From: a virus
DNA: 56,438 bases
IMG/VR virus record: IMGVR_UViG_3300037861_000214
Coordinates: 1-56,438 of that record
Reading direction: 5' to 3' (one strand)
The notes below the pieces were generated by a model. That model was given only the letters and a program-made list of their open reading frames with translations. It had not been told where the DNA came from and searched no databases. Shown here one piece after another: positions 1 to 56,438 of this stretch (position 1 is the first letter of the stretch; each line of letters opens with the position of its first letter). Both the position numbers and the translations under genes were made by a program.

Positions 1-603
1 TATTAAACCTTGAGGTAGGGAGGTCATTGGGGTATTTTCTAAATTAAGATTACCTTTTACTGATAAACCTTGAGGTAGACTGGTTATTTTAGTTCCAAAT
101 AAATTAAGATTACCTTTTACTTTTAAACCTTGAGGTAGGGAGGTTATTGGAGTATCATATAAATAAAGATCACCTCCTACTATTAAACCTTGAGGTAGGG
201 AGGTTATTTGGGTTTTAGCTAGATTAAGATAACCTCCTACTTTTAAACCTTGAGGTAGACTGGTTATTTTAGTTCCATATAAATAAAGAGAACCTCCTAC
301 TTTTAAATCTTGAGGTAGGGAGGTTATTGGGGTATCTCTTAAATAAAGATCACCTCCTACTGTTAAACCTTGGGGTAGTGAGGTTATGGGGGTATTACTT
401 AAATAAAGATCCTTTCCTACTGTTAAACCTTGGGGTAGGGAAGTTATGGGAGTGTTGGATATATCTAAATTACCTTGGCTCCCATCCTTCATGTATTGTT
501 GAATTTTCTTTTGAGTAGCAATTAAAAAATTCTTAGAGCGTTCTTCTTTGGAACGTCTAGGGACTAGGATTTTATTTTCTAGTAGGTCTATTAGTTTTAT
601 CAT
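1..603 (-). CDS. LRR-like repeat protein with MIKLIDLLE leader, partial at left edge
   Basis: Reading from an ATG at 603-601, the frame stays open to the left edge, so the C-terminus is missing (at least 201 residues). It starts MIKLIDLLENKIL, followed by a basic segment (RRSKEERSKN) and a predicted helix ending KDGSQG. At least eight 20-residue repeats of the form xLxLxxTxITSLPQGLxVGG follow. It is the sixth member of the paralogous array to its right. Its ATG overlaps the stop of the next gene (ATGA), suggesting translational coupling. Function is unknown. The repeat suggests a solenoid binding surface, and the leader resembles a T4 capsid-targeting peptide (inference). Confidence 0.85.
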   Translation of the reverse strand, partial: MIKLIDLLENKILVPRRSKEERSKNFLIATQKKIQQYMKDGSQGNLDISNTPITSLPQGLTVGKDLYLSNTPITSLPQGLTVGGDLYLRDTPITSLPQDLKVGGSLYLYGTKITSLPQGLKVGGYLNLAKTQITSLPQGLIVGGDLYLYDTPITSLPQGLKVKGNLNLFGTKITSLPQGLSVKGNLNLENTPMTSLPQGLI

Positions 604-1256
604 TGTGTTTTCATAATAATATCACCTTTTACTCCAGGTACCATTTGTTTAATTTGTTCTTTAGTATACTTTTCAGACATAGGTGTATTAATTAAATAAA
701 GATTACCTCCCACTGTTAAATCTTGGGGTAGAAAGGTTATTTTAGTTCCATATAAATAAAGAACACCACCTACCATTAAACCTTGAGGGAGGGAGGTTAT
801 TGAGGTTTTAGTTAAAAATAAACTTCCTCCTACTGTTAAGCCTTGAGGAAGGGAGGTTGTTTTAGTACCACCTAAATCAAGATAACCTTTTACTATTAAA
901 TCTTGAGGGAGGGAGGTGATTTTGGTATCTGATAAATTGAGATAACCTTCTACTTTTAAATCTTGAGGGAGGGAGGTTATAGGGGTATTACCTAAATGAA
1001 GACCACCTCCCACTGTTAATCCTTGAGGTAGGGAGGTTATTGAGGTACCACTTAAATTAAGATTACCCCCTACTTTTAAATCTTGAGGGAGGGAAGTTAT
1101 GGGAGTGTTGGATATATCTAAATTACCTTTACTTCCATCCTTTATATACTGTTGGATTTTCTTTTGGGTGGCAATTAAATAATTCTTAGAGCGTTCTTCA
1201 GGGGAACGTCTTGTAACAAGAATTTTGTTTTCTAAGAGATCTATTAATTTTATCAT
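600..1256 (-). CDS. LRR-like repeat protein with MIKLIDLLE leader (218 aa)
   Basis: The first ~44 residues are nearly identical to the other paralogues (MIKLIDLLENKILVTRR...). Seven full 20-residue SLPQxLxVGG repeats and a capping half-repeat follow, then a conserved C-terminal segment (YTKEQIKQMVPGVKG). Consensus positions barely change, while the x positions in xLxLxxT differ from repeat to repeat. The C-terminus diverges (DIIMKTQ) from the usual xIYL. Its ATG overlaps by one base the stop of the 1256-2005 gene (TAATG). Function is unknown; a ligand-binding solenoid is the simplest structural reading. Confidence 0.9.
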   Translation of the reverse strand: MIKLIDLLENKILVTRRSPEERSKNYLIATQKKIQQYIKDGSKGNLDISNTPITSLPQDLKVGGNLNLSGTSITSLPQGLTVGGGLHLGNTPITSLPQDLKVEGYLNLSDTKITSLPQDLIVKGYLDLGGTKTTSLPQGLTVGGSLFLTKTSITSLPQGLMVGGVLYLYGTKITFLPQDLTVGGNLYLINTPMSEKYTKEQIKQMVPGVKGDIIMKTQ

Positions 1257-2005
1257 TATGAAATTCCTATAATATCGGTATATTCTTTTATATTACCCTT
1301 TGAAATTTGTTTATCTAACCCATCATACCCATCAATTTTTCCATTATCTAATACCGCCAAAGCAACAACTACTAAATTCTTCCAGGTTTTTGGAAATTTA
1401 TCTTGAAGTTGTTTTAACATTTGCTCTGATTTTACTTTAATATAATAAAAAGTTACATTATTTGTATAGTAATAATCATTAAAGTGATCGGGGGCTTTAT
1501 AAGTTGTACACCATGAGGAATCTTTTCCACCATCACTACAGTCTCTAAATGCAAATTGGGATAATCCAAGCTTACGGGATGCCTCATGGGTATGAGGAGT
1601 CATTATTAGTAGGTCTGCAGTGTCTACTACCGTATCGTAATCTGATTCTAGGTCTTTGGTAGATACATTTTCTCCTGAGTTATTAATGCCATCAACTTCA
1701 TCTTGTAAATCTTTAAATAATTTGAATTGATATACATCTTTAGTTTTTGCTTTACCTTTTTCTAGAAATGTATTAAATTCTTCAATTGTGTTTCGTAGCT
1801 CATCTAAATCAGTAACTTGTTTATTAACCCATTGTTTTGCCATCCAACCTACATACTTTCGGGTTGGTGATGGGTCTATATCAATTAAAGCTTTTAGTTC
1901 GTCTTGGGTTAATTTACCTGAGTTGACATACTGTTTTGCCTGTTTTACGTTTTCTAAAATTGAATGTTTGTTTTCAATTAGAAGTTTTGGATTGTTAAAT
2001 TTCAT
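1256..2005 (-). CDS. Phage protein with SWCT motif, inserted in the LRR array (249 aa)
   Basis: I do not recognise a named domain. The N-terminus (MKFNNPKLLIENKHSILEN) contains two [LI]-[IL]-E sites like those in neighbouring leaders. Residues ~20-60 hold a helical segment ending DPSPTRKYVGWMAKQW, which I recall, without being able to check, from hypothetical proteins of other large phages. A compact C-terminal region has a DCSDGG...SSWCTTY motif (W165, C166), a Tyr-rich stretch and a YYIKV strand, which could be an active site. It sits between LRR-like paralogues and is preceded by a remnant of an LRR start. Candidate packaged cargo protein. Confidence 0.8.
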   Translation of the reverse strand: MKFNNPKLLIENKHSILENVKQAKQYVNSGKLTQDELKALIDIDPSPTRKYVGWMAKQWVNKQVTDLDELRNTIEEFNTFLEKGKAKTKDVYQFKLFKDLQDEVDGINNSGENVSTKDLESDYDTVVDTADLLIMTPHTHEASRKLGLSQFAFRDCSDGGKDSSWCTTYKAPDHFNDYYYTNNVTFYYIKVKSEQMLKQLQDKFPKTWKNLVVVALAVLDNGKIDGYDGLDKQISKGNIKEYTDIIGIS

Positions 2006-2017
2006 TTTGTTATTTTA

Positions 2018-2032
2018 TATTAGTTTTATCAT
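2018..2032 (-). repeat. Recombination scar: first five codons of an LRR paralogue
   Basis: On the minus strand the leader of the 1256-2005 gene contains ATGATAAAACTAATA, the first five codons (MIKLI) of the LRR paralogues, but the frame does not continue. An identical 15-base remnant lies at 2944-2958. In both cases the flanking bases towards the upstream LRR stop also match. This is what is expected if the unrelated gene entered, or the array recombined, just inside the start of a paralogue. Confidence 0.7.
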
Positions 2033-2039
2033 TATATGT

Positions 2040-2567
2040 TTATAAATATATACTACCTTTTACTCCAGGCACCATTTGTTTAATTTGTTCTTCACTATAT
2101 TTTTTGGAAAGTGGGGTATTAGATAAATCAAGAAAACCTCCTACTTTTAAATCTTTAGGTAGGGTGGTTATTTCAGTATCATATAAATAAATACCACCTC
2201 CTACTGTTAAACCTTGTGGTAGGGAGGTTATTTTAGTATTAGCTAGATTAAGAGTACCTCCTACTGTTAAACCTTGAGGGAGGGAGGTTATTAGGGTGTT
2301 TTGTAAATCAAGGTAACTACCTACTTTTAAACCTTGAGGGAGGGAGGTTAATTTAGTACCCATTAAATTAAGATCACCTCCTACTGTTAAGCCTTGAGGT
2401 AGGGAGGTTATTGGGGTATTTCTTAAATCAAGATCACCTTTACTCCCATCCTTAATGTATTGTTGAATTTTCTTTTGAGTAGCAATTATATAATTCTTAG
2501 AGCGTTCTTCAGGAGAGCGTCTAGGGACTAGTATTTTATTTTCTAAGAGATCTATTAGTTTTATCAT
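2040..2567 (-). CDS. LRR-like repeat protein with MIKLIDLLE leader (175 aa)
   Basis: Leader MIKLIDLLENKILVPRR, helical linker, then five full 20-residue repeats and a cap, ending YSEEQIKQMVPGVKGSIYL. It is one of the two shortest paralogues. Copy number differs between neighbours (5, 5, 7, 7, 9 and at least 8 repeats) in whole 60-nt units, consistent with unequal recombination. Its ATG overlaps the stop of the 2564-2938 gene (ATGA-type overlap of 4 nt). Function is unknown. Confidence 0.9.
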   Translation of the reverse strand: MIKLIDLLENKILVPRRSPEERSKNYIIATQKKIQQYIKDGSKGDLDLRNTPITSLPQGLTVGGDLNLMGTKLTSLPQGLKVGSYLDLQNTLITSLPQGLTVGGTLNLANTKITSLPQGLTVGGGIYLYDTEITTLPKDLKVGGFLDLSNTPLSKKYSEEQIKQMVPGVKGSIYL

Positions 2568-2938
2568 TTTACAATTTTAAAGTTTTTACCTTTATATTTT
2601 TCTTCTTTTGCTTTAGATAATGCTTCTTCTTCAGATCTTGCTTTTACCATAATATAGTCATCATCATAATTATCGTCTCTATATACCCAGTATTGTACCT
2701 CATATTCTTTTTCCTCTGATTCGTTTAAATTATTAAAATTTAATTCAGTAAGAGAGGATGCAATAGAAAATCTTAATAGGGATTTATCCCTAGGTGTTTG
2801 GAAGTAGTCTGGGAAGTCATTTGTTAGTTGATTATAAATAATGTTAACCTTCTGTTTGGCTTTTAAATCTTCATCGCTCATATTGCTCTCTAAAATACGA
2901 TTAGTATTCCAAGAATGTACATCAAAATTATCTTTCAT
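2564..2938 (-). CDS. Small acidic protein with internal LNE site (124 aa)
   Basis: Not recognised. The N-terminus (FDVHSWNTNRILESN) includes an ILE site. A helical region runs to residue ~70, followed by NNLNESEEKEYEVQYW, where LNE (71-73) marks a boundary to an acidic beta-rich domain (YRDDNYDDDYIMVKARSEEEALSKAKEE). The LNE boundary matches the linkers of the polyvalent protein at 5486-7939, so I infer it may be processed in the same way. The gene interrupts the LRR array and carries an LRR start remnant just upstream (2944-2958). Confidence 0.8.
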   Translation of the reverse strand: MKDNFDVHSWNTNRILESNMSDEDLKAKQKVNIIYNQLTNDFPDYFQTPRDKSLLRFSIASSLTELNFNNLNESEEKEYEVQYWVYRDDNYDDDYIMVKARSEEEALSKAKEEKYKGKNFKIVK

Positions 2939-2943
2939 AGTGT

Positions 2944-2958
2944 TATTAGTTTTATCAT
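2944..2958 (-). repeat. Recombination scar: second remnant of an LRR start
   Basis: Same 15-base MIKLI-coding remnant as at 2018-2032, lying in the short leader of the 2564-2938 gene. The ~30 bases between this remnant and the upstream LRR stop codon are identical in both places (TATTTATAAACATATA then ATG). Confidence 0.7.
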
Positions 2959-2965
2959 TATATGT

Positions 2966-3733
2966 TTATAAATATATACTACCTTTTACTCCAGGTACCA
3001 TTTGTTTAATTTGTTCTTTAGTGGATTTTTTAGAAAGGGGTGTATTTCTTAAATCAAGAGAACCTCCTACTGTTAAACCTTGAGGTAGGGTGGTGATTTT
3101 AGTATTATATAAATAAAGATCACCTCCTACTGTTAATCCTTGAGGTAGGGAGGTTATTTCACTATTATTTAAATAAAGACCACCTCCTACTTTTAAGCCT
3201 TGAGGTAGGGAGGTTATTGGGGTACTATTTAAATCAAGATCACCTCCTACTATTAAACCTTGAGGTAGGGAGGTTATTTCAGTATCATATAAATAAAGAT
3301 AACCTCCTACTTTTAAATCTTGAGGTAGGGAAGTTATTTTAGTACTATTTAAATCAAGATAACCTCCTACTGTTAAGCCTTGGGGTAGGGTAGTTATTAA
3401 TGTACCCCCTAAATAAAGATCACCCCCTACTTTTAAATTATTAGGTAGGGAGATTATTTTAGTCCTAAATAAATCAAGAGTACCTCCTACTGTTAAATCT
3501 TGTGGTAATGAGGTTATTGGGGTACTATTTAAATTAAGATCACCTCCTACTTTTAAACCTTGAGGTAATGAGGTTATTGGGGTGTTTTTTAAATTAAGAC
3601 CACCTTTACTTCCATCCTTCATGTATTGTTGAATCTTTTTTTGAGTAGCGATTACATAATTCTTAGAACGTTCTTCAGGGGAACGTCTTGTAACAAGAAT
3701 TTTGTTTTCTAGTAAATCTATTAATTTTATCAT
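2966..3733 (-). CDS. LRR-like repeat protein with MIKLIDLLE leader (longest, 255 aa)
   Basis: The longest paralogue, with nine full 20-residue repeats plus a cap. An in-frame ATG eight codons upstream (3757) would add MKYIYKNK, but that lies inside the end of the preceding gene, and the conserved MIKLIDLL start at 3733 is shared by every paralogue, so I use 3733. Repeat variation is concentrated at the x positions of xLxLxxT (DLNLNS, TLDLFR, DLYLGG, YLYLYD, GLYLNN). The C-terminal cap is STKEQIKQMVPGVKGSIYL. Confidence 0.9.
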   Translation of the reverse strand: MIKLIDLLENKILVTRRSPEERSKNYVIATQKKIQQYMKDGSKGGLNLKNTPITSLPQGLKVGGDLNLNSTPITSLPQDLTVGGTLDLFRTKIISLPNNLKVGGDLYLGGTLITTLPQGLTVGGYLDLNSTKITSLPQDLKVGGYLYLYDTEITSLPQGLIVGGDLDLNSTPITSLPQGLKVGGGLYLNNSEITSLPQGLTVGGDLYLYNTKITTLPQGLTVGGSLDLRNTPLSKKSTKEQIKQMVPGVKGSIYL

Positions 3734-3740
3734 TTTATTT

Positions 3741-4388
3741 TTATAAATATATTTCACCTTTTACTCCAGGTACCATTTGTTTGATTTGTTGTATAGAGTA
3801 TTTTTTAGAAAGGAGTGTATTAATTAAATCAAGATAACCTCCTACTGTTAAACCCTGAGGTAGGGTGGTGATTTTGCTCCCATATAAATTAAGATTACCT
3901 CCTACTTTTAAATCTTGAGGTAGGGAGGTTATTGGGGTATCTCTTAAATAAAGACTGCCTTCTACTTTTAATCCTTGAGGTAATAAGGTAATAGGAGTAT
4001 ATGATAAATAAAGATCACTTCCTACCGTTAATCCTTGGGGTAGTGAGGTTATTGGGGTACTAGTTAAATAAATATAACCTCCTACTTTTAAACCTTGAGG
4101 TAGGGAGGTTATTGAAGTATCTCTTAAATCAAGAAAACCTCCTACTGTTAAGCCCGGAGGTAAAAAGGTTATTTTAGTATTACCTAAATCAAGAGAACCT
4201 CCTACTGTTAAACCTTGAGGGAGAGCGGTTATTGGGGTATTTCTTAAATCAAGAGTACCTTTACTTCCATCCTTCATGTATTGTTGGATTTTCTTTTGAG
4301 TAGCGATTACATAATTCTTAGAACGTTCTTCAGGAGAGCGTCTAGGGACTAGTATTTTATTTTCTAAGAGATCTATTAATTTTATCAT
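3741..4388 (-). CDS. LRR-like repeat protein with MIKLIDLLE leader (215 aa)
   Basis: Leader MIKLIDLLENKILVPRR, seven full 20-residue repeats and the standard cap (YSIQQIKQMVPGVKGEIYL). One repeat has LPPGL for LPQGL, and several have FLP or LLP for SLP. Its ATG overlaps the stop of the 4388-4915 gene, and its own stop lies 7 nt before the start of the 2966-3733 gene. Function unknown; same family as its neighbours. Confidence 0.9.
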   Translation of the reverse strand: MIKLIDLLENKILVPRRSPEERSKNYVIATQKKIQQYMKDGSKGTLDLRNTPITALPQGLTVGGSLDLGNTKITFLPPGLTVGGFLDLRDTSITSLPQGLKVGGYIYLTSTPITSLPQGLTVGSDLYLSYTPITLLPQGLKVEGSLYLRDTPITSLPQDLKVGGNLNLYGSKITTLPQGLTVGGYLDLINTLLSKKYSIQQIKQMVPGVKGEIYL

Positions 4389-4915
4389 TATATATAAATT
4401 TCACCTTTCACACTAGGTACCATTTGTCTAATTTGTTCTTCACTATATTTTTTGGAAAGTGGGGTACTAGTTAAATCAAGATCACCTCCTACTGTTAAAT
4501 CTTGAGGTAGGGAGGTTATTTTAGTCCAAAATAAATTAAGATCACTTCCTACTTTTAAACCTTGAGGTAGGGAGGTTATTTTGCTCCCAGATAAATCAAG
4601 AAAACCTCCTACTGTTAAACCTTGAGGTAGGGAGGTTATTGGTGTATTTCTTAAACTAAGAAAACCTCCTACTGTTAAACCTTGAGGTAGGGAGGTTATT
4701 TTAGTCCCAAATAAACCAAGATAACCTCCTACTTTTAAACCTTGAGGTAATGAGGTTATTGGAGTACCTACTAAACCAAGATCACCTTTACTACCATCCT
4801 TTATATACTGTTGGATTTTCTTTTGAGTAGCAATTACATAATTCTTAGAGCGTTCTTCAGGGGAACGTCTAGGGACTAATATTTTGTTTTCTAAGAGATC
4901 CATTAATTTTATCAT
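4388..4915 (-). CDS. LRR-like repeat protein with MIKLMDLLE leader (175 aa)
   Basis: The first LRR paralogue in transcription order. Leader MIKLMDLLENKIL, then five full repeats and a cap (YSEEQIRQMVPSVKGEIYI). Variable positions hold bulky residues in places (DLNLFW, YLGLFG), consistent with a diversified contact surface. It follows directly after the zinc protein at 4917-5489 with no gap, so the array probably shares a transcript with the polyvalent gene upstream. Confidence 0.9.
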   Translation of the reverse strand: MIKLMDLLENKILVPRRSPEERSKNYVIATQKKIQQYIKDGSKGDLGLVGTPITSLPQGLKVGGYLGLFGTKITSLPQGLTVGGFLSLRNTPITSLPQGLTVGGFLDLSGSKITSLPQGLKVGSDLNLFWTKITSLPQDLTVGGDLDLTSTPLSKKYSEEQIRQMVPSVKGEIYI

Positions 4916-4916
4916 T

Positions 4917-5489
4917 TTATTTTTTTAAACTGTTTAAATACTCAATTACTGATTCAACATGTTCATTTACCTGGTCTTCATTTATGTTGCCTCTCCATTT
5001 TTCTATATCTCCTGCTTCTGTGATGAAATTGTTATTTTCCGATAATTTATCTTTAACGTATTCTTTAAAATCTCTAATTTTATTATCTATTTCACTATTA
5101 ATTATATCACGTTTATATTCTTCAAACTTACCTGTTCTTTTCAATTCATCTTCAAACTTAATAACACATTTAAAGCAGGTTTTATGTATTTTAAAAAATT
5201 CTTTATCATTTCTATTATTCATTAAATCTTTACAATTTGGACAAAATAAAGGCATATTGTGTAATTTTTTTGCTTTGTCTAGTTTTGTAATGTTTTGTTT
5301 AATACCATCAATAATTGTCCAAGAACGGTCATCTGCTTCCCAAACGTCACCCTCTTTATAAAATTTTTCTGCTGGGGTATATCCCACGCTGGTTTCTGTT
5401 TTATCGCCATACTTGCCCTTAACAAGATTTCTCATTCTTTCTACATCTCTCTTTTCAAACTCCCGGTTTAAACCTGCTATCTTACTCAT
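4917..5489 (-). CDS. Zinc-binding protein with CPNC...CFKC (190 aa)
   Basis: Contains two Cys pairs, CPNC (83-86) and CFKC (105-108), spaced as a single zinc ribbon, flanked by charged helices. The C-terminal part is helical with possible processing sites FITE-A (ITE 156-158) and NINE-D (INE 169-171). I recall similar hypothetical zinc proteins in T4-like phages but cannot name a function. It overlaps the stop of the polyvalent gene by 4 nt and abuts the first LRR paralogue, placing it in the proposed cargo operon. Confidence 0.8.
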   Translation of the reverse strand: MSKIAGLNREFEKRDVERMRNLVKGKYGDKTETSVGYTPAEKFYKEGDVWEADDRSWTIIDGIKQNITKLDKAKKLHNMPLFCPNCKDLMNNRNDKEFFKIHKTCFKCVIKFEDELKRTGKFEEYKRDIINSEIDNKIRDFKEYVKDKLSENNNFITEAGDIEKWRGNINEDQVNEHVESVIEYLNSLKK

Positions 5490-7939
5490 AAGCTTAATTT
5501 TTGTAACTGTTTTATTGTATCTTGTGTATTAATATGTAATATTCCAATCCCCCCTGCAGCTTCCCACTGATCTATATTAACTTGTCGATCGTCTATTAAT
5601 ATTGAATCCGGTGTTGCTAGTTCTTGTTTTTGTTTAGCATAACGTAATATTAATTTTGTACCGGGTATTTTATGTTTTACCCACACATGTTTTCCTATTC
5701 TAGAGGATTCATCACGTGATGGGGCTGATAGTAATAGTGGGGTATATGGTTTTAGATAATCCCATAATCTTTGCCCATCAGGCATCCATTTTAAACCTGC
5801 CCAAAAACCCACACCTGCTACTTTAATAGGATCCCAAAAATCATCTCCTTTTTTAAATTCACCTTTTAAATCAACACCAGTTAATTCTTCATAGCCTCGT
5901 TCAAAGTCGGCTAATACTCCGTCCATGTCACAATAAATTTGATATTTAGTTACCTCTTCTGCTATTTCACGAGCAAATTGATTTAAACCAAATGGGTCTT
6001 TACCTAATTTATCATTAAATCCTGACGTGTGTTTATATATCTTATTTTCTTTATTTAATACTTTTCCTCTAGCAACTACCCCTAATACTTTTCTGGCATT
6101 GTCGTCTAAATCGGATGGTTTAATAATTTTAGCCGGTATTGTTTTGGCTTTTGATCTTAGTGCTTTTTGTGCTCTATGGTTACCATCTAAAATCCATAGT
6201 ATACTTCCATCCTCATCCGCCATAATTAAGATAGGGTATTGTTTGGAGACTTCAACTTGTGCTATTCTTTCTATTTCGGATGGGTTATTGCCCCAATTTA
6301 AAACTATTTTAGATAATTTTTCTGTAGGGTAATTTTTTTGAGGGATGTTTTTAGTTAAATCTAACACATCCTGTAGGGTTAAAGTACCTCCTTCGAAATC
6401 AATCCATTCAGTATCTGCTCCTATTTCATTTAAACTAGTAACTTCTTCTCCCTCTTTACTAATAGATTTAGGAGCAAAAACTAAATAATCGGCTCTTCCC
6501 TCATCGGGGAGGAATGCACCATCATATCCCATATTTATTAATTCTCCTATTGAATATTTATCATATTCATCCCAACTAGCCGGATTTTTAAGAGTTATAT
6601 ACCTTGTTAAGATATACTTTCCTCCTGAAGCTCCTGCTGTTCTATTTTTAAGAGAATCTAAATCATCAGTAAACCAAAAACCATCCCATGCATAATCCAA
6701 AGAAAAATCGTGAAATTTAGAATCTGTGCTGTGATATACTTTAAGGTTTTTGATTGGAGCTATATTTTCATTTAAACTAGATACTTCTTCTCTATCTATA
6801 CTATCAGTCCAATTCCTAAATGTCATTGTACCTTTTAAATTAGCTTCTGCTTCAATATCGTTTAAATGGTCGTCTTCCATTGTATTTGTACCACCTATAT
6901 CGCCTAACCTATTTTCTAAGTTTTGGATATGGTGTATCATTTCATGTGCAAATGAGCGTACTATATCCTTAGGATGGCGCCCTTCAGTGTATAATGTGAT
7001 GGTGTTGTTGTTCGGGTTATAATACGCGGTTTTACCGAGAAAATCCCGGGCATTGTCACTATCCCCATCTACAAATTTAACTTTAGGTAAAGGTTCAATA
7101 TTATAACCTTTATCTAACATATGTTGGGTTAATTGCTTTATTTTATCTAACACATCAATATCTTTAGAATATGAAGCATTTTCGTTTAAAAAAGGAGTAT
7201 TATCATGGTAACATTTATGACAAAGAAATAAATCATCCCCACCATCTTTTATGTTCCAAGACCAACTACAGTTATCACATTCTATCTTTTTCCCAACAAT
7301 AGCTTCTTTTACCTTATTATAGCCAGACCCATAAGGAGCAGCTTTTCCATCTTCGGGTTTGTTTTCTTGTATTTTATTTGCTACCCAATTGTATACTTGC
7401 TCCTTTTCTTCATCCGATAGTTCTTTTGGTAGAGAAGGGATAAATTTTTCTAATGATATTTTAGAAGCATTTCTTGCAGCCGTACCCGATATACCTCCTT
7501 GAGTCACTATAACTCGTAAATCCATATTAGGGTATTTGTCTAGTGAAGTGGTTCGACTTGATATGTCTTTAAAATCTTCATCATTACCTTCCCTAGCTCC
7601 TATAATCCATAGTACTTCCTCTTCAGGGTTTTCTTTAGCATAATTATATATAGCTTGAATTGGTGGTTTAGGGCTTAATTTAATATTAACTTTAATAGAT
7701 AAGTATTGTTTATATAAATCCCATATCAGTAAAGATTCTGATGGTGAAATGCCATCTCTATCTTTACCTCCTATTAATATAATAAATTCATCTATATTAG
7801 GGTTTTCTTGTAAAGCTTGTTTAACTACTTCAAAATGACCTAAGGTAGGGGGTTTAAAACCCCCACCATATACCGCTACTACTCTCCTTTTTTCTTCTTC
7901 AGGAAGTAAGTGTTTTATCATTTCATTAACTAAACTCAT
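5486..7939 (-). CDS. Polyvalent protein: nucleotidyltransferase / Zn ribbon / HEXXH peptidase / ADP-ribosyltransferase-like / ParB-like / HAD
   Basis: 817 residues with at least six modules in order. (1) Residues 20-165: cytidylyltransferase-like fold with GGGFKPPTLGH and ISGTAAR (150-156). (2) Zinc ribbon C221, C224, C240, C243. (3) Zinc metallopeptidase with HEMIH (332-336) and a downstream acidic ligand candidate near 363-365. (4) ADP-ribosyltransferase-like module at 400-495 (VYHSTD...GFWFTDD...YITLKNP). (5) ParB/sulfiredoxin-like module at 510-625 with DGNHRAQKAL. (6) HAD phosphatase/5'-nucleotidase-like module at 666-817 with DMDGVLADF. LNE tripeptides sit at three module boundaries (251-253, 389-391, 503-505). 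The architecture fits the 'polyvalent protein' class described for phages and conjugative elements, whose multi-enzyme effectors enter the recipient with the DNA. Individual activities are inferred from motifs. Confidence 0.85.
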   Translation of the reverse strand: MSLVNEMIKHLLPEEEKRRVVAVYGGGFKPPTLGHFEVVKQALQENPNIDEFIILIGGKDRDGISPSESLLIWDLYKQYLSIKVNIKLSPKPPIQAIYNYAKENPEEEVLWIIGAREGNDEDFKDISSRTTSLDKYPNMDLRVIVTQGGISGTAARNASKISLEKFIPSLPKELSDEEKEQVYNWVANKIQENKPEDGKAAPYGSGYNKVKEAIVGKKIECDNCSWSWNIKDGGDDLFLCHKCYHDNTPFLNENASYSKDIDVLDKIKQLTQHMLDKGYNIEPLPKVKFVDGDSDNARDFLGKTAYYNPNNNTITLYTEGRHPKDIVRSFAHEMIHHIQNLENRLGDIGGTNTMEDDHLNDIEAEANLKGTMTFRNWTDSIDREEVSSLNENIAPIKNLKVYHSTDSKFHDFSLDYAWDGFWFTDDLDSLKNRTAGASGGKYILTRYITLKNPASWDEYDKYSIGELINMGYDGAFLPDEGRADYLVFAPKSISKEGEEVTSLNEIGADTEWIDFEGGTLTLQDVLDLTKNIPQKNYPTEKLSKIVLNWGNNPSEIERIAQVEVSKQYPILIMADEDGSILWILDGNHRAQKALRSKAKTIPAKIIKPSDLDDNARKVLGVVARGKVLNKENKIYKHTSGFNDKLGKDPFGLNQFAREIAEEVTKYQIYCDMDGVLADFERGYEELTGVDLKGEFKKGDDFWDPIKVAGVGFWAGLKWMPDGQRLWDYLKPYTPLLLSAPSRDESSRIGKHVWVKHKIPGTKLILRYAKQKQELATPDSILIDDRQVNIDQWEAAGGIGILHINTQDTIKQLQKLSL

Positions 7940-7950
7940 AAAAGTATTTA

Positions 7951-7961
7951 TTATAAATATT
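7951..7961 (-). promoter_or_regulatory. AATATTTATAA upstream motif (polyvalent gene)
   Basis: Minus-strand AATATTTATAA ending 11 nt before the ATG at 7939. The same motif recurs before several other starts in the window; see the finding on this motif. Confidence 0.4.
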
Positions 7962-7977
7962 AGTAAAACAGTTTAAA

Positions 7978-8760
7978 TTACATATATGAATATGCTAATT
8001 CAGATAACTGCTTATTTACTCTTATATCTTCGGGTATAGAATTAATACCTGGCATATGGTTACCTCTTAAATCTACTAAGCGATTTGATTGTGTTAAATT
8101 TTCTTGTATTCTGTTAAACACAGTCCATAAGCTATTTCCTTTATCTTCATCCCTTACTACGTTTAGTAGTTGATTAGGATTAAAATTATACTTATCACCA
8201 TCGCGTATTTTAGCGGATTGAGCAGCCATCTTAAACATCAGGTCGTTTGTTAAATCTTTTTGTTGTAAGCTTTGAAAATCTTTAATAACACTTTGGGTTT
8301 TAATGTTTAAACTTGCAAGTATTTCATCTAATTTATAATAATCTTTAGATGTATGGTTTATATTTTGACATTGAATAGTATCTCTTGCTATTGCACCATT
8401 ACCACATACCATTCTATATACTCCTAAATTTAAGGATAAAGGAGATTTACCATTACTAGAATTTGTAATAGTAAGATTAGAGATAGCTTCGGTTTGGCCT
8501 TTAATATCTAGTACATTAAAATCAGGATGTTCCATCTTGATAGTATGATTATCTATTTGGCGTGTTTTTTTACTTAAATTTTGATAAGATCCTTTGATTT
8601 TCCAACCTTCTTTTCTAAGATTATCAATAACATCCAAAGTTTCTATTTGGTACTCCTTAGAAGATATTTTTTGGTGTTTTCTGTAATTTTTATCTAGTGA
8701 AGGTGTAAACGCTATTAACTTATTTACATTATCATCTAATGGTATAAAATTTGCTCTCAT
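7978..8760 (-). CDS. DUF932-family protein (260 aa)
   Basis: Matches the phage/plasmid DUF932 family by its motifs LGVYRMVCGNGA (middle) and SLWTVFNRIQENL (near the C-terminus). Members are common in phages and plasmids and have no firmly assigned role. A second, divergent member lies at 52955-53764 with the equivalent motifs GLFRMICENG and GLWEVFNRVQENI. The start codon overlaps the stop of the 44-residue gene upstream (ATGA), so the two are probably translationally coupled, downstream of the RadA-like ATPase. Confidence 0.85.
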   Translation of the reverse strand: MRANFIPLDDNVNKLIAFTPSLDKNYRKHQKISSKEYQIETLDVIDNLRKEGWKIKGSYQNLSKKTRQIDNHTIKMEHPDFNVLDIKGQTEAISNLTITNSSNGKSPLSLNLGVYRMVCGNGAIARDTIQCQNINHTSKDYYKLDEILASLNIKTQSVIKDFQSLQQKDLTNDLMFKMAAQSAKIRDGDKYNFNPNQLLNVVRDEDKGNSLWTVFNRIQENLTQSNRLVDLRGNHMPGINSIPEDIRVNKQLSELAYSYM

Positions 8761-8891
8761 AACTGTGTATATATTGGTTTAACATTTCCTTTTTTATCTA
8801 CAACATAACTAGTTGGATTTCGTAAATTTTGTTTTTTATTCCATTTACCTTTTAAGGTATTAGGACTTGAATTATTTGAACAGTTCCCCAT
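8757..8891 (-). CDS. Small hypothetical protein (44 aa)
   Basis: Starts at an ATG at 8891-8889 (MGNCSNNSSPNTLKGKWNKK) and ends NPTSYVVDKKGNVKPIYTQL with a TGA overlapping the ATG of the DUF932 gene by 4 nt. Its fit in the gap between the RadA-like and DUF932 genes and the ATGA overlap support a real gene. Function unknown. Confidence 0.65.
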   Translation of the reverse strand: MGNCSNNSSPNTLKGKWNKKQNLRNPTSYVVDKKGNVKPIYTQL

Positions 8892-8902
8892 ATTATTTGT
8901 TT

Positions 8903-9694
8903 TTATATATTAGGATAGGTATAGTGAATTTTATTTTCATAAAATGAAAAATACATTTTAAAATCTTTATCACAATCTCTATTTTTAGAAAAGTACATAC
9001 TTCTTTCTAAACCATCTTTTGATCTTTCAATATGACACATAGCATCAGTCATATGTTTTAAACGATTAGAACCAGCAAAATCACCAGCTTTTGTTTGTTG
9101 TTGAATATTTATAAAAGCGGTATAATACTCTCCTATATTCTGACCTTTTTTATTTTTATCTTGTAATCCGAGTAACCATAGTTCAGCTGCTCCCATTGTA
9201 CATTTTTCAACATCTCGATACATATCTAACACTTCTGCTAGTGAATCTATAGCTATAACATCATATCCCAAATTAAAAACATACTCTAAAGTACTTTTTA
9301 CATCTTCAGAATAATTTTTTAAAAATAAAGTTTGAACACAATCAAATTGTGGCATTCTTTTACAATATTTGTAATAAGCTATTTCATCCATTTCTCCACT
9401 TACAAATAAACATTTATATCCTTGTAATGTAAACGAAGATAACATGTCAAGTACCAGTGTAGATTTACCTGATCCTGGTCCCCCTGTGAATATCATGTTA
9501 GTAGCAGGCATTAAGCCTCCTTCTGTAGAAAGGATTTGGTCAACTTCGGTGCTTGTTTTTAGAGGATGGAATAGTTCATCCTTAAAGATTAATTGGTTTC
9601 CTCTAACCAATTTAATATTGTTTGAATTAAATCCTTTAGATTGTGTAACTTTACGTTTTCTACCTCTAGTTTCTACTTTTAAATCAATACTCAT
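8903..9694 (-). CDS. RadA-like RecA-fold ATPase (263 aa)
   Basis: Walker A GGPGSGKST (71-79), Walker B DVIAIDSL (145-152), a polar QQQTKAGDFAG segment (198-208) and a KNRD motif (237-240) that corresponds to the KNRFG motif of RadA/Sms. The protein lacks the RadA zinc finger and Lon-like C-terminal domain, so it is a bare ATPase core. RadA is a branch-migration helicase in recombination; a role in phage recombination or replication is inferred. A single-domain DnaB/UvsX-like ATPase is the main alternative. A distinctive upstream element (9695-9743) is shared with the DUF932 gene at 53764. Confidence 0.8.
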   Translation of the reverse strand: MSIDLKVETRGRKRKVTQSKGFNSNNIKLVRGNQLIFKDELFHPLKTSTEVDQILSTEGGLMPATNMIFTGGPGSGKSTLVLDMLSSFTLQGYKCLFVSGEMDEIAYYKYCKRMPQFDCVQTLFLKNYSEDVKSTLEYVFNLGYDVIAIDSLAEVLDMYRDVEKCTMGAAELWLLGLQDKNKKGQNIGEYYTAFINIQQQTKAGDFAGSNRLKHMTDAMCHIERSKDGLERSMYFSKNRDCDKDFKMYFSFYENKIHYTYPNI

Positions 9695-9743
9695 AACCTT
9701 TATTGTTTTAATGTTCGAATCTTACGAACATGTGAATATACAA
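9695..9743 (-). promoter_or_regulatory. Shared promoter/operator element, copy 1
   Basis: Reads on the minus strand as GTATATTCAC, then an inverted repeat GTTCG-7-CGAAC (9713-9729), then AATAAAGGTT directly before the ATG. The same order of blocks is found at 53765-53820. TATATTCA resembles the Bacteroidetes -7 box TAnnTTTG. The inverted repeat could bind a dimeric regulator. Confidence 0.5.
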
Positions 9744-9781
9744 CATATCCACGCGGTATCCTAATTTTTTCGCATATATTT

Positions 9782-10579
9782 TTAGGATAAAAATTGTTTT
9801 ATTTTAGATTGTGCTTCTTCTTTAGACATTGAATTGGATATAAAGTTATTAACTACATTATCACTTAATAAATCTTGTATTTCAGCACTCATTTCTACCT
9901 TCTGTTGATCAGATCTTTTTTGTTGTGAGGGTGATTTTTCTTTAGTACCTGTTGGATTAAATGGGGTAAGGTATTTGCTTATAATGTCATTAATATCTTT
10001 TAGTTTATTGTTATCTAACGTATTAGACACCATAACATAGTTGTCTCCAAATAATTCTTTATAAGGAAGATAATTTTTAGTTACATCTAACCAGGTACGC
10101 ATTACTATAGCAGGGGCTAGACTTCTATCTTCACCTCCTGATTTTTCGAATCTATCTTGATTTTGTTGTAATGATCTTTCTAGATCTGTATAGACATAGA
10201 GCATCATAACATTATACCCCGTTTCTTCTAATTCTAATTTTAATATGTTGGTTTGTTTATAAGAGGCAGCTGTTCCATCTAATATAAAAGATTGTTTACC
10301 TTCAATTGTAGATGCAATATCTCCTTTAAAATCTTTATTAGCCGCAGCCATAGATATAGCTTGTTGGCTTCTTTCTTCAGGTGTTGCATTTTTTAAATCT
10401 AGGGAGATATTTGACTTTTTAAGTAAGTCAATGTATCTATTATCTAAGTTTAATATTTTCAAACCACCTAGATCTAAACCTTTTAAAATAGAACCCTTAC
10501 CAGCACCCGGTGCTCCAGCTAATATAATAGCTTTGGGGTTACCCTGTACTTCTTTTAGTAATTGTGATAAACTTATCAT
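9782..10579 (-). CDS. P-loop kinase (zeta-toxin/adenylate-kinase-like) with targeting-like leader (265 aa)
   Basis: Begins MISLSQLLKE, a leader of the same pattern as the LRR proteins, immediately followed by a P-loop (GAPGAGKG, 22-29). The rest fits a small-molecule or nucleotide kinase: LDNRYIDLL, an LDGTAAS segment and Arg-rich lid regions (DRFEKSGGEDRSLAP). The C-terminal ~60 residues are a charged linker and helix (PSQQKRSDQQKVEMSAEIQDLL). The substrate cannot be read from sequence. It overlaps the next gene (10576) by 4 nt. It may be another injected effector (inference). Confidence 0.75.
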   Translation of the reverse strand: MISLSQLLKEVQGNPKAIILAGAPGAGKGSILKGLDLGGLKILNLDNRYIDLLKKSNISLDLKNATPEERSQQAISMAAANKDFKGDIASTIEGKQSFILDGTAASYKQTNILKLELEETGYNVMMLYVYTDLERSLQQNQDRFEKSGGEDRSLAPAIVMRTWLDVTKNYLPYKELFGDNYVMVSNTLDNNKLKDINDIISKYLTPFNPTGTKEKSPSQQKRSDQQKVEMSAEIQDLLSDNVVNNFISNSMSKEEAQSKIKQFLS

Positions 10580-11109
10580 ACTGTAGGTTTTCCGAACATC
10601 ATTTTTATATATTTTTTTCCCCCTAAATATCTACTATACGACCCATCGTCATACATTTGAATTTCTTTTCCTTTCAGGGCTTTTTCAATTGTCTCTTTAT
10701 TTGTAACTTGTGTCACTTTTGCTTTTAATAGAATATCTGAGACTCTTCCAGATGCCTCTATGTAGTTATTGTTTTTGCCTAGTTGAATTATAGTGTGTAA
10801 TAAAGTTGATCTTTTAGCCGAGTTAGTACCATCATGTCCTATACCTACGTGTTTAATACCACCCGATCTGTTTTTGGTTATAGTAACTGCATCTATTTCG
10901 GGGTCATCATCTAAATTTATAACATTATAATCAGACCCCGCTAAATCACTTACGGTTTTATAATTGGGGTGACCACCTATATCACTATAAGCAGTTTGTA
11001 TAAGATTAAATATATCAGACTCTAAGTCCTTTAGTTCACTAGAAGAAAGGGGTTGCCATGTATTTTTAGGCAAATTTAATTCATTTAGTAAATTAAGTAG
11101 TTTAATCAT
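10576..11109 (-). CDS. Possible GNAT-like acetyltransferase with MIKLLNLLNE leader (177 aa)
   Basis: Starts MIKLLNLLNELNLPKNTW, again the M-I-K-L-x-x-L-L-x-E pattern. The body has NLDDDPEIDAVTITKNR, then GIKHVGIGHDG, a lysine/arginine turn and IEASGRVSDIL, an order reminiscent of GNAT-like domains in other phage proteins, but no firm acetyl-CoA motif is visible. Call is tentative. It overlaps the kinase gene by 4 nt and follows the esterase gene by 2 nt. Confidence 0.6.
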   Translation of the reverse strand: MIKLLNLLNELNLPKNTWQPLSSSELKDLESDIFNLIQTAYSDIGGHPNYKTVSDLAGSDYNVINLDDDPEIDAVTITKNRSGGIKHVGIGHDGTNSAKRSTLLHTIIQLGKNNNYIEASGRVSDILLKAKVTQVTNKETIEKALKGKEIQMYDDGSYSRYLGGKKYIKMMFGKPTV

Positions 11110-11111
11110 AA

Positions 11112-11570
11112 TTAAGAATATTTATTATACATATCGATAAAAATATTAAGTGGTGTTCTGTGTCCCATTCCTATAATATCTTCGAATTTATCTAAATTAT
11201 GTCCCACTAATGATAGTTTTTTAGTTGTTTCTGGGTTTATGATTTTATCTTCAGTACCCAGAATTATTGTTCTATTATAAGAATTAGAAGTGTTTTTAGT
11301 TACATTAAATTCAATTGTTACTCCATGCAGAGCGGGGTTAAATAATAAAACATCTACACCTAATTCTGATCCTATGATATCAGCAACATAGCCTCCCATA
11401 CTGGAGCCTATGATTAGATCTGGCATCCCTAGGGTTTCTATAAACAAATCTAAATCTAGTGTTTTATAATCCATGATGGGGGCGTAAACAAAACCATGGA
11501 TGGATAAAAATTCAACTTTTGGTCCACCTTGTGAGCCCTCTAAACCATGTAGGTATACTATTTTTTTCAT
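11112..11570 (-). CDS. YqiA-like alpha/beta-hydrolase esterase (152 aa)
   Basis: A small alpha/beta hydrolase: HGLEGS oxyanion region (8-13), nucleophile elbow GSSMGGY (S57), acid candidate D108 in LGTEDK and catalytic H137 in GMGHRTP. Size and motifs match the YqiA/UPF0227 esterase family. The substrate is unknown. It lies between the small 85-residue gene and the acetyltransferase-like gene, probably in one operon with them. Confidence 0.8.
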   Translation of the reverse strand: MKKIVYLHGLEGSQGGPKVEFLSIHGFVYAPIMDYKTLDLDLFIETLGMPDLIIGSSMGGYVADIIGSELGVDVLLFNPALHGVTIEFNVTKNTSNSYNRTIILGTEDKIINPETTKKLSLVGHNLDKFEDIIGMGHRTPLNIFIDMYNKYS

Positions 11571-11584
11571 AAAAATATATTTAA

Positions 11585-11842
11585 TTAAAAAGGCAAATCG
11601 CTATTAACACCGGTTTCCATTTTAAATTGGCGATTATGGTGGTTGTGTTCCGAATAAACTCTTAAGTTTAAATAAGCACCGTATGAAGAATAATCCCCAA
11701 TATAAGTAGTATCAGTTCTAATATCCTTATCCCAGTAAAAACAAAAATCATACTCCTCTTGTGTTAAATACTCTTGAGTATTCATAATGGTTTCAAATCT
11801 CTTAAACTCTTGCTCTTGAAAATAAATTTCTTCTTCTGACAT
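11585..11842 (-). CDS. Hypothetical acidic protein (85 aa)
   Basis: Not recognised. N-terminal acidic helix (MSEEEIYFQEQEFKRFE), then an aromatic-rich segment (EYDFCFYWDKDIRTDTTYIG) and YSEHNHHNRQF. No signal peptide or membrane segment. The tight spacing to both neighbours (14 and 5 nt) supports expression in the same operon. Confidence 0.65.
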   Translation of the reverse strand: MSEEEIYFQEQEFKRFETIMNTQEYLTQEEYDFCFYWDKDIRTDTTYIGDYSSYGAYLNLRVYSEHNHHNRQFKMETGVNSDLPF

Positions 11843-11847
11843 AACCC

Positions 11848-12030
11848 TTATTTTTTAATTCCGAATAAAAACATACACCCTCCAAAAAACATAGTAAATG
11901 CAAACCCCATTTCTGTGGTGGAGTTCGAAAATGGGATGTAACTTTGAATTTCTCCTATTATGGTAAGAAAACTTAAACCAAAGGAACATACTACACATAG
12001 CAGCATTTTAAAATCTATTTTATTTATCAT
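11848..12030 (-). CDS. Small membrane protein (60 aa, two TM helices)
   Basis: Two hydrophobic segments, MLLCVVCSFGLSFLTIIG and MGFAFTMFFGGCMFLFGI, separated by a short polar loop (EIQSYIPFSNSTTE), predict a helical hairpin in the inner membrane. Function unknown; small phage membrane proteins of this kind can act in lysis or exclusion, but nothing here decides. The gene has the AATAAAGGTT leader of the class shared with 9694 and 53764. Confidence 0.65.
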   Translation of the reverse strand: MINKIDFKMLLCVVCSFGLSFLTIIGEIQSYIPFSNSTTEMGFAFTMFFGGCMFLFGIKK

Positions 12031-12063
12031 AACCTTTATTTTTTTATTATGTGTAAATATACG
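12031..12063 (-). promoter_or_regulatory. Promoter-like leader with CGTATATTTAC
   Basis: Minus strand CGTATATTTAC (12053-12063), then AATAAAGGTT abutting the ATG at 12030. TATATTTA differs from the Bacteroidetes -7 consensus TAnnTTTG at one base. It shares blocks with the leaders at 9694 and 53764 but lacks their TTCGAA inverted repeat. Confidence 0.45.
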
Positions 12064-12064
12064 A

Positions 12065-12083
12065 AGGCTGCCTGCGGCAGCCT
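12065..12083 (-). terminator. GC-rich hairpin (8-bp stem, 3-nt loop)
   Basis: AGGCTGCC-TGC-GGCAGCCT is a perfect 8-bp stem in otherwise AT-rich DNA, 28 bases after the stop of the nuclease gene. No U-tract follows, so it may be a weak terminator, an mRNA-stabilising end or a regulator site next to the following promoter. Confidence 0.5.
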
Positions 12084-12110
12084 ACTTTGTACGTATAAAT
12101 CTTTTATTAA

Positions 12111-12890
12111 TTATGCTTTTCTTTTAGAGGTAGTTTGAAATGTTGAAGTATAAGGTGTTAATTTTGGGTTTTCTAAATGAAATAAGGCCTTAACATGGTT
12201 AAATATATCTAAATTTTCTTTTTGAGTGCGAGGTGATTCATATACCTCCCAATTTTTACCCTTTAAACGTTTTCCTGATTTATCTTCACCTCTAGATTTA
12301 GACTTTAACCATAAAACCCCTACACGATCAATTTTCTTACCAAAACATTCTTCGTAACACTGAGCATATACCGCTCCTTGTAAATCGTATGTTGTTTGTA
12401 AGTGGTTTGATGTTTTAAAGTCAATAATCCAACGTTCGGTTTTACCATTAAATTCCAACTCACATACTAAGTCACATGTTCCTGCTATTTGGAGGATGTC
12501 GGAGAATAGGTGGACTTCCGCCTCTATTAGGGTTGGGTTATAGGTTTCCCAAAAGTCAACAAATCTAAGAAACATTTGCCAAACATGAGCAGGCATCTTA
12601 GGGTTACCATTTTCTTTTAAAAATGAAATTTCTTTACCACTCAGCCACTCTTCAATCATTTCATGAACTAGGGTACCTTCTTCAGCTGCTTTTTTAACAA
12701 TCCACTCAGCACTATATCCTACTTTTTTAAGCCAATCTTCAAAATACTTACCTTTAGGGTAAAAACTTAAAACATGGGTTACAGAAGGATAATATTTACT
12801 GTTACGTCTATAATATCTAGAATCAGGCATTGTAACTTGTTGGTAATCACTTGATATTTCTAGTAATCTTTTGTACGATTTTTTTATCAT
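12111..12890 (-). CDS. PD-(D/E)XK nuclease, RecB/Cas4-like (259 aa)
   Basis: Motifs in order: PSVTHVLSF near the N-terminus, GTLVHEMIE (H76), an EAE strand (123-125), AGTCDLV (D140), the catalytic IIDFKTS (D157, K159) and QGAVYAQ (Q171). These are the conserved elements of the RecB-type exonuclease branch of the PD-(D/E)XK superfamily. Likely a DNA end-processing exonuclease in phage replication or recombination. Its ATG overlaps the primase stop by 4 nt, so the two are coupled. Confidence 0.85.
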   Translation of the reverse strand: MIKKSYKRLLEISSDYQQVTMPDSRYYRRNSKYYPSVTHVLSFYPKGKYFEDWLKKVGYSAEWIVKKAAEEGTLVHEMIEEWLSGKEISFLKENGNPKMPAHVWQMFLRFVDFWETYNPTLIEAEVHLFSDILQIAGTCDLVCELEFNGKTERWIIDFKTSNHLQTTYDLQGAVYAQCYEECFGKKIDRVGVLWLKSKSRGEDKSGKRLKGKNWEVYESPRTQKENLDIFNHVKALFHLENPKLTPYTSTFQTTSKRKA

Positions 12891-13822
12891 ATTGATAGTT
12901 TTTGTTCCATTAAATCATAGTAAGTTAATGGAAGGGTTTTTTGAATTAATTTTGTAAAACCCTTAAAGCCTAAATCGCTCGGGTCCTTATCTTGCATGTC
13001 TACAAGATAAACTTCTTTACCTTCTGCCATTAATTTTTCACAGAATTTTAAGGCTTGTTTTATTGCGTCTTTATCTAATGCTATATAAATTTTATCTACT
13101 ACTGATGTTACTATTTTTTTCATTAAGTTATTCTGTATGTTTTTCCCTAATAAAGGAATTACATTTCTTTTTATGGCTAGGGCATCAAATAACCCTTCAC
13201 ACAATATAATAGGTACATTCCAATTAATCATATGTTCATTAGGTATAATATCCCTTGACACTTGAGGATTTCTGTAGCTAACGTATGGGTCTTTTTCAAA
13301 TGAGCGAGCAATAAAGTAATTTAATTTACCATCTACATCATAGGTAGGAATTATTATCATGTTTTTATAAAACCCTGTTTTACAATAACCTATATTATAC
13401 TTAAGTATATCATACTTATCTACATTTCTATTATTTAAATATGAAAGAGCATGTCGTGCCATGATATCATTAAGATCAACATTGTGTAAACTAATATATT
13501 CCTCAGGCATAATAACGTGTAGGGGATCTACCTTTTCATGGTAGTTTATGTAGTTTACTTCTTTACTTAGTGTTTTAGCTTCATTAATTTTATCTTGTGA
13601 TGCTCCCGCTTGTCTAAATAACAAGCTAATTGATTTGCCTTTTTTCCCACATACCCAACAATGCCAAGGATTATTTCCATCGGTATTTTCAGAAAAGTTA
13701 ATTTCTAGTTTGGGTTTATGGTGACTGCAATAAGGACAATTATAAGCCATATTACCCCTAGCAGTCTTTTTACCAGTACCCAATATTGAATTAACTAATG
13801 TGACTAATAAATGGTTAATCAT
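12887..13822 (-). CDS. DnaG-type DNA primase (311 aa)
   Basis: N-terminal zinc-binding domain with C29-x2-C32 and C55-x2-C58, a central RNA-polymerase-like segment (IIIPTYDVDGKLNYFIAR) and a TOPRIM domain with LCEGLFDALA (E209), ALDKDA (D250, D252) and DKDPSD (D278, D280). The length is near that of T4 gp61 and T7-type primase domains. It makes RNA primers for lagging-strand synthesis. The partner helicase is not obvious in the window; the RadA-like ATPase is not a convincing replicative helicase. Confidence 0.9.
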   Translation of the reverse strand: MINHLLVTLVNSILGTGKKTARGNMAYNCPYCSHHKPKLEINFSENTDGNNPWHCWVCGKKGKSISLLFRQAGASQDKINEAKTLSKEVNYINYHEKVDPLHVIMPEEYISLHNVDLNDIMARHALSYLNNRNVDKYDILKYNIGYCKTGFYKNMIIIPTYDVDGKLNYFIARSFEKDPYVSYRNPQVSRDIIPNEHMINWNVPIILCEGLFDALAIKRNVIPLLGKNIQNNLMKKIVTSVVDKIYIALDKDAIKQALKFCEKLMAEGKEVYLVDMQDKDPSDLGFKGFTKLIQKTLPLTYYDLMEQKLSI

Positions 13823-13894
13823 GCTTTAAGTGTTGTTGTTTACGATAATATATAACTCCTTTTTGGCTTAGCCTAGTTATATCTAACATGTTGC

Positions 13895-14368
13895 TTAAAA
13901 AGTATGATATATACCAATAAAATCGCTAGTAAACATACGACCCGCTATGTTATCATTCCAATATGAATTTGGTGTCTCTAAGACCTCTAATTTAAAAAGA
14001 TATTTTGTTTCCAAATAGGTTAGGTGTTTTTTATTAAAAGCAAACTCAAGTATTTCTTTTGTGAAATTGTGTTTACCTTCTTCTTTTATAAATTTAATAA
14101 GTATTTTATTAGACCCACAGTAGGTTTTCCAATCTGATTCCTCAATTACTAGTTTTTTAGAAGGTAGTTTTCCTCTTGTTTTTAGAGATTTTCTTTCTTC
14201 TTTTAATATTTCTAGTTCTTTCTTACCCAATCTTTTATTGCGTTGAGTAAAAAAGTTTTTTCTACCAATATATATTTTGCCTGTAGGTGTGTGAGTTATC
14301 TTGTATACAAACCCAAAATCTCCATCATTAAGGGTAGTAAATTCTTTGTTTTTGTATATCCAATTCAT
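13895..14368 (-). CDS. GIY-YIG endonuclease, free-standing (157 aa)
   Basis: Residues ~18-35 read GFVYKITHTPTGKIYIGRK, the GIY-YIG core (as FVY...YIG) followed by a basic helix; DWKTYCGSN and LTYLETKYLF supply later motifs and the conserved C-terminal NDNIAGR is present. This pattern matches Seg-like free-standing phage endonucleases, often mobile. It sits alone between primase and the TPR gene with gaps on both sides, as expected for a homing gene. Confidence 0.85.
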   Translation of the reverse strand: MNWIYKNKEFTTLNDGDFGFVYKITHTPTGKIYIGRKNFFTQRNKRLGKKELEILKEERKSLKTRGKLPSKKLVIEESDWKTYCGSNKILIKFIKEEGKHNFTKEILEFAFNKKHLTYLETKYLFKLEVLETPNSYWNDNIAGRMFTSDFIGIYHTF

Positions 14369-14409
14369 AACTTTATATTTTAAATGTGATAATACATATT
14401 AACAATCTA

Positions 14410-14982
14410 TTACAAACCCATATCTCTTATATTTTCAGCAATTATCTCTTTAAAATTTTGTGGTATACTATCTAATTTTCCTAACTCTAAAAATATAAAT
14501 TTAGATTGTTCTCTTTTACCTATATACCAACCAGTGAAGGCAAGTTGGAAGTCAAATACAAAATCCCCGGGATATCCCACATCATAAGGTAGAGGTGAAC
14601 TATTAGGTATTTTAGTTTTACCTAAACAGGCATACATATACGATGTCATCCATTCTTTCCTGTTACTATACCATATACTTAGGTGATAATAAGCTTCAGG
14701 TCTATGTGGGGAATAGATGATAGCAGCTTGAAGTTGTCCCTTTTCGAATTCAGGTCTTCTTGTAATAGTATTTATTTGTTTCCATGTTTTTAAAAAACAC
14801 GTATAAGCCATTTTAGGGTTACTATCATATAATAACTCAGCTGCTCTTAAGAAATAAGAATGAGCCGTTGCCCCCTGACCTATCTTTTCATATTCTTCTC
14901 CTAAACTAGCATTAACATATGCATCTTGTGGGTTTTGAATATAACTATGTAATTGTTTTTTTAGTTCTTTCATTCCTCCCAT
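14410..14982 (-). CDS. TPR-like protein coupled to a GH130-like gene (190 aa)
   Basis: Helical repeats with TPR spacing: NASLGEEYEKIGQGATAHSY, MAYTCFLKTWKQI, PEAYYHLSIWYSNRKEWMTS, FDFQLAFTGWYIGKREQSKF. Such TPR proteins often accompany glycan enzymes. Its ATG overlaps the end of the 14970-16004 gene by 13 nt, so the pair is probably co-translated and may act together. No catalytic motif is visible. Confidence 0.7.
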   Translation of the reverse strand: MGGMKELKKQLHSYIQNPQDAYVNASLGEEYEKIGQGATAHSYFLRAAELLYDSNPKMAYTCFLKTWKQINTITRRPEFEKGQLQAAIIYSPHRPEAYYHLSIWYSNRKEWMTSYMYACLGKTKIPNSSPLPYDVGYPGDFVFDFQLAFTGWYIGKREQSKFIFLELGKLDSIPQNFKEIIAENIRDMGL

Positions 14983-16004
14983 TCTAATTTATCTAATAAA
15001 CTCACAGGCATTTTCAAAACATAAGCCGCATTATCCTGAAAGCCATATGTTATTATAAAGTGATTATCTTTAATAGCTAACCCCGTATTAAATTCTATCA
15101 TAGAATCCATAAACTTAAATTGTTTAGAAATAGATTTTAAATTCCAATTCTTATCCCAAACTAAAAATCTATGGTAATAATGAGCATCTTTATGTCCTCC
15201 AGGGTGGAAATAAAAGTCTACCTCATGTGTTATGCAAATTCTATCACCTTCATTACCTAGAGGTATTACTTGTGAACTTCCTCTAATACCTAAAGGACAC
15301 TCAAATTTTTCTTCTTTATTAACTACGGTTGTACTAGATAACTTATTTAAAATCCCATTTGTAACCACTTCGGTGGTTTTATCTTCTAAATTTACTTTAA
15401 CTATCTCAAGTGGGTTTGGCCATCTAACAAAATGAAAAGGCAAATCTGTAATGGGCATCCAATTTTTTTCTAAATAAGTATCTTTAGTAGGAGGTTCAAT
15501 CCTATCCCTAGTTAATTCGATTGCACTATTTTTATACCAATCAACCTCACAAAGTTCCATTCTACCTTCACCATTAGGCTTTACATCTCTTCTTACCCCA
15601 CACATATAGAATTTACCAGCCCATCTCATTACTCTGGCATCTTCTAAACCATGAAAGTCCCATATGGGAGGAATATCGTTTTTAGATGTATCTACTTTTT
15701 GATAACTTTCTACTTCTAATGTGTCATTATTTAGTTTACATAAATAATTTCCAGTTATTAAGTGAACATCATCTTCGGGATTTAAGTATGATAATACCCC
15801 CCATTTACAGTAAAAGTTTTGGTTAAATTCCGAGTGATATAATACGTAATGAACATGTCTTATATTGGCTAATATATCTCCATTATCGTCTATAAACACG
15901 GATACATTACACAAGCCAGTTCCCCCAGTTAATTCACTAGGTATTATGAGTGGAGATATTATTCCACCATTATCTAAAACTATTTTGGCTAAATTATTTA
16001 TCAT
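14970..16004 (-). CDS. GH130-like beta-propeller glycan enzyme (344 aa)
   Basis: Contains the GLEDARVMRWAGKFYM block (compare GxEDPRxxxxxGxYYL in GH130 beta-mannosyl phosphorylases/hydrolases), LEKNWMPI, SSQVIP, HRFLVWD and FNTGLA...ITYGFQDNAA, which map to successive blades of the five-bladed propeller. The catalytic Asp position in this family is within the EDxR region, here present. A role in modifying or degrading host or virion glycans is inferred. It has its own leader (16005-16307). Confidence 0.75.
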   Translation of the reverse strand: MINNLAKIVLDNGGIISPLIIPSELTGGTGLCNVSVFIDDNGDILANIRHVHYVLYHSEFNQNFYCKWGVLSYLNPEDDVHLITGNYLCKLNNDTLEVESYQKVDTSKNDIPPIWDFHGLEDARVMRWAGKFYMCGVRRDVKPNGEGRMELCEVDWYKNSAIELTRDRIEPPTKDTYLEKNWMPITDLPFHFVRWPNPLEIVKVNLEDKTTEVVTNGILNKLSSTTVVNKEEKFECPLGIRGSSQVIPLGNEGDRICITHEVDFYFHPGGHKDAHYYHRFLVWDKNWNLKSISKQFKFMDSMIEFNTGLAIKDNHFIITYGFQDNAAYVLKMPVSLLDKLEWEE

Positions 16005-16307
16005 TAAAACTTATAGATTTGTTTCCAATATATAATATACTAAAAGTTTTTAGAAAAACCAAATGTTTTAAGTGGGATTTTGGGAAATTTAATGTTATAA
16101 CTTACATAATACTAAAAATACATACTTCATTATTAACAAAGAGTAAATAAGTTATATAACATATTTAACGGTAAATTAATGATGTATAGCGTGTTTTTTT
16201 AAAATACCTCTTCTCCTTCTTTACTCTTGCTAAAATGTAGTGTCCAGTTCTCTGATCTTCCGTATAGGGTTTACCAAATGCTATAGTTGTTTAGTTTTAC
16301 TGTGTGA
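16005..16307 (-). other. 303-nt gap with possible promoter and a gene relic
   Basis: No complete gene. The part next to the 16004 start has TATATTATATATT on the minus strand and could hold a promoter. The part next to 16308 contains a start-less open frame (16165-16290) listed separately. Confidence 0.5.
16165..16290 (-). pseudogene. Start-less coding relic (41 codons)
   Basis: A minus-strand frame between two stops reads ...IAFGKPYTEDQRTGHYILA and then RVKKEKRYFKKTRYTSL up to a TAA at 16167-16165. The composition is protein-like, yet no ATG, GTG or TTG precedes it within the frame. It looks like the surviving C-terminus of a lost gene. Family not recognised. Confidence 0.4.
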
Positions 16308-16658
16308 TTAATTACTTGTGATATTAAAACGTACCTGCTTATGCTCGGTGTTCAATCTGTAATTTAATATACCGCTAAACATCATTGTGTCATCTTCGGA
16401 AAAATTACAGGCAATTAGCTCGTATAAATCTGTTTCTTTAAAGGTTGGTTTGATACCGTTGTAAAAAGCTGTTAGGGCATCTGACTTCTCTAATGTAGTT
16501 GGTTGCTCTCGTTCTTCTTTAAGCCTTTTTAACAAAGCTTCTTTTTTAACGGCATCATCTTCTTTTTGAGAAACCATTAATTGTTTTTCTGCTTCTGTTA
16601 GTTGAATCGCAACTTGCTCTAGCCAAACTCCTTCTATTGTTGATTGAAATTGTTTCAT
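16308..16658 (-). CDS. Hypothetical protein downstream of a fibre gene (116 aa)
   Basis: Helical and charged in the middle (EAEKQLMVSQKEDDAVKKEA), with a beta-like C-terminus (MMFSGILNYRLNTEHKQVRF). It follows the collagen/solenoid fibre gene by 11 nt, a position where fibre chaperones or assembly proteins are often encoded. No recognisable family. Confidence 0.65.
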   Translation of the reverse strand: MKQFQSTIEGVWLEQVAIQLTEAEKQLMVSQKEDDAVKKEALLKRLKEEREQPTTLEKSDALTAFYNGIKPTFKETDLYELIACNFSEDDTMMFSGILNYRLNTEHKQVRFNITSN

Positions 16659-16669
16659 AATTTTATTAT

Positions 16670-18283
16670 TTATTGATTATTTTGATTGTTATTTCCGTCT
16701 ATGCAAAGAACAACACGTCCCGCCCCTGATTTGGTTATGAAAGTACCTGACGTCAAACGGCAATAGTAAAGTTTACCTGATAGTGTACCTGTTATTGATG
16801 AATTGAAATTTCTACCACCAAAAGACTTTTCTCCACCTCGACAATTACTAAATACACCTGATGCTGTACCGCCACCACCACCAAATGAATATTCCGCTGC
16901 TGTGCAATTAATAAATGTACCCGATGCTGTACTACTACTATTAAGCGCCCCAAATGAATTATTTCTTCCTATGCAATTAGTAAATGTACCTGATGCTGTA
17001 ACGCCGCCAAATGAATTTTCCACTGCTATGCAATTAGTAAATGTACCTGATGCTGTACCGTTATTACCGCCAAACGAACCACCACCTGACGTACAATGAC
17101 TAAATACACCTGATGCTGTAGAGCCAATAGCATTAATGCCAAATGAACCATAACCACCTGTGCAATTAATAAATGTACCAGATGCTATATTACCAAAAGA
17201 AGCATCGCTGCCTGTACAATTTATAAAAGTTCCTGATGCCGTACCGTAGGTACCAAAAGAATTATTTCCTCCTTCACAATCAATAAATGTACCCGGTACG
17301 ATAATGCTAATACCGAATGAATTAGCACCACCTTTACAATTTTCTAATTTTAAGGCATTTAAATTGCTTGCTATTGTGAATCGTTTGTCTAAAACGTCAA
17401 CACCTTTTACAAAAACATTGTTTGCTGTGATTTCAATAGTACTTACTCCATTAAAAACAATACTTCTATTTCCGTCTAATGAAACTAAATCAACGTATTG
17501 CGTGCCCATGATAAAGTCCCCGTTTTCAAAATTGTAGTTTCCCGGTGCTGCAATTACGGTTGATTTTACAATTTCCGGAGTGTAAACACGAACATAGCCT
17601 CCATTATATGTAAACGCTGTCGGAAATTCAACCACATATCGAAAAGATCCCATTTCCATAACGACTTCTCCTATCATATCAACCCCTTCAACATTAAAAG
17701 TATAAGATTGTCCTTGAATTAAAACAGGTAAATATCCACTAAAATCATAAAAAATAAGTGCAGTTGGTGTGTCTTGGCTTGGAGCATCATAAGGTGCAGA
17801 AAGAGCTTGCGTTGTTACAACTTTTGTAATTGCTAAATCATAAGCTGCTTGCAATTCTATTGCATTCTCAATGTCTGTCCCATTTGCTTGTACAAATACG
17901 TATTGAGTACCTAATAGACCTGTTGCACCGGTTGAACCAGTTGTTCCTTGAGTACCTGTTGCTCCTATAGTTCCAGTTGTTCCTTGAGTACCAGTTGATC
18001 CTGTTGAACCATTTGGTCCAGTTGGTCCAGTTAGTCCAGTTAATCCTCTAGTACCTTGAGTTCCTGTTATACCTTGAGCTCCTGGGGAACCTGTTGCTCC
18101 GGTTAATGATAGATTAGTTCTAAATTTAAGATTTCCAGAATTGTCTAACACTACTATTTTATGTTCGTTGCTTCCTTCGGATATAGTTGTTAATTTAGTA
18201 TCTATAGTATCTGCCTTTTGTAATCTACTCTCAATTCCCAATCTTACTGAAGTTAGGGAAATACCCGCCCACTTTATTGCCAT
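16670..18283 (-). CDS. Collagen-like fibre with GTFxNCxG beta-solenoid repeats (537 aa)
   Basis: N-terminal module with [20 protein letters not shown] (shared with the 18560-21709 fibre), about 25 Gly-x-y collagen-like triplets ([16 protein letters not shown]), then a globular part, and from residue ~330 eight or so repeats of [10 protein letters not shown]...SFG, in which Cys, Asn and Gly recur every ~20 residues as in a right-handed beta-solenoid. Probably a trimeric tail fibre or tip adhesin. The Cys ladder is unusual for an intracellularly assembled fibre. Confidence 0.85.
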
Positions 18284-18301
18284 AATTTTATATTTTAAAT
18301 G

Positions 18302-18511
18302 TTATATAATACAATTATTAATGTCCAATGCTTGTTGCGTGGTTAACCCATTAACAAACCAATCTTTAGCCATCATAACTTTTAAATGTTCTATATTTCT
18401 GTTAAGAGTTTCTTGATCTTCTAGATTATTATAGATAAGATTAACAGAATCAAATGCCGCTAATATTGATCTTTGTGTTTCTTCTTCGGGTGTTAGTTCT
18501 ATATGTTCCAT
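18302..18511 (-). CDS. Small protein between two fibre genes (69 aa)
   Basis: MEHIELTPEEETQRSILAAF followed by helices and NGLTTQQALDINNCII. Not recognised. It lies between two collagen-like fibre genes (gap of 48 nt of 10-bp tandem repeats upstream). Fibre-assembly helper is possible by position only. Confidence 0.6.
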   Translation of the reverse strand: MEHIELTPEEETQRSILAAFDSVNLIYNNLEDQETLNRNIEHLKVMMAKDWFVNGLTTQQALDINNCII

Positions 18512-18559
18512 AATTTTTATTAATTTTTATTAGTTTTTATTAGTTTTTATTAGTTTTTA
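18512..18559. repeat. 10-bp tandem repeat (TTTTTATTAR, about 5 copies)
   Basis: Five near-perfect 10-bp units fill the whole gap between the stop of the large fibre gene and the start of the 69-residue gene. The first two copies have TTAA where the last three have TTAG. Confidence 0.8.
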
Positions 18560-21500
18560 TTATAATTGAAGCCATACATTATCGGGTTTAAACCTAATGA
18601 TTACCCCATCACCTGTATCTATTATATTATGTCCTATTAACCTAATGTATTCTGCTTCACCGGTTGGGATATCCTCTGTAACTTGCCCCCCTTGAGGAGA
18701 AATATATAGAGGTTTTCCTGGTGTTGCTGAGCCCATGTCTGTGTGATTAATGGTCATTATTATACCATCTAATAATACAGCAAAAGGATTACCAGTTGTA
18801 GTATCATTTAAGGAAATACCTAGTAATTGCTCACCAGCAGCATTTGTAGCTTTAGCCAAATACCACTTTCCATCTGTGGCTAGGTATACTAATTCTCCTT
18901 TTGCTATCGTTTCTGCATGAGTGAGACCTGTTAAAGTTTGCCCGTTATACTTAAAATTAGATTCCCAATCCGATTTTATGTTTGGGAATGATGTTATTGA
19001 ACTTATACCTTCGGCTGGGGTGTAATTAAGGGTAGATGGGACTACGCTACCCGCCAATAATGACGCTCCACTAAATGAGAATTTATCATTTATTTTAAGT
19101 GAGCCAGCAGTACCAGATGTTGTAATTTCTACATCACCCCTTAAAGTAGTTTTTGTTATACTGGTATTACCCAACACCACACTATTACTCCCCCTACCGT
19201 CGGCACTATTACCTATTACAATTTGGTTTGTTTCACTATTATTTGCTGCTCTTGTGTTTGCACCAATAAAAATAGAGGTGTTTGTTACAGTTAGGTTTGC
19301 ATTTGATTGAACAGCACTTCTACCCGCATTTACACCTAAAGCAACATTATCACCCCCCCCATTATTATTTCTTAAAGAATTAACTCCTATACTCGTATTA
19401 GAATTGCCTGATGTATTAAAGTTTAAAGAACCTTTTCCAACTGCGACATTTGCAGCTCCTACTGTATTAGAATATAAAGCATATATACCATTTGCAGTAT
19501 TATCAGCACCAGTTGTGTTATAAAATAAGGCCTCAACTCCGTTTGCTGTGTTACTAACTCCTGTTGTGTTTGCAAACAAAGCGTTTATTCCATTTGCTAT
19601 GTTATCATTTCCGGTTGTGTTTGAACGCAAAGCATTTACTCCGTTTGCTGTGTTAAAATTTCCTGTTGTGTTGTTTCGCAAAGAATCTCTACCATTTGCG
19701 GTGTTAGCACCTCCTGTTGTGTTTGCAGACAAAGCGTTTTGACCAGTTGCTGTGTTGTTAGTTATATTACCGCCACCACGCCCTACTGTCAAACCGTTTG
19801 CGTTTATGTCCGAGCCTGCTGTAACCGTACCGCTAAATTTACCATTACCTACTACATCTAGTTTTTCTGTGGGTGCTGGTTTGTTTATGCCTACGTTGCC
19901 TGACCCTGAAACTGTCATTCTTTCCGTTGGTGTAGTTCCCGTGGCAAAGATAATATCTCTTAATATATTACTTCTTGTTTGCAAAACAAGGTGATTACCT
20001 TCGGCTGGTCTAATACCACCTGCCCCTCCTATTGTTGTAAAAATCCTTGATTCTGGCGAAGATGAAACTAAGTCATTTCTATTTTCAATAACTAGATTTG
20101 AACCACCAATTCCTATTACTATATTTCCATTTGCAATTATATTATTTGAAAATGTTTTAACCCCCGCAACCGTCTGCGCACCTATTAATTTTACAACATC
20201 GCTTAATCCACTCCCAGAACCTATAAAGTTAGCAGCCGTAACCGTACCACTAAACTTACCGTTTCCTACAACGTCAAGTCTTTCTGTTGGGTTGGTTTGG
20301 CCTATTCCTACGTTGCCGTTAGTTGCAATAAACAGTCTACTTGCACCGTCTGTATATTGACCGTAGTTAGCACTACCACCAGCAACACCATTTGCAACTA
20401 AAATATTAAATGTAGAGCCTACGTTTGCAACCTGCGCGGAACGAAGCAAAAAACCTGACGCATCTCCTGGGTCTCTCCTACCTCCTGAAATAAATAAATC
20501 TCGGCTTTGGCTTAAATTATAAACGTTGTTGCCAAAAAAACCAGTTCCCTCAACTGTTAATTTAGCGTTTATAGAAGTAGTTCCTATTCCTACGAAGCCT
20601 GTAGGAGTAATTCTCATTATTTCATTAGATACTATTGTTGCTCCAGCAACACCAAATACAGAAGTATTAAAAACAATTCCTCCTGAATTTGTACCGTCCA
20701 ATAAAATCCTAGACGAAAACCCGTTGTTTTTATAAGTAGCTTGATAAAAATCTCCAGCTATATTTGTCGATAAAGCTAACTGAGGAAGCACCAACCTTGA
20801 TTGTATTGAATTACCATTTGCCGATTCTAAAGAGAAATTATTAGGTGTTATTGATGGTATTACATTAAAACCCACATTCCCATTATCAAAAATAGAACTA
20901 TTTCCTAAAGTGGTTGGTGATGTAAATTTAGGTATAAAATTAAGAGTACCCGATTGGACACCCGAAGATCCTTGGGTTCCTTGTATACCCGTTGCTCCTT
21001 GAGTACCAGTTGCTCCTGTGGTTCCCGTAGTTCCTTGAGTACCAGTTGCACCTGTTCCTCCTGTAGTTCCGGTTGCTCCTTGAGTACCAGTTGCACCTGT
21101 TCCTCCAGTTGTTCCTTGAGTACCAGTTGCTCCTGTTGTTCCGGTTGTTCCTTGAGTTCCAGTTGTTCCTGTTGCTCCTGTAGTTCCGGTTGCTCCTTGA
21201 GTACCTGTTGCTCCTGTTGCACCGGTTGAACCCGTTGTTCCTTGCACACCAATAGTTCCGGTTGCTCCTTGAGTACCAGTTGCTCCTGTTGAACCCGTAG
21301 TTCCTTGAGTACCAGTTGAACCAGTTGCTCCTGTTGAACCCGTAGTTCCTTGAGTACCAGTTGAACCAGTTGCTCCTGTTGAACCCGTAGTTCCTTGAGT
21401 ACCAGTTGAACCCGTTGCTCCTGTTGTTCCGGTTGTTCCTTGAGTTCCAGTTGAACCCGTTGCTCCTGTTGTTCCGGTTGTTCCTTGAGTTCCAGTTGTT

Positions 21501-21709
21501 CCTGTTGTACCTGTTGTTCCTTGAGTACCTGTTGCTCCAGTTGTACCCTGAGTACCTTGTAATGATAAGTTAGTTCTGAATTTTATGTTTCCTGAGTTAT
21601 CCTGTACTAGAATTTTAGTTTCGGTTGAACCTACGGGGGTTGAAGACAGTTGAAGAGTACTTAAAATGGCATCTGAGCCACTAACTATTAATTTTTTCCA
21701 ATTTGGCAT
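18560..21709 (-). CDS. Large collagen-like tail fibre with YadA-like repeats (1049 aa)
   Basis: I choose the ATG at 21709 ([20 protein letters not shown]) because this module is shared with the 22076-23245 fibre start (MATWKKVVVSGSDANLASL); an ATG ten codons upstream is possible. After [14 protein letters not shown] there are about 70 Gly-x-y triplets ([10 protein letters not shown]), then fibre domains with [20 protein letters not shown], a series of NTTGxxNTANGxxAL repeats like those of trimeric adhesin heads, a [10 protein letters not shown]...VVLGN block and a C-terminal domain ([19 protein letters not shown] ... LLDGIIMT). Receptor-binding fibre by inference. Confidence 0.85.
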
Positions 21710-21772
21710 ATGAATATTTTTATTATGGTAGGTACTCAATAGAGTCCACTTCCGTTAAGGCCTATAATACCC

Positions 21773-21783
21773 TTATAAATATT
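21773..21783 (-). promoter_or_regulatory. AATATTTATAA motif (large fibre gene)
   Basis: Minus-strand AATATTTATAA, 63 nt before the chosen start of the large fibre gene at 21709. Part of the recurrent motif set. Confidence 0.35.
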
Positions 21784-21829
21784 AAAATATGCTAAAAAAT
21801 TAACTAGGTAATAACTTTTATTTTAATTT

Positions 21830-22057
21830 TTAATTTGAGGGTTTATTTTCTTCTTCTTTTCTATTAATTTCTAATTGATATTGAAGTATGTTATTTAAAT
21901 TAAGGGATAAAGCATAAACTTTTTCTACATCTTTACCTTTAAATTTAGATTCACCTATAAAAGATAAAAGAAAATATAATTCGCCTATAGAAAGGGTAGG
22001 TAGATCCTGCTTAAGATCTACCACTCCTATTTCTAAATGTCCACTTTTAAAACTCAT
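21830..22057 (-). CDS. Small hypothetical protein in fibre cluster (75 aa)
   Basis: MSFKSGHLEIGVVDLKQDLP, then two helices (GELYFLLSFIGESKFKGKDV; YALSLNLNNILQYQLEINRK). No signal peptide. Placed 18 nt after the 22076-23245 fibre gene. Not recognised. Confidence 0.6.
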   Translation of the reverse strand: MSFKSGHLEIGVVDLKQDLPTLSIGELYFLLSFIGESKFKGKDVEKVYALSLNLNNILQYQLEINRKEEENKPSN

Positions 22058-22075
22058 TTTTTAAACCATATTTGT

Positions 22076-23245
22076 TTATGAATAAATCCATATGGATTCA
22101 TCAGCCGCAGCAAAAATATTACCACGTTTAGTATATTTAGATACTACGGCTGTAGGATCTGAGGCTGCGCCTTGTATTACTGTAGACATAAAGGCATCAG
22201 GTACCATTAAGTTTTGAGAGGCATCAAATGAACCTGTTACACCCCAACGTGATACTGCTGAATCCCAACCAAATGCTTCTGCATCTAGATTTCCAGTTTG
22301 TTGAATTGCTATACCACCATCTCCTCCAGAAGTTGAACCCGAAGCCATTCTGATGAATCTATCGGTTACATCTAAGTTTGTAGTGTTTTGAAAGGAAGCA
22401 GTACCCTGTACTGTTAAATTTCTACCAATAGTTAAATCTCGTACAATTGCTATATCTTGAGATAATGCAACGTCTCCGGCTGTAGCTGTGAAATTACTTG
22501 AAGCAAAAGAAGCAATACCTTTATTTGAAGATGAAGCATCTTCACCTGAAATTGTTATAGTTTGACCACTTGCTACAGTATTAATACCCTCGCCTCCAGT
22601 TACTGTTAAGGTTTGAGTTTTTAAGGCTACAGTACCTGTTCCAGTCTCACCTACTATTGCTAAGTTAGATGCTATACCCGTAATATTAGAACCATCTCCT
22701 TGAAATGAACCACTAAATGACCCACTGGCTTGTACCCCTGTAAGTGTTAAACCTGCAACCGTTGCGGCTGTCCCACCTAAAGCTACAGATGTAGAACCTA
22801 TAGTTATGCTAGAATTTGTTAGTTGGGAATTTGCAATGTTTGCTAATGTTCCTCCCAAAGTAACTGTTCCAGTTGTGGTTATGGGACCACCTGTTAAAGT
22901 GATTCCGTTTACTGTTCCAGCAGTCCCTACCGATGTAACAGTTCCAGAATTTAATCCTGTAGCCGCTATGGTAATAGACCCTGCTGTATTTGTTATTTCA
23001 ATATTAGATCCTGGTGTTAAAGTAGCTAATACAGGGTCTGCTCCTGTACTGCCTATTACTAATTGACCATTAATTGCTTGACCTAGCGATGTGATTGCAC
23101 CAGTACCACTACCTACAAGTACACCACCATCTGTAAGGGTTGTTTTGCCTGTTCCGCCATTTTCTACTGTAAGAGCTGTATCTAGGGTTAGGGATGCTAA
23201 ATTAGCGTCCGATCCAGATACAACTACTTTTTTCCATGTTGCCAT
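22076..23245 (-). CDS. Tail fibre protein with Gly/Thr-rich repeats (389 aa)
   Basis: Starts with the WKKVVVSGSDANLASL module. Then ENGGTGKTTLTDGGVLVGSG, a motif frequent in phage fibres, and repeated TVTSVGTAGTVNGITLTGG-like beta segments; SGSFQGDGSNITGIAS appears before a C-terminal domain (DVTDRFIRMASGSTSGGDGG ... SRWGVTGSFDASQNLMVP) typical of fibre shafts. Probably an accessory fibre or a long-fibre segment. Confidence 0.8.
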   Translation of the reverse strand: MATWKKVVVSGSDANLASLTLDTALTVENGGTGKTTLTDGGVLVGSGTGAITSLGQAINGQLVIGSTGADPVLATLTPGSNIEITNTAGSITIAATGLNSGTVTSVGTAGTVNGITLTGGPITTTGTVTLGGTLANIANSQLTNSSITIGSTSVALGGTAATVAGLTLTGVQASGSFSGSFQGDGSNITGIASNLAIVGETGTGTVALKTQTLTVTGGEGINTVASGQTITISGEDASSSNKGIASFASSNFTATAGDVALSQDIAIVRDLTIGRNLTVQGTASFQNTTNLDVTDRFIRMASGSTSGGDGGIAIQQTGNLDAEAFGWDSAVSRWGVTGSFDASQNLMVPDAFMSTVIQGAASDPTAVVSKYTKRGNIFAAADESIWIYS

Positions 23246-23292
23246 AATTTATTTAGTTATTTATTTATTATAATTATTAAAAATTTTAATTT

Positions 23293-24291
23293 TTATTCTA
23301 CCCCCACATATATACTTTCGGAAGTAAAATATATTCCTCCTAATATAGGTGTTGGGGTATATGAATTGTCATATGCAAAAAATTGAATTGTACCTTCCCC
23401 ATTTACATTAAATAATGAAGGACTTGTAGGTAACGAACCAGATTTTATAGAAAATTCTCCATCAATTCCTCCTACAGGAATTATAAATTTGCTACTTCCG
23501 GTTACCGCTAATGAACCCGTAATTTGAGCAGATCCTGTAAATGGAAAGGGGGTGCTTATTGCCTTATCTATAAGAGGTATAGCTATTTGATAAGCCGCTA
23601 TTCCTGAGCCTGCCGGGGTACCTGTAATTAGAGAAGGATCATATAGGTTTTGATATGATGATATGTCAGATAAGGCTCCAATTGCTAATGTTTGATTTGC
23701 AAATGTATGTAAGACATTCCCACTATCCAATTCAGAACCTTCTCCACCCCATTCTATAAATGCCGAGAATTGGGCTGTAGATATATTATTGTAAACTTTT
23801 TCAGTTATCTTGTAGTTAAAAAATCTACCATTAATTACTGGTCCTCCTAATGTCTGTGCCGCTACTCCTAAAATGCCATACACTGGACTTAAAGTTTCAT
23901 TATAACCTACATCTAAACTACCTGTAATATCATTTACAGTTAAGAAATTTTGTGGGTCAGAAAAGGAAGCACTTTGAATTAAGTATTTACCTGGAGCGGT
24001 GTTTGCTGTAAATGTGTTTTGGGAGGTGGTTGAAGTTGCATTTGTACTTACAGTTATTTGAGTTGTAGAATCTATACTAACAATAGTAACAACCTCATCA
24101 AATCCATCTTGTAGGGTATTTATTGTCATACCTATCCTTAATAAATTTAAGTCATAGGTGACATCAAATGATACTAACCCCGTTATTGTATTTTGTCCTA
24201 ATATAGTATTACCTTTTAAGGCTACTACATTAAGGTATGTAGGGGTAGTGTTTGTTATTTTACCAATAAAAAGTTGGTTTGTGTATGGCAT
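23293..24291 (-). CDS. Tail/fibre structural protein (332 aa)
   Basis: Beta-rich, Ser/Thr-rich protein beginning MPYTNQLFIGKITNTTPTYL. It includes a GFDEVVTIVSIDSTTQITVS segment and a C-terminal SGSLPTSPSLFNVNGEGTIQ domain. No enzyme motif. It lies between two fibre genes and probably forms part of a fibre or its attachment. Confidence 0.7.
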   Translation of the reverse strand: MPYTNQLFIGKITNTTPTYLNVVALKGNTILGQNTITGLVSFDVTYDLNLLRIGMTINTLQDGFDEVVTIVSIDSTTQITVSTNATSTTSQNTFTANTAPGKYLIQSASFSDPQNFLTVNDITGSLDVGYNETLSPVYGILGVAAQTLGGPVINGRFFNYKITEKVYNNISTAQFSAFIEWGGEGSELDSGNVLHTFANQTLAIGALSDISSYQNLYDPSLITGTPAGSGIAAYQIAIPLIDKAISTPFPFTGSAQITGSLAVTGSSKFIIPVGGIDGEFSIKSGSLPTSPSLFNVNGEGTIQFFAYDNSYTPTPILGGIYFTSESIYVGVE

Positions 24292-24307
24292 TTTTTATGG
24301 GGATTTT

Positions 24308-25540
24308 TTAAAAATCAAATCTTATTAAGTTGTTTACGAATGTTGCAATTGCACCCATTGTATACGAATTAAAGTTTGCTCCCGTATTAATTTGGATTCC
24401 ACTGGCACCATTAAAATTTCCGTTAGATAAATTCCATGTTCCTGCTTGCGGTGGAATTTGATTAGTAACAGAGGTATTAGTCCCGGAACCATTTGTTATA
24501 CCTTGAGGCATAGTTAGTACAAAAGACGAGTTACTTTTTGGTCCTGTTGTTGCTGATATAGATAACACTTGTATATCTCCTGAAGAGGGTGCTAAAATTG
24601 TAACCCCCCCTTGTGATACATCTGAGGTCGTAATAGCGGGTATATAAGCAGCATTTACCCCTGTTGTAGTACCTGAAGTTGTTGATGTATAATTAAATTG
24701 GTTTGCACTTACATTTGAAATTATGGCATATAAATAATTATCCACTCCTCCTCTTACTACAATATGATTACCATTTGTCAAACCATGAGAGTTTGATGTT
24801 ATAGTTACGGTTGTGCCTGTTCTAGAATATGTTAAACCTGAGTATACGTTACCTGAGGATAATATGTTAATTTCTTGAGCTGTTAATCCTGAGCCATTTG
24901 TAAAGGCTTGGTATCTAATTGTTGAGCTTATTTGAGGGTTTGTTACACTACCATCTTCCCCAGTTGGACCTTGAGTACCTTGTGCACCCGTTATACCTTG
25001 AATTCCAGTACCCGTACTTCCTTGAGGACCTTGAAGTCCTGTATCTCCAGTTGTACCTTGGATTCCAACATTACCTATTGTTCCTTGTGGACCTTGAGGA
25101 CCAGGTACCGTAGAATCCTCACCAGTAGTACCCTGCACACCTAAACCCCCTGTTACACCTTGTGTACCCTGAGAGCCTGTTATACCTTGAATACCTATTA
25201 TACCTTGAATACCTGTTATACCTTGTGAACCTATTGAACCTTGAGGTCCTTGTGCTCCTTGAAGGTTTGTTGCTGAACTGCCTGACCAAAGTGAACCATC
25301 AGGTCCTATTAATACTACCCCATATGATGCCTCAGATACTCCAGCTACATTATCAGCTACTCCCATAAAATTTACGGAACCTGTTGTACCTAGTGAACCG
25401 GTTAACTCAAGTGAGCCTGATATTGTGATTGCATATCCCTCGGCTCCAGTAAAAGCAGCTACGGATTGTGAAACTTGTTGTGCCTCTATTGTTTGTCCGG
25501 TTTGTATACCATCTAGTAATAATATTTTAAGTGGAGGCAT
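24308..25540 (-). CDS. Collagen-like fibre protein (410 aa)
   Basis: N-terminus [20 protein letters not shown], then [20 protein letters not shown], then about 35 Gly-x-y triplets ([16 protein letters not shown]) and a C-terminal beta domain with a repeated 'hold/transition' motif ([20 protein letters not shown]). The third collagen-like fibre in the window. The triplet DNA is highly repetitive and likely a recombination substrate. Confidence 0.8.
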
Positions 25541-25562
25541 AGTATGTTATATTTTTGTTTTG

Positions 25563-25572
25563 TTATAAATAT
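25563..25572 (-). promoter_or_regulatory. ATATTTATAA motif (collagen fibre gene)
   Basis: Minus-strand motif 22 nt before the ATG at 25540. Confidence 0.4.
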
Positions 25573-25580
25573 GTAAAATT

Positions 25581-26534
25581 TTATTGTCTATCAATGTTTA
25601 CTAAGATTGTTGTATCTGTAGTTCGAGAGGTAGGGAGGGGTTGTGACATTTTACCTACTGCCATTAACTCATTATCTTTATTATATAACCCTAATGTTGT
25701 GACATAAGGTGAGAAATATGAGCTTGTTGCATAATGATAAACAGTACCGTTATTGCTGGAATTTGATATAGTTGTAGGATTTTGAGAATAATTAAAATCA
25801 TTTTCTGTGATAGTACATTTATATTGTGTTTCGTATATAGTAAAAGAAGATGAAAAGGATAGTATAATATTTGTTGTATCCACAAAATAAATAACATCAT
25901 CATTATCAATTATTCTTTCACCATTTATTTCTTCTATAGTTTCGTTTCTTGTTCCTCCACTAAATACTATCATCCCGTGACCATAAATAACATTGCCTAC
26001 TACTATTTTAGTATCATTTACGTTATTTATTATTAATCTTCCTTCACCATCATCGTAGTAACTACCACTATCTGTTGTAATTTTAATAGAATTAGGTAAA
26101 ATATAATCCCCAAACATTGATTTTGGAATTGACATTACCCCAATCATGGGGTCAAATGATGGTGTTGAGCTTGTAGGAAAATATTTTTCAGGGTTAAGAT
26201 CAGTTTGAGGGTAGTTATTAAAAGCATTAGATGCTATTTCACCTGTAACAGTTCCATCGGGGTTGTTGTTGAGAAGATTTGCAGTTTGTACCTCTCCATT
26301 ACTGCTTGAAATATAATTTGAATAATATAGTTGCTGTATAGAATGGTATATAGCTGATTGTGAGTATTCTGTTATATATCCCGTAGCACTCGAAGTTTGA
26401 AATTTTGCTCCTAAAAAACGGTCAATACCAACATCGGAAGCAGTTAGGGCATTTCCTTGAAATGAAAATCCCTTAGTTACTTCTAATGGTGATATTATTA
26501 TATCCTGTGAATTTAGTGTTTTGAAAGCCCCCAT
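25581..26534 (-). CDS. Baseplate/fibre-connector protein, paralogue of 26576-27592 (317 aa)
   Basis: Starts MGAFKTLNSQDIIISPLEVT. The C-terminus (YVTTLGLYNKDNELMAVGKM ... TTDTTILVNIDRQ) aligns with the end of the next gene (LTTIGLYNDSNELLAVAKLS ... KEALVRVKLDF), as does the N-terminal 'F(K)xLxxxDxIxS' start. The two are therefore tandem paralogues. Family name unknown; the position between fibres and giant baseplate proteins suggests a connector. Confidence 0.75.
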   Translation of the reverse strand: MGAFKTLNSQDIIISPLEVTKGFSFQGNALTASDVGIDRFLGAKFQTSSATGYITEYSQSAIYHSIQQLYYSNYISSSNGEVQTANLLNNNPDGTVTGEIASNAFNNYPQTDLNPEKYFPTSSTPSFDPMIGVMSIPKSMFGDYILPNSIKITTDSGSYYDDGEGRLIINNVNDTKIVVGNVIYGHGMIVFSGGTRNETIEEINGERIIDNDDVIYFVDTTNIILSFSSSFTIYETQYKCTITENDFNYSQNPTTISNSSNNGTVYHYATSSYFSPYVTTLGLYNKDNELMAVGKMSQPLPTSRTTDTTILVNIDRQ

Positions 26535-26575
26535 ATACTTTTATTTATTTAACATAAATGTTGGTTAGAGTTACA

Positions 26576-27592
26576 TCAAAAATCTAACTTAACCCTAACT
26601 AAAGCTTCTTTAGTAAAATCCTTATTTAATGGTTTTGAAAGTTTAGCTACAGCTAATAACTCATTACTATCATTATATAAACCTATAGTTGTAAGATACG
26701 TTTGTGGGTTATTAATAAAATAATTATAAACTACTTCCCCAGTTGAACCCGATATATATGAGGGGTTTTCGGAATAATTAAATTCTGAATTTCTTGCTCT
26801 AACAAATATGTAATCGGACGTAATTGTTTCTTCTGAATTTAATCCAAATGATGATCCTGATTGGATAGAGGCTAATAGTTTTAGTGAGTTATTAGCTATG
26901 GTATTTAGTGCTTTGTTAGTATTTAAAAGTATACCACCATTACCCGCGGATTGATCTAAAGCATCACCATTTAATAATATAGTTCCTATATCTGGCAAGA
27001 ATAGTCCATATGAGCTACCATTTGGTAAGAACCCCCCAGAGCCAGAAGGGGCAGAACCATTAGAACCACTAATTATTTGATATGATCTCATGGTACCAAA
27101 ATAAGTTGGAGTGGAAACCATATTAGAATTATCTGTTAGACTTATAGTAGCACTACCCAGTGTTAAAGTTAAATTTAACGAGCCCGGAAATAATGATTCC
27201 TTATAAGCAGCTCTTTCTATACTTAAAGCATAAATCGAATCTGATGACGTTGTGCCGAACATAAAGGATGCATTTTCATCTTCTAAAACTAAAGTTCTAT
27301 ATTGACCATATATTGTGGAAGAGGGTGAAACACCTGGAACTGCCGCTTGATTAAATGCTGCTGCTCCTCCTCCAGATTTATTACCATATGCAATTTCAAA
27401 TTGAGCTTTAGAAAGTGAGGATGTGGGGTCTAAATCAAATATGGTTGTGTAGTAACTAAACGAATCAGAATTTACTTGATTAGATTGTGTGAAAAATGTT
27501 GTTAAAACAGGTACGTTGCTGGTCCAGCATGTCGATGTTTGAGCTTGAGCGCTTACTATAAAATCGTCTGTTTCTAGTCTTTTGAATCCCAT
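26576..27592 (-). CDS. Baseplate/fibre-connector protein, paralogue of 25581-26534 (338 aa)
   Basis: MGFKRLETDDFIVSAQAQTS start and a conserved C-terminal block (LTTIGLYNDSNELLAVAKLS). The middle contains SDYIFVRARNSEFNYSENPS, paralleling ENDFNYSQNPTTISNS in the sister protein. Beta-rich, no enzyme motif. A structural virion protein by context. Confidence 0.75.
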   Translation of the reverse strand: MGFKRLETDDFIVSAQAQTSTCWTSNVPVLTTFFTQSNQVNSDSFSYYTTIFDLDPTSSLSKAQFEIAYGNKSGGGAAAFNQAAVPGVSPSSTIYGQYRTLVLEDENASFMFGTTSSDSIYALSIERAAYKESLFPGSLNLTLTLGSATISLTDNSNMVSTPTYFGTMRSYQIISGSNGSAPSGSGGFLPNGSSYGLFLPDIGTILLNGDALDQSAGNGGILLNTNKALNTIANNSLKLLASIQSGSSFGLNSEETITSDYIFVRARNSEFNYSENPSYISGSTGEVVYNYFINNPQTYLTTIGLYNDSNELLAVAKLSKPLNKDFTKEALVRVKLDF

Positions 27593-27602
27593 GTCTATTA
27601 TA

Positions 27603-28268
27603 TTATGTTGTTGATCTTGTTATCGTGATTGGTATAGTAATTCTAGCTCCACTATCCAAACCTGTAAATGTCAGAGTACTTACTAAAGATGCATTAGCAC
27701 CAAATAAAGTATTTATGGTTGTTGCTCTTAAGGTAATTTGTGTACCTGTTATTGTTGAAGAAACATTTGTTCCTAATGTTGTTGTTGAATTGATATTAGA
27801 AATAGATGCTGCTTCAGTATTAATACCTGTTGCCTCAAAAGTATTCAACAATCTAACATCCGCAATTGTTACACTATATCCTGATGTTTCAAATACTTGA
27901 TCATTACCTAAATAATTCAATGTTTGAGGAGTAATTGCTAAAGTAGCACCTTGTTGAAGTGTTACCGCTCCATATCCAACATTTAATATAGGTAATTTTG
28001 CCGTTCCTCTAGGTAATGTCGTTAACTTATATTTCATAATTTGAGATTCAATGGGGAATGCCTCTAATAAAGGCATTCCATCTATTGCTTCTCCATAAAA
28101 TTGTGAACCTGATGGGTGGCTAGGATTATATAATGTATAGTCAATTTCGTCATCTGCTAAGGCGAATTGTGTGATTCGAAATGAACCATCGTTAGCTGCT
28201 AGTAATTCTCTACCTTTGGTAGTTAAAATAGCATCTATTGTTATTACTGAATTGTTAAGGTAACCCAT
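27603..28268 (-). CDS. Conserved tail structural protein (221 aa)
   Basis: Starts MGYLNNSVITIDAILTTKGR, with RELLAANDGSFRITQFALAD shortly after; I recall this opening from structural proteins of other large phages. The C-terminal half is Ser/Thr-rich beta. Close spacing (10 nt) to the connector paralogue. Baseplate or fibre-attachment role is inferred. Confidence 0.75.
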   Translation of the reverse strand: MGYLNNSVITIDAILTTKGRELLAANDGSFRITQFALADDEIDYTLYNPSHPSGSQFYGEAIDGMPLLEAFPIESQIMKYKLTTLPRGTAKLPILNVGYGAVTLQQGATLAITPQTLNYLGNDQVFETSGYSVTIADVRLLNTFEATGINTEAASISNINSTTTLGTNVSSTITGTQITLRATTINTLFGANASLVSTLTFTGLDSGARITIPITITRSTT

Positions 28269-28333
28269 ATTTTATTAGTTTATGTAATTAAATTTATAAT
28301 TTTTATATTTTTGATTTAAATGTTTGTTATATA

Positions 28334-28343
28334 TTATAAATAT
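28334..28343 (-). promoter_or_regulatory. ATATTTATAA motif (before 27603-28268)
   Basis: Minus-strand motif just after the stop of the 1520-residue gene and 65 nt before the ATG at 28268. Confidence 0.35.
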
Positions 28344-28344
28344 G

Positions 28345-31300
28345 TTAATCTATTAGCTTGTTATCTCTTAGTGCACTCATTACTTTATCAGGTGTAAGTT
28401 CTATTTCAGGGATTGGGAATGGTGGAAATAAAAATCCTGATGGGGTATTATTCTTTTTTAATAATGGATTATATACTGTTACCATACTACCAGATTGTTC
28501 TTGAGTTGTAGTTGAACCCGTAGCATCATTACCTGTGGAACCTATTGGGGTATTTGTAGTAATTAAATTTACATTAGGTCGAAACTCTTTTTTAATTGGT
28601 AGTTCAGCATAAGGAAATTCCTTATTTATTATTATAGATGACGGTTCAAATATCCACCTTCTTAATAAAAAGAAATCTTTATCTATAGAAGCAGGTACTT
28701 CCCTATCTAGTAGTAGTAGTAATTGTCTGTTAGATCTTTCAGTAGGAGGGATAACTGATAAAATATTATACACCTGATCTTCACTATTAATAAATCTTAT
28801 TTGATCTCCTTCTTCTACTTTCCATTCTATGTTAAAATTAGGCATTGTAGTATCTGCGGGTTCGAATCCTCCTGGGAATCTTGTACTTGGGCCTGGATTA
28901 TACACTAAGGATTGTTGAATATTACCTTTATTATAAAATTCATTCCCCACAGGTTGAGTAACACCACTAACTAGTGTTAAATTAGATAATTCTATTTGTG
29001 AATTTAAAGAAGAATCAGGGAATTCTGAAGTTGAAGAAGTTGGAAATGTCCAAAAAGGTACTGTCATTGAACCCGCACTTTCTGATTGACCTGGATCTGT
29101 TAAATTAGGGTTAATAGTTAAACCTACAAAGGGACCATTTTGTGGTGGTGATATAACTGCACTTCCTTGGAATATAGGTCGGTTTGTAGGATTCCAATAA
29201 TTTCTAGGAGGATCAACAGATTCAGTTAAATAACTTTGTTGAACCTTAAATCTATATCGGGTTTCTGATTGAATAACTTCACTATCTGCATTTTTTATAC
29301 CTAAGTTTAAAGTTGCATATATTGCTCCATAAGCATCCTGGCCTAATTGAGTAGCAGCATCTCTAGTAAGATTAGCCATCATGTTAATTCTATATGTTTT
29401 ATTGTTATTTATAAGTCCAACATTACTACTTCCGTATATTGTAAATAAATCGAGTGTCAATGTATTACCTCCAGTATAATGTAAAGTTAAAGTTGGAGGG
29501 GAGATTTGTTGTATTGGTATTGCTACAAATGAGCTACCACTATTTTTTTCCATTGATATACTAAATTCACCTACTTTCCCCCCATTAAAACTACTACGAC
29601 TAAATATATTTCCTGTTGATGTCCTATATTGTTGTGGAGGAGTTGTAGGGAAGGTAGTTGTTAATTCTATGGTATACGGAGCAGATAAATCCGGTACATT
29701 ATAATCACTATCGGAGTCTGCAGAGAAGTATACTTCACCTAGTGATGCATAGCTCACAGATGAAGACACTATAGATGATGAAATACTAGAAGTAAAATTA
29801 GGATCGTATATTATTCCGCTTGTTAAATTGGATGCAGCATTATTACTAGAACCCATAAAATTATCCAATGTTATGGCTTTAGAATTAAATGAAGATGATT
29901 TATTTAATGGTCCCCTAAAAGTCATTGCATAGTTTGTAAATGCGGGTTTATATTCAGGGATAGTTGTTCCCTTTATAGGAATAAAACTTTGATAACCATT
30001 AGATGATGTTTGAGAATATAAAACAGGAACTAATTGTTTTGCTACCTTTTCTATTTCTTGTTCACCATTTAATATATTATATGAGGTAACTCCTCCTTGT
30101 TGATTCATACCTACTTTACCATATTGTTTTGATAATGGGTCTGTCGTCTCTACCCAAGTACCCTCAATATCAAAAGCAGTGTAAGGTGATAGGTTAGGGT
30201 TGTTAACATCACCACCAGCATTAATTAAATACTTAATGTTAAATTGTATCTTATCATTTATTACAGGGTAAGGGTCTGTAATTTGCTCACAATATGCAAA
30301 AAATGCATTTTGATAATCCACTACAGGTACATTTCCATATGTATATTCCGTTGAATCTTGTTCAACAGCTACATTAAAATCCTGGGCTGTTGATCTACTA
30401 CCTACATATTTATTATTTATAGAAGCTAACTGTGTGTAGTTTGAAAGAGGTACTGTGGATTTTCGTGCCGACCCACTTATTATTAATTCAAAATTTGAAG
30501 GTTTGTATATACCGGTTGAATAATTAACTATTTGTATATCTTTATTTTCGCGTTCCTCATTAACATTATTTAAAAAAGGCTGACAATCCAAAGCTTTACT
30601 AAATCCATTTGTCCCCTCAAAAGCATTTTCTATAAACGTAGGAACTAAACCATCACCTTCTAAAGGGCTTGCTTGTACGTTAAATTCTAATTGGTAGTTT
30701 TGCACTACTAAAGAATTTTCTACTGAAGAGGGGTTTGCAGAACCCGATGACACTTGTAATGCTAAAGATAAACAATCTCTAATATTAATTGATTGAGAAG
30801 GGATTAGATAACTCATGGTTATAGCTAAACCATTAACATGGATATCAGAATTTTGAAATACTTCCTCGACTGCAAATGCATCCCCTATTGAGGGGATAGA
30901 ATTAGGATAACTGCCTGTATATATTCGAATTGATGCCGTAGGCCAAGTTGGACCACCGCCAGTATCACCCTCCCCATATGAATTTGTGCCATATATAGCT
31001 GCCGCGTATTGTGCACCCGAAGTATCGCTACCAGTCCATGATGTTAAAAACATAGAGGCGGTTACCTCCACATCATTCTGTGGTAACTGATTAAATATAT
31101 ATAAACCATCTAAACTAGATGATATTGATTCTGAGTATGATATGTAAGTATCTTTCCACCTTGTTGAAAATAAGTTAGGTGGTAAAAAATTAGTTACCAC
31201 ATTTGTATTTATTATTTCTATATTTAAAGTAGGGGAAGAATAAGTACCATCAGGTTCTATATCAAAACCTGCTGCAGATGGAGAACCGGCTAAAGCATTA

Positions 31301-32907
31301 AATTCTGCTCCATATCCACTATCCAAAGTAAAGGTGGTTGGAGTTATAGTAGCATCACTCGCAGAAAACAATATGTCTATGGGAGGGTTACCTAATTGGA
31401 GGTTATGGGATGCCTTATATGTTACAAAATAATTTAAAGCAGTACATAAACCAAATTGGGTAGTCCCTATTGCATTATTACCATTAGTATTAGTTCCAAA
31501 GGGAGGTACTATACTACTTGTATAAGTATAAATACCATTTATTAATGTATTATTTTGATATACTTGAGGTGAAAAATTAACACCACTAGTTTGTTGTTGA
31601 AAGAGGTTATTTTTAAGTTCGCTAAATTCAGAGAGTGTTATTTCTAAGGGTTCGTCGTTATTTAAGCTAGTATACCCCGAACCTATAATAGCATTACTTA
31701 CAGTTAATTCTACATAAAAATCAACAGTAAGTGGTGAAGATGATGTTGCTACTACAGCATCTATTCCAAATAATATAAAATTTGTACTTTCTGAGGTTTG
31801 TTGTATTTTTATCATCCCAGGTTCTTTACCGTAGGTTGTTACTGAATTTGATAGTGTTATTAAAGTATCATACAAGGCAGTTTCAGGACCTACTTTAACT
31901 TCAGTTACGGAAGCTATAGTTGAACTATTATAAGATATTTTAGAATTACCAGGAGCTAGGGTTGTTGTAGTATTAAATTCATAATTGGATGAAGATACTT
32001 CGGCATTTTCTAGATATAGACGCCATTGTGCTCCCAGGGCTGGTGGAGAAGGTAAGGAGGTGTATTGTGTAAAAACCCAAGGGTAAACTGACATCTGTTC
32101 ATGGAATACTTGAAATGATCCACTTACTGCAATATTAATTTGGGGTGTGCCATTTAAAACCCCATTACCTAATGAAGCTAGTGTTCCCTCTAGAAAAAAA
32201 CTAGGTATATCTATATTACTATTTATACTAGTATTTCTTATGGGACCACCTACTGGTATAAAAGCAGATGTAGGGATTCCTGATCCTGTTTCTGTTACTA
32301 TATAGGCTTTATAGGGTCTATGTAGGTGAGGGTTATATCTATAAGTATTACCGTCCCCACTAGATGTATTATATCCCCTATATACCCATAGTTCTTGGTC
32401 ACTTTCAAGTGGGATAATTGTAGATGATTCTACTATGTTGTTTATGCTTAGAGTAATAATTATATCCCCTGAAATACCTGTAAAACCCTCTGATAGTAAT
32501 TCTGACTGAGTGAATGTAATTGTTTCCCCTACTTGGTACCCCGAACCCGTATTTACAACTATAATTTCATTAATATTAGTTCCTGCAGAACTTATTTGAA
32601 ATTCACCATTAATACCCTTTTTGCTACCATTTTTTGGTAGAGTAACAGTAGTGGTGGAGGTTGTTGTTTGTGAGGGATATGTTAAGTTATTGTTTAATAT
32701 TAAATTAGTAAACTCAACACCATTTTGGACTACATAAGACATATTAGCCCCTAATGATGATATTTTAGCAGTATAATTTTGATCAAATACTGTTGTGGGA
32801 TCTTTAATAGACTCTAATTGGGTATTTATTGGGGAAGAACCTGACACTAATATTTGATTAGTTGTTTCCTTAAAGTAATATTGTATGTCTGGAGTTTGTG
32901 TTGGCAT
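28345..32907 (-). CDS. Giant baseplate/tail structural protein (1520 aa)
   Basis: Beta-rich, Ser/Thr/Asn-rich protein with no enzymatic motif. Residues ~95-150 carry a module (VVNTGSGYQVGETITFTQSE) also present in the 1726-residue neighbour. The C-terminus ends in a proline-rich linker (FLFPPFPIPEIELTPDKV) and a short helix. It lies directly downstream of the gp7-like gene and is probably part of the baseplate wedge or its periphery. Confidence 0.75.
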   Translation of the reverse strand: MPTQTPDIQYYFKETTNQILVSGSSPINTQLESIKDPTTVFDQNYTAKISSLGANMSYVVQNGVEFTNLILNNNLTYPSQTTTSTTTVTLPKNGSKKGINGEFQISSAGTNINEIIVVNTGSGYQVGETITFTQSELLSEGFTGISGDIIITLSINNIVESSTIIPLESDQELWVYRGYNTSSGDGNTYRYNPHLHRPYKAYIVTETGSGIPTSAFIPVGGPIRNTSINSNIDIPSFFLEGTLASLGNGVLNGTPQINIAVSGSFQVFHEQMSVYPWVFTQYTSLPSPPALGAQWRLYLENAEVSSSNYEFNTTTTLAPGNSKISYNSSTIASVTEVKVGPETALYDTLITLSNSVTTYGKEPGMIKIQQTSESTNFILFGIDAVVATSSSPLTVDFYVELTVSNAIIGSGYTSLNNDEPLEITLSEFSELKNNLFQQQTSGVNFSPQVYQNNTLINGIYTYTSSIVPPFGTNTNGNNAIGTTQFGLCTALNYFVTYKASHNLQLGNPPIDILFSASDATITPTTFTLDSGYGAEFNALAGSPSAAGFDIEPDGTYSSPTLNIEIINTNVVTNFLPPNLFSTRWKDTYISYSESISSSLDGLYIFNQLPQNDVEVTASMFLTSWTGSDTSGAQYAAAIYGTNSYGEGDTGGGPTWPTASIRIYTGSYPNSIPSIGDAFAVEEVFQNSDIHVNGLAITMSYLIPSQSINIRDCLSLALQVSSGSANPSSVENSLVVQNYQLEFNVQASPLEGDGLVPTFIENAFEGTNGFSKALDCQPFLNNVNEERENKDIQIVNYSTGIYKPSNFELIISGSARKSTVPLSNYTQLASINNKYVGSRSTAQDFNVAVEQDSTEYTYGNVPVVDYQNAFFAYCEQITDPYPVINDKIQFNIKYLINAGGDVNNPNLSPYTAFDIEGTWVETTDPLSKQYGKVGMNQQGGVTSYNILNGEQEIEKVAKQLVPVLYSQTSSNGYQSFIPIKGTTIPEYKPAFTNYAMTFRGPLNKSSSFNSKAITLDNFMGSSNNAASNLTSGIIYDPNFTSSISSSIVSSSVSYASLGEVYFSADSDSDYNVPDLSAPYTIELTTTFPTTPPQQYRTSTGNIFSRSSFNGGKVGEFSISMEKNSGSSFVAIPIQQISPPTLTLHYTGGNTLTLDLFTIYGSSNVGLINNNKTYRINMMANLTRDAATQLGQDAYGAIYATLNLGIKNADSEVIQSETRYRFKVQQSYLTESVDPPRNYWNPTNRPIFQGSAVISPPQNGPFVGLTINPNLTDPGQSESAGSMTVPFWTFPTSSTSEFPDSSLNSQIELSNLTLVSGVTQPVGNEFYNKGNIQQSLVYNPGPSTRFPGGFEPADTTMPNFNIEWKVEEGDQIRFINSEDQVYNILSVIPPTERSNRQLLLLLDREVPASIDKDFFLLRRWIFEPSSIIINKEFPYAELPIKKEFRPNVNLITTNTPIGSTGNDATGSTTTQEQSGSMVTVYNPLLKKNNTPSGFLFPPFPIPEIELTPDKVMSALRDNKLID

Positions 32908-32919
32908 TATGTTATTTTG

Positions 32920-32930
32920 TTATAAATATT
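32920..32930 (-). promoter_or_regulatory. AATATTTATAA motif (1520-aa gene)
   Basis: Minus-strand motif 12 nt before the ATG at 32907. Confidence 0.4.
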
Positions 32931-32962
32931 TTGAAACTATTTTTTTAATATTATGGACTACA

Positions 32963-35900
32963 TTAAAGTCCTCCCCCTTGTGATGAACCTTCGGTATATA
33001 TTTCTTGTGTTAAGGTACAAGAAGATTGATTATTAAGATCATCATTATTTATTATAACACTTTTAACACTTCTTACTTCAGTTGGTCCATCTACAACAAC
33101 GTTTCCACCAGGGGTGGCCCTAAGAGTTAGTGTTCTATTCCCGCTATATAAATTATTAGAACCAGGTATCATTAAAGGACTACCATCACCTACAATCGTA
33201 ATCCAACTAGGTTGGGAGATTATAACATCATTTAAATTTTTAAATACCAGATAATATTGTATGTTAGGATCTCCGTTTACATTTATATTCATTGAAGCGT
33301 CAAGGTTGGAGTTATCAGGAGGCATAGACCACCCACTTACACAAGTAGTAGTTAATATAGGACTAACTGGGGTTACCATTTCAATTTGGATGTCAATTGT
33401 TACAGGTGGTGGTGGTGTATATATGTTATAGGCTGGGCCTATTGGAACGGATGATGCCGTAATATCTCCTTCATATAGATATAATTTATCAATTCTTTGG
33501 GAGTTTGTTATTGTAGAAGAAGCACTTAAAGCATGGTATGTTGAAGCTTTGGCATTCATAAACCATGGGATATTACTTACAGTGTTGGTATCATCGCCAT
33601 CAAATTCAGTTGAGCCTGTATTAAAATTACCAAAAGTATCAGTGTTGAATCCACTACCTGAAGATACTCGGTAAACATCCCCTGTAGCGGATGTTTGGAA
33701 ATAATCAGCCTGTGACCACCCTCTAAAGAATGATTCTGTTGGAAATGAGGGTATAGGTGGGAAATAACCTTGAGATATAGATTCTGTAATTCCTGAAGAA
33801 GGTATAACATTAGGATCTTCCCCCGAAGAGGTAGCAGAATAACTAAATACCCCACTAGCACTAAAGGTTAAATCATAAAAACTAGTATCAAAAGAATTAA
33901 CCGCCTCTGAACCTTCTAACTCACTAGTTACTATTAAGGTTGAACCTGATTGTTGTAGTGTGTTTGATATATAGTAAGTTTGAAATCCTTCAATTATAAC
34001 ATTTCTCCAATCTGAGGCACTCGTTAGTTTAAATATTGCATAATTACTATCAATAATAAAAGGTAGTATTTTTACCCCATTATCATCAACATTAGACATT
34101 TTAATATATGATACTTTATTAGTTACTTTATTTGCTACATCCTGAGTAAGTAAAGTTATAATTAAATCTTGTGTAGCTGATTGAAAACCTAAGCCTATTA
34201 ATGTTGATTGTGATATTGTTACGGTATCGTTCTTTTTATAACCACTACCTGGATTTGTTGATACTACTTTTAACCATGAAAGTGCTGCAGGGTCTGTTGT
34301 TGTTGTAATGGAAAATGAAGCACCACTCCCATTACCACTAGTAGTAGAGGCATTTGTAAAAAAAGTAGAATTGGCTCCATAGGACGATGTTTGGAATTTT
34401 TGTGTTATATTAAGTGGGTAATTCTGTGTGAGTTCACCATCTTGATTAACTGTATCTGCCCAAAACCAAACATTTCCTGGAGAAGGTAAAAAGTCAGATG
34501 ATAAAAACTCTTGTTCTTGTTTGTTATTATTATTAAACCATGCTATTCTAAAGAAATAATCTATAATAGAATCTTGCCCAAAAAATGCTTTACAGATTTC
34601 ATTTGCTTTTACTTGTATAGAATTTCCGAATTCTCCATTATAAAATTCTCTTTGATCAATTCTAGGATAATTTATAGGGGTTTGTTGATTTAATTCGGGG
34701 TGAGCTTGATTATATGGAGGAGTTATCCCTAAAGAAGGTGTTATAGATTCGCTCCACTGCTGGACAAACTCAGGATATTGGGCAAAAAATTTAGAGGACG
34801 AAATTTCTGTTTCGGTTAAACCACTAGTGCTAGCCGGGGCTGAGAATAAGTTGTTAAATGGTTCAAAGGTTCCACCGGTTCCCCCACTAAATTTATATAT
34901 AGCAGAACCACTAGTATTACCATATGATGGAAATGAAGTATCAGAATCAGGAACTTGGTAATTTCTGGGGAATGACTTAACACTTCCAGAGTATTCAGGG
35001 GTTGTGTATGATACTATAGGAGGAGCTTGTCTATTTCTTTCTAATAAATTTTGTTTTACTACTACCCCCGAAGATAAAGTTGTTCTAGCAGGTGTAAAAT
35101 CCTCTATCATTTTAAATAGAGAATTATCAAAAAATGAAATTAATCTAATAAAATCATTTATATTATAGCTGCTAATATATTTTGTAAAATATTCATCTCT
35201 TAAGGCATCCAAAGCAGGATAAGAAGTACCAGATTCAGTTATTTGTCTTGGGTCACCTATATAATCCCCTAGGTTAAAAGCACCAATTTGAGCTATAATA
35301 TCATCATTAACCTGATCTGTAGGTGAAAATGCTACCTCTAGATAATTAATACTTGGATTACTCCCATTTGGGTAACTATCCTGTTGAATTGACCTATAAG
35401 GGGATAATGTAGAGCCAGAAGGGGTTGCTTCTTGAGCTATACGTATTTGATCATTTATCCTATTTTTAATACCTCCAGGTACTTGATTTAAAAATATGGT
35501 TTCTTTGTTTTCTACAAATGAACCTGATACATAAAACATACTGTCTCCAGAGGCAAATGATTCCGTTATCTCCCAAGACCCCGTTACTTTGGGATGTATG
35601 GATTTTCTACTTGAGGTTATTAGCTGTGTTCCTAAGTCTGCTCTAAAAGCTAGATCATTAGGGGTAACATTAATGGTATTACCTTGTGTTGAATAGGGAT
35701 TAACTACATAATCATAAAATAAACTTTCACTTAAAGGAGTATTCCAATATCTTATTTCTTGATATGAACCTACAAAAGGAGTTATTTCACCTCCATTTAC
35801 AGACATATTATGGGGATATGGAAAACTTGAAGTATTTATCAAATTAAAATACTGCCAGTTATGGGTTACATTACTTACAGCAGAGTGACCAATTTGATCT

Positions 35901-38143
35901 CCAATTCTGTTAGCAGAGTATAAATAAGCAGGAGCTTCATGATTTGTATAGTCTATTGTTGCCATTACTGACCACCATCCCCCATCAAAGAAGGGTAAAT
36001 CAATACTTGCTGTTTTATTTAATCCATTATTACCGTCAGGAAAAAATGTTAAAGTTCCATAAGCATTTAATTCGGAGGTAGTCGACCCACTATAACTTGA
36101 AGTAGTCATCCCTAATCCATTATAATCTAATGTAATAAAGGATGTATTACTATCTCCAACCCATAAGTTTTGACGTATCGGATTTGAATCTTCAGGTATT
36201 CCAGGTGTCTTAAATCTAAATTGTAAGGTTTTAGGTCTAGTTTGTGCAAAACCATCATTTAATTCAAATGAAGAAGTCATAGTACTATTTACCCCATCTG
36301 AATAAAAAGCGTAATTAAAAACATCTTGACTATAATCCCAGTCTTGAAAATCATTTCTATCCTTCCCACCAAATTCGTTTATTCTTAGAATAGTGCTAGG
36401 AATACCATATGCAGTTATTAAAGCTCTTATTCCTGCTATTGTGCCTTTTTTCTTAAGTAGTAAAGGTATGTTATGGTAAATTCGTTTATATAATCGCTTA
36501 TTAACATCGTCCAATGGAACTATATTATTGGATGCTGATATTTGAGTATCTATGTACTCATACCCCGTAGGTGTATTAACTTCACCATCTATTGAACCCG
36601 TCATATAGGGGAATGGGAAATCACTACCTGAAGGGGTTAATCCTAAAAATGCAGTATATAAGTCATTAGTATTAAAATTATTTGAATATAACTTTACACC
36701 AAAATCCCTAATAGCATCCGCTACTAAATCCTTGGAAATACCATAATCTAAACGGTTATCCGCGTCAAATCTTGTGGTAATATTCTTAGTATATAACCAT
36801 GTGTTATCGTACTGTTGAGCCACCATATCCACGAATAATTCATATTTTTCGTTATTGGGGTCAGACCTTAAATATTCGGGTATTGTGTTGTATAAATAAT
36901 CTTGATTATTATTATCATACTCTGAGGCTATTAAAGCTTGCCCTCCATAAAAAGAATTTTCGGGGTCGGCACTACCTAACCATGTTTTTACTATAACACT
37001 GTCTGAAGGCATTAGTATATAAGGAGGGGTTGTAGTAGATTTAGGATATGATGATGCAGACCCACTATCGTAATATAAAAAATACTCATAACCATCAAAA
37101 CTTGTGATTATTTTTTCAATATTAGTTGATAACTCGGCTTTACTAGCACTGTAAAAAGCATCATTTAAGGGTAAAGAATCTATCTGACCCGTAGTAGATT
37201 GTATTAATCCTACTTTATAATAGAAATTTTCTAAACGGGTTTGTGCCGAACTAAATTTAATAAAGTTATTATAATTTTTATAATCTACGTTTATACTTAT
37301 TTCTTTTCTACTTAGGAGATTTTTAAGTTGATCAGAAGAGCTAGTTACATTTGAACTTAGTAGGGTATCATAGTTAAATAACTGTGAGGATTCACCTGTT
37401 TGTTGAGTTATTGATATACTATAATTTGGACCCTTAATAATTTGAGAATCGTTAGGAGCAAAAATTATAGGTGGGAAGGTTACACTATAGGCTTGAGGGG
37501 AAGAAATTTCCTCAACTACCCATAAAGTATCTTTTAAGTTAAAATTAGCAGGTAAAGGTTCATATAACTTAACTAATAAAGAAGGATCAACTTCAGTTAC
37601 TGTATCTAATTTTAAGTTATTAGCTATTACTTGTTGGTCACCCCCAAAGTTAAGTAAAAAATCTACAAAATAATCAGCTTCATCTCTATATCTTATGAAA
37701 GAATTTGAGGAACTTATAAGTAAATCATTAGGTATAGTCGCACTTTTTAATCTAATTTCAGTCCTATCACTACTAATTTCACAGATATAATACCTAATAA
37801 ACTGGTCTGATTCTAATTGTTTTCTATAAAAATTATATGTGGAATAAAAAGTACCTTCATCAAAACCTAAATCTTCTAAGTTACCATCAGGGAATAAAAT
37901 AACATCCCCATTTAATACATTGTAATCTCTTTGGTCATAAATTTCTAAAGTAGAATTGGGATTAGGAAATATTAATTGCTCCGAATTATCATATACATAA
38001 TACTCTATGTAATCAGTAGTAGGGGTGAATGTAGTATCTAACCTTGAAGAAGATATTAAATTAATATCCCTATCTAAATATTCTTGATATTCAAATGTAG
38101 TAGGATCTACAGGATTGATTGTTATACTATTTAATTCTTCCAT
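32963..38143 (-). CDS. Giant gp7-like baseplate wedge protein with LamG-like domain (1726 aa)
   Basis: Residues ~555-590 hold RIYHNIPLLLKKKGTIAGIR followed by ALITAYGIPSTILRINEFGG, a block I recognise from very large baseplate proteins of contractile-tailed phages. A concanavalin/LamG-like module follows (TLQFRFKTPG ... GGWWSVMATIDY ... EIRYWNTPLSES). Further on are an NSIQVKANEICKAFFGQDSI segment and a copy of the GSGY module near residue 1300 (STNPGSGYKKNDTVTISQST). T4 gp7 (1032 aa) is the nearest functional analogue by position and size, but this protein is much longer. Its ATG overlaps the stop of the 149-residue gene. Confidence 0.75.
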   Translation of the reverse strand: MEELNSITINPVDPTTFEYQEYLDRDINLISSSRLDTTFTPTTDYIEYYVYDNSEQLIFPNPNSTLEIYDQRDYNVLNGDVILFPDGNLEDLGFDEGTFYSTYNFYRKQLESDQFIRYYICEISSDRTEIRLKSATIPNDLLISSSNSFIRYRDEADYFVDFLLNFGGDQQVIANNLKLDTVTEVDPSLLVKLYEPLPANFNLKDTLWVVEEISSPQAYSVTFPPIIFAPNDSQIIKGPNYSISITQQTGESSQLFNYDTLLSSNVTSSSDQLKNLLSRKEISINVDYKNYNNFIKFSSAQTRLENFYYKVGLIQSTTGQIDSLPLNDAFYSASKAELSTNIEKIITSFDGYEYFLYYDSGSASSYPKSTTTPPYILMPSDSVIVKTWLGSADPENSFYGGQALIASEYDNNNQDYLYNTIPEYLRSDPNNEKYELFVDMVAQQYDNTWLYTKNITTRFDADNRLDYGISKDLVADAIRDFGVKLYSNNFNTNDLYTAFLGLTPSGSDFPFPYMTGSIDGEVNTPTGYEYIDTQISASNNIVPLDDVNKRLYKRIYHNIPLLLKKKGTIAGIRALITAYGIPSTILRINEFGGKDRNDFQDWDYSQDVFNYAFYSDGVNSTMTSSFELNDGFAQTRPKTLQFRFKTPGIPEDSNPIRQNLWVGDSNTSFITLDYNGLGMTTSSYSGSTTSELNAYGTLTFFPDGNNGLNKTASIDLPFFDGGWWSVMATIDYTNHEAPAYLYSANRIGDQIGHSAVSNVTHNWQYFNLINTSSFPYPHNMSVNGGEITPFVGSYQEIRYWNTPLSESLFYDYVVNPYSTQGNTINVTPNDLAFRADLGTQLITSSRKSIHPKVTGSWEITESFASGDSMFYVSGSFVENKETIFLNQVPGGIKNRINDQIRIAQEATPSGSTLSPYRSIQQDSYPNGSNPSINYLEVAFSPTDQVNDDIIAQIGAFNLGDYIGDPRQITESGTSYPALDALRDEYFTKYISSYNINDFIRLISFFDNSLFKMIEDFTPARTTLSSGVVVKQNLLERNRQAPPIVSYTTPEYSGSVKSFPRNYQVPDSDTSFPSYGNTSGSAIYKFSGGTGGTFEPFNNLFSAPASTSGLTETEISSSKFFAQYPEFVQQWSESITPSLGITPPYNQAHPELNQQTPINYPRIDQREFYNGEFGNSIQVKANEICKAFFGQDSIIDYFFRIAWFNNNNKQEQEFLSSDFLPSPGNVWFWADTVNQDGELTQNYPLNITQKFQTSSYGANSTFFTNASTTSGNGSGASFSITTTTDPAALSWLKVVSTNPGSGYKKNDTVTISQSTLIGLGFQSATQDLIITLLTQDVANKVTNKVSYIKMSNVDDNGVKILPFIIDSNYAIFKLTSASDWRNVIIEGFQTYYISNTLQQSGSTLIVTSELEGSEAVNSFDTSFYDLTFSASGVFSYSATSSGEDPNVIPSSGITESISQGYFPPIPSFPTESFFRGWSQADYFQTSATGDVYRVSSGSGFNTDTFGNFNTGSTEFDGDDTNTVSNIPWFMNAKASTYHALSASSTITNSQRIDKLYLYEGDITASSVPIGPAYNIYTPPPPVTIDIQIEMVTPVSPILTTTCVSGWSMPPDNSNLDASMNINVNGDPNIQYYLVFKNLNDVIISQPSWITIVGDGSPLMIPGSNNLYSGNRTLTLRATPGGNVVVDGPTEVRSVKSVIINNDDLNNQSSCTLTQEIYTEGSSQGGGL

Positions 38144-38592
38144 TAATTAACTATTGTTGATTGTTGAATTCTTGATTGAATTTCCTTAAAGGCATTACCT
38201 TGAAGATTTTCATCTTCTAGGGAGTTTAGGTCAATACCCAAATTATTTCCTGATAAGGTTTCGGCCATATCAATTTGAGATTGTAATAAATCTCTTCTTA
38301 ATTGTGTTATTTCTGATTGTAATGCGTTTATAATGGCGTTATCTGCTTCAAAACCAATATATTCTGTACTTGTTGTGATTAAGTATTCATGTGAGTTTAT
38401 ATTACCGTAAGAGGGGATATCGTAAAATAATTGAGTGTAAGTTTCAAAAAATTGATCTACAGTAATTGAAGCATTAAGTTGTTCATTAACAGAAATATTC
38501 CCTAACTGATTAAATTTTGTATCAATTATTTTAGGATATCCTGTTTTTGAATATACTTCTCGTACTAAATTTATTTTATTATTATTCTCCAT
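38143..38592 (-). CDS. Baseplate-cluster hypothetical protein (149 aa)
   Basis: MENNNKINLVREVYSKTGYP, then a region with SVNEQLNASITVDQFFETYT and a C-terminal coiled coil (AIINALQSEITQLRRDLLQS). No known domain. It lies between the gp7-like gene and the 389-residue structural gene with 1-nt and 7-nt spacing, so it is likely a small baseplate component. Confidence 0.7.
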   Translation of the reverse strand: MENNNKINLVREVYSKTGYPKIIDTKFNQLGNISVNEQLNASITVDQFFETYTQLFYDIPSYGNINSHEYLITTSTEYIGFEADNAIINALQSEITQLRRDLLQSQIDMAETLSGNNLGIDLNSLEDENLQGNAFKEIQSRIQQSTIVN

Positions 38593-38599
38593 TTTATAT

Positions 38600-39769
38600 C
38601 TATCCGTTAACTACTTTAAAGTAGTAGTTTTCATCCATCACTATGGTCTGTCCATTTATGTTAGTCTGTATTAATATACTATAGTATCTTTCGGGCTCCA
38701 AACCACTCATGTAAACAGTAAAAAAGCTTCCAGTAGAGTCACAACTAATGTTGGTAAATGATTTATCAAAATTTATTACAAATTCATTAGTATCTAAATC
38801 TTTAATTGCATAAAGAGATTGTGATGGTAGGGCGTAATTAGTTGTATAAATAGAGGATGTTTGAAAACTACGTTTTGGAAATTCAGGGCGAACATTTAGT
38901 CTAAAATTATTTATACTTTCACTATAAAATATACCAGGGTTGTTGTCCAATGCTACAAACAAATGTGGGGTATCTATCACACTTAAAGACCCAGTCTCAT
39001 AAACAGAATCATCCCATTTTATTTCTAGTTGAGGGGGGTAAATAGTATTAGTATCAATAGAGTAATAACTTAATTGGGGGGATATTGATCTTTCTGTTGA
39101 AAATTCCTTACTGTCTTCCCATTTAATTATAAACCCTTCATTTGGTATTTCAGTTAAGCCCTCATTTATATTTTTAGATGAAGAGTACCATACCTTTAAA
39201 GCATCTGTTACATTAATATCTAAATCCTTATTGCTTCTTAAATTAAAAGATTGAGTAAATTCTAAAGAACCAACCCCATCATAACCACCTGAACCTGTGA
39301 ACCAGGTTCCCCCACCAGCATTACTACTTCCAGAATAAGAGGATGTAACTAAGGGAGGAAGATTTAAAGTTGGCCATTTATTTGAACCTGAAAAATCTGA
39401 AAATACCCAGCTTGTTCCTGTATGATTAACGGGATTATCCATATGTTGCCCCGAACCATTATTCCATGAGCCTGATATGGGGTATACTTCAATTTTTGAT
39501 TCTAAAATAACATTAGTTGCCTTAGCTACATTTAATTTTAAACTTCCTGACCAGTTATCCCAAGAACCTGTTACCTTAGATATTGAATCAATCACATCTT
39601 CTATTTCGGATTGATCAAACTTAACTAAAGATCTTGCTACTCTGGATACAGGGTTTATATCTGTAACGTAGTTAGCTACATCTAAAATAGGATCAAGTCC
39701 GGTGTTCATAGAAGGATTACCACTATATATAGAAGCATCTTGTGAGGGAAATAATTTGTATACAGCCAT
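38600..39769 (-). CDS. Baseplate structural protein, beta-sandwich type (389 aa)
   Basis: Begins MAVYKLFPSQDASIYSGNPS. Repeated sequence features such as KLNVAKATNVILESKIEVYP, GSLEFTQSFNLRSNKDLDIN and ITDALKVW-like strands recall DNRLRE/carbohydrate-binding beta-sandwiches. The C-terminus (YYSILIQTNINGQTIVMDEN) looks like an Ig-like strand set. It is encoded between gp6-like and gp7-like genes, the place of gp8-type wedge proteins, but similarity to gp8 is not evident. Confidence 0.7.
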   Translation of the reverse strand: MAVYKLFPSQDASIYSGNPSMNTGLDPILDVANYVTDINPVSRVARSLVKFDQSEIEDVIDSISKVTGSWDNWSGSLKLNVAKATNVILESKIEVYPISGSWNNGSGQHMDNPVNHTGTSWVFSDFSGSNKWPTLNLPPLVTSSYSGSSNAGGGTWFTGSGGYDGVGSLEFTQSFNLRSNKDLDINVTDALKVWYSSSKNINEGLTEIPNEGFIIKWEDSKEFSTERSISPQLSYYSIDTNTIYPPQLEIKWDDSVYETGSLSVIDTPHLFVALDNNPGIFYSESINNFRLNVRPEFPKRSFQTSSIYTTNYALPSQSLYAIKDLDTNEFVINFDKSFTNISCDSTGSFFTVYMSGLEPERYYSILIQTNINGQTIVMDENYYFKVVNG

Positions 39770-39771
39770 AA

Positions 39772-41613
39772 TTATATGTTTACTACTCTTCCTTTAATGT
39801 CAGTGTTAGGATATTTTAATTCAAATATGCTAGGGTCTAGAGATGGGAATATAGTACCATTTTGATTAGCACCATCCATATCATAAGCCCAAGGTGAATA
39901 TCCAGATAGTGTTCCTGCTATGTTCTCAACTGTAATTGTTCTGACCGTTTGTACTCCTTCTAGTGAATCTAGTAATACAAAAAGACTAGATAAAATTATG
40001 GGTTGGTTAATTTGCCATTTATCTATTTGGAAATAATCTTGTAAAGATGATATACACCTCTCAATCACTTCATTATTATTAAAATTAGGATATGTTATTA
40101 TTTCAAATTGAATTCCAAAATTAATTATAAAAGCATCTTTAATGCTTATAGTATCGCCAATCATTCGGTATTGATTGATATAAGTACGAAGATTTTCTTT
40201 TAGTGAATTAGAGGAAATTGTTAATTTGTTATTTAAATCATTAGTTAAAACATATAGTTCTAAAGTAGTATTAGAGCTTTCAGCATTAGGTTTTTGAGTT
40301 AAAGCTTTAGATACTACACCATATTTTGAAGGCATACTTAATGCTCTTACTAAATAGTCATCTCGAGTTACATTTCTCATTTGTGTAGAGAATTGAGAAA
40401 TAGAATTCTGTCTAATTTCTTCAATTGTATCTCCATCTTGCCCCCCACTCGCCGCTACTACATTATTAGCAGCTATGGTATTAAATATATAGTTTGAAGT
40501 ATTAGAATTTAATCCTCTTTTATTAAAGGTAATATCATTTTTATTTAATAAATTAACGGAATTTGATAACACATTCGAAACAACCCCACCTCCAGTATAA
40601 TATCTGATTGTTAAGGTTGTATTAGTAGGTGATACACCGTAGGTATTGGTAAATATAAAATTAGTGGGGCTGTAAGCAGCCGTTAGTTTATTCTGTTCGA
40701 AAGGTAAACCTAAGCCTACATTCATAGAATTAGGAATAACATCCTCAGTGGTGTTTAAAGGGTTACCTGACCCAAATTGTATTTGTAATTGAGTAGAAGA
40801 CAGAAAACGAGTTGCAAATCTATTTTGTACATTTTTAGTTTGTAGTAAAAATGGGGTATCAGTATCCTCAGAAGTTTTAGGACTATTAATATTAGTATTT
40901 CTTAAACTATCATATACTAAATCTTGAGCTAAGTAGTCTACTTCATACCACTTATTACCCTCTGAATCTATCACATCTACAATTCCCGCTATATTAGGGG
41001 ATGATAAAGTTATAGTTTGAAATTCTTGTGGTGCCGAAAAACTGAAACTTTCAGTATTAATTTTCCCAGAAAATCCTTTTCTTGTTTTTCTTAATAGATA
41101 ATATAGGGGTTGACTATCATTCATCTGAGCCACTGACACTTCCGTAGTATCATTTGAGCTAGATACTGAGAAGTTTACAGGATCTTCTATTGTAAAACTT
41201 ATAGGGGATGCTGTTTGGGTTGTAATGACAGTATTACTAGGTATATTAACACAGTAGTTATAATCAGGTTGGAAAACATTTCCTACCTGTATAGAAGGGA
41301 GTTGTTGAAAAAATTCCATTGTAGTTTCGGCTAAACCTGTTACTTTAGGTTTATAACCGTACATATAGGCTAAATCATATAAATTATCACTTTGCCTTAC
41401 ATATTGCATAAAATTTTCTTGGACTTGATTATCCAAGTAAAAAGATAAAACATCACTAACATAAGCAGCTTGTTCTATAAACATCATTCCTGGTGAGGAG
41501 TCTGTAAAGTCAGTATAGGTTGTTGGAAAATAGGTTTGCGAATAATTAATAAGCTGAGACCTAAATTCTGAGAACTCTTTATTTATGTAATTTATATTTC
41601 TTTTTGTTGCCAT
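39772..41613 (-). CDS. Baseplate wedge protein, gp6/baseplate-J-like (613 aa)
   Basis: The N-terminal region SPGMMFIEQAAYVSDVLSFY and the QDGDTIEEIRQNSISQFSTQ ... RNVTRDDYLVRALSMPSKYG block match the baseplate J/gp6 family, in which a VTxxDY motif precedes the C-terminal domain (TLELYVLTNDLNNKLTISSN). It would dimerise to form the inner ring of the baseplate wedge. It overlaps the gp25-like gene by 1 nt, the usual gene order. Confidence 0.85.
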   Translation of the reverse strand: MATKRNINYINKEFSEFRSQLINYSQTYFPTTYTDFTDSSPGMMFIEQAAYVSDVLSFYLDNQVQENFMQYVRQSDNLYDLAYMYGYKPKVTGLAETTMEFFQQLPSIQVGNVFQPDYNYCVNIPSNTVITTQTASPISFTIEDPVNFSVSSSNDTTEVSVAQMNDSQPLYYLLRKTRKGFSGKINTESFSFSAPQEFQTITLSSPNIAGIVDVIDSEGNKWYEVDYLAQDLVYDSLRNTNINSPKTSEDTDTPFLLQTKNVQNRFATRFLSSTQLQIQFGSGNPLNTTEDVIPNSMNVGLGLPFEQNKLTAAYSPTNFIFTNTYGVSPTNTTLTIRYYTGGGVVSNVLSNSVNLLNKNDITFNKRGLNSNTSNYIFNTIAANNVVAASGGQDGDTIEEIRQNSISQFSTQMRNVTRDDYLVRALSMPSKYGVVSKALTQKPNAESSNTTLELYVLTNDLNNKLTISSNSLKENLRTYINQYRMIGDTISIKDAFIINFGIQFEIITYPNFNNNEVIERCISSLQDYFQIDKWQINQPIILSSLFVLLDSLEGVQTVRTITVENIAGTLSGYSPWAYDMDGANQNGTIFPSLDPSIFELKYPNTDIKGRVVNI

Positions 41614-42020
41614 TATGCGAAATTTAATACTATTTCATCTCTAATAGATGTGTTTACTACAATATAAGATAATTGTACTGTTATAGTATTACTATCTTCA
41701 GAACGTAATACATCTAAGTTATTAATTACTATATTTGGGAATTTCATTCCAACTTTAGTTGAAATATCCTCCCTTAAAAAATCTATATTTTCACTTACTA
41801 TTTGCTCAAAAATAAATGCTCTTAAACCTCCCCCAAATGATGGGTTACCCGGTCTTTCTCCAGGATTTGTTAAAAAATAGTTTATTAAGTTATTTTTAAT
41901 AGAGGTAGCTGTTAGGTAATTAGGGGTGAATACTCCACCTTCATTAAATGGTATATTAACTCCTATCCCTACTCTAGGTTGGGTATCGTTTGGAAATTGT
42001 TGTATTGCCCCAAATGCCAT
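41613..42020 (-). CDS. Baseplate wedge protein, gp25-like (135 aa)
   Basis: Has the conserved gp25/lysozyme-like fold motif: ATSIKNNLINYFLTNPGERP, GNPSFGGGLRAFIFEQ and a C-terminal strand pair. The length matches the family. gp25 initiates sheath polymerisation and contacts gp6. Despite the family's name no lytic catalytic residues are evident. Confidence 0.9.
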   Translation of the reverse strand: MAFGAIQQFPNDTQPRVGIGVNIPFNEGGVFTPNYLTATSIKNNLINYFLTNPGERPGNPSFGGGLRAFIFEQIVSENIDFLREDISTKVGMKFPNIVINNLDVLRSEDSNTITVQLSYIVVNTSIRDEIVLNFA

Positions 42021-42023
42021 ATA

Positions 42024-42425
42024 TTATATTTTTCCTTGCATTATATTATTAATCATTTCCATAGATACATCTCCTTGAGGTAATTGACCATTTGGGCTTG
42101 TAGTATCCATACTTCCTACCATTTGTAAAGGTTGAATGTTTGAGGTAGTGGCATTTAGAGTACCGTTAGCTCCTGGTCTCATTCCATCCAGTACACTCAT
42201 CATGTTTTCTCTTAGTTTCAATCTATCGGTTTCAGGGAGTGGTGAATATGATTCATAATTGTTAGATATTGGTGCCACTACATTTGTTGTAGGTGTAGAC
42301 ATTTGGTTTTCATAAATTGTTTGTTTAGAAGAACGTACTGCTTCCAATAAAATGTCTTTCATTTCTTCCTGTATTGCCTCTTTTACGGCTTCTTTTACTA
42401 TTTGTTTTAATTGACTTAGTTTCAT
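42024..42425 (-). CDS. Virion-associated protein with amphipathic leader (133 aa)
   Basis: N-terminal helix MKLSQLKQIVKEAVKEAIQE with repeated V/I-x-E sites and DILLEAV, then a disordered, Met/Asn/Pro-rich body (PISNNYESYSPLPETDRLKL). The leader resembles prohead-protease-processed leaders of other phage structural proteins. It sits between the gp25-like and membrane-helix genes. Function unknown. Confidence 0.6.
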   Translation of the reverse strand: MKLSQLKQIVKEAVKEAIQEEMKDILLEAVRSSKQTIYENQMSTPTTNVVAPISNNYESYSPLPETDRLKLRENMMSVLDGMRPGANGTLNATTSNIQPLQMVGSMDTTSPNGQLPQGDVSMEMINNIMQGKI

Positions 42426-42429
42426 ATAA

Positions 42430-42440
42430 TTATAAATATT
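42430..42440 (-). promoter_or_regulatory. AATATTTATAA motif (42024-42425 gene)
   Basis: Minus-strand motif only 4 nt before the ATG at 42425, too close for a conventional promoter of this start. Confidence 0.4.
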
Positions 42441-42443
42441 AAA

Positions 42444-43886
42444 TTAATCTGCTTTTAAATTGTTTTGTTGAATATAAAATACTAATTCGTCTATTAATAT
42501 TTGATCTCCGGCACTAAATGAAGGTTCTCCTTTTAATATGGTAATACCCTGAGAGTTTTTAGCTATTGCTTGTCTTTTAAAATAATCGTCAACATTAGAT
42601 TTATCAACTACCTGCACAGACATAATAAACCCATTTACTTTAGTAATAACAGGATTTCCTTGCTCCGCTTGTAAACTGGATAATGCTAGTAATTCAGCAT
42701 TCAATTCTATCATGGTTTCCCCACTATTAGGTTCTATAGTACATTTATCTATTAACCCATCAATTGCTTTTAAATATTTTAAAATTAACAATAAAGATAT
42801 TATTAAAAAGACTAAAGAAATTAACAAAGCTTTTTTAGTATTATCTGCTATATTTATTAATTTGTCGATTTGTTTTTTTATATCTTCTAGCTTAGCTACT
42901 ACTGAGTAAGGTACACCTACCCCTACAGGTGCTCCTAAGGGAATTGGGATAGATGAAATTAATATTTGTGATTGTTTTAATAAAGTACTCAAATATAATA
43001 ATAAACCCGCTAAAAGAGTATTAGCTATAATAACACTATATATGTTATTTAATTGTCGTACTACACTATTTCTTCTTTTAATTATGCTTTTTAATACTTC
43101 ACCACTAGGACAAGTTTCTTGATTATTAGAAGCCTGCTCGATTTTAGCTATACCAAATAGAATCATTAATTGAAAAGCTAATGGGAATAATTTAGTTTGT
43201 ATAACAGTAGCCATACCCATTACTTTACGTCTGGTTGCATTGATTAATAGTTCAGTAGCATCCAAAGCGGTGTTTGCAGCTTTTTCAGATACAGATGCAA
43301 GTTCCTCTTCTATTTGTCTTAATGATTGTTTTGAGGCTAAATCTAGATTTATTAAACCAAATATGGGTAATTCTTGGGGTATTTCGTTATCACCATTTAT
43401 TAAACTTTGTATAGCAGGTGCATATTCCTTTTCATTATAAAAAATAGTTGGTTTAACTAGTGATTTATTACCTAGTGAGGGTAGAGTGGGTATTGAAAAT
43501 TGAATTTCAAATCTACCTTCTTCATCTGTTTTAGTAAAATTGGGGGAATTGTTATCTTTTATAAATTTATATTCTCCTTTATTTGCATTTTTCTTTTCAA
43601 GTAGTTCCTCAGCTGTTCTTTTTACTCGAATTACAGGATATAAAGTAAATTGAGGTTTTACTTCAATACCCTTTAAGGGAAGACCTGTTTGTTTATCATA
43701 TACCCTACCAGTTGTAGTAAAGGTTTGCATCTCAGGAACATATTTTTTTAAAACCTCGGCCGATGCCTTGTATGATTTTACATCACTATTAATCCCTTCG
43801 GATTTTGCTATAAGATTTTGACCTTGTTGTGTCTTTAAGAATAATTTCCCTAAATCAAGTAGCATGTTTTCTGTAAAAATAGCCAT
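42444..43886 (-). CDS. Baseplate-cluster protein with three hydrophobic helices and an Ig-like domain (480 aa)
   Basis: Residues ~55-150 resemble a carboxypeptidase-regulatory-like beta domain (GRVYDKQTGLPLKGIEV ... TKTDEEGRFEIQFSIP). Hydrophobic helices follow at ~232-248, ~283-302 and ~353-372 (LISLVFLIISLLLILKYL), separated by helical segments. The C-terminal ~90 residues are a small mixed domain. Membrane-type helices inside a baseplate gene cluster suggest a component that enters the host membrane on contraction or a tape-measure-like role. Not recognised as a named family. Confidence 0.7.
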   Translation of the reverse strand: MAIFTENMLLDLGKLFLKTQQGQNLIAKSEGINSDVKSYKASAEVLKKYVPEMQTFTTTGRVYDKQTGLPLKGIEVKPQFTLYPVIRVKRTAEELLEKKNANKGEYKFIKDNNSPNFTKTDEEGRFEIQFSIPTLPSLGNKSLVKPTIFYNEKEYAPAIQSLINGDNEIPQELPIFGLINLDLASKQSLRQIEEELASVSEKAANTALDATELLINATRRKVMGMATVIQTKLFPLAFQLMILFGIAKIEQASNNQETCPSGEVLKSIIKRRNSVVRQLNNIYSVIIANTLLAGLLLYLSTLLKQSQILISSIPIPLGAPVGVGVPYSVVAKLEDIKKQIDKLINIADNTKKALLISLVFLIISLLLILKYLKAIDGLIDKCTIEPNSGETMIELNAELLALSSLQAEQGNPVITKVNGFIMSVQVVDKSNVDDYFKRQAIAKNSQGITILKGEPSFSAGDQILIDELVFYIQQNNLKAD

Positions 43887-43887
43887 G

Positions 43888-45180
43888 TTAATTAAGTTTT
43901 ACTTGTTTAGACAAAAAATTAGGAGTTGCTTGTTGTATCCCCTCTAAAGTTTTTATTAATAGTTCTGAAGCGGAGGCAGCAATAGGAGTTGATGATTCTT
44001 TAGATAGAGCTAAGCATAGATTTTTTAACGTACCTACAAGAGCATCAAATTGAATAGCAAAGTCATCACCTCTAATAGAGGATTGATTTGCATCTTTTTT
44101 ACCTAAAGATACAACACCCTTATCAGCTACTAAAGTTACGTTACCCTTTAAGGATTTTAACCCCATATCTTCTTTAGATTCTGCAATAAACGATTTTTGA
44201 GCTGAAAATATTATACTATCAACTGTTGTATTGAATAAAAGCCTTTCTGAATTTAGTATTATTTGAGGTGTATTAAAAGATTGTGGGGATATAGGGGTTT
44301 GTGATATTAAATTATTAAAGGGTATAGTAACTCCTTCACCTACGTTTTGTGTTGCCGTTGCAACTTTAATAGGTATTTTTTGGGTAGAAGTTAAATACAT
44401 CGATGAAGGATCAGTATTTATATTTTCAACTATATGTTCAAATCCTTTTGAATTATTAAAAGGGGATTGACCATTTTTAAATATAGTAAGGGGGTCACCA
44501 TTTTCTCCTGCAGACGACCAGTTGTTTTGTAGTCCGTTATTGTTGGAAGTACTTCCTAATCTAATACTATTACCAAATCTACCTTCAAATATGCTATCCC
44601 CCGCAAAAGGTAAAATAGGGTGAATGTTCCCTTTTTCTATGAACTTACCCCCACTATTACCATTTAGATTTATTGATGTTATGGATTTTGATATTTTTCT
44701 CACACTACCTGCTTGTATATCAGCATTACTCTTATTCATAGAAGGTGATAATGTTATATCATTAAAATACACATCAGGGAAGGGGTTTGCATGTTGGTTA
44801 TTCCAAAGCGAAAAAGTATTTAGATAGTAAAAAGTTTTAGTGTTGGTAGTTTGAGTATTTTTAGTAGAAGGTCCTTTAAAAATAAGTACCATTTCATTTA
44901 CTAGTGGAAAAGATTTAAATTGTCCATTACAAGGAGTTGCAAAGGTAGTATTTTCCTGACTTTTAGTAGAAGGTAAAAGTGATTTAGTAATTTGTTGAAA
45001 TTTTATAGAGCCAATCCCACTCCACCCCCCTGTAATAGAAAATATTTCTGAGTCGCTATTTATAGAGATATCAAGTACTCGAGCTACAATAAAATCACCA
45101 CTATTAAGGTTAGACAACTGTGAGTTGTCCATATTGGATGTGGCCGAGTTATTTAAATATGATATGCCTGTTTTTAACAT
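43888..45180 (-). CDS. Baseplate hub/spike protein, gp5-like (430 aa)
   Basis: An OB-like N-terminal region (GDFIVARVLDISINSDSEIF) is followed by ILPFAGDSIFEGRFGNSIRL, ENGDPLTIFKNGQ and SSMYLTSTQKIPI, blocks seen in gp5-type spike proteins of T4-like phages. No lysozyme domain is visible. A C-terminal repeat region (LKGNVTLVADKGVVSLGKKD) may form the start of a spike beta-helix. The tip of the tail by inference. Confidence 0.75.
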   Translation of the reverse strand: MLKTGISYLNNSATSNMDNSQLSNLNSGDFIVARVLDISINSDSEIFSITGGWSGIGSIKFQQITKSLLPSTKSQENTTFATPCNGQFKSFPLVNEMVLIFKGPSTKNTQTTNTKTFYYLNTFSLWNNQHANPFPDVYFNDITLSPSMNKSNADIQAGSVRKISKSITSINLNGNSGGKFIEKGNIHPILPFAGDSIFEGRFGNSIRLGSTSNNNGLQNNWSSAGENGDPLTIFKNGQSPFNNSKGFEHIVENINTDPSSMYLTSTQKIPIKVATATQNVGEGVTIPFNNLISQTPISPQSFNTPQIILNSERLLFNTTVDSIIFSAQKSFIAESKEDMGLKSLKGNVTLVADKGVVSLGKKDANQSSIRGDDFAIQFDALVGTLKNLCLALSKESSTPIAASASELLIKTLEGIQQATPNFLSKQVKLN

Positions 45181-45533
45181 TATTTATCTTTATTGGCTTC
45201 GTAATTTTCATTAAGTTTATCAAGTTCAGCCATTAATTGATCTTTTTCAGCATCTGTTATACCTGAGGCATCATCGCTGCTTGAATTGTTAACTACACGT
45301 TGTATAATAGTAGCCATTTTGATTAGCTGTTCATCATTACGAACACCTATTTCCATATATTCTTTAATAAGGGGTACAAGTAGAGTTGCATCTCCTATGT
45401 CTTTAATAAGAGGTTTTAATTCTGAAATAAGCCCCCCAATTTGTTGTTGTTTGGATTTTTGATTATTATATATTTCACTTAATATATCTGAGAATTTTTT
45501 ATCACCAAATATAACGCTGTCTAATGCTCCCAT
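45180..45533 (-). CDS. Small helical tail protein (117 aa)
   Basis: Mostly helical: MGALDSVIFGDKKFSDILSE, KQQQIGGLISELKPLIKDIG, ATIIQRVVNN and a charged C-terminal helix (EKDQLMAELDKLNENYEANK). It overlaps the spike gene by 1 nt. A tail or baseplate chaperone is possible from position; no domain recognised. Confidence 0.65.
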   Translation of the reverse strand: MGALDSVIFGDKKFSDILSEIYNNQKSKQQQIGGLISELKPLIKDIGDATLLVPLIKEYMEIGVRNDEQLIKMATIIQRVVNNSSSDDASGITDAEKDQLMAELDKLNENYEANKDK

Positions 45534-45541
45534 AATTTTTA

Positions 45542-45551
45542 TTATAAATAT
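45542..45551 (-). promoter_or_regulatory. ATATTTATAA motif (first gene of baseplate cluster)
   Basis: Minus-strand motif 8 nt before the ATG at 45533, right after the late sigma factor gene. Confidence 0.4.
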
Positions 45552-45566
45552 GAAAGTAGAAAGGAA

Positions 45567-46280
45567 TTAGAATTTAGCATACCCATTTTCTAAAAAAGGT
45601 ATGTATTGTTGTTTAAAAATAACGTGTAACTTATTAGCTATTTTGGTAATTTTAGGAGTTTTTACATCAACTATCTCACGAATGTATATATAAAGTGCTT
45701 TTTTGTTAAATATCTCAATAATTTCTCTTTTACGAAATAATTCTAATATAGCATCCGCAATTTGAGCATCATTCTTTTTTGGGAAAAATGTATAAATGTT
45801 TTTAGTAACATGCTCCAAATAGATTTCAATATATTTGTCAAGATCTGTTTTGACTTCTTCGTCACCAATTTTACAAGTATGGGTCGAGTTTTCATCCATT
45901 AATATATCGATGGGTACTTTTTTTATCTTTTTAGAATAATTCTTAGTGGTATACAATATTAACCAACGTTTTACTATAGTACCAAAATAGGAATACGCCT
46001 TAGTACCTCGTGTTGGGTCAAATTTATGGATCTTTGATAAAAGAAAAATAATTATCTCATGTTGTAGGTGTTCTAAATTTTCTACTTCAGTGTGATAAAA
46101 TTTAAAAGTATGAATGATATTTTGAGTAAGTTTAAAGAATGCATAGTGGATTTCTTTATCGTATATTCTACTTCTCATATCAGAACACTCAGTATTATTA
46201 TATAATACAATAGCATTTTCAGTATCCTGGGTGAAGTAGTTTTTGCTCTTAGGTTTGCGTGTTTTTTTTATTTCCTCCAT
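45567..46280 (-). CDS. Late-gene sigma factor, T4 gp55-like (237 aa)
   Basis: The segment YFTQDTENAIVLYNNTECSD, then RIYDKEIHYAFFKLTQNIIH, TFKFYHTE and FDPTRGTKAYSYFGTIVKRW match the gp55 family of phage late sigma factors (compare 'ENIIHTFKFYYTD' and 'KGKAFSYFGTIAKNYLI'). gp55 binds host RNA polymerase core and directs late transcription, in T4 from TATAAATA-type boxes with gp33 and the sliding clamp. It is encoded right upstream of the baseplate cluster. gp33 and clamp genes are not seen here. Confidence 0.85.
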   Translation of the reverse strand: MEEIKKTRKPKSKNYFTQDTENAIVLYNNTECSDMRSRIYDKEIHYAFFKLTQNIIHTFKFYHTEVENLEHLQHEIIIFLLSKIHKFDPTRGTKAYSYFGTIVKRWLILYTTKNYSKKIKKVPIDILMDENSTHTCKIGDEEVKTDLDKYIEIYLEHVTKNIYTFFPKKNDAQIADAILELFRKREIIEIFNKKALYIYIREIVDVKTPKITKIANKLHVIFKQQYIPFLENGYAKF

Positions 46281-46282
46281 TA

Positions 46283-46555
46283 TTAACTTTTTCTAAACTG
46301 TAATAAATTATTTTGAATATCTTTAATCTCATTGAAAAACCAACCTATTTCATCATCGCTTTCAAAAGATCCTTTTTCATCTATTTTTTTTAAACGGTTA
46401 TTACTGGATGTAATATTTTCTTCTATTTTATTAAGAAATTTATTTTGGGATATTACAATGTCCATTAATTTGCCGTATTTTCGGAATAAGTTAAAGGTCG
46501 TATATCCTAAGATAACGACCAATACACCTAATATAATAACTATTTTAAGTATCAT
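46283..46555 (-). CDS. Small membrane-anchored coiled-coil protein (90 aa)
   Basis: A single N-terminal TM helix (MILKIVIILGVLVVILGYTT) with a cytoplasmic-type basic flank, then coiled coil (NKFLNKIEENITSSNNRLKK). Same architecture as the plus-strand gene at 54288-54677. It lies 2 nt before the sigma gene. Function unknown. Confidence 0.7.
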   Translation of the reverse strand: MILKIVIILGVLVVILGYTTFNLFRKYGKLMDIVISQNKFLNKIEENITSSNNRLKKIDEKGSFESDDEIGWFFNEIKDIQNNLLQFRKS

Positions 46556-46585
46556 AAGTATTTAATGCTTTTTAATCTTACATTG

Positions 46586-46639
46586 ACAAATGATATTTGT
46601 TTATAAGGGGGTTATGTTCTACCGGTAACATACAACCCC
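46586..46639. other. Two hairpins in the gap after the HD-hydrolase gene
   Basis: ACAAAT-gat-ATTTGT (46586-46600) and GGGGTTATGTT...AACATACAACCCC (46608-46639, with a 2-nt bulge) form stable stems between the HD gene and the membrane protein gene. There is no long U-tract. Possible terminator, RNA-processing site or regulatory leader. Confidence 0.5.
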
Positions 46640-46670
46640 TATTTGACGTATCCACATTATTTTTAATAAG

Positions 46671-47447
46671 TTATGTGATAGTATCTAACATATTCATTAA
46701 CCCTACACTACCTACCTTACTAAAAGCTTTAGTTTTAATTGTTGGGTTGGTTTGTTTAGATTGTTCTGGTTTATTTAAAACCTTTTTCTCCTGCTTAGAA
46801 AATTTAGGCAACCATTCAATTTCAAATTCAATCCTTGCAGCCATCATATCTGCTTGGTGTAAAATGAAAGGTAAAGATGTACGAGGTTTGGTTTCTGGCA
46901 TAAATCCCTTTAGATATTTTTCATTAGCGGGGTCATATATTCCATCATGGGTTTGGATTGCTACCATCTCATTAAAGCTATATTTAACATCATGCTGTTG
47001 TAGTAAAAATAATCCTCTATCTGGAACCGATGCAAATGGTAAAGCTGTATTAAAAGTATAATCTTCCTCCAATTTTTCTTTACGCCATTTATCTGTCTGA
47101 GGTATATATGCTTCATGTTCCTCGGAACCCATTTTACCCAGATCATGATTTATTGCTGAAAATACTAATTCTTCCTTAGTAAAGGTAGACATATTACAAC
47201 CAAAACTCTCCCACATATCAGATGTGGCTAATGCTCCCCTAACAACCCTATTGACATGGTCAACATATCCTCCAGGAAATGCTGAATGATATTTTTTATG
47301 ATTGGCCGCGGGCATTAGTATTACACGGTCTTCAAATTTTTTATAAAAGTCAAGTAATTTTTGTTGTCTAGGCTCTGCTATATAGTTTGAAATATTGCCT
47401 AAAAATTCTCCCCAATTAGATTGGATTTGTTCTGGTGTGAATATCAT
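46671..47447 (-). CDS. HD-domain phosphohydrolase (258 aa)
   Basis: Metal-binding HD motif pattern: H64 in GGYVDHVNRVV, H101-D102 in INHDLGKMG, later QTHDGIYD and a distal Asp in LHQADMMAARIE. HD proteins hydrolyse nucleotides or cyclic dinucleotides; the substrate cannot be read here. It could deplete a host signalling nucleotide or recycle nucleotides. Followed by structured intergenic DNA. Confidence 0.75.
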   Translation of the reverse strand: MIFTPEQIQSNWGEFLGNISNYIAEPRQQKLLDFYKKFEDRVILMPAANHKKYHSAFPGGYVDHVNRVVRGALATSDMWESFGCNMSTFTKEELVFSAINHDLGKMGSEEHEAYIPQTDKWRKEKLEEDYTFNTALPFASVPDRGLFLLQQHDVKYSFNEMVAIQTHDGIYDPANEKYLKGFMPETKPRTSLPFILHQADMMAARIEFEIEWLPKFSKQEKKVLNKPEQSKQTNPTIKTKAFSKVGSVGLMNMLDTIT

Positions 47448-47464
47448 AACTTATTATTTTTAAT

Positions 47465-47647
47465 TTAACTAATTGTATTATCCTGCTCAACCATTGATTG
47501 TAAATCCTCAACAACCCCTTCGGTAGATTCAATTTTTTTAATAAAACTTGAAACGGATTCTCTAGAATCACTAGTCATACGTTTAAGCTCTATTAGAGTT
47601 GATGATATTTGTAATAATTTTTTCTCAAATAAATTTTTGTTTCTCAT
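47465..47647 (-). CDS. Small helical protein (60 aa)
   Basis: MRNKNLFEKKLLQISSTLIE and RMTSDSRESVSSFIKKIEST predict a helical hairpin or coiled coil. Not recognised. It follows the repeated promoter-like element at 47679-47717 and may be the first gene of the HD/sigma transcript. Confidence 0.6.
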   Translation of the reverse strand: MRNKNLFEKKLLQISSTLIELKRMTSDSRESVSSFIKKIESTEGVVEDLQSMVEQDNTIS

Positions 47648-47678
47648 AGTTATTGTTTTTATTATTTTATTATACAGT

Positions 47679-47717
47679 AAAGGTACGTAAAGTTTCTTTA
47701 ATATCCTAGTTATTTTA
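47679..47717 (-). promoter_or_regulatory. 39-bp repeated promoter-like element, copy 1
   Basis: 37 of 39 bases match 51295-51333. It starts exactly at the stop codon of the upstream gene. The minus strand contains TACCTTTA, one base from the Bacteroidetes -7 consensus TAnnTTTG. Confidence 0.55.
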
Positions 47718-48023
47718 GATTTTATTTTCTAACATTCTTACTTTTACTTCTTTTATAACCATTTCTATATCTTTAACGGTCACTTTATATTTTTTAAATT
47801 TTGTTTTTTTATCTTCGTATTTAATACCCTTTAAAGTTAAAACCACTTTAATAAATTTCTCCTTTTTTTCTTTAGATAACGCCCTAAAACCCTCTTGGTA
47901 AGACCCTCCATTAATAATTTCTTTTATTATATAAAAGACATCACTCCATATGAAGGGGTTATTACCCCATATTACAGGGGCATTACCCCATTTGTGAGGA
48001 ACCTTAGTTTCATTAAAAGGCAT
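47715..48023 (-). CDS. Hypothetical basic protein (102 aa)
   Basis: N-terminal half has a short repeat in 'WGNAPVIWGNNPFIWSD', with a lysine-rich C-terminal half (FRALSKEKKEKFIKVVLTLK; KKTKFKKYKVTVKDIEMVIK). The WGN.PxxW motif recurs in phage structural proteins I have seen, but I cannot name it. It follows the SxxAM-repeat fibre gene by 3 nt. Confidence 0.65.
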   Translation of the reverse strand: MPFNETKVPHKWGNAPVIWGNNPFIWSDVFYIIKEIINGGSYQEGFRALSKEKKEKFIKVVLTLKGIKYEDKKTKFKKYKVTVKDIEMVIKEVKVRMLENKI

Positions 48024-48026
48024 ATA

Positions 48027-49469
48027 TTAATTAAAATCTACATAAGTAATAGTAGGTTGAGCACCCGCTGTTGCTGCAATGGCTTTTACATTCCATGTTA
48101 AATCTGTATAGGCCGCAATATGTGCAACAGGTCCTGATGATAATGAAGTTCCTGGTGTTTGGATAACTGCCCCCGCATTCGAACCGAATTGAGGTGTTCC
48201 GTTAAATTCAAATTCTACAAACGTTGCTACAATCGAGTTAGCTACTACTGTAAGTATTAAAGTTTTCCCTGGTATTCCATATGTCTGGAAGACGGCTGGT
48301 AGAGCATCTGGTAAAGCTGGTGCAATTTTTGTTAGTTTGAGTGCAGTTAAAGTTGATATAGCTTCCGAACTTCCCGCTATGGCATCAATAGCAGCGGTTG
48401 AAGAAAATATAGCTGCTTTAGCAGCAGAGCTTGATAATAATAGTGGAAATGCTGTTGTATTTTGAATAAGAGATACTAGTGTGGGCGTATCATTTGCTAA
48501 TACTCCAACGGTAATAGGGTTAGCTAGAGCTATTCCTAAATTTGGGCTATTAGTTAATAAAGTTAATGCCGAAGGCACACCTACAATAGCTTGCATAATA
48601 GGTAGAATATTTGCTATTTTAGCCATAGCATCCCCATCATCAAATATATTTTCAACTGAATTAAAATATAGGGCTTTATCTAGATCCGCTATACCTGTTA
48701 TTATATTAAATAAATTTGATTCTAAAGTGGATGAATTACTAATTAAACCTAACCAAACTGCAGAATATGATGAAACTATTTTAATAGCAGAGGGTATGGA
48801 TGATACTATTTGCCTAGCTTCATTAGTTACTTGAGATAAAGCTATTGGGCTTTGTGATAGTAAATTCATACTTAAATCAGAGTTTGCAAATATATTCATG
48901 GCCACAGATGATGTTGCAATATTTTCCATTGCATTTGTACTTTGTACTACAATAGCCATTGTTGGTGCACTTTGAACAATAGCCATCATTGCCCTACTAC
49001 TTACTGAGATTTCAGCCATAGCCACAACGTCCGCAATTAAGGAATTCATAGAACTATAATTACTGGGATTTCTACCCGCAAACAATGCTGTTATGGTTAC
49101 TATATTATTTTCATAAAATGAACTTTCATAAAATAACTTCCAGGAAATTGAGTTTTCTATTACCGTAATTAAAGCAGGTAATGAATTTGAAACCATACTC
49201 ATTGCTAGCGGACTTAATACTACAGCTTGAGCAGCAGTAGAATTATTTATACTAGCGGCTGCAAAAATAGAATTAGTTGCTCTAGCACTTGAAATTATAG
49301 CTGCTAATGCAGTAGGACTTGCGGCTAAACTTCTAGTTTCACTTCGCATAGCTAACGCTTCAAGAAAACCCGAGGTAGTTCCTTCATCAGCTAATCTTTC
49401 TTCTAATTCCACGCCTAGTACCGATGTAGATTTAATAGCATTTAATAATCTTCTTGTTGTTAATCTCAT
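48027..49469 (-). CDS. Fibre-like protein with SxxAMxxI repeats (480 aa)
   Basis: Residues ~45-390 are built of short Ala/Ser/Met/Ile repeats of about 10 residues (SPTALAAIISSARATNSIFA; VQSTNAMENIATSSVAMNIF), an unusual solenoid or coiled stalk. The C-terminal ~100 residues form a different beta-rich domain (GKTLILTVVANSIVATFVEF ... AHIAAYTDLTWNVKAIAA). Similar alanine/serine repeat proteins occur among phage fibres. Adhesin or fibre shaft by inference. Confidence 0.75.
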   Translation of the reverse strand: MRLTTRRLLNAIKSTSVLGVELEERLADEGTTSGFLEALAMRSETRSLAASPTALAAIISSARATNSIFAAASINNSTAAQAVVLSPLAMSMVSNSLPALITVIENSISWKLFYESSFYENNIVTITALFAGRNPSNYSSMNSLIADVVAMAEISVSSRAMMAIVQSAPTMAIVVQSTNAMENIATSSVAMNIFANSDLSMNLLSQSPIALSQVTNEARQIVSSIPSAIKIVSSYSAVWLGLISNSSTLESNLFNIITGIADLDKALYFNSVENIFDDGDAMAKIANILPIMQAIVGVPSALTLLTNSPNLGIALANPITVGVLANDTPTLVSLIQNTTAFPLLLSSSAAKAAIFSSTAAIDAIAGSSEAISTLTALKLTKIAPALPDALPAVFQTYGIPGKTLILTVVANSIVATFVEFEFNGTPQFGSNAGAVIQTPGTSLSSGPVAHIAAYTDLTWNVKAIAATAGAQPTITYVDFN

Positions 49470-49492
49470 AATAGTTTTAATTTATATAATAT

Positions 49493-50101
49493 TTATTTTG
49501 TTGTAAAAAACATGCTAAGTCTACTTATTTCATCCTCATCTAGTTCATCTCTAAGATGTCTTTCATCCGTAGCCCATGAATCCGCTAGATCAGGTGCCGC
49601 CAGATTTAAAAGCCATTGTCCAATAGGTAAAAGACTTACGGGGTCAACAGCTATAAAAGAGGTTTCATCATCATCTGGTTCCGTAAAGGAATCTACAAAA
49701 ATTAAAAGTCCAATTCCCTCAACTATAACAGAATCATCCGAAGAAGGTAATGGAGGGATGGGAGTCCTTAATGCCCCTCTATCTTCATAGGGTAAAGTTT
49801 CTAATTCAGTTAGACTTCTTGCTATAACTAAAGGACCCCCACCAACAATAGATTGACCATTTATAGTAGATAAATCACTAATATTTACTTTTAAATTTAA
49901 AGCTAATATATCTGCCTCACTTAGGGGTTTGGATGAATCTGAAGTGTTATCTACATTATTAAGCTCATTATCAACTTTATTTTTAGTATCAACATAACTA
50001 TCAGTTAAGTTATCAACTGAAGTTTTTGAAGCTGCTACAGCTAAGGTTTGTGCTGTTGCGGCATTGGATATGGCTAATAAAAGTTCTTCGGTAGTTGGCA
50101 T
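49493..50101 (-). CDS. Fibre shaft protein with NGQS motif (202 aa)
   Basis: N-terminal helical stalk (ATAQTLAVAASKTSVDNLTD), then NVDNTSDSSKPLSEADI and STINGQSIVGGGPLVIA, motifs characteristic of phage fibre shafts just before the beta stretch. The C-terminal part is acidic (ADSWATDERHLRDELDEDEI). It probably assembles with the 48027-49469 protein. Confidence 0.75.
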   Translation of the reverse strand: MPTTEELLLAISNAATAQTLAVAASKTSVDNLTDSYVDTKNKVDNELNNVDNTSDSSKPLSEADILALNLKVNISDLSTINGQSIVGGGPLVIARSLTELETLPYEDRGALRTPIPPLPSSDDSVIVEGIGLLIFVDSFTEPDDDETSFIAVDPVSLLPIGQWLLNLAAPDLADSWATDERHLRDELDEDEISRLSMFFTTK

Positions 50102-50104
50102 ATT

Positions 50105-50314
50105 TTATAATGTTATTAAATTTATTAATAGGGTTTGAGTAATCAACTGATTAGTTACAACCCCAAACAAGGGTTCAATAGCTTTATTTTCAGATAAAAC
50201 CACGGCTTCTGCTATTCTACTATCAATATTATTTTTAGATATATTAACGCTGGCTAATAATTCTGCGTTAGTTGTTTCTAAGGCTATTATTGCTTCTGGT
50301 ATTGTTAAATCCAT
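50105..50314 (-). CDS. Small helical fibre-region protein (69 aa)
   Basis: MDLTIPEAIIALETTNAELL followed by helical, Asn-rich sequence. Probably a short coiled coil. It overlaps the next upstream gene by 10 nt and lies just before the fibre shaft gene. Function unknown. Confidence 0.6.
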   Translation of the reverse strand: MDLTIPEAIIALETTNAELLASVNISKNNIDSRIAEAVVLSENKAIEPLFGVVTNQLITQTLLINLITL

Positions 50315-50517
50315 ATTTCATTTCTTAGATTAATAAAATTTATTTGATTAAGCATTTGGGTATTTGCCTTATATATTATGTAGGCTTCTAAGTTTTCAAT
50401 ACTATTTAGGGATAGTTCTAATAAGTTTCCACTCCCATCATATAATATATTATCAACAACTTGTATTAGTCTCTGATATGTATCTTGTATATTTTCAAAT
50501 TCTAAATTATTTTCCAT
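50305..50517 (-). CDS. Small helical fibre-region protein (70 aa)
   Basis: MENNLEFENIQDTYQRLIQV, helical, ending LRNEIWI. No domain recognised. It starts 3 nt after the stop of the 198-residue gene, so it belongs to the same operon. Confidence 0.6.
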   Translation of the reverse strand: MENNLEFENIQDTYQRLIQVVDNILYDGSGNLLELSLNSIENLEAYIIYKANTQMLNQINFINLRNEIWI

Positions 50518-50520
50518 GTG

Positions 50521-51117
50521 TTATAACTTATTTTTTCTGATTTCCTGTATTATCCCTCTATTAAATTTACTTATATCTGATGATGGTATTTTATATTTAT
50601 CAATTACTTCTTGTAACATTTCTTTTATTAAAAACTTTTTAACCAAGGGTTTTAAATTCTTAATGGTATCATCGTTTATAGCATCATATGCTTCTTTAAT
50701 CGCAATTTCAAATATAGGTAAAGTATTTAAAATCTTAGGAGACTTAATAAGTTTGTTAGGGTTATTAACTTTTACTACAACTTTTTTATCACTAATTAAG
50801 GGTGATGTTGTTTGTATTACCTCTACTCTTACTTTTTTACTTACATCTACTATAAAGTCATCTTCATAAGGTATAAAATAAGTATCATTATCCACTATAA
50901 CTTCTAATTTCATTTTACCTTTAAGGTTCTCAGATAAAAATTTTAGTTGTCTGATATCTATAGAACATTTACCATCAGAATCTATATTACCTTTAAATAA
51001 TAATGAATATTCATCATTTTCTAATATTAATCTAGCTTGGGCATTTTTTAAATCAGCCCCCTCTACCATTACTTTACATTCGAAAATTTCAGACTTATCT
51101 TTGTATAATGTGTACAT
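50521..51117 (-). CDS. Conserved phage protein, N-terminal beta and C-terminal helical (198 aa)
   Basis: Opens MYTLYKDKSEIFECKVMVEG; the N-terminal half is beta (ARLILENDEYSLLFKGNIDS; SIDIRQLKFLSENLKGKMKL; FIVDVSKKVRVEV) and the C-terminal half is helical (IKEAYDAINDDTIKNLKPLV). I recall closely similar unnamed proteins in other large phages. Possibly a tail-assembly or head-tail protein. It carries the AATATTTATAA motif 7 nt before its ATG. Confidence 0.7.
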   Translation of the reverse strand: MYTLYKDKSEIFECKVMVEGADLKNAQARLILENDEYSLLFKGNIDSDGKCSIDIRQLKFLSENLKGKMKLEVIVDNDTYFIPYEDDFIVDVSKKVRVEVIQTTSPLISDKKVVVKVNNPNKLIKSPKILNTLPIFEIAIKEAYDAINDDTIKNLKPLVKKFLIKEMLQEVIDKYKIPSSDISKFNRGIIQEIRKNKL

Positions 51118-51124
51118 GTTTTAA

Positions 51125-51135
51125 TTATAAATATT
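51125..51135 (-). promoter_or_regulatory. AATATTTATAA motif (198-aa gene)
   Basis: Minus-strand motif 7 nt before the ATG at 51117. Confidence 0.4.
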
Positions 51136-51191
51136 GAAATGGAAAATAAGTGTACATAAAATGGTAAGGTTGTCCCCCATTCCCTATCTCC

Positions 51192-51255
51192 TTATTCCCT
51201 TATTCCCTTATTCCCTTATTCCCTTATTCCCTTATTCCCTTATTCCCTTATTCCC
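51192..51255. repeat. Perfect 8-bp tandem repeat (TTATTCCC) x 8
   Basis: Eight perfect consecutive copies, GGGAATAA on the coding strand, in the untranslated space between 51117 and 51331. Flanking TATC/CCCTTATT fragments look like decayed units. Confidence 0.95.
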
Positions 51256-51294
51256 TATCTTCTTAACCCTTATTTCCTAATATTTCGGTATAGC

Positions 51295-51333
51295 AAAGGT
51301 ATGTAAAGTTTCTCTAATATCCTAGTTATTTTA
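51295..51333 (-). promoter_or_regulatory. 39-bp repeated promoter-like element, copy 2
   Basis: Matches 47679-47717 in 37 of 39 bases, starting at the stop codon of the 51331-51744 gene. Here the -7-like box is a perfect TACCTTTG. It would serve the 50521-51117 gene through a leader that contains the 8-bp repeat array. Confidence 0.6.
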
Positions 51334-51744
51334 TATATTTTTTTTAAGATTTATTATAGTTAGCAATTGAGCGCATATTATATATTGCTCTGTATTCTCA
51401 AAATATTGAAGTGCTTTACTTAAAGTATCTAAGAGGGGTTCACTTTTAAATTTTAATATTGCTTCTAAGTGGTCTTTATTTTTCAAATCAATTTGCTTTA
51501 TATAAAACCAAGCTCTATTATAAACCGCAAAACTGGACGATGTTTTAGTTTGTTCAACATCATAATCAGGATTATCTTTTGATAAAAACTGACTTAATTT
51601 CCTATAAAATATTTCGTGGTTTTGTATTAATTTAACAAACATACCTATTTTAGTTAATGGGTCTTCTATTAAATCTTCAAGTAGTCTGTTTTTAATATCT
51701 GTACCCTCAGAAAATAGGTCAAAAATTTTATTGGCATCTATCAT
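51331..51744 (-). CDS. Hypothetical helical protein (137 aa)
   Basis: MIDANKIFDLFSEGTDIKNR and following helices (IGMFVKLIQNHEIFYRKLSQ; LEAILKFKSEPLLDTLSKAL). No recognised family. It is immediately followed by the repeated 39-bp element and carries an ATATTTATAA motif 2 nt before its ATG. Confidence 0.65.
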   Translation of the reverse strand: MIDANKIFDLFSEGTDIKNRLLEDLIEDPLTKIGMFVKLIQNHEIFYRKLSQFLSKDNPDYDVEQTKTSSSFAVYNRAWFYIKQIDLKNKDHLEAILKFKSEPLLDTLSKALQYFENTEQYIICAQLLTIINLKKNI

Positions 51745-51746
51745 GA

Positions 51747-51756
51747 TTATAAATAT
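51747..51756 (-). promoter_or_regulatory. ATATTTATAA motif (51331-51744 gene)
   Basis: Minus-strand motif 2 nt before the ATG at 51744, the closest of the set. Confidence 0.4.
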
Positions 51757-51759
51757 ACA

Positions 51760-52023
51760 TTAGATATCCATCGCATCCAAATATTTTTCAAGGTCTTCCC
51801 TGATTATTTCTAATTTTGAATATTCACTTATTATATCTATTTTATTTGGGTTAGATGGGTGGTAATCCCACATTTCCTCCATCACTTTAATAGTAGACAT
51901 TAAGACATTAATTAATACATCTCTACCATCAGAAGATGGTTTGGATAGATATAATTCTTCATTTAGGTTAACTCTGTCAGTTGGCTTAACTGTTGGTATT
52001 ACTCTCGGCTTTCTTTTGTTCAT
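51760..52023 (-). CDS. Hypothetical protein (87 aa)
   Basis: MNKRKPRVIPTVKPTDRVNL, then a helical domain (VLINVLMSTIKVMEEMWDYH) and an acidic end. Not recognised. Its ATG directly follows the stop of the 48-residue gene (TAAATG), indicating coupling. Confidence 0.65.
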   Translation of the reverse strand: MNKRKPRVIPTVKPTDRVNLNEELYLSKPSSDGRDVLINVLMSTIKVMEEMWDYHPSNPNKIDIISEYSKLEIIREDLEKYLDAMDI

Positions 52024-52170
52024 TTAATTTAATTTATAATATATTGATTCATCTTCCATGTTTATAGTTTGCCAATCTAAACCCGCTCCCATTAAATTAT
52101 CAACAGCCTCAAATTGTTTGCTCATTACAAGCCAATCAATGGTTTTCTTCATTACTATTATTTTTCCCAT
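52024..52170 (-). CDS. Small hypothetical protein (48 aa)
   Basis: From an ATG at 52170: MGKIIVMKKTIDWLVMSKQF..., ending NMEDESIYYKLN with a TAA that touches the next ATG. The exact abutment and coding-like sequence support a real gene. Function unknown. Confidence 0.65.
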   Translation of the reverse strand: MGKIIVMKKTIDWLVMSKQFEAVDNLMGAGLDWQTINMEDESIYYKLN

Positions 52171-52250
52171 TATATATGTTTTAAAAAAATTATACTGTAA
52201 TTTAACGTAATATTATTTTAAGATGCTATATATGGCACATACGAGTATTT

Positions 52251-52280
52251 ACGCGTTAAAACACGTTAAAACACGTGTTA
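52251..52280. promoter_or_regulatory. Three 10-bp CACGTT-type direct repeats
   Basis: ACGCGTTAAA-ACACGTTAAA-ACACGTGTTA in tandem, including the palindrome AACACGTGTT (52270-52279). It lies in the 146-nt gap upstream of the 48-residue gene, after the lipoprotein gene. This is a typical arrangement for a repressor or activator array. I see nothing else in the gap 52171-52316. Confidence 0.5.
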
Positions 52281-52316
52281 TTATGTGTCATTATGGCATA
52301 TGGAGTAGGCAAGGTT

Positions 52317-52955
52317 TCAATCCACTACTATTTTAAATGATTTTTCTATAACTTCCCTAGGACCTATATCATTATTAAAAGTAGTTTTTATAAATATATG
52401 TAAAGTATCACCTATCATCTCATTATCCAAAAATATTTGCTGTCTAGGTTTATAATTATATTTACTGTATGTACCTAATAAACTTTCAGCATAGGGGCAC
52501 TCCCAACAAAAATGTTTAGGAATTTGATACCCCGAAATATTTAAAGGAGGACTTATTTGTGCTATATCTGATAAAGTATATTCAATATTTCCTATAGAAA
52601 TTGGAGTATTAAAATCGCCTCCTGTAAACCAACTTAGTACTGAGTAGGTAGGTACTTTAAAATTAATACTATCAAACACTACCCAATAATCAGAATCATA
52701 CTGTGTTTCAATTAAGGGAACACCGTTAATTTCTGCATTGATTTCATCTAATTCCCCCTGAATTGTGAAATATCCTAACCCATAATAAAAAACATGCCAA
52801 TATCCATTAACATCTTGATAAGTATTAGGTTGAACTAATGTATCTATATAGAATTCAGAATTGCATAACCCATCTACACAAACTGATTCATTAATATCTT
52901 CGGGGCTACACGCCCCAAAGATACATAATAATAATATATACTTAAAATTATTCAT
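52317..52955 (-). CDS. Predicted surface lipoprotein (212 aa)
   Basis: The N-terminus MNNFKYILLLCIFGACSPED is a type II signal peptide with lipobox FGAC (C16). The residues after Cys, SPEDIN, are acidic, as in Bacteroidetes lipoproteins exported to the cell surface. The mature part is beta-rich with extra cysteines (C26, C31 and CWEC near residue 157). A phage lipoprotein would sit in the host outer membrane; superinfection exclusion by masking a receptor (as T5 Llp does) is the most economical guess. It overlaps the DUF932 gene by 1 nt. Confidence 0.75.
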   Translation of the reverse strand: MNNFKYILLLCIFGACSPEDINESVCVDGLCNSEFYIDTLVQPNTYQDVNGYWHVFYYGLGYFTIQGELDEINAEINGVPLIETQYDSDYWVVFDSINFKVPTYSVLSWFTGGDFNTPISIGNIEYTLSDIAQISPPLNISGYQIPKHFCWECPYAESLLGTYSKYNYKPRQQIFLDNEMIGDTLHIFIKTTFNNDIGPREVIEKSFKIVVD

Positions 52956-53764
52956 TATACTACAAATTCTAAAGCTCTTGAAAATAATTTTTTATTCAAA
53001 TCATGATCTTGCTTAAAATTCTTAATAACTCGAGCTTGACGGGTTTTACCATTGGAGGTATTATATTTAAAATTTCCTTCAATAATATTCTCTTGAACTC
53101 TATTAAAAACTTCCCATAACCCCATTCCTGCATCAGCATTTCTTTGAGGTATTAAAACATCATAAATAGCTGAATCATTAAATGAATTGCTAGATCCTTC
53201 AATTCTTATGTCTAAAAATGATTTCGCTAGATCAAACATCTGATCCTCAGATAATTCAATTTCTTTCATTTTGTTCATTGAATCAACAGTTAAAGGCAAC
53301 TTTAAAACCATCTCTTTAATAACACCTTGTAGTGTTTCGAAATCGTATCCCATATGACGAACCTTAATATCTTCGAAGGTTTCGGTTGATATAACTAAAC
53401 CATTCTCACAAATCATTCTAAATAAACCCGCAGTAAATTTAAATGAATTTTTACCATCATGTGAGTTAGTAAGTAATATTTGAGGGTAAACAGTATCTCC
53501 ATCCTCTCCACTAATTACAACATCAGCATTTCTAAAAACAACTAAATGTTTTTGAAATCCCATAGTAGCTTGTGTTCTTGCAGCTACTTGTTTAGCATCT
53601 ACAACACGCCATCCTAATAATTCCATATCTCCAATCACTTTATTAGTTGGAATGTGAGTATACTTTTCGGAAGTATCAGAGGATCCGGACTTTGTGAAAA
53701 TACTAGGAGCTATTTTCTTTAACTCTTCTAAACTTTTGAACTCATTGCTTTTGTAATCTAACAT
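52955..53764 (-). CDS. DUF932-family protein, second copy (269 aa)
   Basis: Has DUF932 motifs: TAGLFRMICENGLVIS and GLWEVFNRVQENIIEG, with a C-terminal KLFSRALEF. It is divergent from the copy at 7978-8760, so these are old paralogues or separately acquired genes. Its leader shares an operator-like element with the RadA-like gene (9695-9743), suggesting co-expression early in infection. Function not established for the family. Confidence 0.85.
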   Translation of the reverse strand: MLDYKSNEFKSLEELKKIAPSIFTKSGSSDTSEKYTHIPTNKVIGDMELLGWRVVDAKQVAARTQATMGFQKHLVVFRNADVVISGEDGDTVYPQILLTNSHDGKNSFKFTAGLFRMICENGLVISTETFEDIKVRHMGYDFETLQGVIKEMVLKLPLTVDSMNKMKEIELSEDQMFDLAKSFLDIRIEGSSNSFNDSAIYDVLIPQRNADAGMGLWEVFNRVQENIIEGNFKYNTSNGKTRQARVIKNFKQDHDLNKKLFSRALEFVV

Positions 53765-53820
53765 AAACCTTTATTTTTAATTATTAATGTCTCGAACCAT
53801 TCGAACACGTGAATATACGA
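53765..53820 (-). promoter_or_regulatory. Shared promoter/operator element, copy 2
   Basis: Minus strand: CGTATATTCAC, GTTCGAATGGTTCGA (contains the inverted repeat TCGAA-CCA-TTCGA at 53792-53804 on the plus strand), ACATTAA, then AATAAAGGTT before the ATG. The block order matches 9695-9743. Confidence 0.5.
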
Positions 53821-53984
53821 AATATTGCCGGGGAAGCCAAGTCTCCTATGCATTATTATTAAAGATATAAAAATAAAAAAACCTTAAACTAACTTGCTAA
53901 CGCTCCCTTAATAAATAAATACATATATACACAATCTCACCAAAATAATGTGGTTTATCTAAAATAAAGTCATATATTATCAAT
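53821..53984. promoter_or_regulatory. Divergent intergenic region
   Basis: Space between the minus-strand DUF932 leader and the plus-strand thioredoxin-like gene. It must hold the promoter of the plus-strand operon, but I see no convincing consensus box in it. No open frame of note. Confidence 0.4.
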
Positions 53985-54275
53985 ATGAATGATATAATAG
54001 AATTACAGGGTGATGATTTAGAACATTACGTGGGAATGGATAACCTAATAGTGATGTTTAAATCCGATGGGTGTGGTGCTTGTAGAAAACTCCTACCACA
54101 TTTACGTAAATTAGAAAATATTCACACAATAATAATAGTGGATTCCCTAAAACACGTTAAGAGTTGCAAATTTTTACCAGGTGTAATTAAATATTACCCT
54201 ACAATAGCATTTTTCAATAAAGGAGTTTATATTAAAGAATTAACACAGCACGACATTATTAACCAAACAATTTAA
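53985..54275 (+). CDS. Thioredoxin-like protein (96 aa)
   Basis: Redox motif CGAC (residues 30-33) after VMFKSDG, and the cis-proline signature KYYPTIAFF. The size fits a minimal thioredoxin/glutaredoxin. In T4-like phages such proteins reduce ribonucleotide reductase; no such enzyme is in the window. First gene of the only plus-strand operon. Confidence 0.85.
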   Translation: MNDIIELQGDDLEHYVGMDNLIVMFKSDGCGACRKLLPHLRKLENIHTIIIVDSLKHVKSCKFLPGVIKYYPTIAFFNKGVYIKELTQHDIINQTI

Positions 54276-54287
54276 AACAACAAAATT

Positions 54288-54677
54288 ATGATTACTATCA
54301 CTTACACAGCCATTTTACTAACAGTTTTATTTATTTTAGAGGTAAACTTAGCTATTATCGTTTACTATAAGTTTTTCGGTTCAAAAACCAACATATACAA
54401 TGGTAATTCTACGTCATCTACGGGATTTAACGATGTAGAAAAACATATCGTTGACATCATAAGTAGACTGGAGGATATCGAGCATTCTATTGAGAAATAT
54501 GAGGAAAATGATGCTAAAATTACGCACTCGTTAGAAGAAAAAATTAGTCACATCCACACACTCTTGGATAATCAAAAAAATGCCGTGAATGCTACGGATA
54601 AAATGAATTCAACAGCGTTTGAAAACATTTTTGAACAAATCACGTCGATAAATTTCACATTATCACGTTTAAAGTAA
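54288..54677 (+). CDS. Membrane-anchored coiled-coil protein (129 aa)
   Basis: N-terminal TM helix (TAILLTVLFILEVNLAIIVY), an Asn/Ser-rich linker (NIYNGNSTSSTGFNDVEKHI) and a long coiled coil (SRLEDIEHSIEKYEENDAKI). Resembles the 46283-46555 protein in design. Function unknown; a spanin-like or membrane-tether role cannot be excluded. Confidence 0.7.
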   Translation: MITITYTAILLTVLFILEVNLAIIVYYKFFGSKTNIYNGNSTSSTGFNDVEKHIVDIISRLEDIEHSIEKYEENDAKITHSLEEKISHIHTLLDNQKNAVNATDKMNSTAFENIFEQITSINFTLSRLK

Positions 54678-54697
54678 TAAATAAACCACAATATAAT

Positions 54698-55015
54698 ATG
54701 TTAGGATTTGTAGCAAGAAATATACACACACACGCTGGGGGTTATGTAATAGGTAATAGAGAAGGTGTGAAATTAGAATTTTATATAGGTACAAAACCAA
54801 ATGCTATTAATCGACTATTTTGTAGGTTGCTTTTAGGTTGGAAATGGTTTGATAATTCTAATATCCTACCTAAATATCTGATAAAATATAAAACAAAAGG
54901 TGGGACCATCTCTGAAATAACTTTGGATAGTGAAGATATAGAAGTAGATTTAATGGAAATTTCAAAACAACCACTTTGGAATGGTTTTACATCTATAACC
55001 CAATTGAACAAATAA
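54698..55015 (+). CDS. Hypothetical protein (105 aa)
   Basis: MLGFVARNIHTHAGGYVIGN start, then beta strands (GVKLEFYIGTKPNAINRLFC) and an acidic C-terminal part (LDSEDIEVDLMEISKQPLWN). Not recognised. Third gene of the plus-strand operon. Confidence 0.65.
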   Translation: MLGFVARNIHTHAGGYVIGNREGVKLEFYIGTKPNAINRLFCRLLLGWKWFDNSNILPKYLIKYKTKGGTISEITLDSEDIEVDLMEISKQPLWNGFTSITQLNK

Positions 55016-55371
55016 GTATACACAAGGTGATACGGCCGTTTCTCCTTACGTAAAAATTTTTTGAGAGAGATTTTTTGGGTATTCTGAATTGATTGGGTTT
55101 TGGATTTTTACCAAACGCTAATGCGCGGTTTAGAATGTGGGGAGTGTAGTATATTTGTATATACTTCCCGGGGGTGTAAAGTTGTACGAGATAGATTTGT
55201 CACCATCCACCATTTTCTACGCACGCCGCGTTATATACGGACAGCAGCGCGCATGGATATATACAGCGTACGCCGTACCGCCCGCCCACGATATAACCGT
55301 CCCAGTACGTTACACCCCCGTAATACATAAGGCGTAAGTACCGCCTCAGTACCCACGTCCATCCGCATGCA
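55016..55371. other. GC-rich convergent intergenic region with long inverted repeat
   Basis: A 356-nt gap where the plus-strand operon meets the minus-strand genes. It is far richer in CG, GCGC and GTAC than its surroundings. A perfect 11-bp inverted repeat, CGGGGGTGTAA (55169-55179) and TTACACCCCCG (55310-55320), encloses 130 nt with many CGCG and TACG tracts. Overlapping open frames here have no homologous look. Candidate structured RNA, bidirectional terminator or replication element. Confidence 0.6.
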
Positions 55372-55728
55372 TTACCACCTTAGATTTCTTATTGTTATCG
55401 TAACATCGGTAATCTCGCCCACCGGTATTTTAGCTTTCGATTTAATGCCCATCATGTTGTGTGTAAACATTTTAATATATGTTTTGCTGATGTCACCCAC
55501 ATTCATAGTTCCTCTTAATGAATTTATTTTATGTAGGGTTTTTACATGCATATATTTTTTATTACTAGATACTAGAAATATTTCCATCTCATAGTCAGTG
55601 GAATTATATCTAAACGACATTACATCTCCTTCATCCATAGTATCTGCTATCTTCTTAAACGATAATGGTGTTGGTAATGGGTTAAGACTTAACATATCTT
55701 GAGATGTATTTAATTGTTTGAATTTCAT
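55372..55728 (-). CDS. Hypothetical protein (118 aa)
   Basis: Beta-rich: MKFKQLNTSQDMLSLNPLPT, DVMSFRYNSTDYEMEIFLVS, IPVGEITDVTITIRNLRW. No domain recognised. It is 3 nt from the MORN-like gene upstream, so in the same operon. Confidence 0.65.
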   Translation of the reverse strand: MKFKQLNTSQDMLSLNPLPTPLSFKKIADTMDEGDVMSFRYNSTDYEMEIFLVSSNKKYMHVKTLHKINSLRGTMNVGDISKTYIKMFTHNMMGIKSKAKIPVGEITDVTITIRNLRW

Positions 55729-55731
55729 AAC

Positions 55732-56097
55732 TTATATTTTAGATAATTTATATTTTACACCTTCAATTTCTACCACCTTATTTTCACAAGTTTTAGTTCT
55801 ACTATTAAACTCTTCTTCGGTTAATAATTTATGGTTAATGTAGTAAAATTTATCTCCATTTTCCCACTCCCTCGCAGGCCCATCTTCTCTGTGAAGTTTA
55901 CCATCAATGAGGTAAGCTTTATACCCGTCTGCATATTCAATAGCAGGACCATCTACCCTATGAAGTTTATCATTAATGTAATAAGCTTTATACCTATCTA
56001 CATCCTCAACAGCAGGTCCATCTTCTCTATGAAGTTGACCTTCTAAGTTGCGCCATGTTGTATTATATTCTGTTACTATTACTTTATACTCTTTCAT
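55732..56097 (-). CDS. MORN-like HRxDGPA repeat protein (121 aa)
   Basis: Three repeats of about 23 residues built as YxxxGxLHREDGPAxExxxGxKxY, typical of MORN-like 'HRxDGPA' repeats seen in phages and giant viruses. A conserved C-terminal cap (LTEEEFNSRTKTCENKVVEI ... YKLSKI) follows. It is a tandem paralogue of the partial gene at the right edge; the first repeat is nearly identical to it (NLEGQLHREDGPAVE). Function unknown. Confidence 0.8.
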   Translation of the reverse strand: MKEYKVIVTEYNTTWRNLEGQLHREDGPAVEDVDRYKAYYINDKLHRVDGPAIEYADGYKAYLIDGKLHREDGPAREWENGDKFYYINHKLLTEEEFNSRTKTCENKVVEIEGVKYKLSKI

Positions 56098-56100
56098 AAC

Positions 56101-56438
56101 TTATATTTTAGATAATTTATATTTTACACCATCAATTTCTACCACCCTACCTTCACATGATTTATTTCTATCGTTGAATTCTTGTTCGGTTAAACAGATA
56201 CCATTAATATAGTAGGATTTATCTCCACTTGCATATTCAATAGCAGGTCCATCTTCTCTATGACGTTGGCCGTTAATGAAGTAAGCTTTATACCCATCTA
56301 CATCCTCCATAGCAGGACCGTCTTCTCTATGACGCTTACCATTCATATAGTAGGATTTATCTCCATTTTTATACTCAACAGCAGGGCCATCTTCTCTATG
56401 AAGTTGACCTTCTAAGTTATACCATTCCTTACTATTTT
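56101..56438 (-). CDS. MORN-like HRxDGPA repeat protein, partial at right edge
   Basis: The frame stays open through the right edge: upstream of the internal ATG at 56346 it reads NSKEWYNLEGQLHREDGPAV and continues in frame, so the true start is outside the window. At least four HRxDGPA repeats and the same C-terminal cap (LTEQEFNDRNKSCEGRVVEI) as the next gene. A fused or longer version of its neighbour. Confidence 0.8.
   Translation of the reverse strand, partial: NSKEWYNLEGQLHREDGPAVEYKNGDKSYYMNGKRHREDGPAMEDVDGYKAYFINGQRHREDGPAIEYASGDKSYYINGICLTEQEFNDRNKSCEGRVVEIDGVKYKLSKI

Follow-up and report, generated by a model that had tools for sequence, protein, structure and literature searches.

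The window, meaning the whole 56,438-nucleotide stretch of viral DNA that was analysed, opens with a series of similar genes for repeat proteins, and the locus raises the question of where the products of such a series act and what they recognise. A preliminary description had read positions 1-4915 as six neighbouring LRR genes forming a modular, recombining recognition repertoire. All six LRR ORFs lie on the minus strand. They are not all contiguous, as two unrelated genes (1259-2005 and 2567-2938) lie between them. Because the window is the entire IMG/VR record of a fragment, the last gene, g6 (1-603), is incomplete. The features of the locus are as follows.

4391..4915, minus strand: g1, LRR gene, 175 aa, 5 clear units, ATG at 4915, leader MIKLMDLLE|N
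4889..4915, minus strand: leader of g1 (M1-E9), predicted capsid-targeting sequence, predicted cleavage after E9
3744..4388, minus strand: g2, LRR gene, 215 aa, 7 units, ATG at 4388
2969..3733, minus strand: g3, LRR gene, 255 aa, 9 units, ATG at 3733
2567..2938, minus strand: 124-aa protein inside the array, weak DUF4288 similarity, N-terminus ending ...NRILE|S
2043..2567, minus strand: g4, LRR gene, 175 aa, 5 units, ATG at 2567
1259..2005, minus strand: 249-aa protein inside the array, leader MKFNNPKLLIE|N
603..1256, minus strand: g5, LRR gene, 218 aa, 7 units, ATG at 1256
1..603, minus strand: g6, LRR gene, at least 7 units, ATG at 603, C-terminus beyond the record end
4920..5489, minus strand: 190-aa Cys-rich protein next to the array, with 44% identity to immuto gp086
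5489..7939, minus strand: 817-aa multidomain polyvalent-type protein
9785..10579, minus strand: 265-aa P-loop (kinase-like) protein, leader MISLSQLLKE|V
10579..11109, minus strand: 177-aa protein, leader MIKLLNLLNE|L

Among the LRR genes there is almost no variation in the N-terminal ~44 residues or in the C-terminal cap PLSKKYSxEQIKQMVPGVKGxIYL, as originally described. The repeat period is exactly 60 nt (20 aa), and the unit counts of 5, 7, 9, 5, 7 and at least 7 bear out the earlier range of 5 to 9 or more 20-residue repeats, with copy number changing in whole 60-nt steps. The motif SLPQxLxVGG, previously called fixed, is so within the window, but its Q and GG vary in the wider family. The computed pI of the mature proteins is 9.4-9.7. 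Cysteine is absent from the translated LRR ORFs of the window, and neither a signal peptide nor cysteine caps nor an anchor was found in them.

The window proteins are confidently predicted to be LRR solenoids. The AlphaFold model of g3 has nine regular LRR turns with LxLxx(N/T)xI strands at pLDDT 91, its Foldseek/PDB neighbours are LRR proteins, and the profile matches are LRR as well, with Pfam scores (LRR_4/LRR_1/DUF5649) falling on either side of the cut-offs. The modelling thus agrees with the fold first suggested. Only low confidence (51-68) is assigned to residues 1-20, which include the leader, as expected of a detachable tag.

The variable residues coincide with the canonical concave-face positions of LRR proteins. 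At concave positions x20, x2, x4 and x5, pN/pS is 2.48 (95% block bootstrap 2.04-2.95), against 0.20 in the repeat scaffold, which is under strong purifying selection; exchange between non-orthologous units can distort this ratio, and when pairs are restricted to ≥90% identity the concave value is still 2.43 [1.58-3.40]. The surface x positions therefore show the anticipated excess of non-synonymous substitutions. With TRF scores of 307-708, 317 related stretches across viral contigs and the purified scaffold, the array signal is far beyond chance.

Close relatives differ in the same genes. Most matched 500-bp chunks of the window are ~98-100% identical to record G001, and the LRR coding parts only 81-94%; besides this locus, it is the tail-fibre regions that are hypervariable in the genome. 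The G001 array differs in gene number and repeat number and is a mosaic of blocks at the level of single units. Units 2-6 of g2 have their counterparts in the same units of gene B of the related array L001 (92-100%), units 1-5 of g3 match its gene A (95-100%) with later units matching other genes (best D, one G), and units 1-3 of g4 match its gene E (98-100%). Gene number in LRR arrays varies widely among relatives. Repeat copy number thus differs between close relatives, as the preliminary description had asked of a recombining repertoire, and so do the number of genes and the order of units. The idea of a modular, recombining recognition repertoire is supported by the fold, by the placing of the variation on the concave face and by the mosaic arrays of near-identical records. 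Some variable codons look AAY-like; no RVT_1 reverse transcriptase was detected in 15 records, all of them fragments, and a DGR origin is not supported.

Could the array be a product of metagenome assembly or a neutral, satellite-like expansion? Array L001 contains an exact 665-bp direct repeat (658-bp unit) that is missing in L002, a one-gene difference that either real unequal crossing-over or short-read assembly, which can create or collapse such repeats, could have produced; it carries no weight in the main argument. The window array, however, has no exact repeat above 58 nt, and dozens of contigs, assembled from different metagenomes, carry LRR-type arrays. The open frames and the purified scaffold imply functional genes, so that this explanation is refuted for the array as a whole and is highly improbable in any form.

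The LRR protein of the Vibrio polar flagellar motor (PDB 8z5u), with a sequence match of E = 4e-40, and the LRR domains of SspH1, IpaH and SlrP, like the above Pfam families, share both the fold and the 20-residue LP-type repeat. Unlike these bacterial-type proteins, the phage proteins have neither a ubiquitin-ligase domain nor a secretion system, and they are phage-borne, multi-copy and hypervariable; the ORFs stop at the cap without a NEL domain, and NCBIfam matches only their LRR part, far below cut-off. A hypothetical protein of Edwardsiella phage Edno5 (AYP69195.1) has the same repeat type at 47% identity. In contrast to the window array, Edno5 is temperate and carries a single LRR gene near its repressor/Red region, with other N- and C-termini and no leader; an LRR protein can hence work outside a capsid-targeting system. 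A second LRR class (L124, L120, L089 and L128) has a different N-terminal domain and no obvious leader. A pattern scan of genome contigs for a cellular home of the family gave 45 matches and no relatives, and no description of phage LRR arrays of this family was found in an open-access library of papers.

The preliminary description did not mention the leader at the N-terminus, and this leader suggests a location within the capsid, not on a surface. The first nine residues, MIKLIDLLE (MIKLMDLLE in g1), open every LRR gene of the window and end in L/I-x-E, with LLE at residues 7-9 in 6/6 genes. Among 37 distinct LRR leaders, 32 have [LI]xE with E at residues 7-12, and five lack the strict motif within the residue range tested (e.g. 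L077 LLNNK and L022 LKKNK); the rate in other families is 18% at the N-terminus and 6-11% internally. Over all ORFs, the [LI]xE position profile showed no peaks but those at residues 10 and 13, both weak, and a leader-similarity test with internal-offset and shuffle controls took its place. Twenty non-LRR families score at least 35 against LRR leaders; the controls gave 0-1 (four internal offsets) and 0.125 (shuffles). Near-identical leaders occur in ~20-25 non-homologous families of related phages, including a Zeta-toxin-type P-loop protein, a SET-domain protein and DUF5824.

Leaders also appear to move. In record G009, leaders of the MKSKDQxLLEEAY type are common to nine proteins (30 similar pairs versus 0-2 at control offsets); among them are an LRR protein and the 249-aa neighbour, whose bodies are conserved while the leader is swapped. 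The L015 homologue of this neighbour is 53% identical to the window protein but begins with MKSKDQTLLEE. The AlphaFold model of the 249-aa protein is poor (pLDDT 56). Within G008 and G004, the leader-similarity test gave no clear excess. Among unrelated genes the amino acids of the leader are conserved and the codons vary, which argues against a DNA or RNA signal. By its sequence, the leader appears to be a module shared among unrelated genes and swapped in a genome-specific way, and its bearers would be packaged proteins.

The head machinery of relatives fits such a role. Three larger relatives (G003, G004 and G005) encode a gp21-type protease (PF03420) and gp23 (PF07068); the window record has no head genes, so both are seen in relatives only. 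Their own head precursors begin alike: MCP with MSLNSLLE|S, the protease with MRKLLIE|T and the scaffold with LLKE|A. In the T4 record, the precursors gp24 (MAKINELLRE), gp22 (MLKEQLIAE) and gp21 (MNEPQLLIE) are similar, and ipI fits the short leader poorly. The prohead protease gp21 of T4 cleaves after L/I-X-E, 10 CTS residues are enough for packaging, the internal proteins (IPs) are basic and poorly conserved, and IPI inhibits a host restriction enzyme (PMC9026906). The LRR genes resemble those for T4 IPI/IPII/IPIII and Alt (PMC9026906) in belonging to a T4-like phage with, in relatives, a gp21-type protease, in the ~10-residue leader ending in L/I-x-E, and in bodies that are small, basic, poorly conserved and variable among relatives. 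They differ in being LRR solenoids with up to eight paralogues in an array and a diversified face; packaging and ejection, which T4 internal proteins undergo, are predicted here from sequence.

The locus corresponds to the slot between gp086 and gp078 of the nearest isolate, Flavobacterium phage vB_FspM_immuto, just before the terminase and head genes. No such LRR genes were found in immuto, although its proteins gp069, gp076, gp077, gp082, gp083, gp087 and gp092 bear leaders. Nilsson et al. 2020 (PMC7077304), where immuto is unmentioned, contains no virion proteomics for it. The neighbouring 817-aa protein combines a nucleotidyltransferase-like domain, a HEMIH zincin-like motif and a 5'-deoxyribonucleotidase domain, with fainter matches to ART-PolyVal (below cut-off) and ParB-like (weak), the typical mix of polyvalent proteins, for which packaging has been predicted (PMC5512222). 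In L023, LRRs are fused to a 908-aa protein of nucleotidyltransferase type. The window LRR genes, unlike polyvalent proteins, are single-domain, and LRR is not named as a polyvalent domain in PMC5512222. The 177-aa protein is largely without a match in the near-identical G001.

On balance, and by a narrow measure, it is probable that the LRR proteins are T4-type internal proteins that are targeted to the capsid, packaged, cleaved and ejected, with concave faces that bind host factors. The phage would be a T4-like myovirus of Bacteroidota type, and the products of the six genes small, basic LRR proteins. Their 9-10 residue leader (MIKLIDLLE|N) would act as a T4-style capsid-targeting sequence that draws the protein into the prohead core, where the gp21-type protease may cut it after L/I-x-E. 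The mature solenoids of 17-26 kDa would then be ejected into the host along with the DNA, and the host proteins that they bind would most plausibly belong to restriction or defence, or be targets of takeover. The repertoire would owe its diversity to recombination between genes and between repeat units, by whole genes and 60-nt steps, and to selection that favours new amino acids on the concave face. The repeats, the predicted fold, the diversification and mosaicism, the sharing and swapping of leaders, and the gp21/gp23 genes of relatives are direct results; packaging, cleavage, ejection and host targets are what we infer from them, and the passage of a folded LRR protein through the tail tube is a weak point of this reading. 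That several paralogues with positively selected faces are loaded into each T4-like head, as a virion-delivered, recombination-diversified library injected against host defence proteins, is a more tentative proposal, conceivable yet rather doubtful. Each phage lineage would then bring a changing set of binders to the very start of infection.

The same proteins might instead act unpackaged in the infected cell, as decoys, inhibitors or adaptors against defences, with the leader serving localisation (to a membrane or replication site) or translation initiation. Small soluble LRR proteins without a signal peptide would suit this role, some leader bearers may be metabolic or nucleotide enzymes, and arms-race diversification fits whatever the site of action. 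Against it, the leader is conserved as amino acids and not as codons across unrelated genes, swaps as a genome-specific module and ends in a prohead-protease motif like the phages' own head precursors; we regard it as unlikely, though it deserves serious weight. Less likely again are purely structural internal proteins, basic solenoids that would occupy or mould the prohead core, or compact the DNA, and would differ through recombination and drift. The basic pI, the L/I-x-E leader and the many similar gene copies agree with them, but change clusters at the concave positions expected to bind, where pN/pS clearly exceeds 1 while the scaffold is purified, gene number varies widely, and none of these genes was found in the nearest isolate.

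The recognition repertoire of the preliminary description, if taken as outward-facing and binding host surfaces or receptors in the manner of lamprey and hagfish VLRs, is quite improbable. It has in its favour the LRR fold, with VLRs among the weaker matches by sequence and in the PDB, the variable concave face, recombination, and the hypervariability of tail-fibre regions. The comparison of logic holds for the LRR modules, their variable concave positions and number, and the invariant ends; membership of the VLR system does not, as secretion signal, cysteine caps and anchor are lacking, and the variation observed lies between phage genomes, whereas VLRs are assembled somatically by gene conversion within an individual. 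In addition, the genes lie apart from the tail-fibre cluster (16.7-25.5 kb), and the leader implies the capsid interior.

What the capsid-targeted reading adds to the earlier one is a compartment: the capsid interior is the best reading for the place of the LRR repertoire. If true, the capsids of T4-like phages of environmental Bacteroidota would contain a combinatorial repertoire for protein recognition. It would be the counterpart of the internal proteins that vary among T-even phages, but with a scaffold specialised for binding that can be diversified. The shared leader ending in L/I-x-E would provide a simple rule for finding injected effectors in metagenomes, where they are mostly annotated as hypothetical. 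The old puzzle of why internal-protein genes are so variable would also become testable, by binding assays for each paralogue.

Between positions 1 and 4915, the minus strand of the window, a complete IMG/VR record, carries six LRR genes (g1 to g6), among which two unrelated genes are interspersed.

1-603, minus strand: LRR gene g6, truncated by the record end
603-1256, minus strand: LRR gene g5
1259-2005: unrelated gene, 249-aa product
2043-2567, minus strand: LRR gene g4
2567-2938: unrelated gene
2969-3733, minus strand: LRR gene g3
3744-4388, minus strand: LRR gene g2
4391-4915, minus strand: LRR gene g1
5489-7939: gene of the 817-aa polyvalent-type protein

The six proteins have a common N-terminus (MIKLIDLLENKILVPRRSPEERSKNYxIATQKKIQQYxKDGSKG) and C-terminus (PLSKKYSxEQIKQMVPGVKGxIYL), which enclose 5 to 9 or more units of exactly 20 residues each (consensus LxLxxTxITSLPQxLxVGGx). 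The translated genes and the repeat analysis bear out the preliminary description of such an array with constant ends. Its longest exact repeat is only 58 nt, so the assembly is not suspect on repeat grounds. The phage is contractile-tailed, and this fragment of its genome has genes for a baseplate wedge, a primase, an exonuclease and a DnaB-like protein.

The suggested LRR-like nature of the proteins is supported by an AlphaFold2 model (17-sequence alignment; pLDDT 91.4), with two short strands in each unit, a terminal helix at either end and low confidence for residues 1-20. Foldseek and profile searches returned LRR proteins: one from the polar flagellum of Vibrio (8z5u, sequence E = 4e-40), SspH1/IpaH LRR domains and designed LRRs. 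Model and profiles place the array proteins in the LRR fold. The earlier comparison was to variable lymphocyte receptors (VLRs), which were among the weaker matches; a VLR identity was rejected.

With LxLxxTxI aligned to the LRR core LxxLxLxxNxL, the pattern and the DSSP string suggest that unit positions 20, 2, 4 and 5 are the canonical concave positions x3, x5, x7 and x8. Across 340 units, positions 4, 20, 2 and 5 are the most variable (entropy 3.5, 2.8, 2.5 and 2.3 bits). Where matching units of different contigs align without gaps, pN/pS is 2.48 at concave positions (95% block bootstrap 2.04-2.95), 1.70 at positions 7 and 16, and 0.20 at scaffold positions; these ratios use pooled synonymous sites and counts rather than a codon model, and could be skewed if non-orthologous units have been exchanged. 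The concave excess remains at ≥90% identity (2.43; 1.58-3.40) and also at 93%, where pairs are few. The expected surplus of non-synonymous change on the variable face is thus present, and diversifying selection on the concave face is probable.

The predicted variation in repeat number and order among relatives was also found. The related record G001 is ~98-100% identical to the window over most of the matched length; its LRR coding parts show 81-94% identity, and it has eight LRR genes. Also outside the close match are the middle of the polyvalent-type gene, a leader gene (10579-11109), the tail-fibre region and the right end of the window. A unit-by-unit map against the related locus L001 revealed block swaps: units 2-6 of g2 equal units 2-6 of L001 gene B in register, units 1-5 of g3 track gene A and its later units other genes, and units 1-3 of g4 track gene E. 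Loci L001 and L002 differ by a 658-bp tandem copy that may have arisen in assembly. The records examined yielded no DGR.

The polyvalent-type protein combines nucleotidyltransferase-like and 5'-nucleotidase domains with a HEMIH zincin-like motif, an ART-PolyVal match below cut-off and a weak ParB-like match. Domains may have been shuffled in it, since G001, near-identical elsewhere, hardly matches the middle of its gene (~6001-6900). The tail-fibre region (16500-21500), with collagen-like triplet repeats, is divergent or unmatched in G001 and is the genome's other hypervariable part. Further repeats are the microsatellites TTTTTATTAG (about 5 copies, 18514-18562) and ATTCCCTT (about 10 copies, 51179-51256), and a tandem series of short paralogous ORFs that carry LHREDGPA-type repeats and a 369-bp direct repeat (55375-56438), a family of 23 members over related contigs.

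A first scan yielded 29 related viral loci; a profile scan gave 317 related stretches, of which 76 loci were retained. LRR genes number up to 8 per contig, as a lower bound, and repeat numbers span 2 to 17 by a loose counting rule. A search of open-access papers turned up no account of the family. By major capsid protein (68%, query from relative G005), the closest isolate is Flavobacterium phage vB_FspM_immuto, in which a search gave no LRR match. Its gp086 is 44% identical to the product of window 4920-5489, gp088 matches part of the polyvalent-type protein, and gp078 is a distant homologue of a G001 gene beyond the array. The equivalent slot in immuto directly precedes the terminase, portal, protease and capsid genes. 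Among the related loci, L016 (7977-9140) joins two LRR genes in one frame (388 aa, N-terminal domain repeated mid-protein), and a 908-aa nucleotidyltransferase-type, polyvalent-like protein of L023 (6465-9188) contains LRR units. The six-gene LRR array of L124 (5428-8859) has another N-terminal domain (KRIFEFLEEKE...PLTKEDLNVKGDL) without an obvious leader, also found in L021, L071, L089, L120 and L128.

Every LRR gene of the window starts with MIK L(I/M)D LLE|N, where the bar marks the predicted cut site. In phage T4, gp21 cleaves behind L/I-X-E, and the first ten residues of IPIII are enough for packaging (PMC9026906). Across the family, the stretch preceding ILVPRRS varies in length and sequence, and 32 of 37 distinct leaders retain an [LI]xE motif whose E falls at residue 7-12. 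Twenty non-LRR families, counted as families rather than independent origins and including some of the G009 set, score ≥35 against the LRR leaders at their N-termini; the counts at four internal offsets are 0, 0, 0 and 1, and shuffles average 0.125. At ≥30, there are 26 versus 0-1 in controls. A P-loop protein of the Zeta-toxin type, one with a SET domain and DUF5824 are among the bearers, and identical leader residues are written with different codons. Nine proteins of the related record G009 have leaders of the type MKSKDQxLLEEAY in common. One is the LRR protein, which beyond its leader shares 61% identity with g5 and elsewhere begins with MIKLIDLLE; another is a 53% identical homologue of the 249-aa neighbour, which elsewhere begins with MKFNxxKLLIE. 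Larger relatives encode a gp21-type protease and gp23, with similar N-termini on the capsid protein (MSLNSLLE|S), protease (MRKLLIE|T) and scaffold (LLKE|A); T4 precursors start with MAKINELLRE (gp24), MLKEQLIAE (gp22) and MNEPQLLIE (gp21). The leader is probably a capsid-targeting sequence.

The 249-aa neighbour, with a strongly conserved SSWCTTYKAPDHFNDYYYTNNVTFYYIKVK stretch and no family match, recurs in 18 ORFs of related loci (a count into which some contigs enter twice), often beside LRR genes; in L015, its leader is swapped. Immuto gp069, gp076, gp077 and gp092, which share an M(E/A)(N)NFDLKKFLxENKL-type start, are candidate leader bearers. Another N-terminal module, MKKQILNEEFRRMQKLAGIITE, is common to otherwise different proteins (L013 293-541, 12293-12856 and 12879-13643; immuto gp083).

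Sequence logic and T4 precedent suggest that the leader would guide the LRR protein into the prohead core, where a gp21-type protease would remove it, leaving a packaged basic LRR solenoid of 17-26 kDa (pI 9.4-9.7). The solenoid may then be ejected with the DNA, and its diversified face may bind host factors; the precedent for these steps is T4 IPI, an inhibitor of a host restriction enzyme (PMC9026906). The chances that the whole chain holds, from entry to host-factor binding, are about even. Presence in the virion being the defining feature of T4-type internal proteins, the LRR proteins are candidates for that group, which, as far as their genes tell, would work like those of T4.
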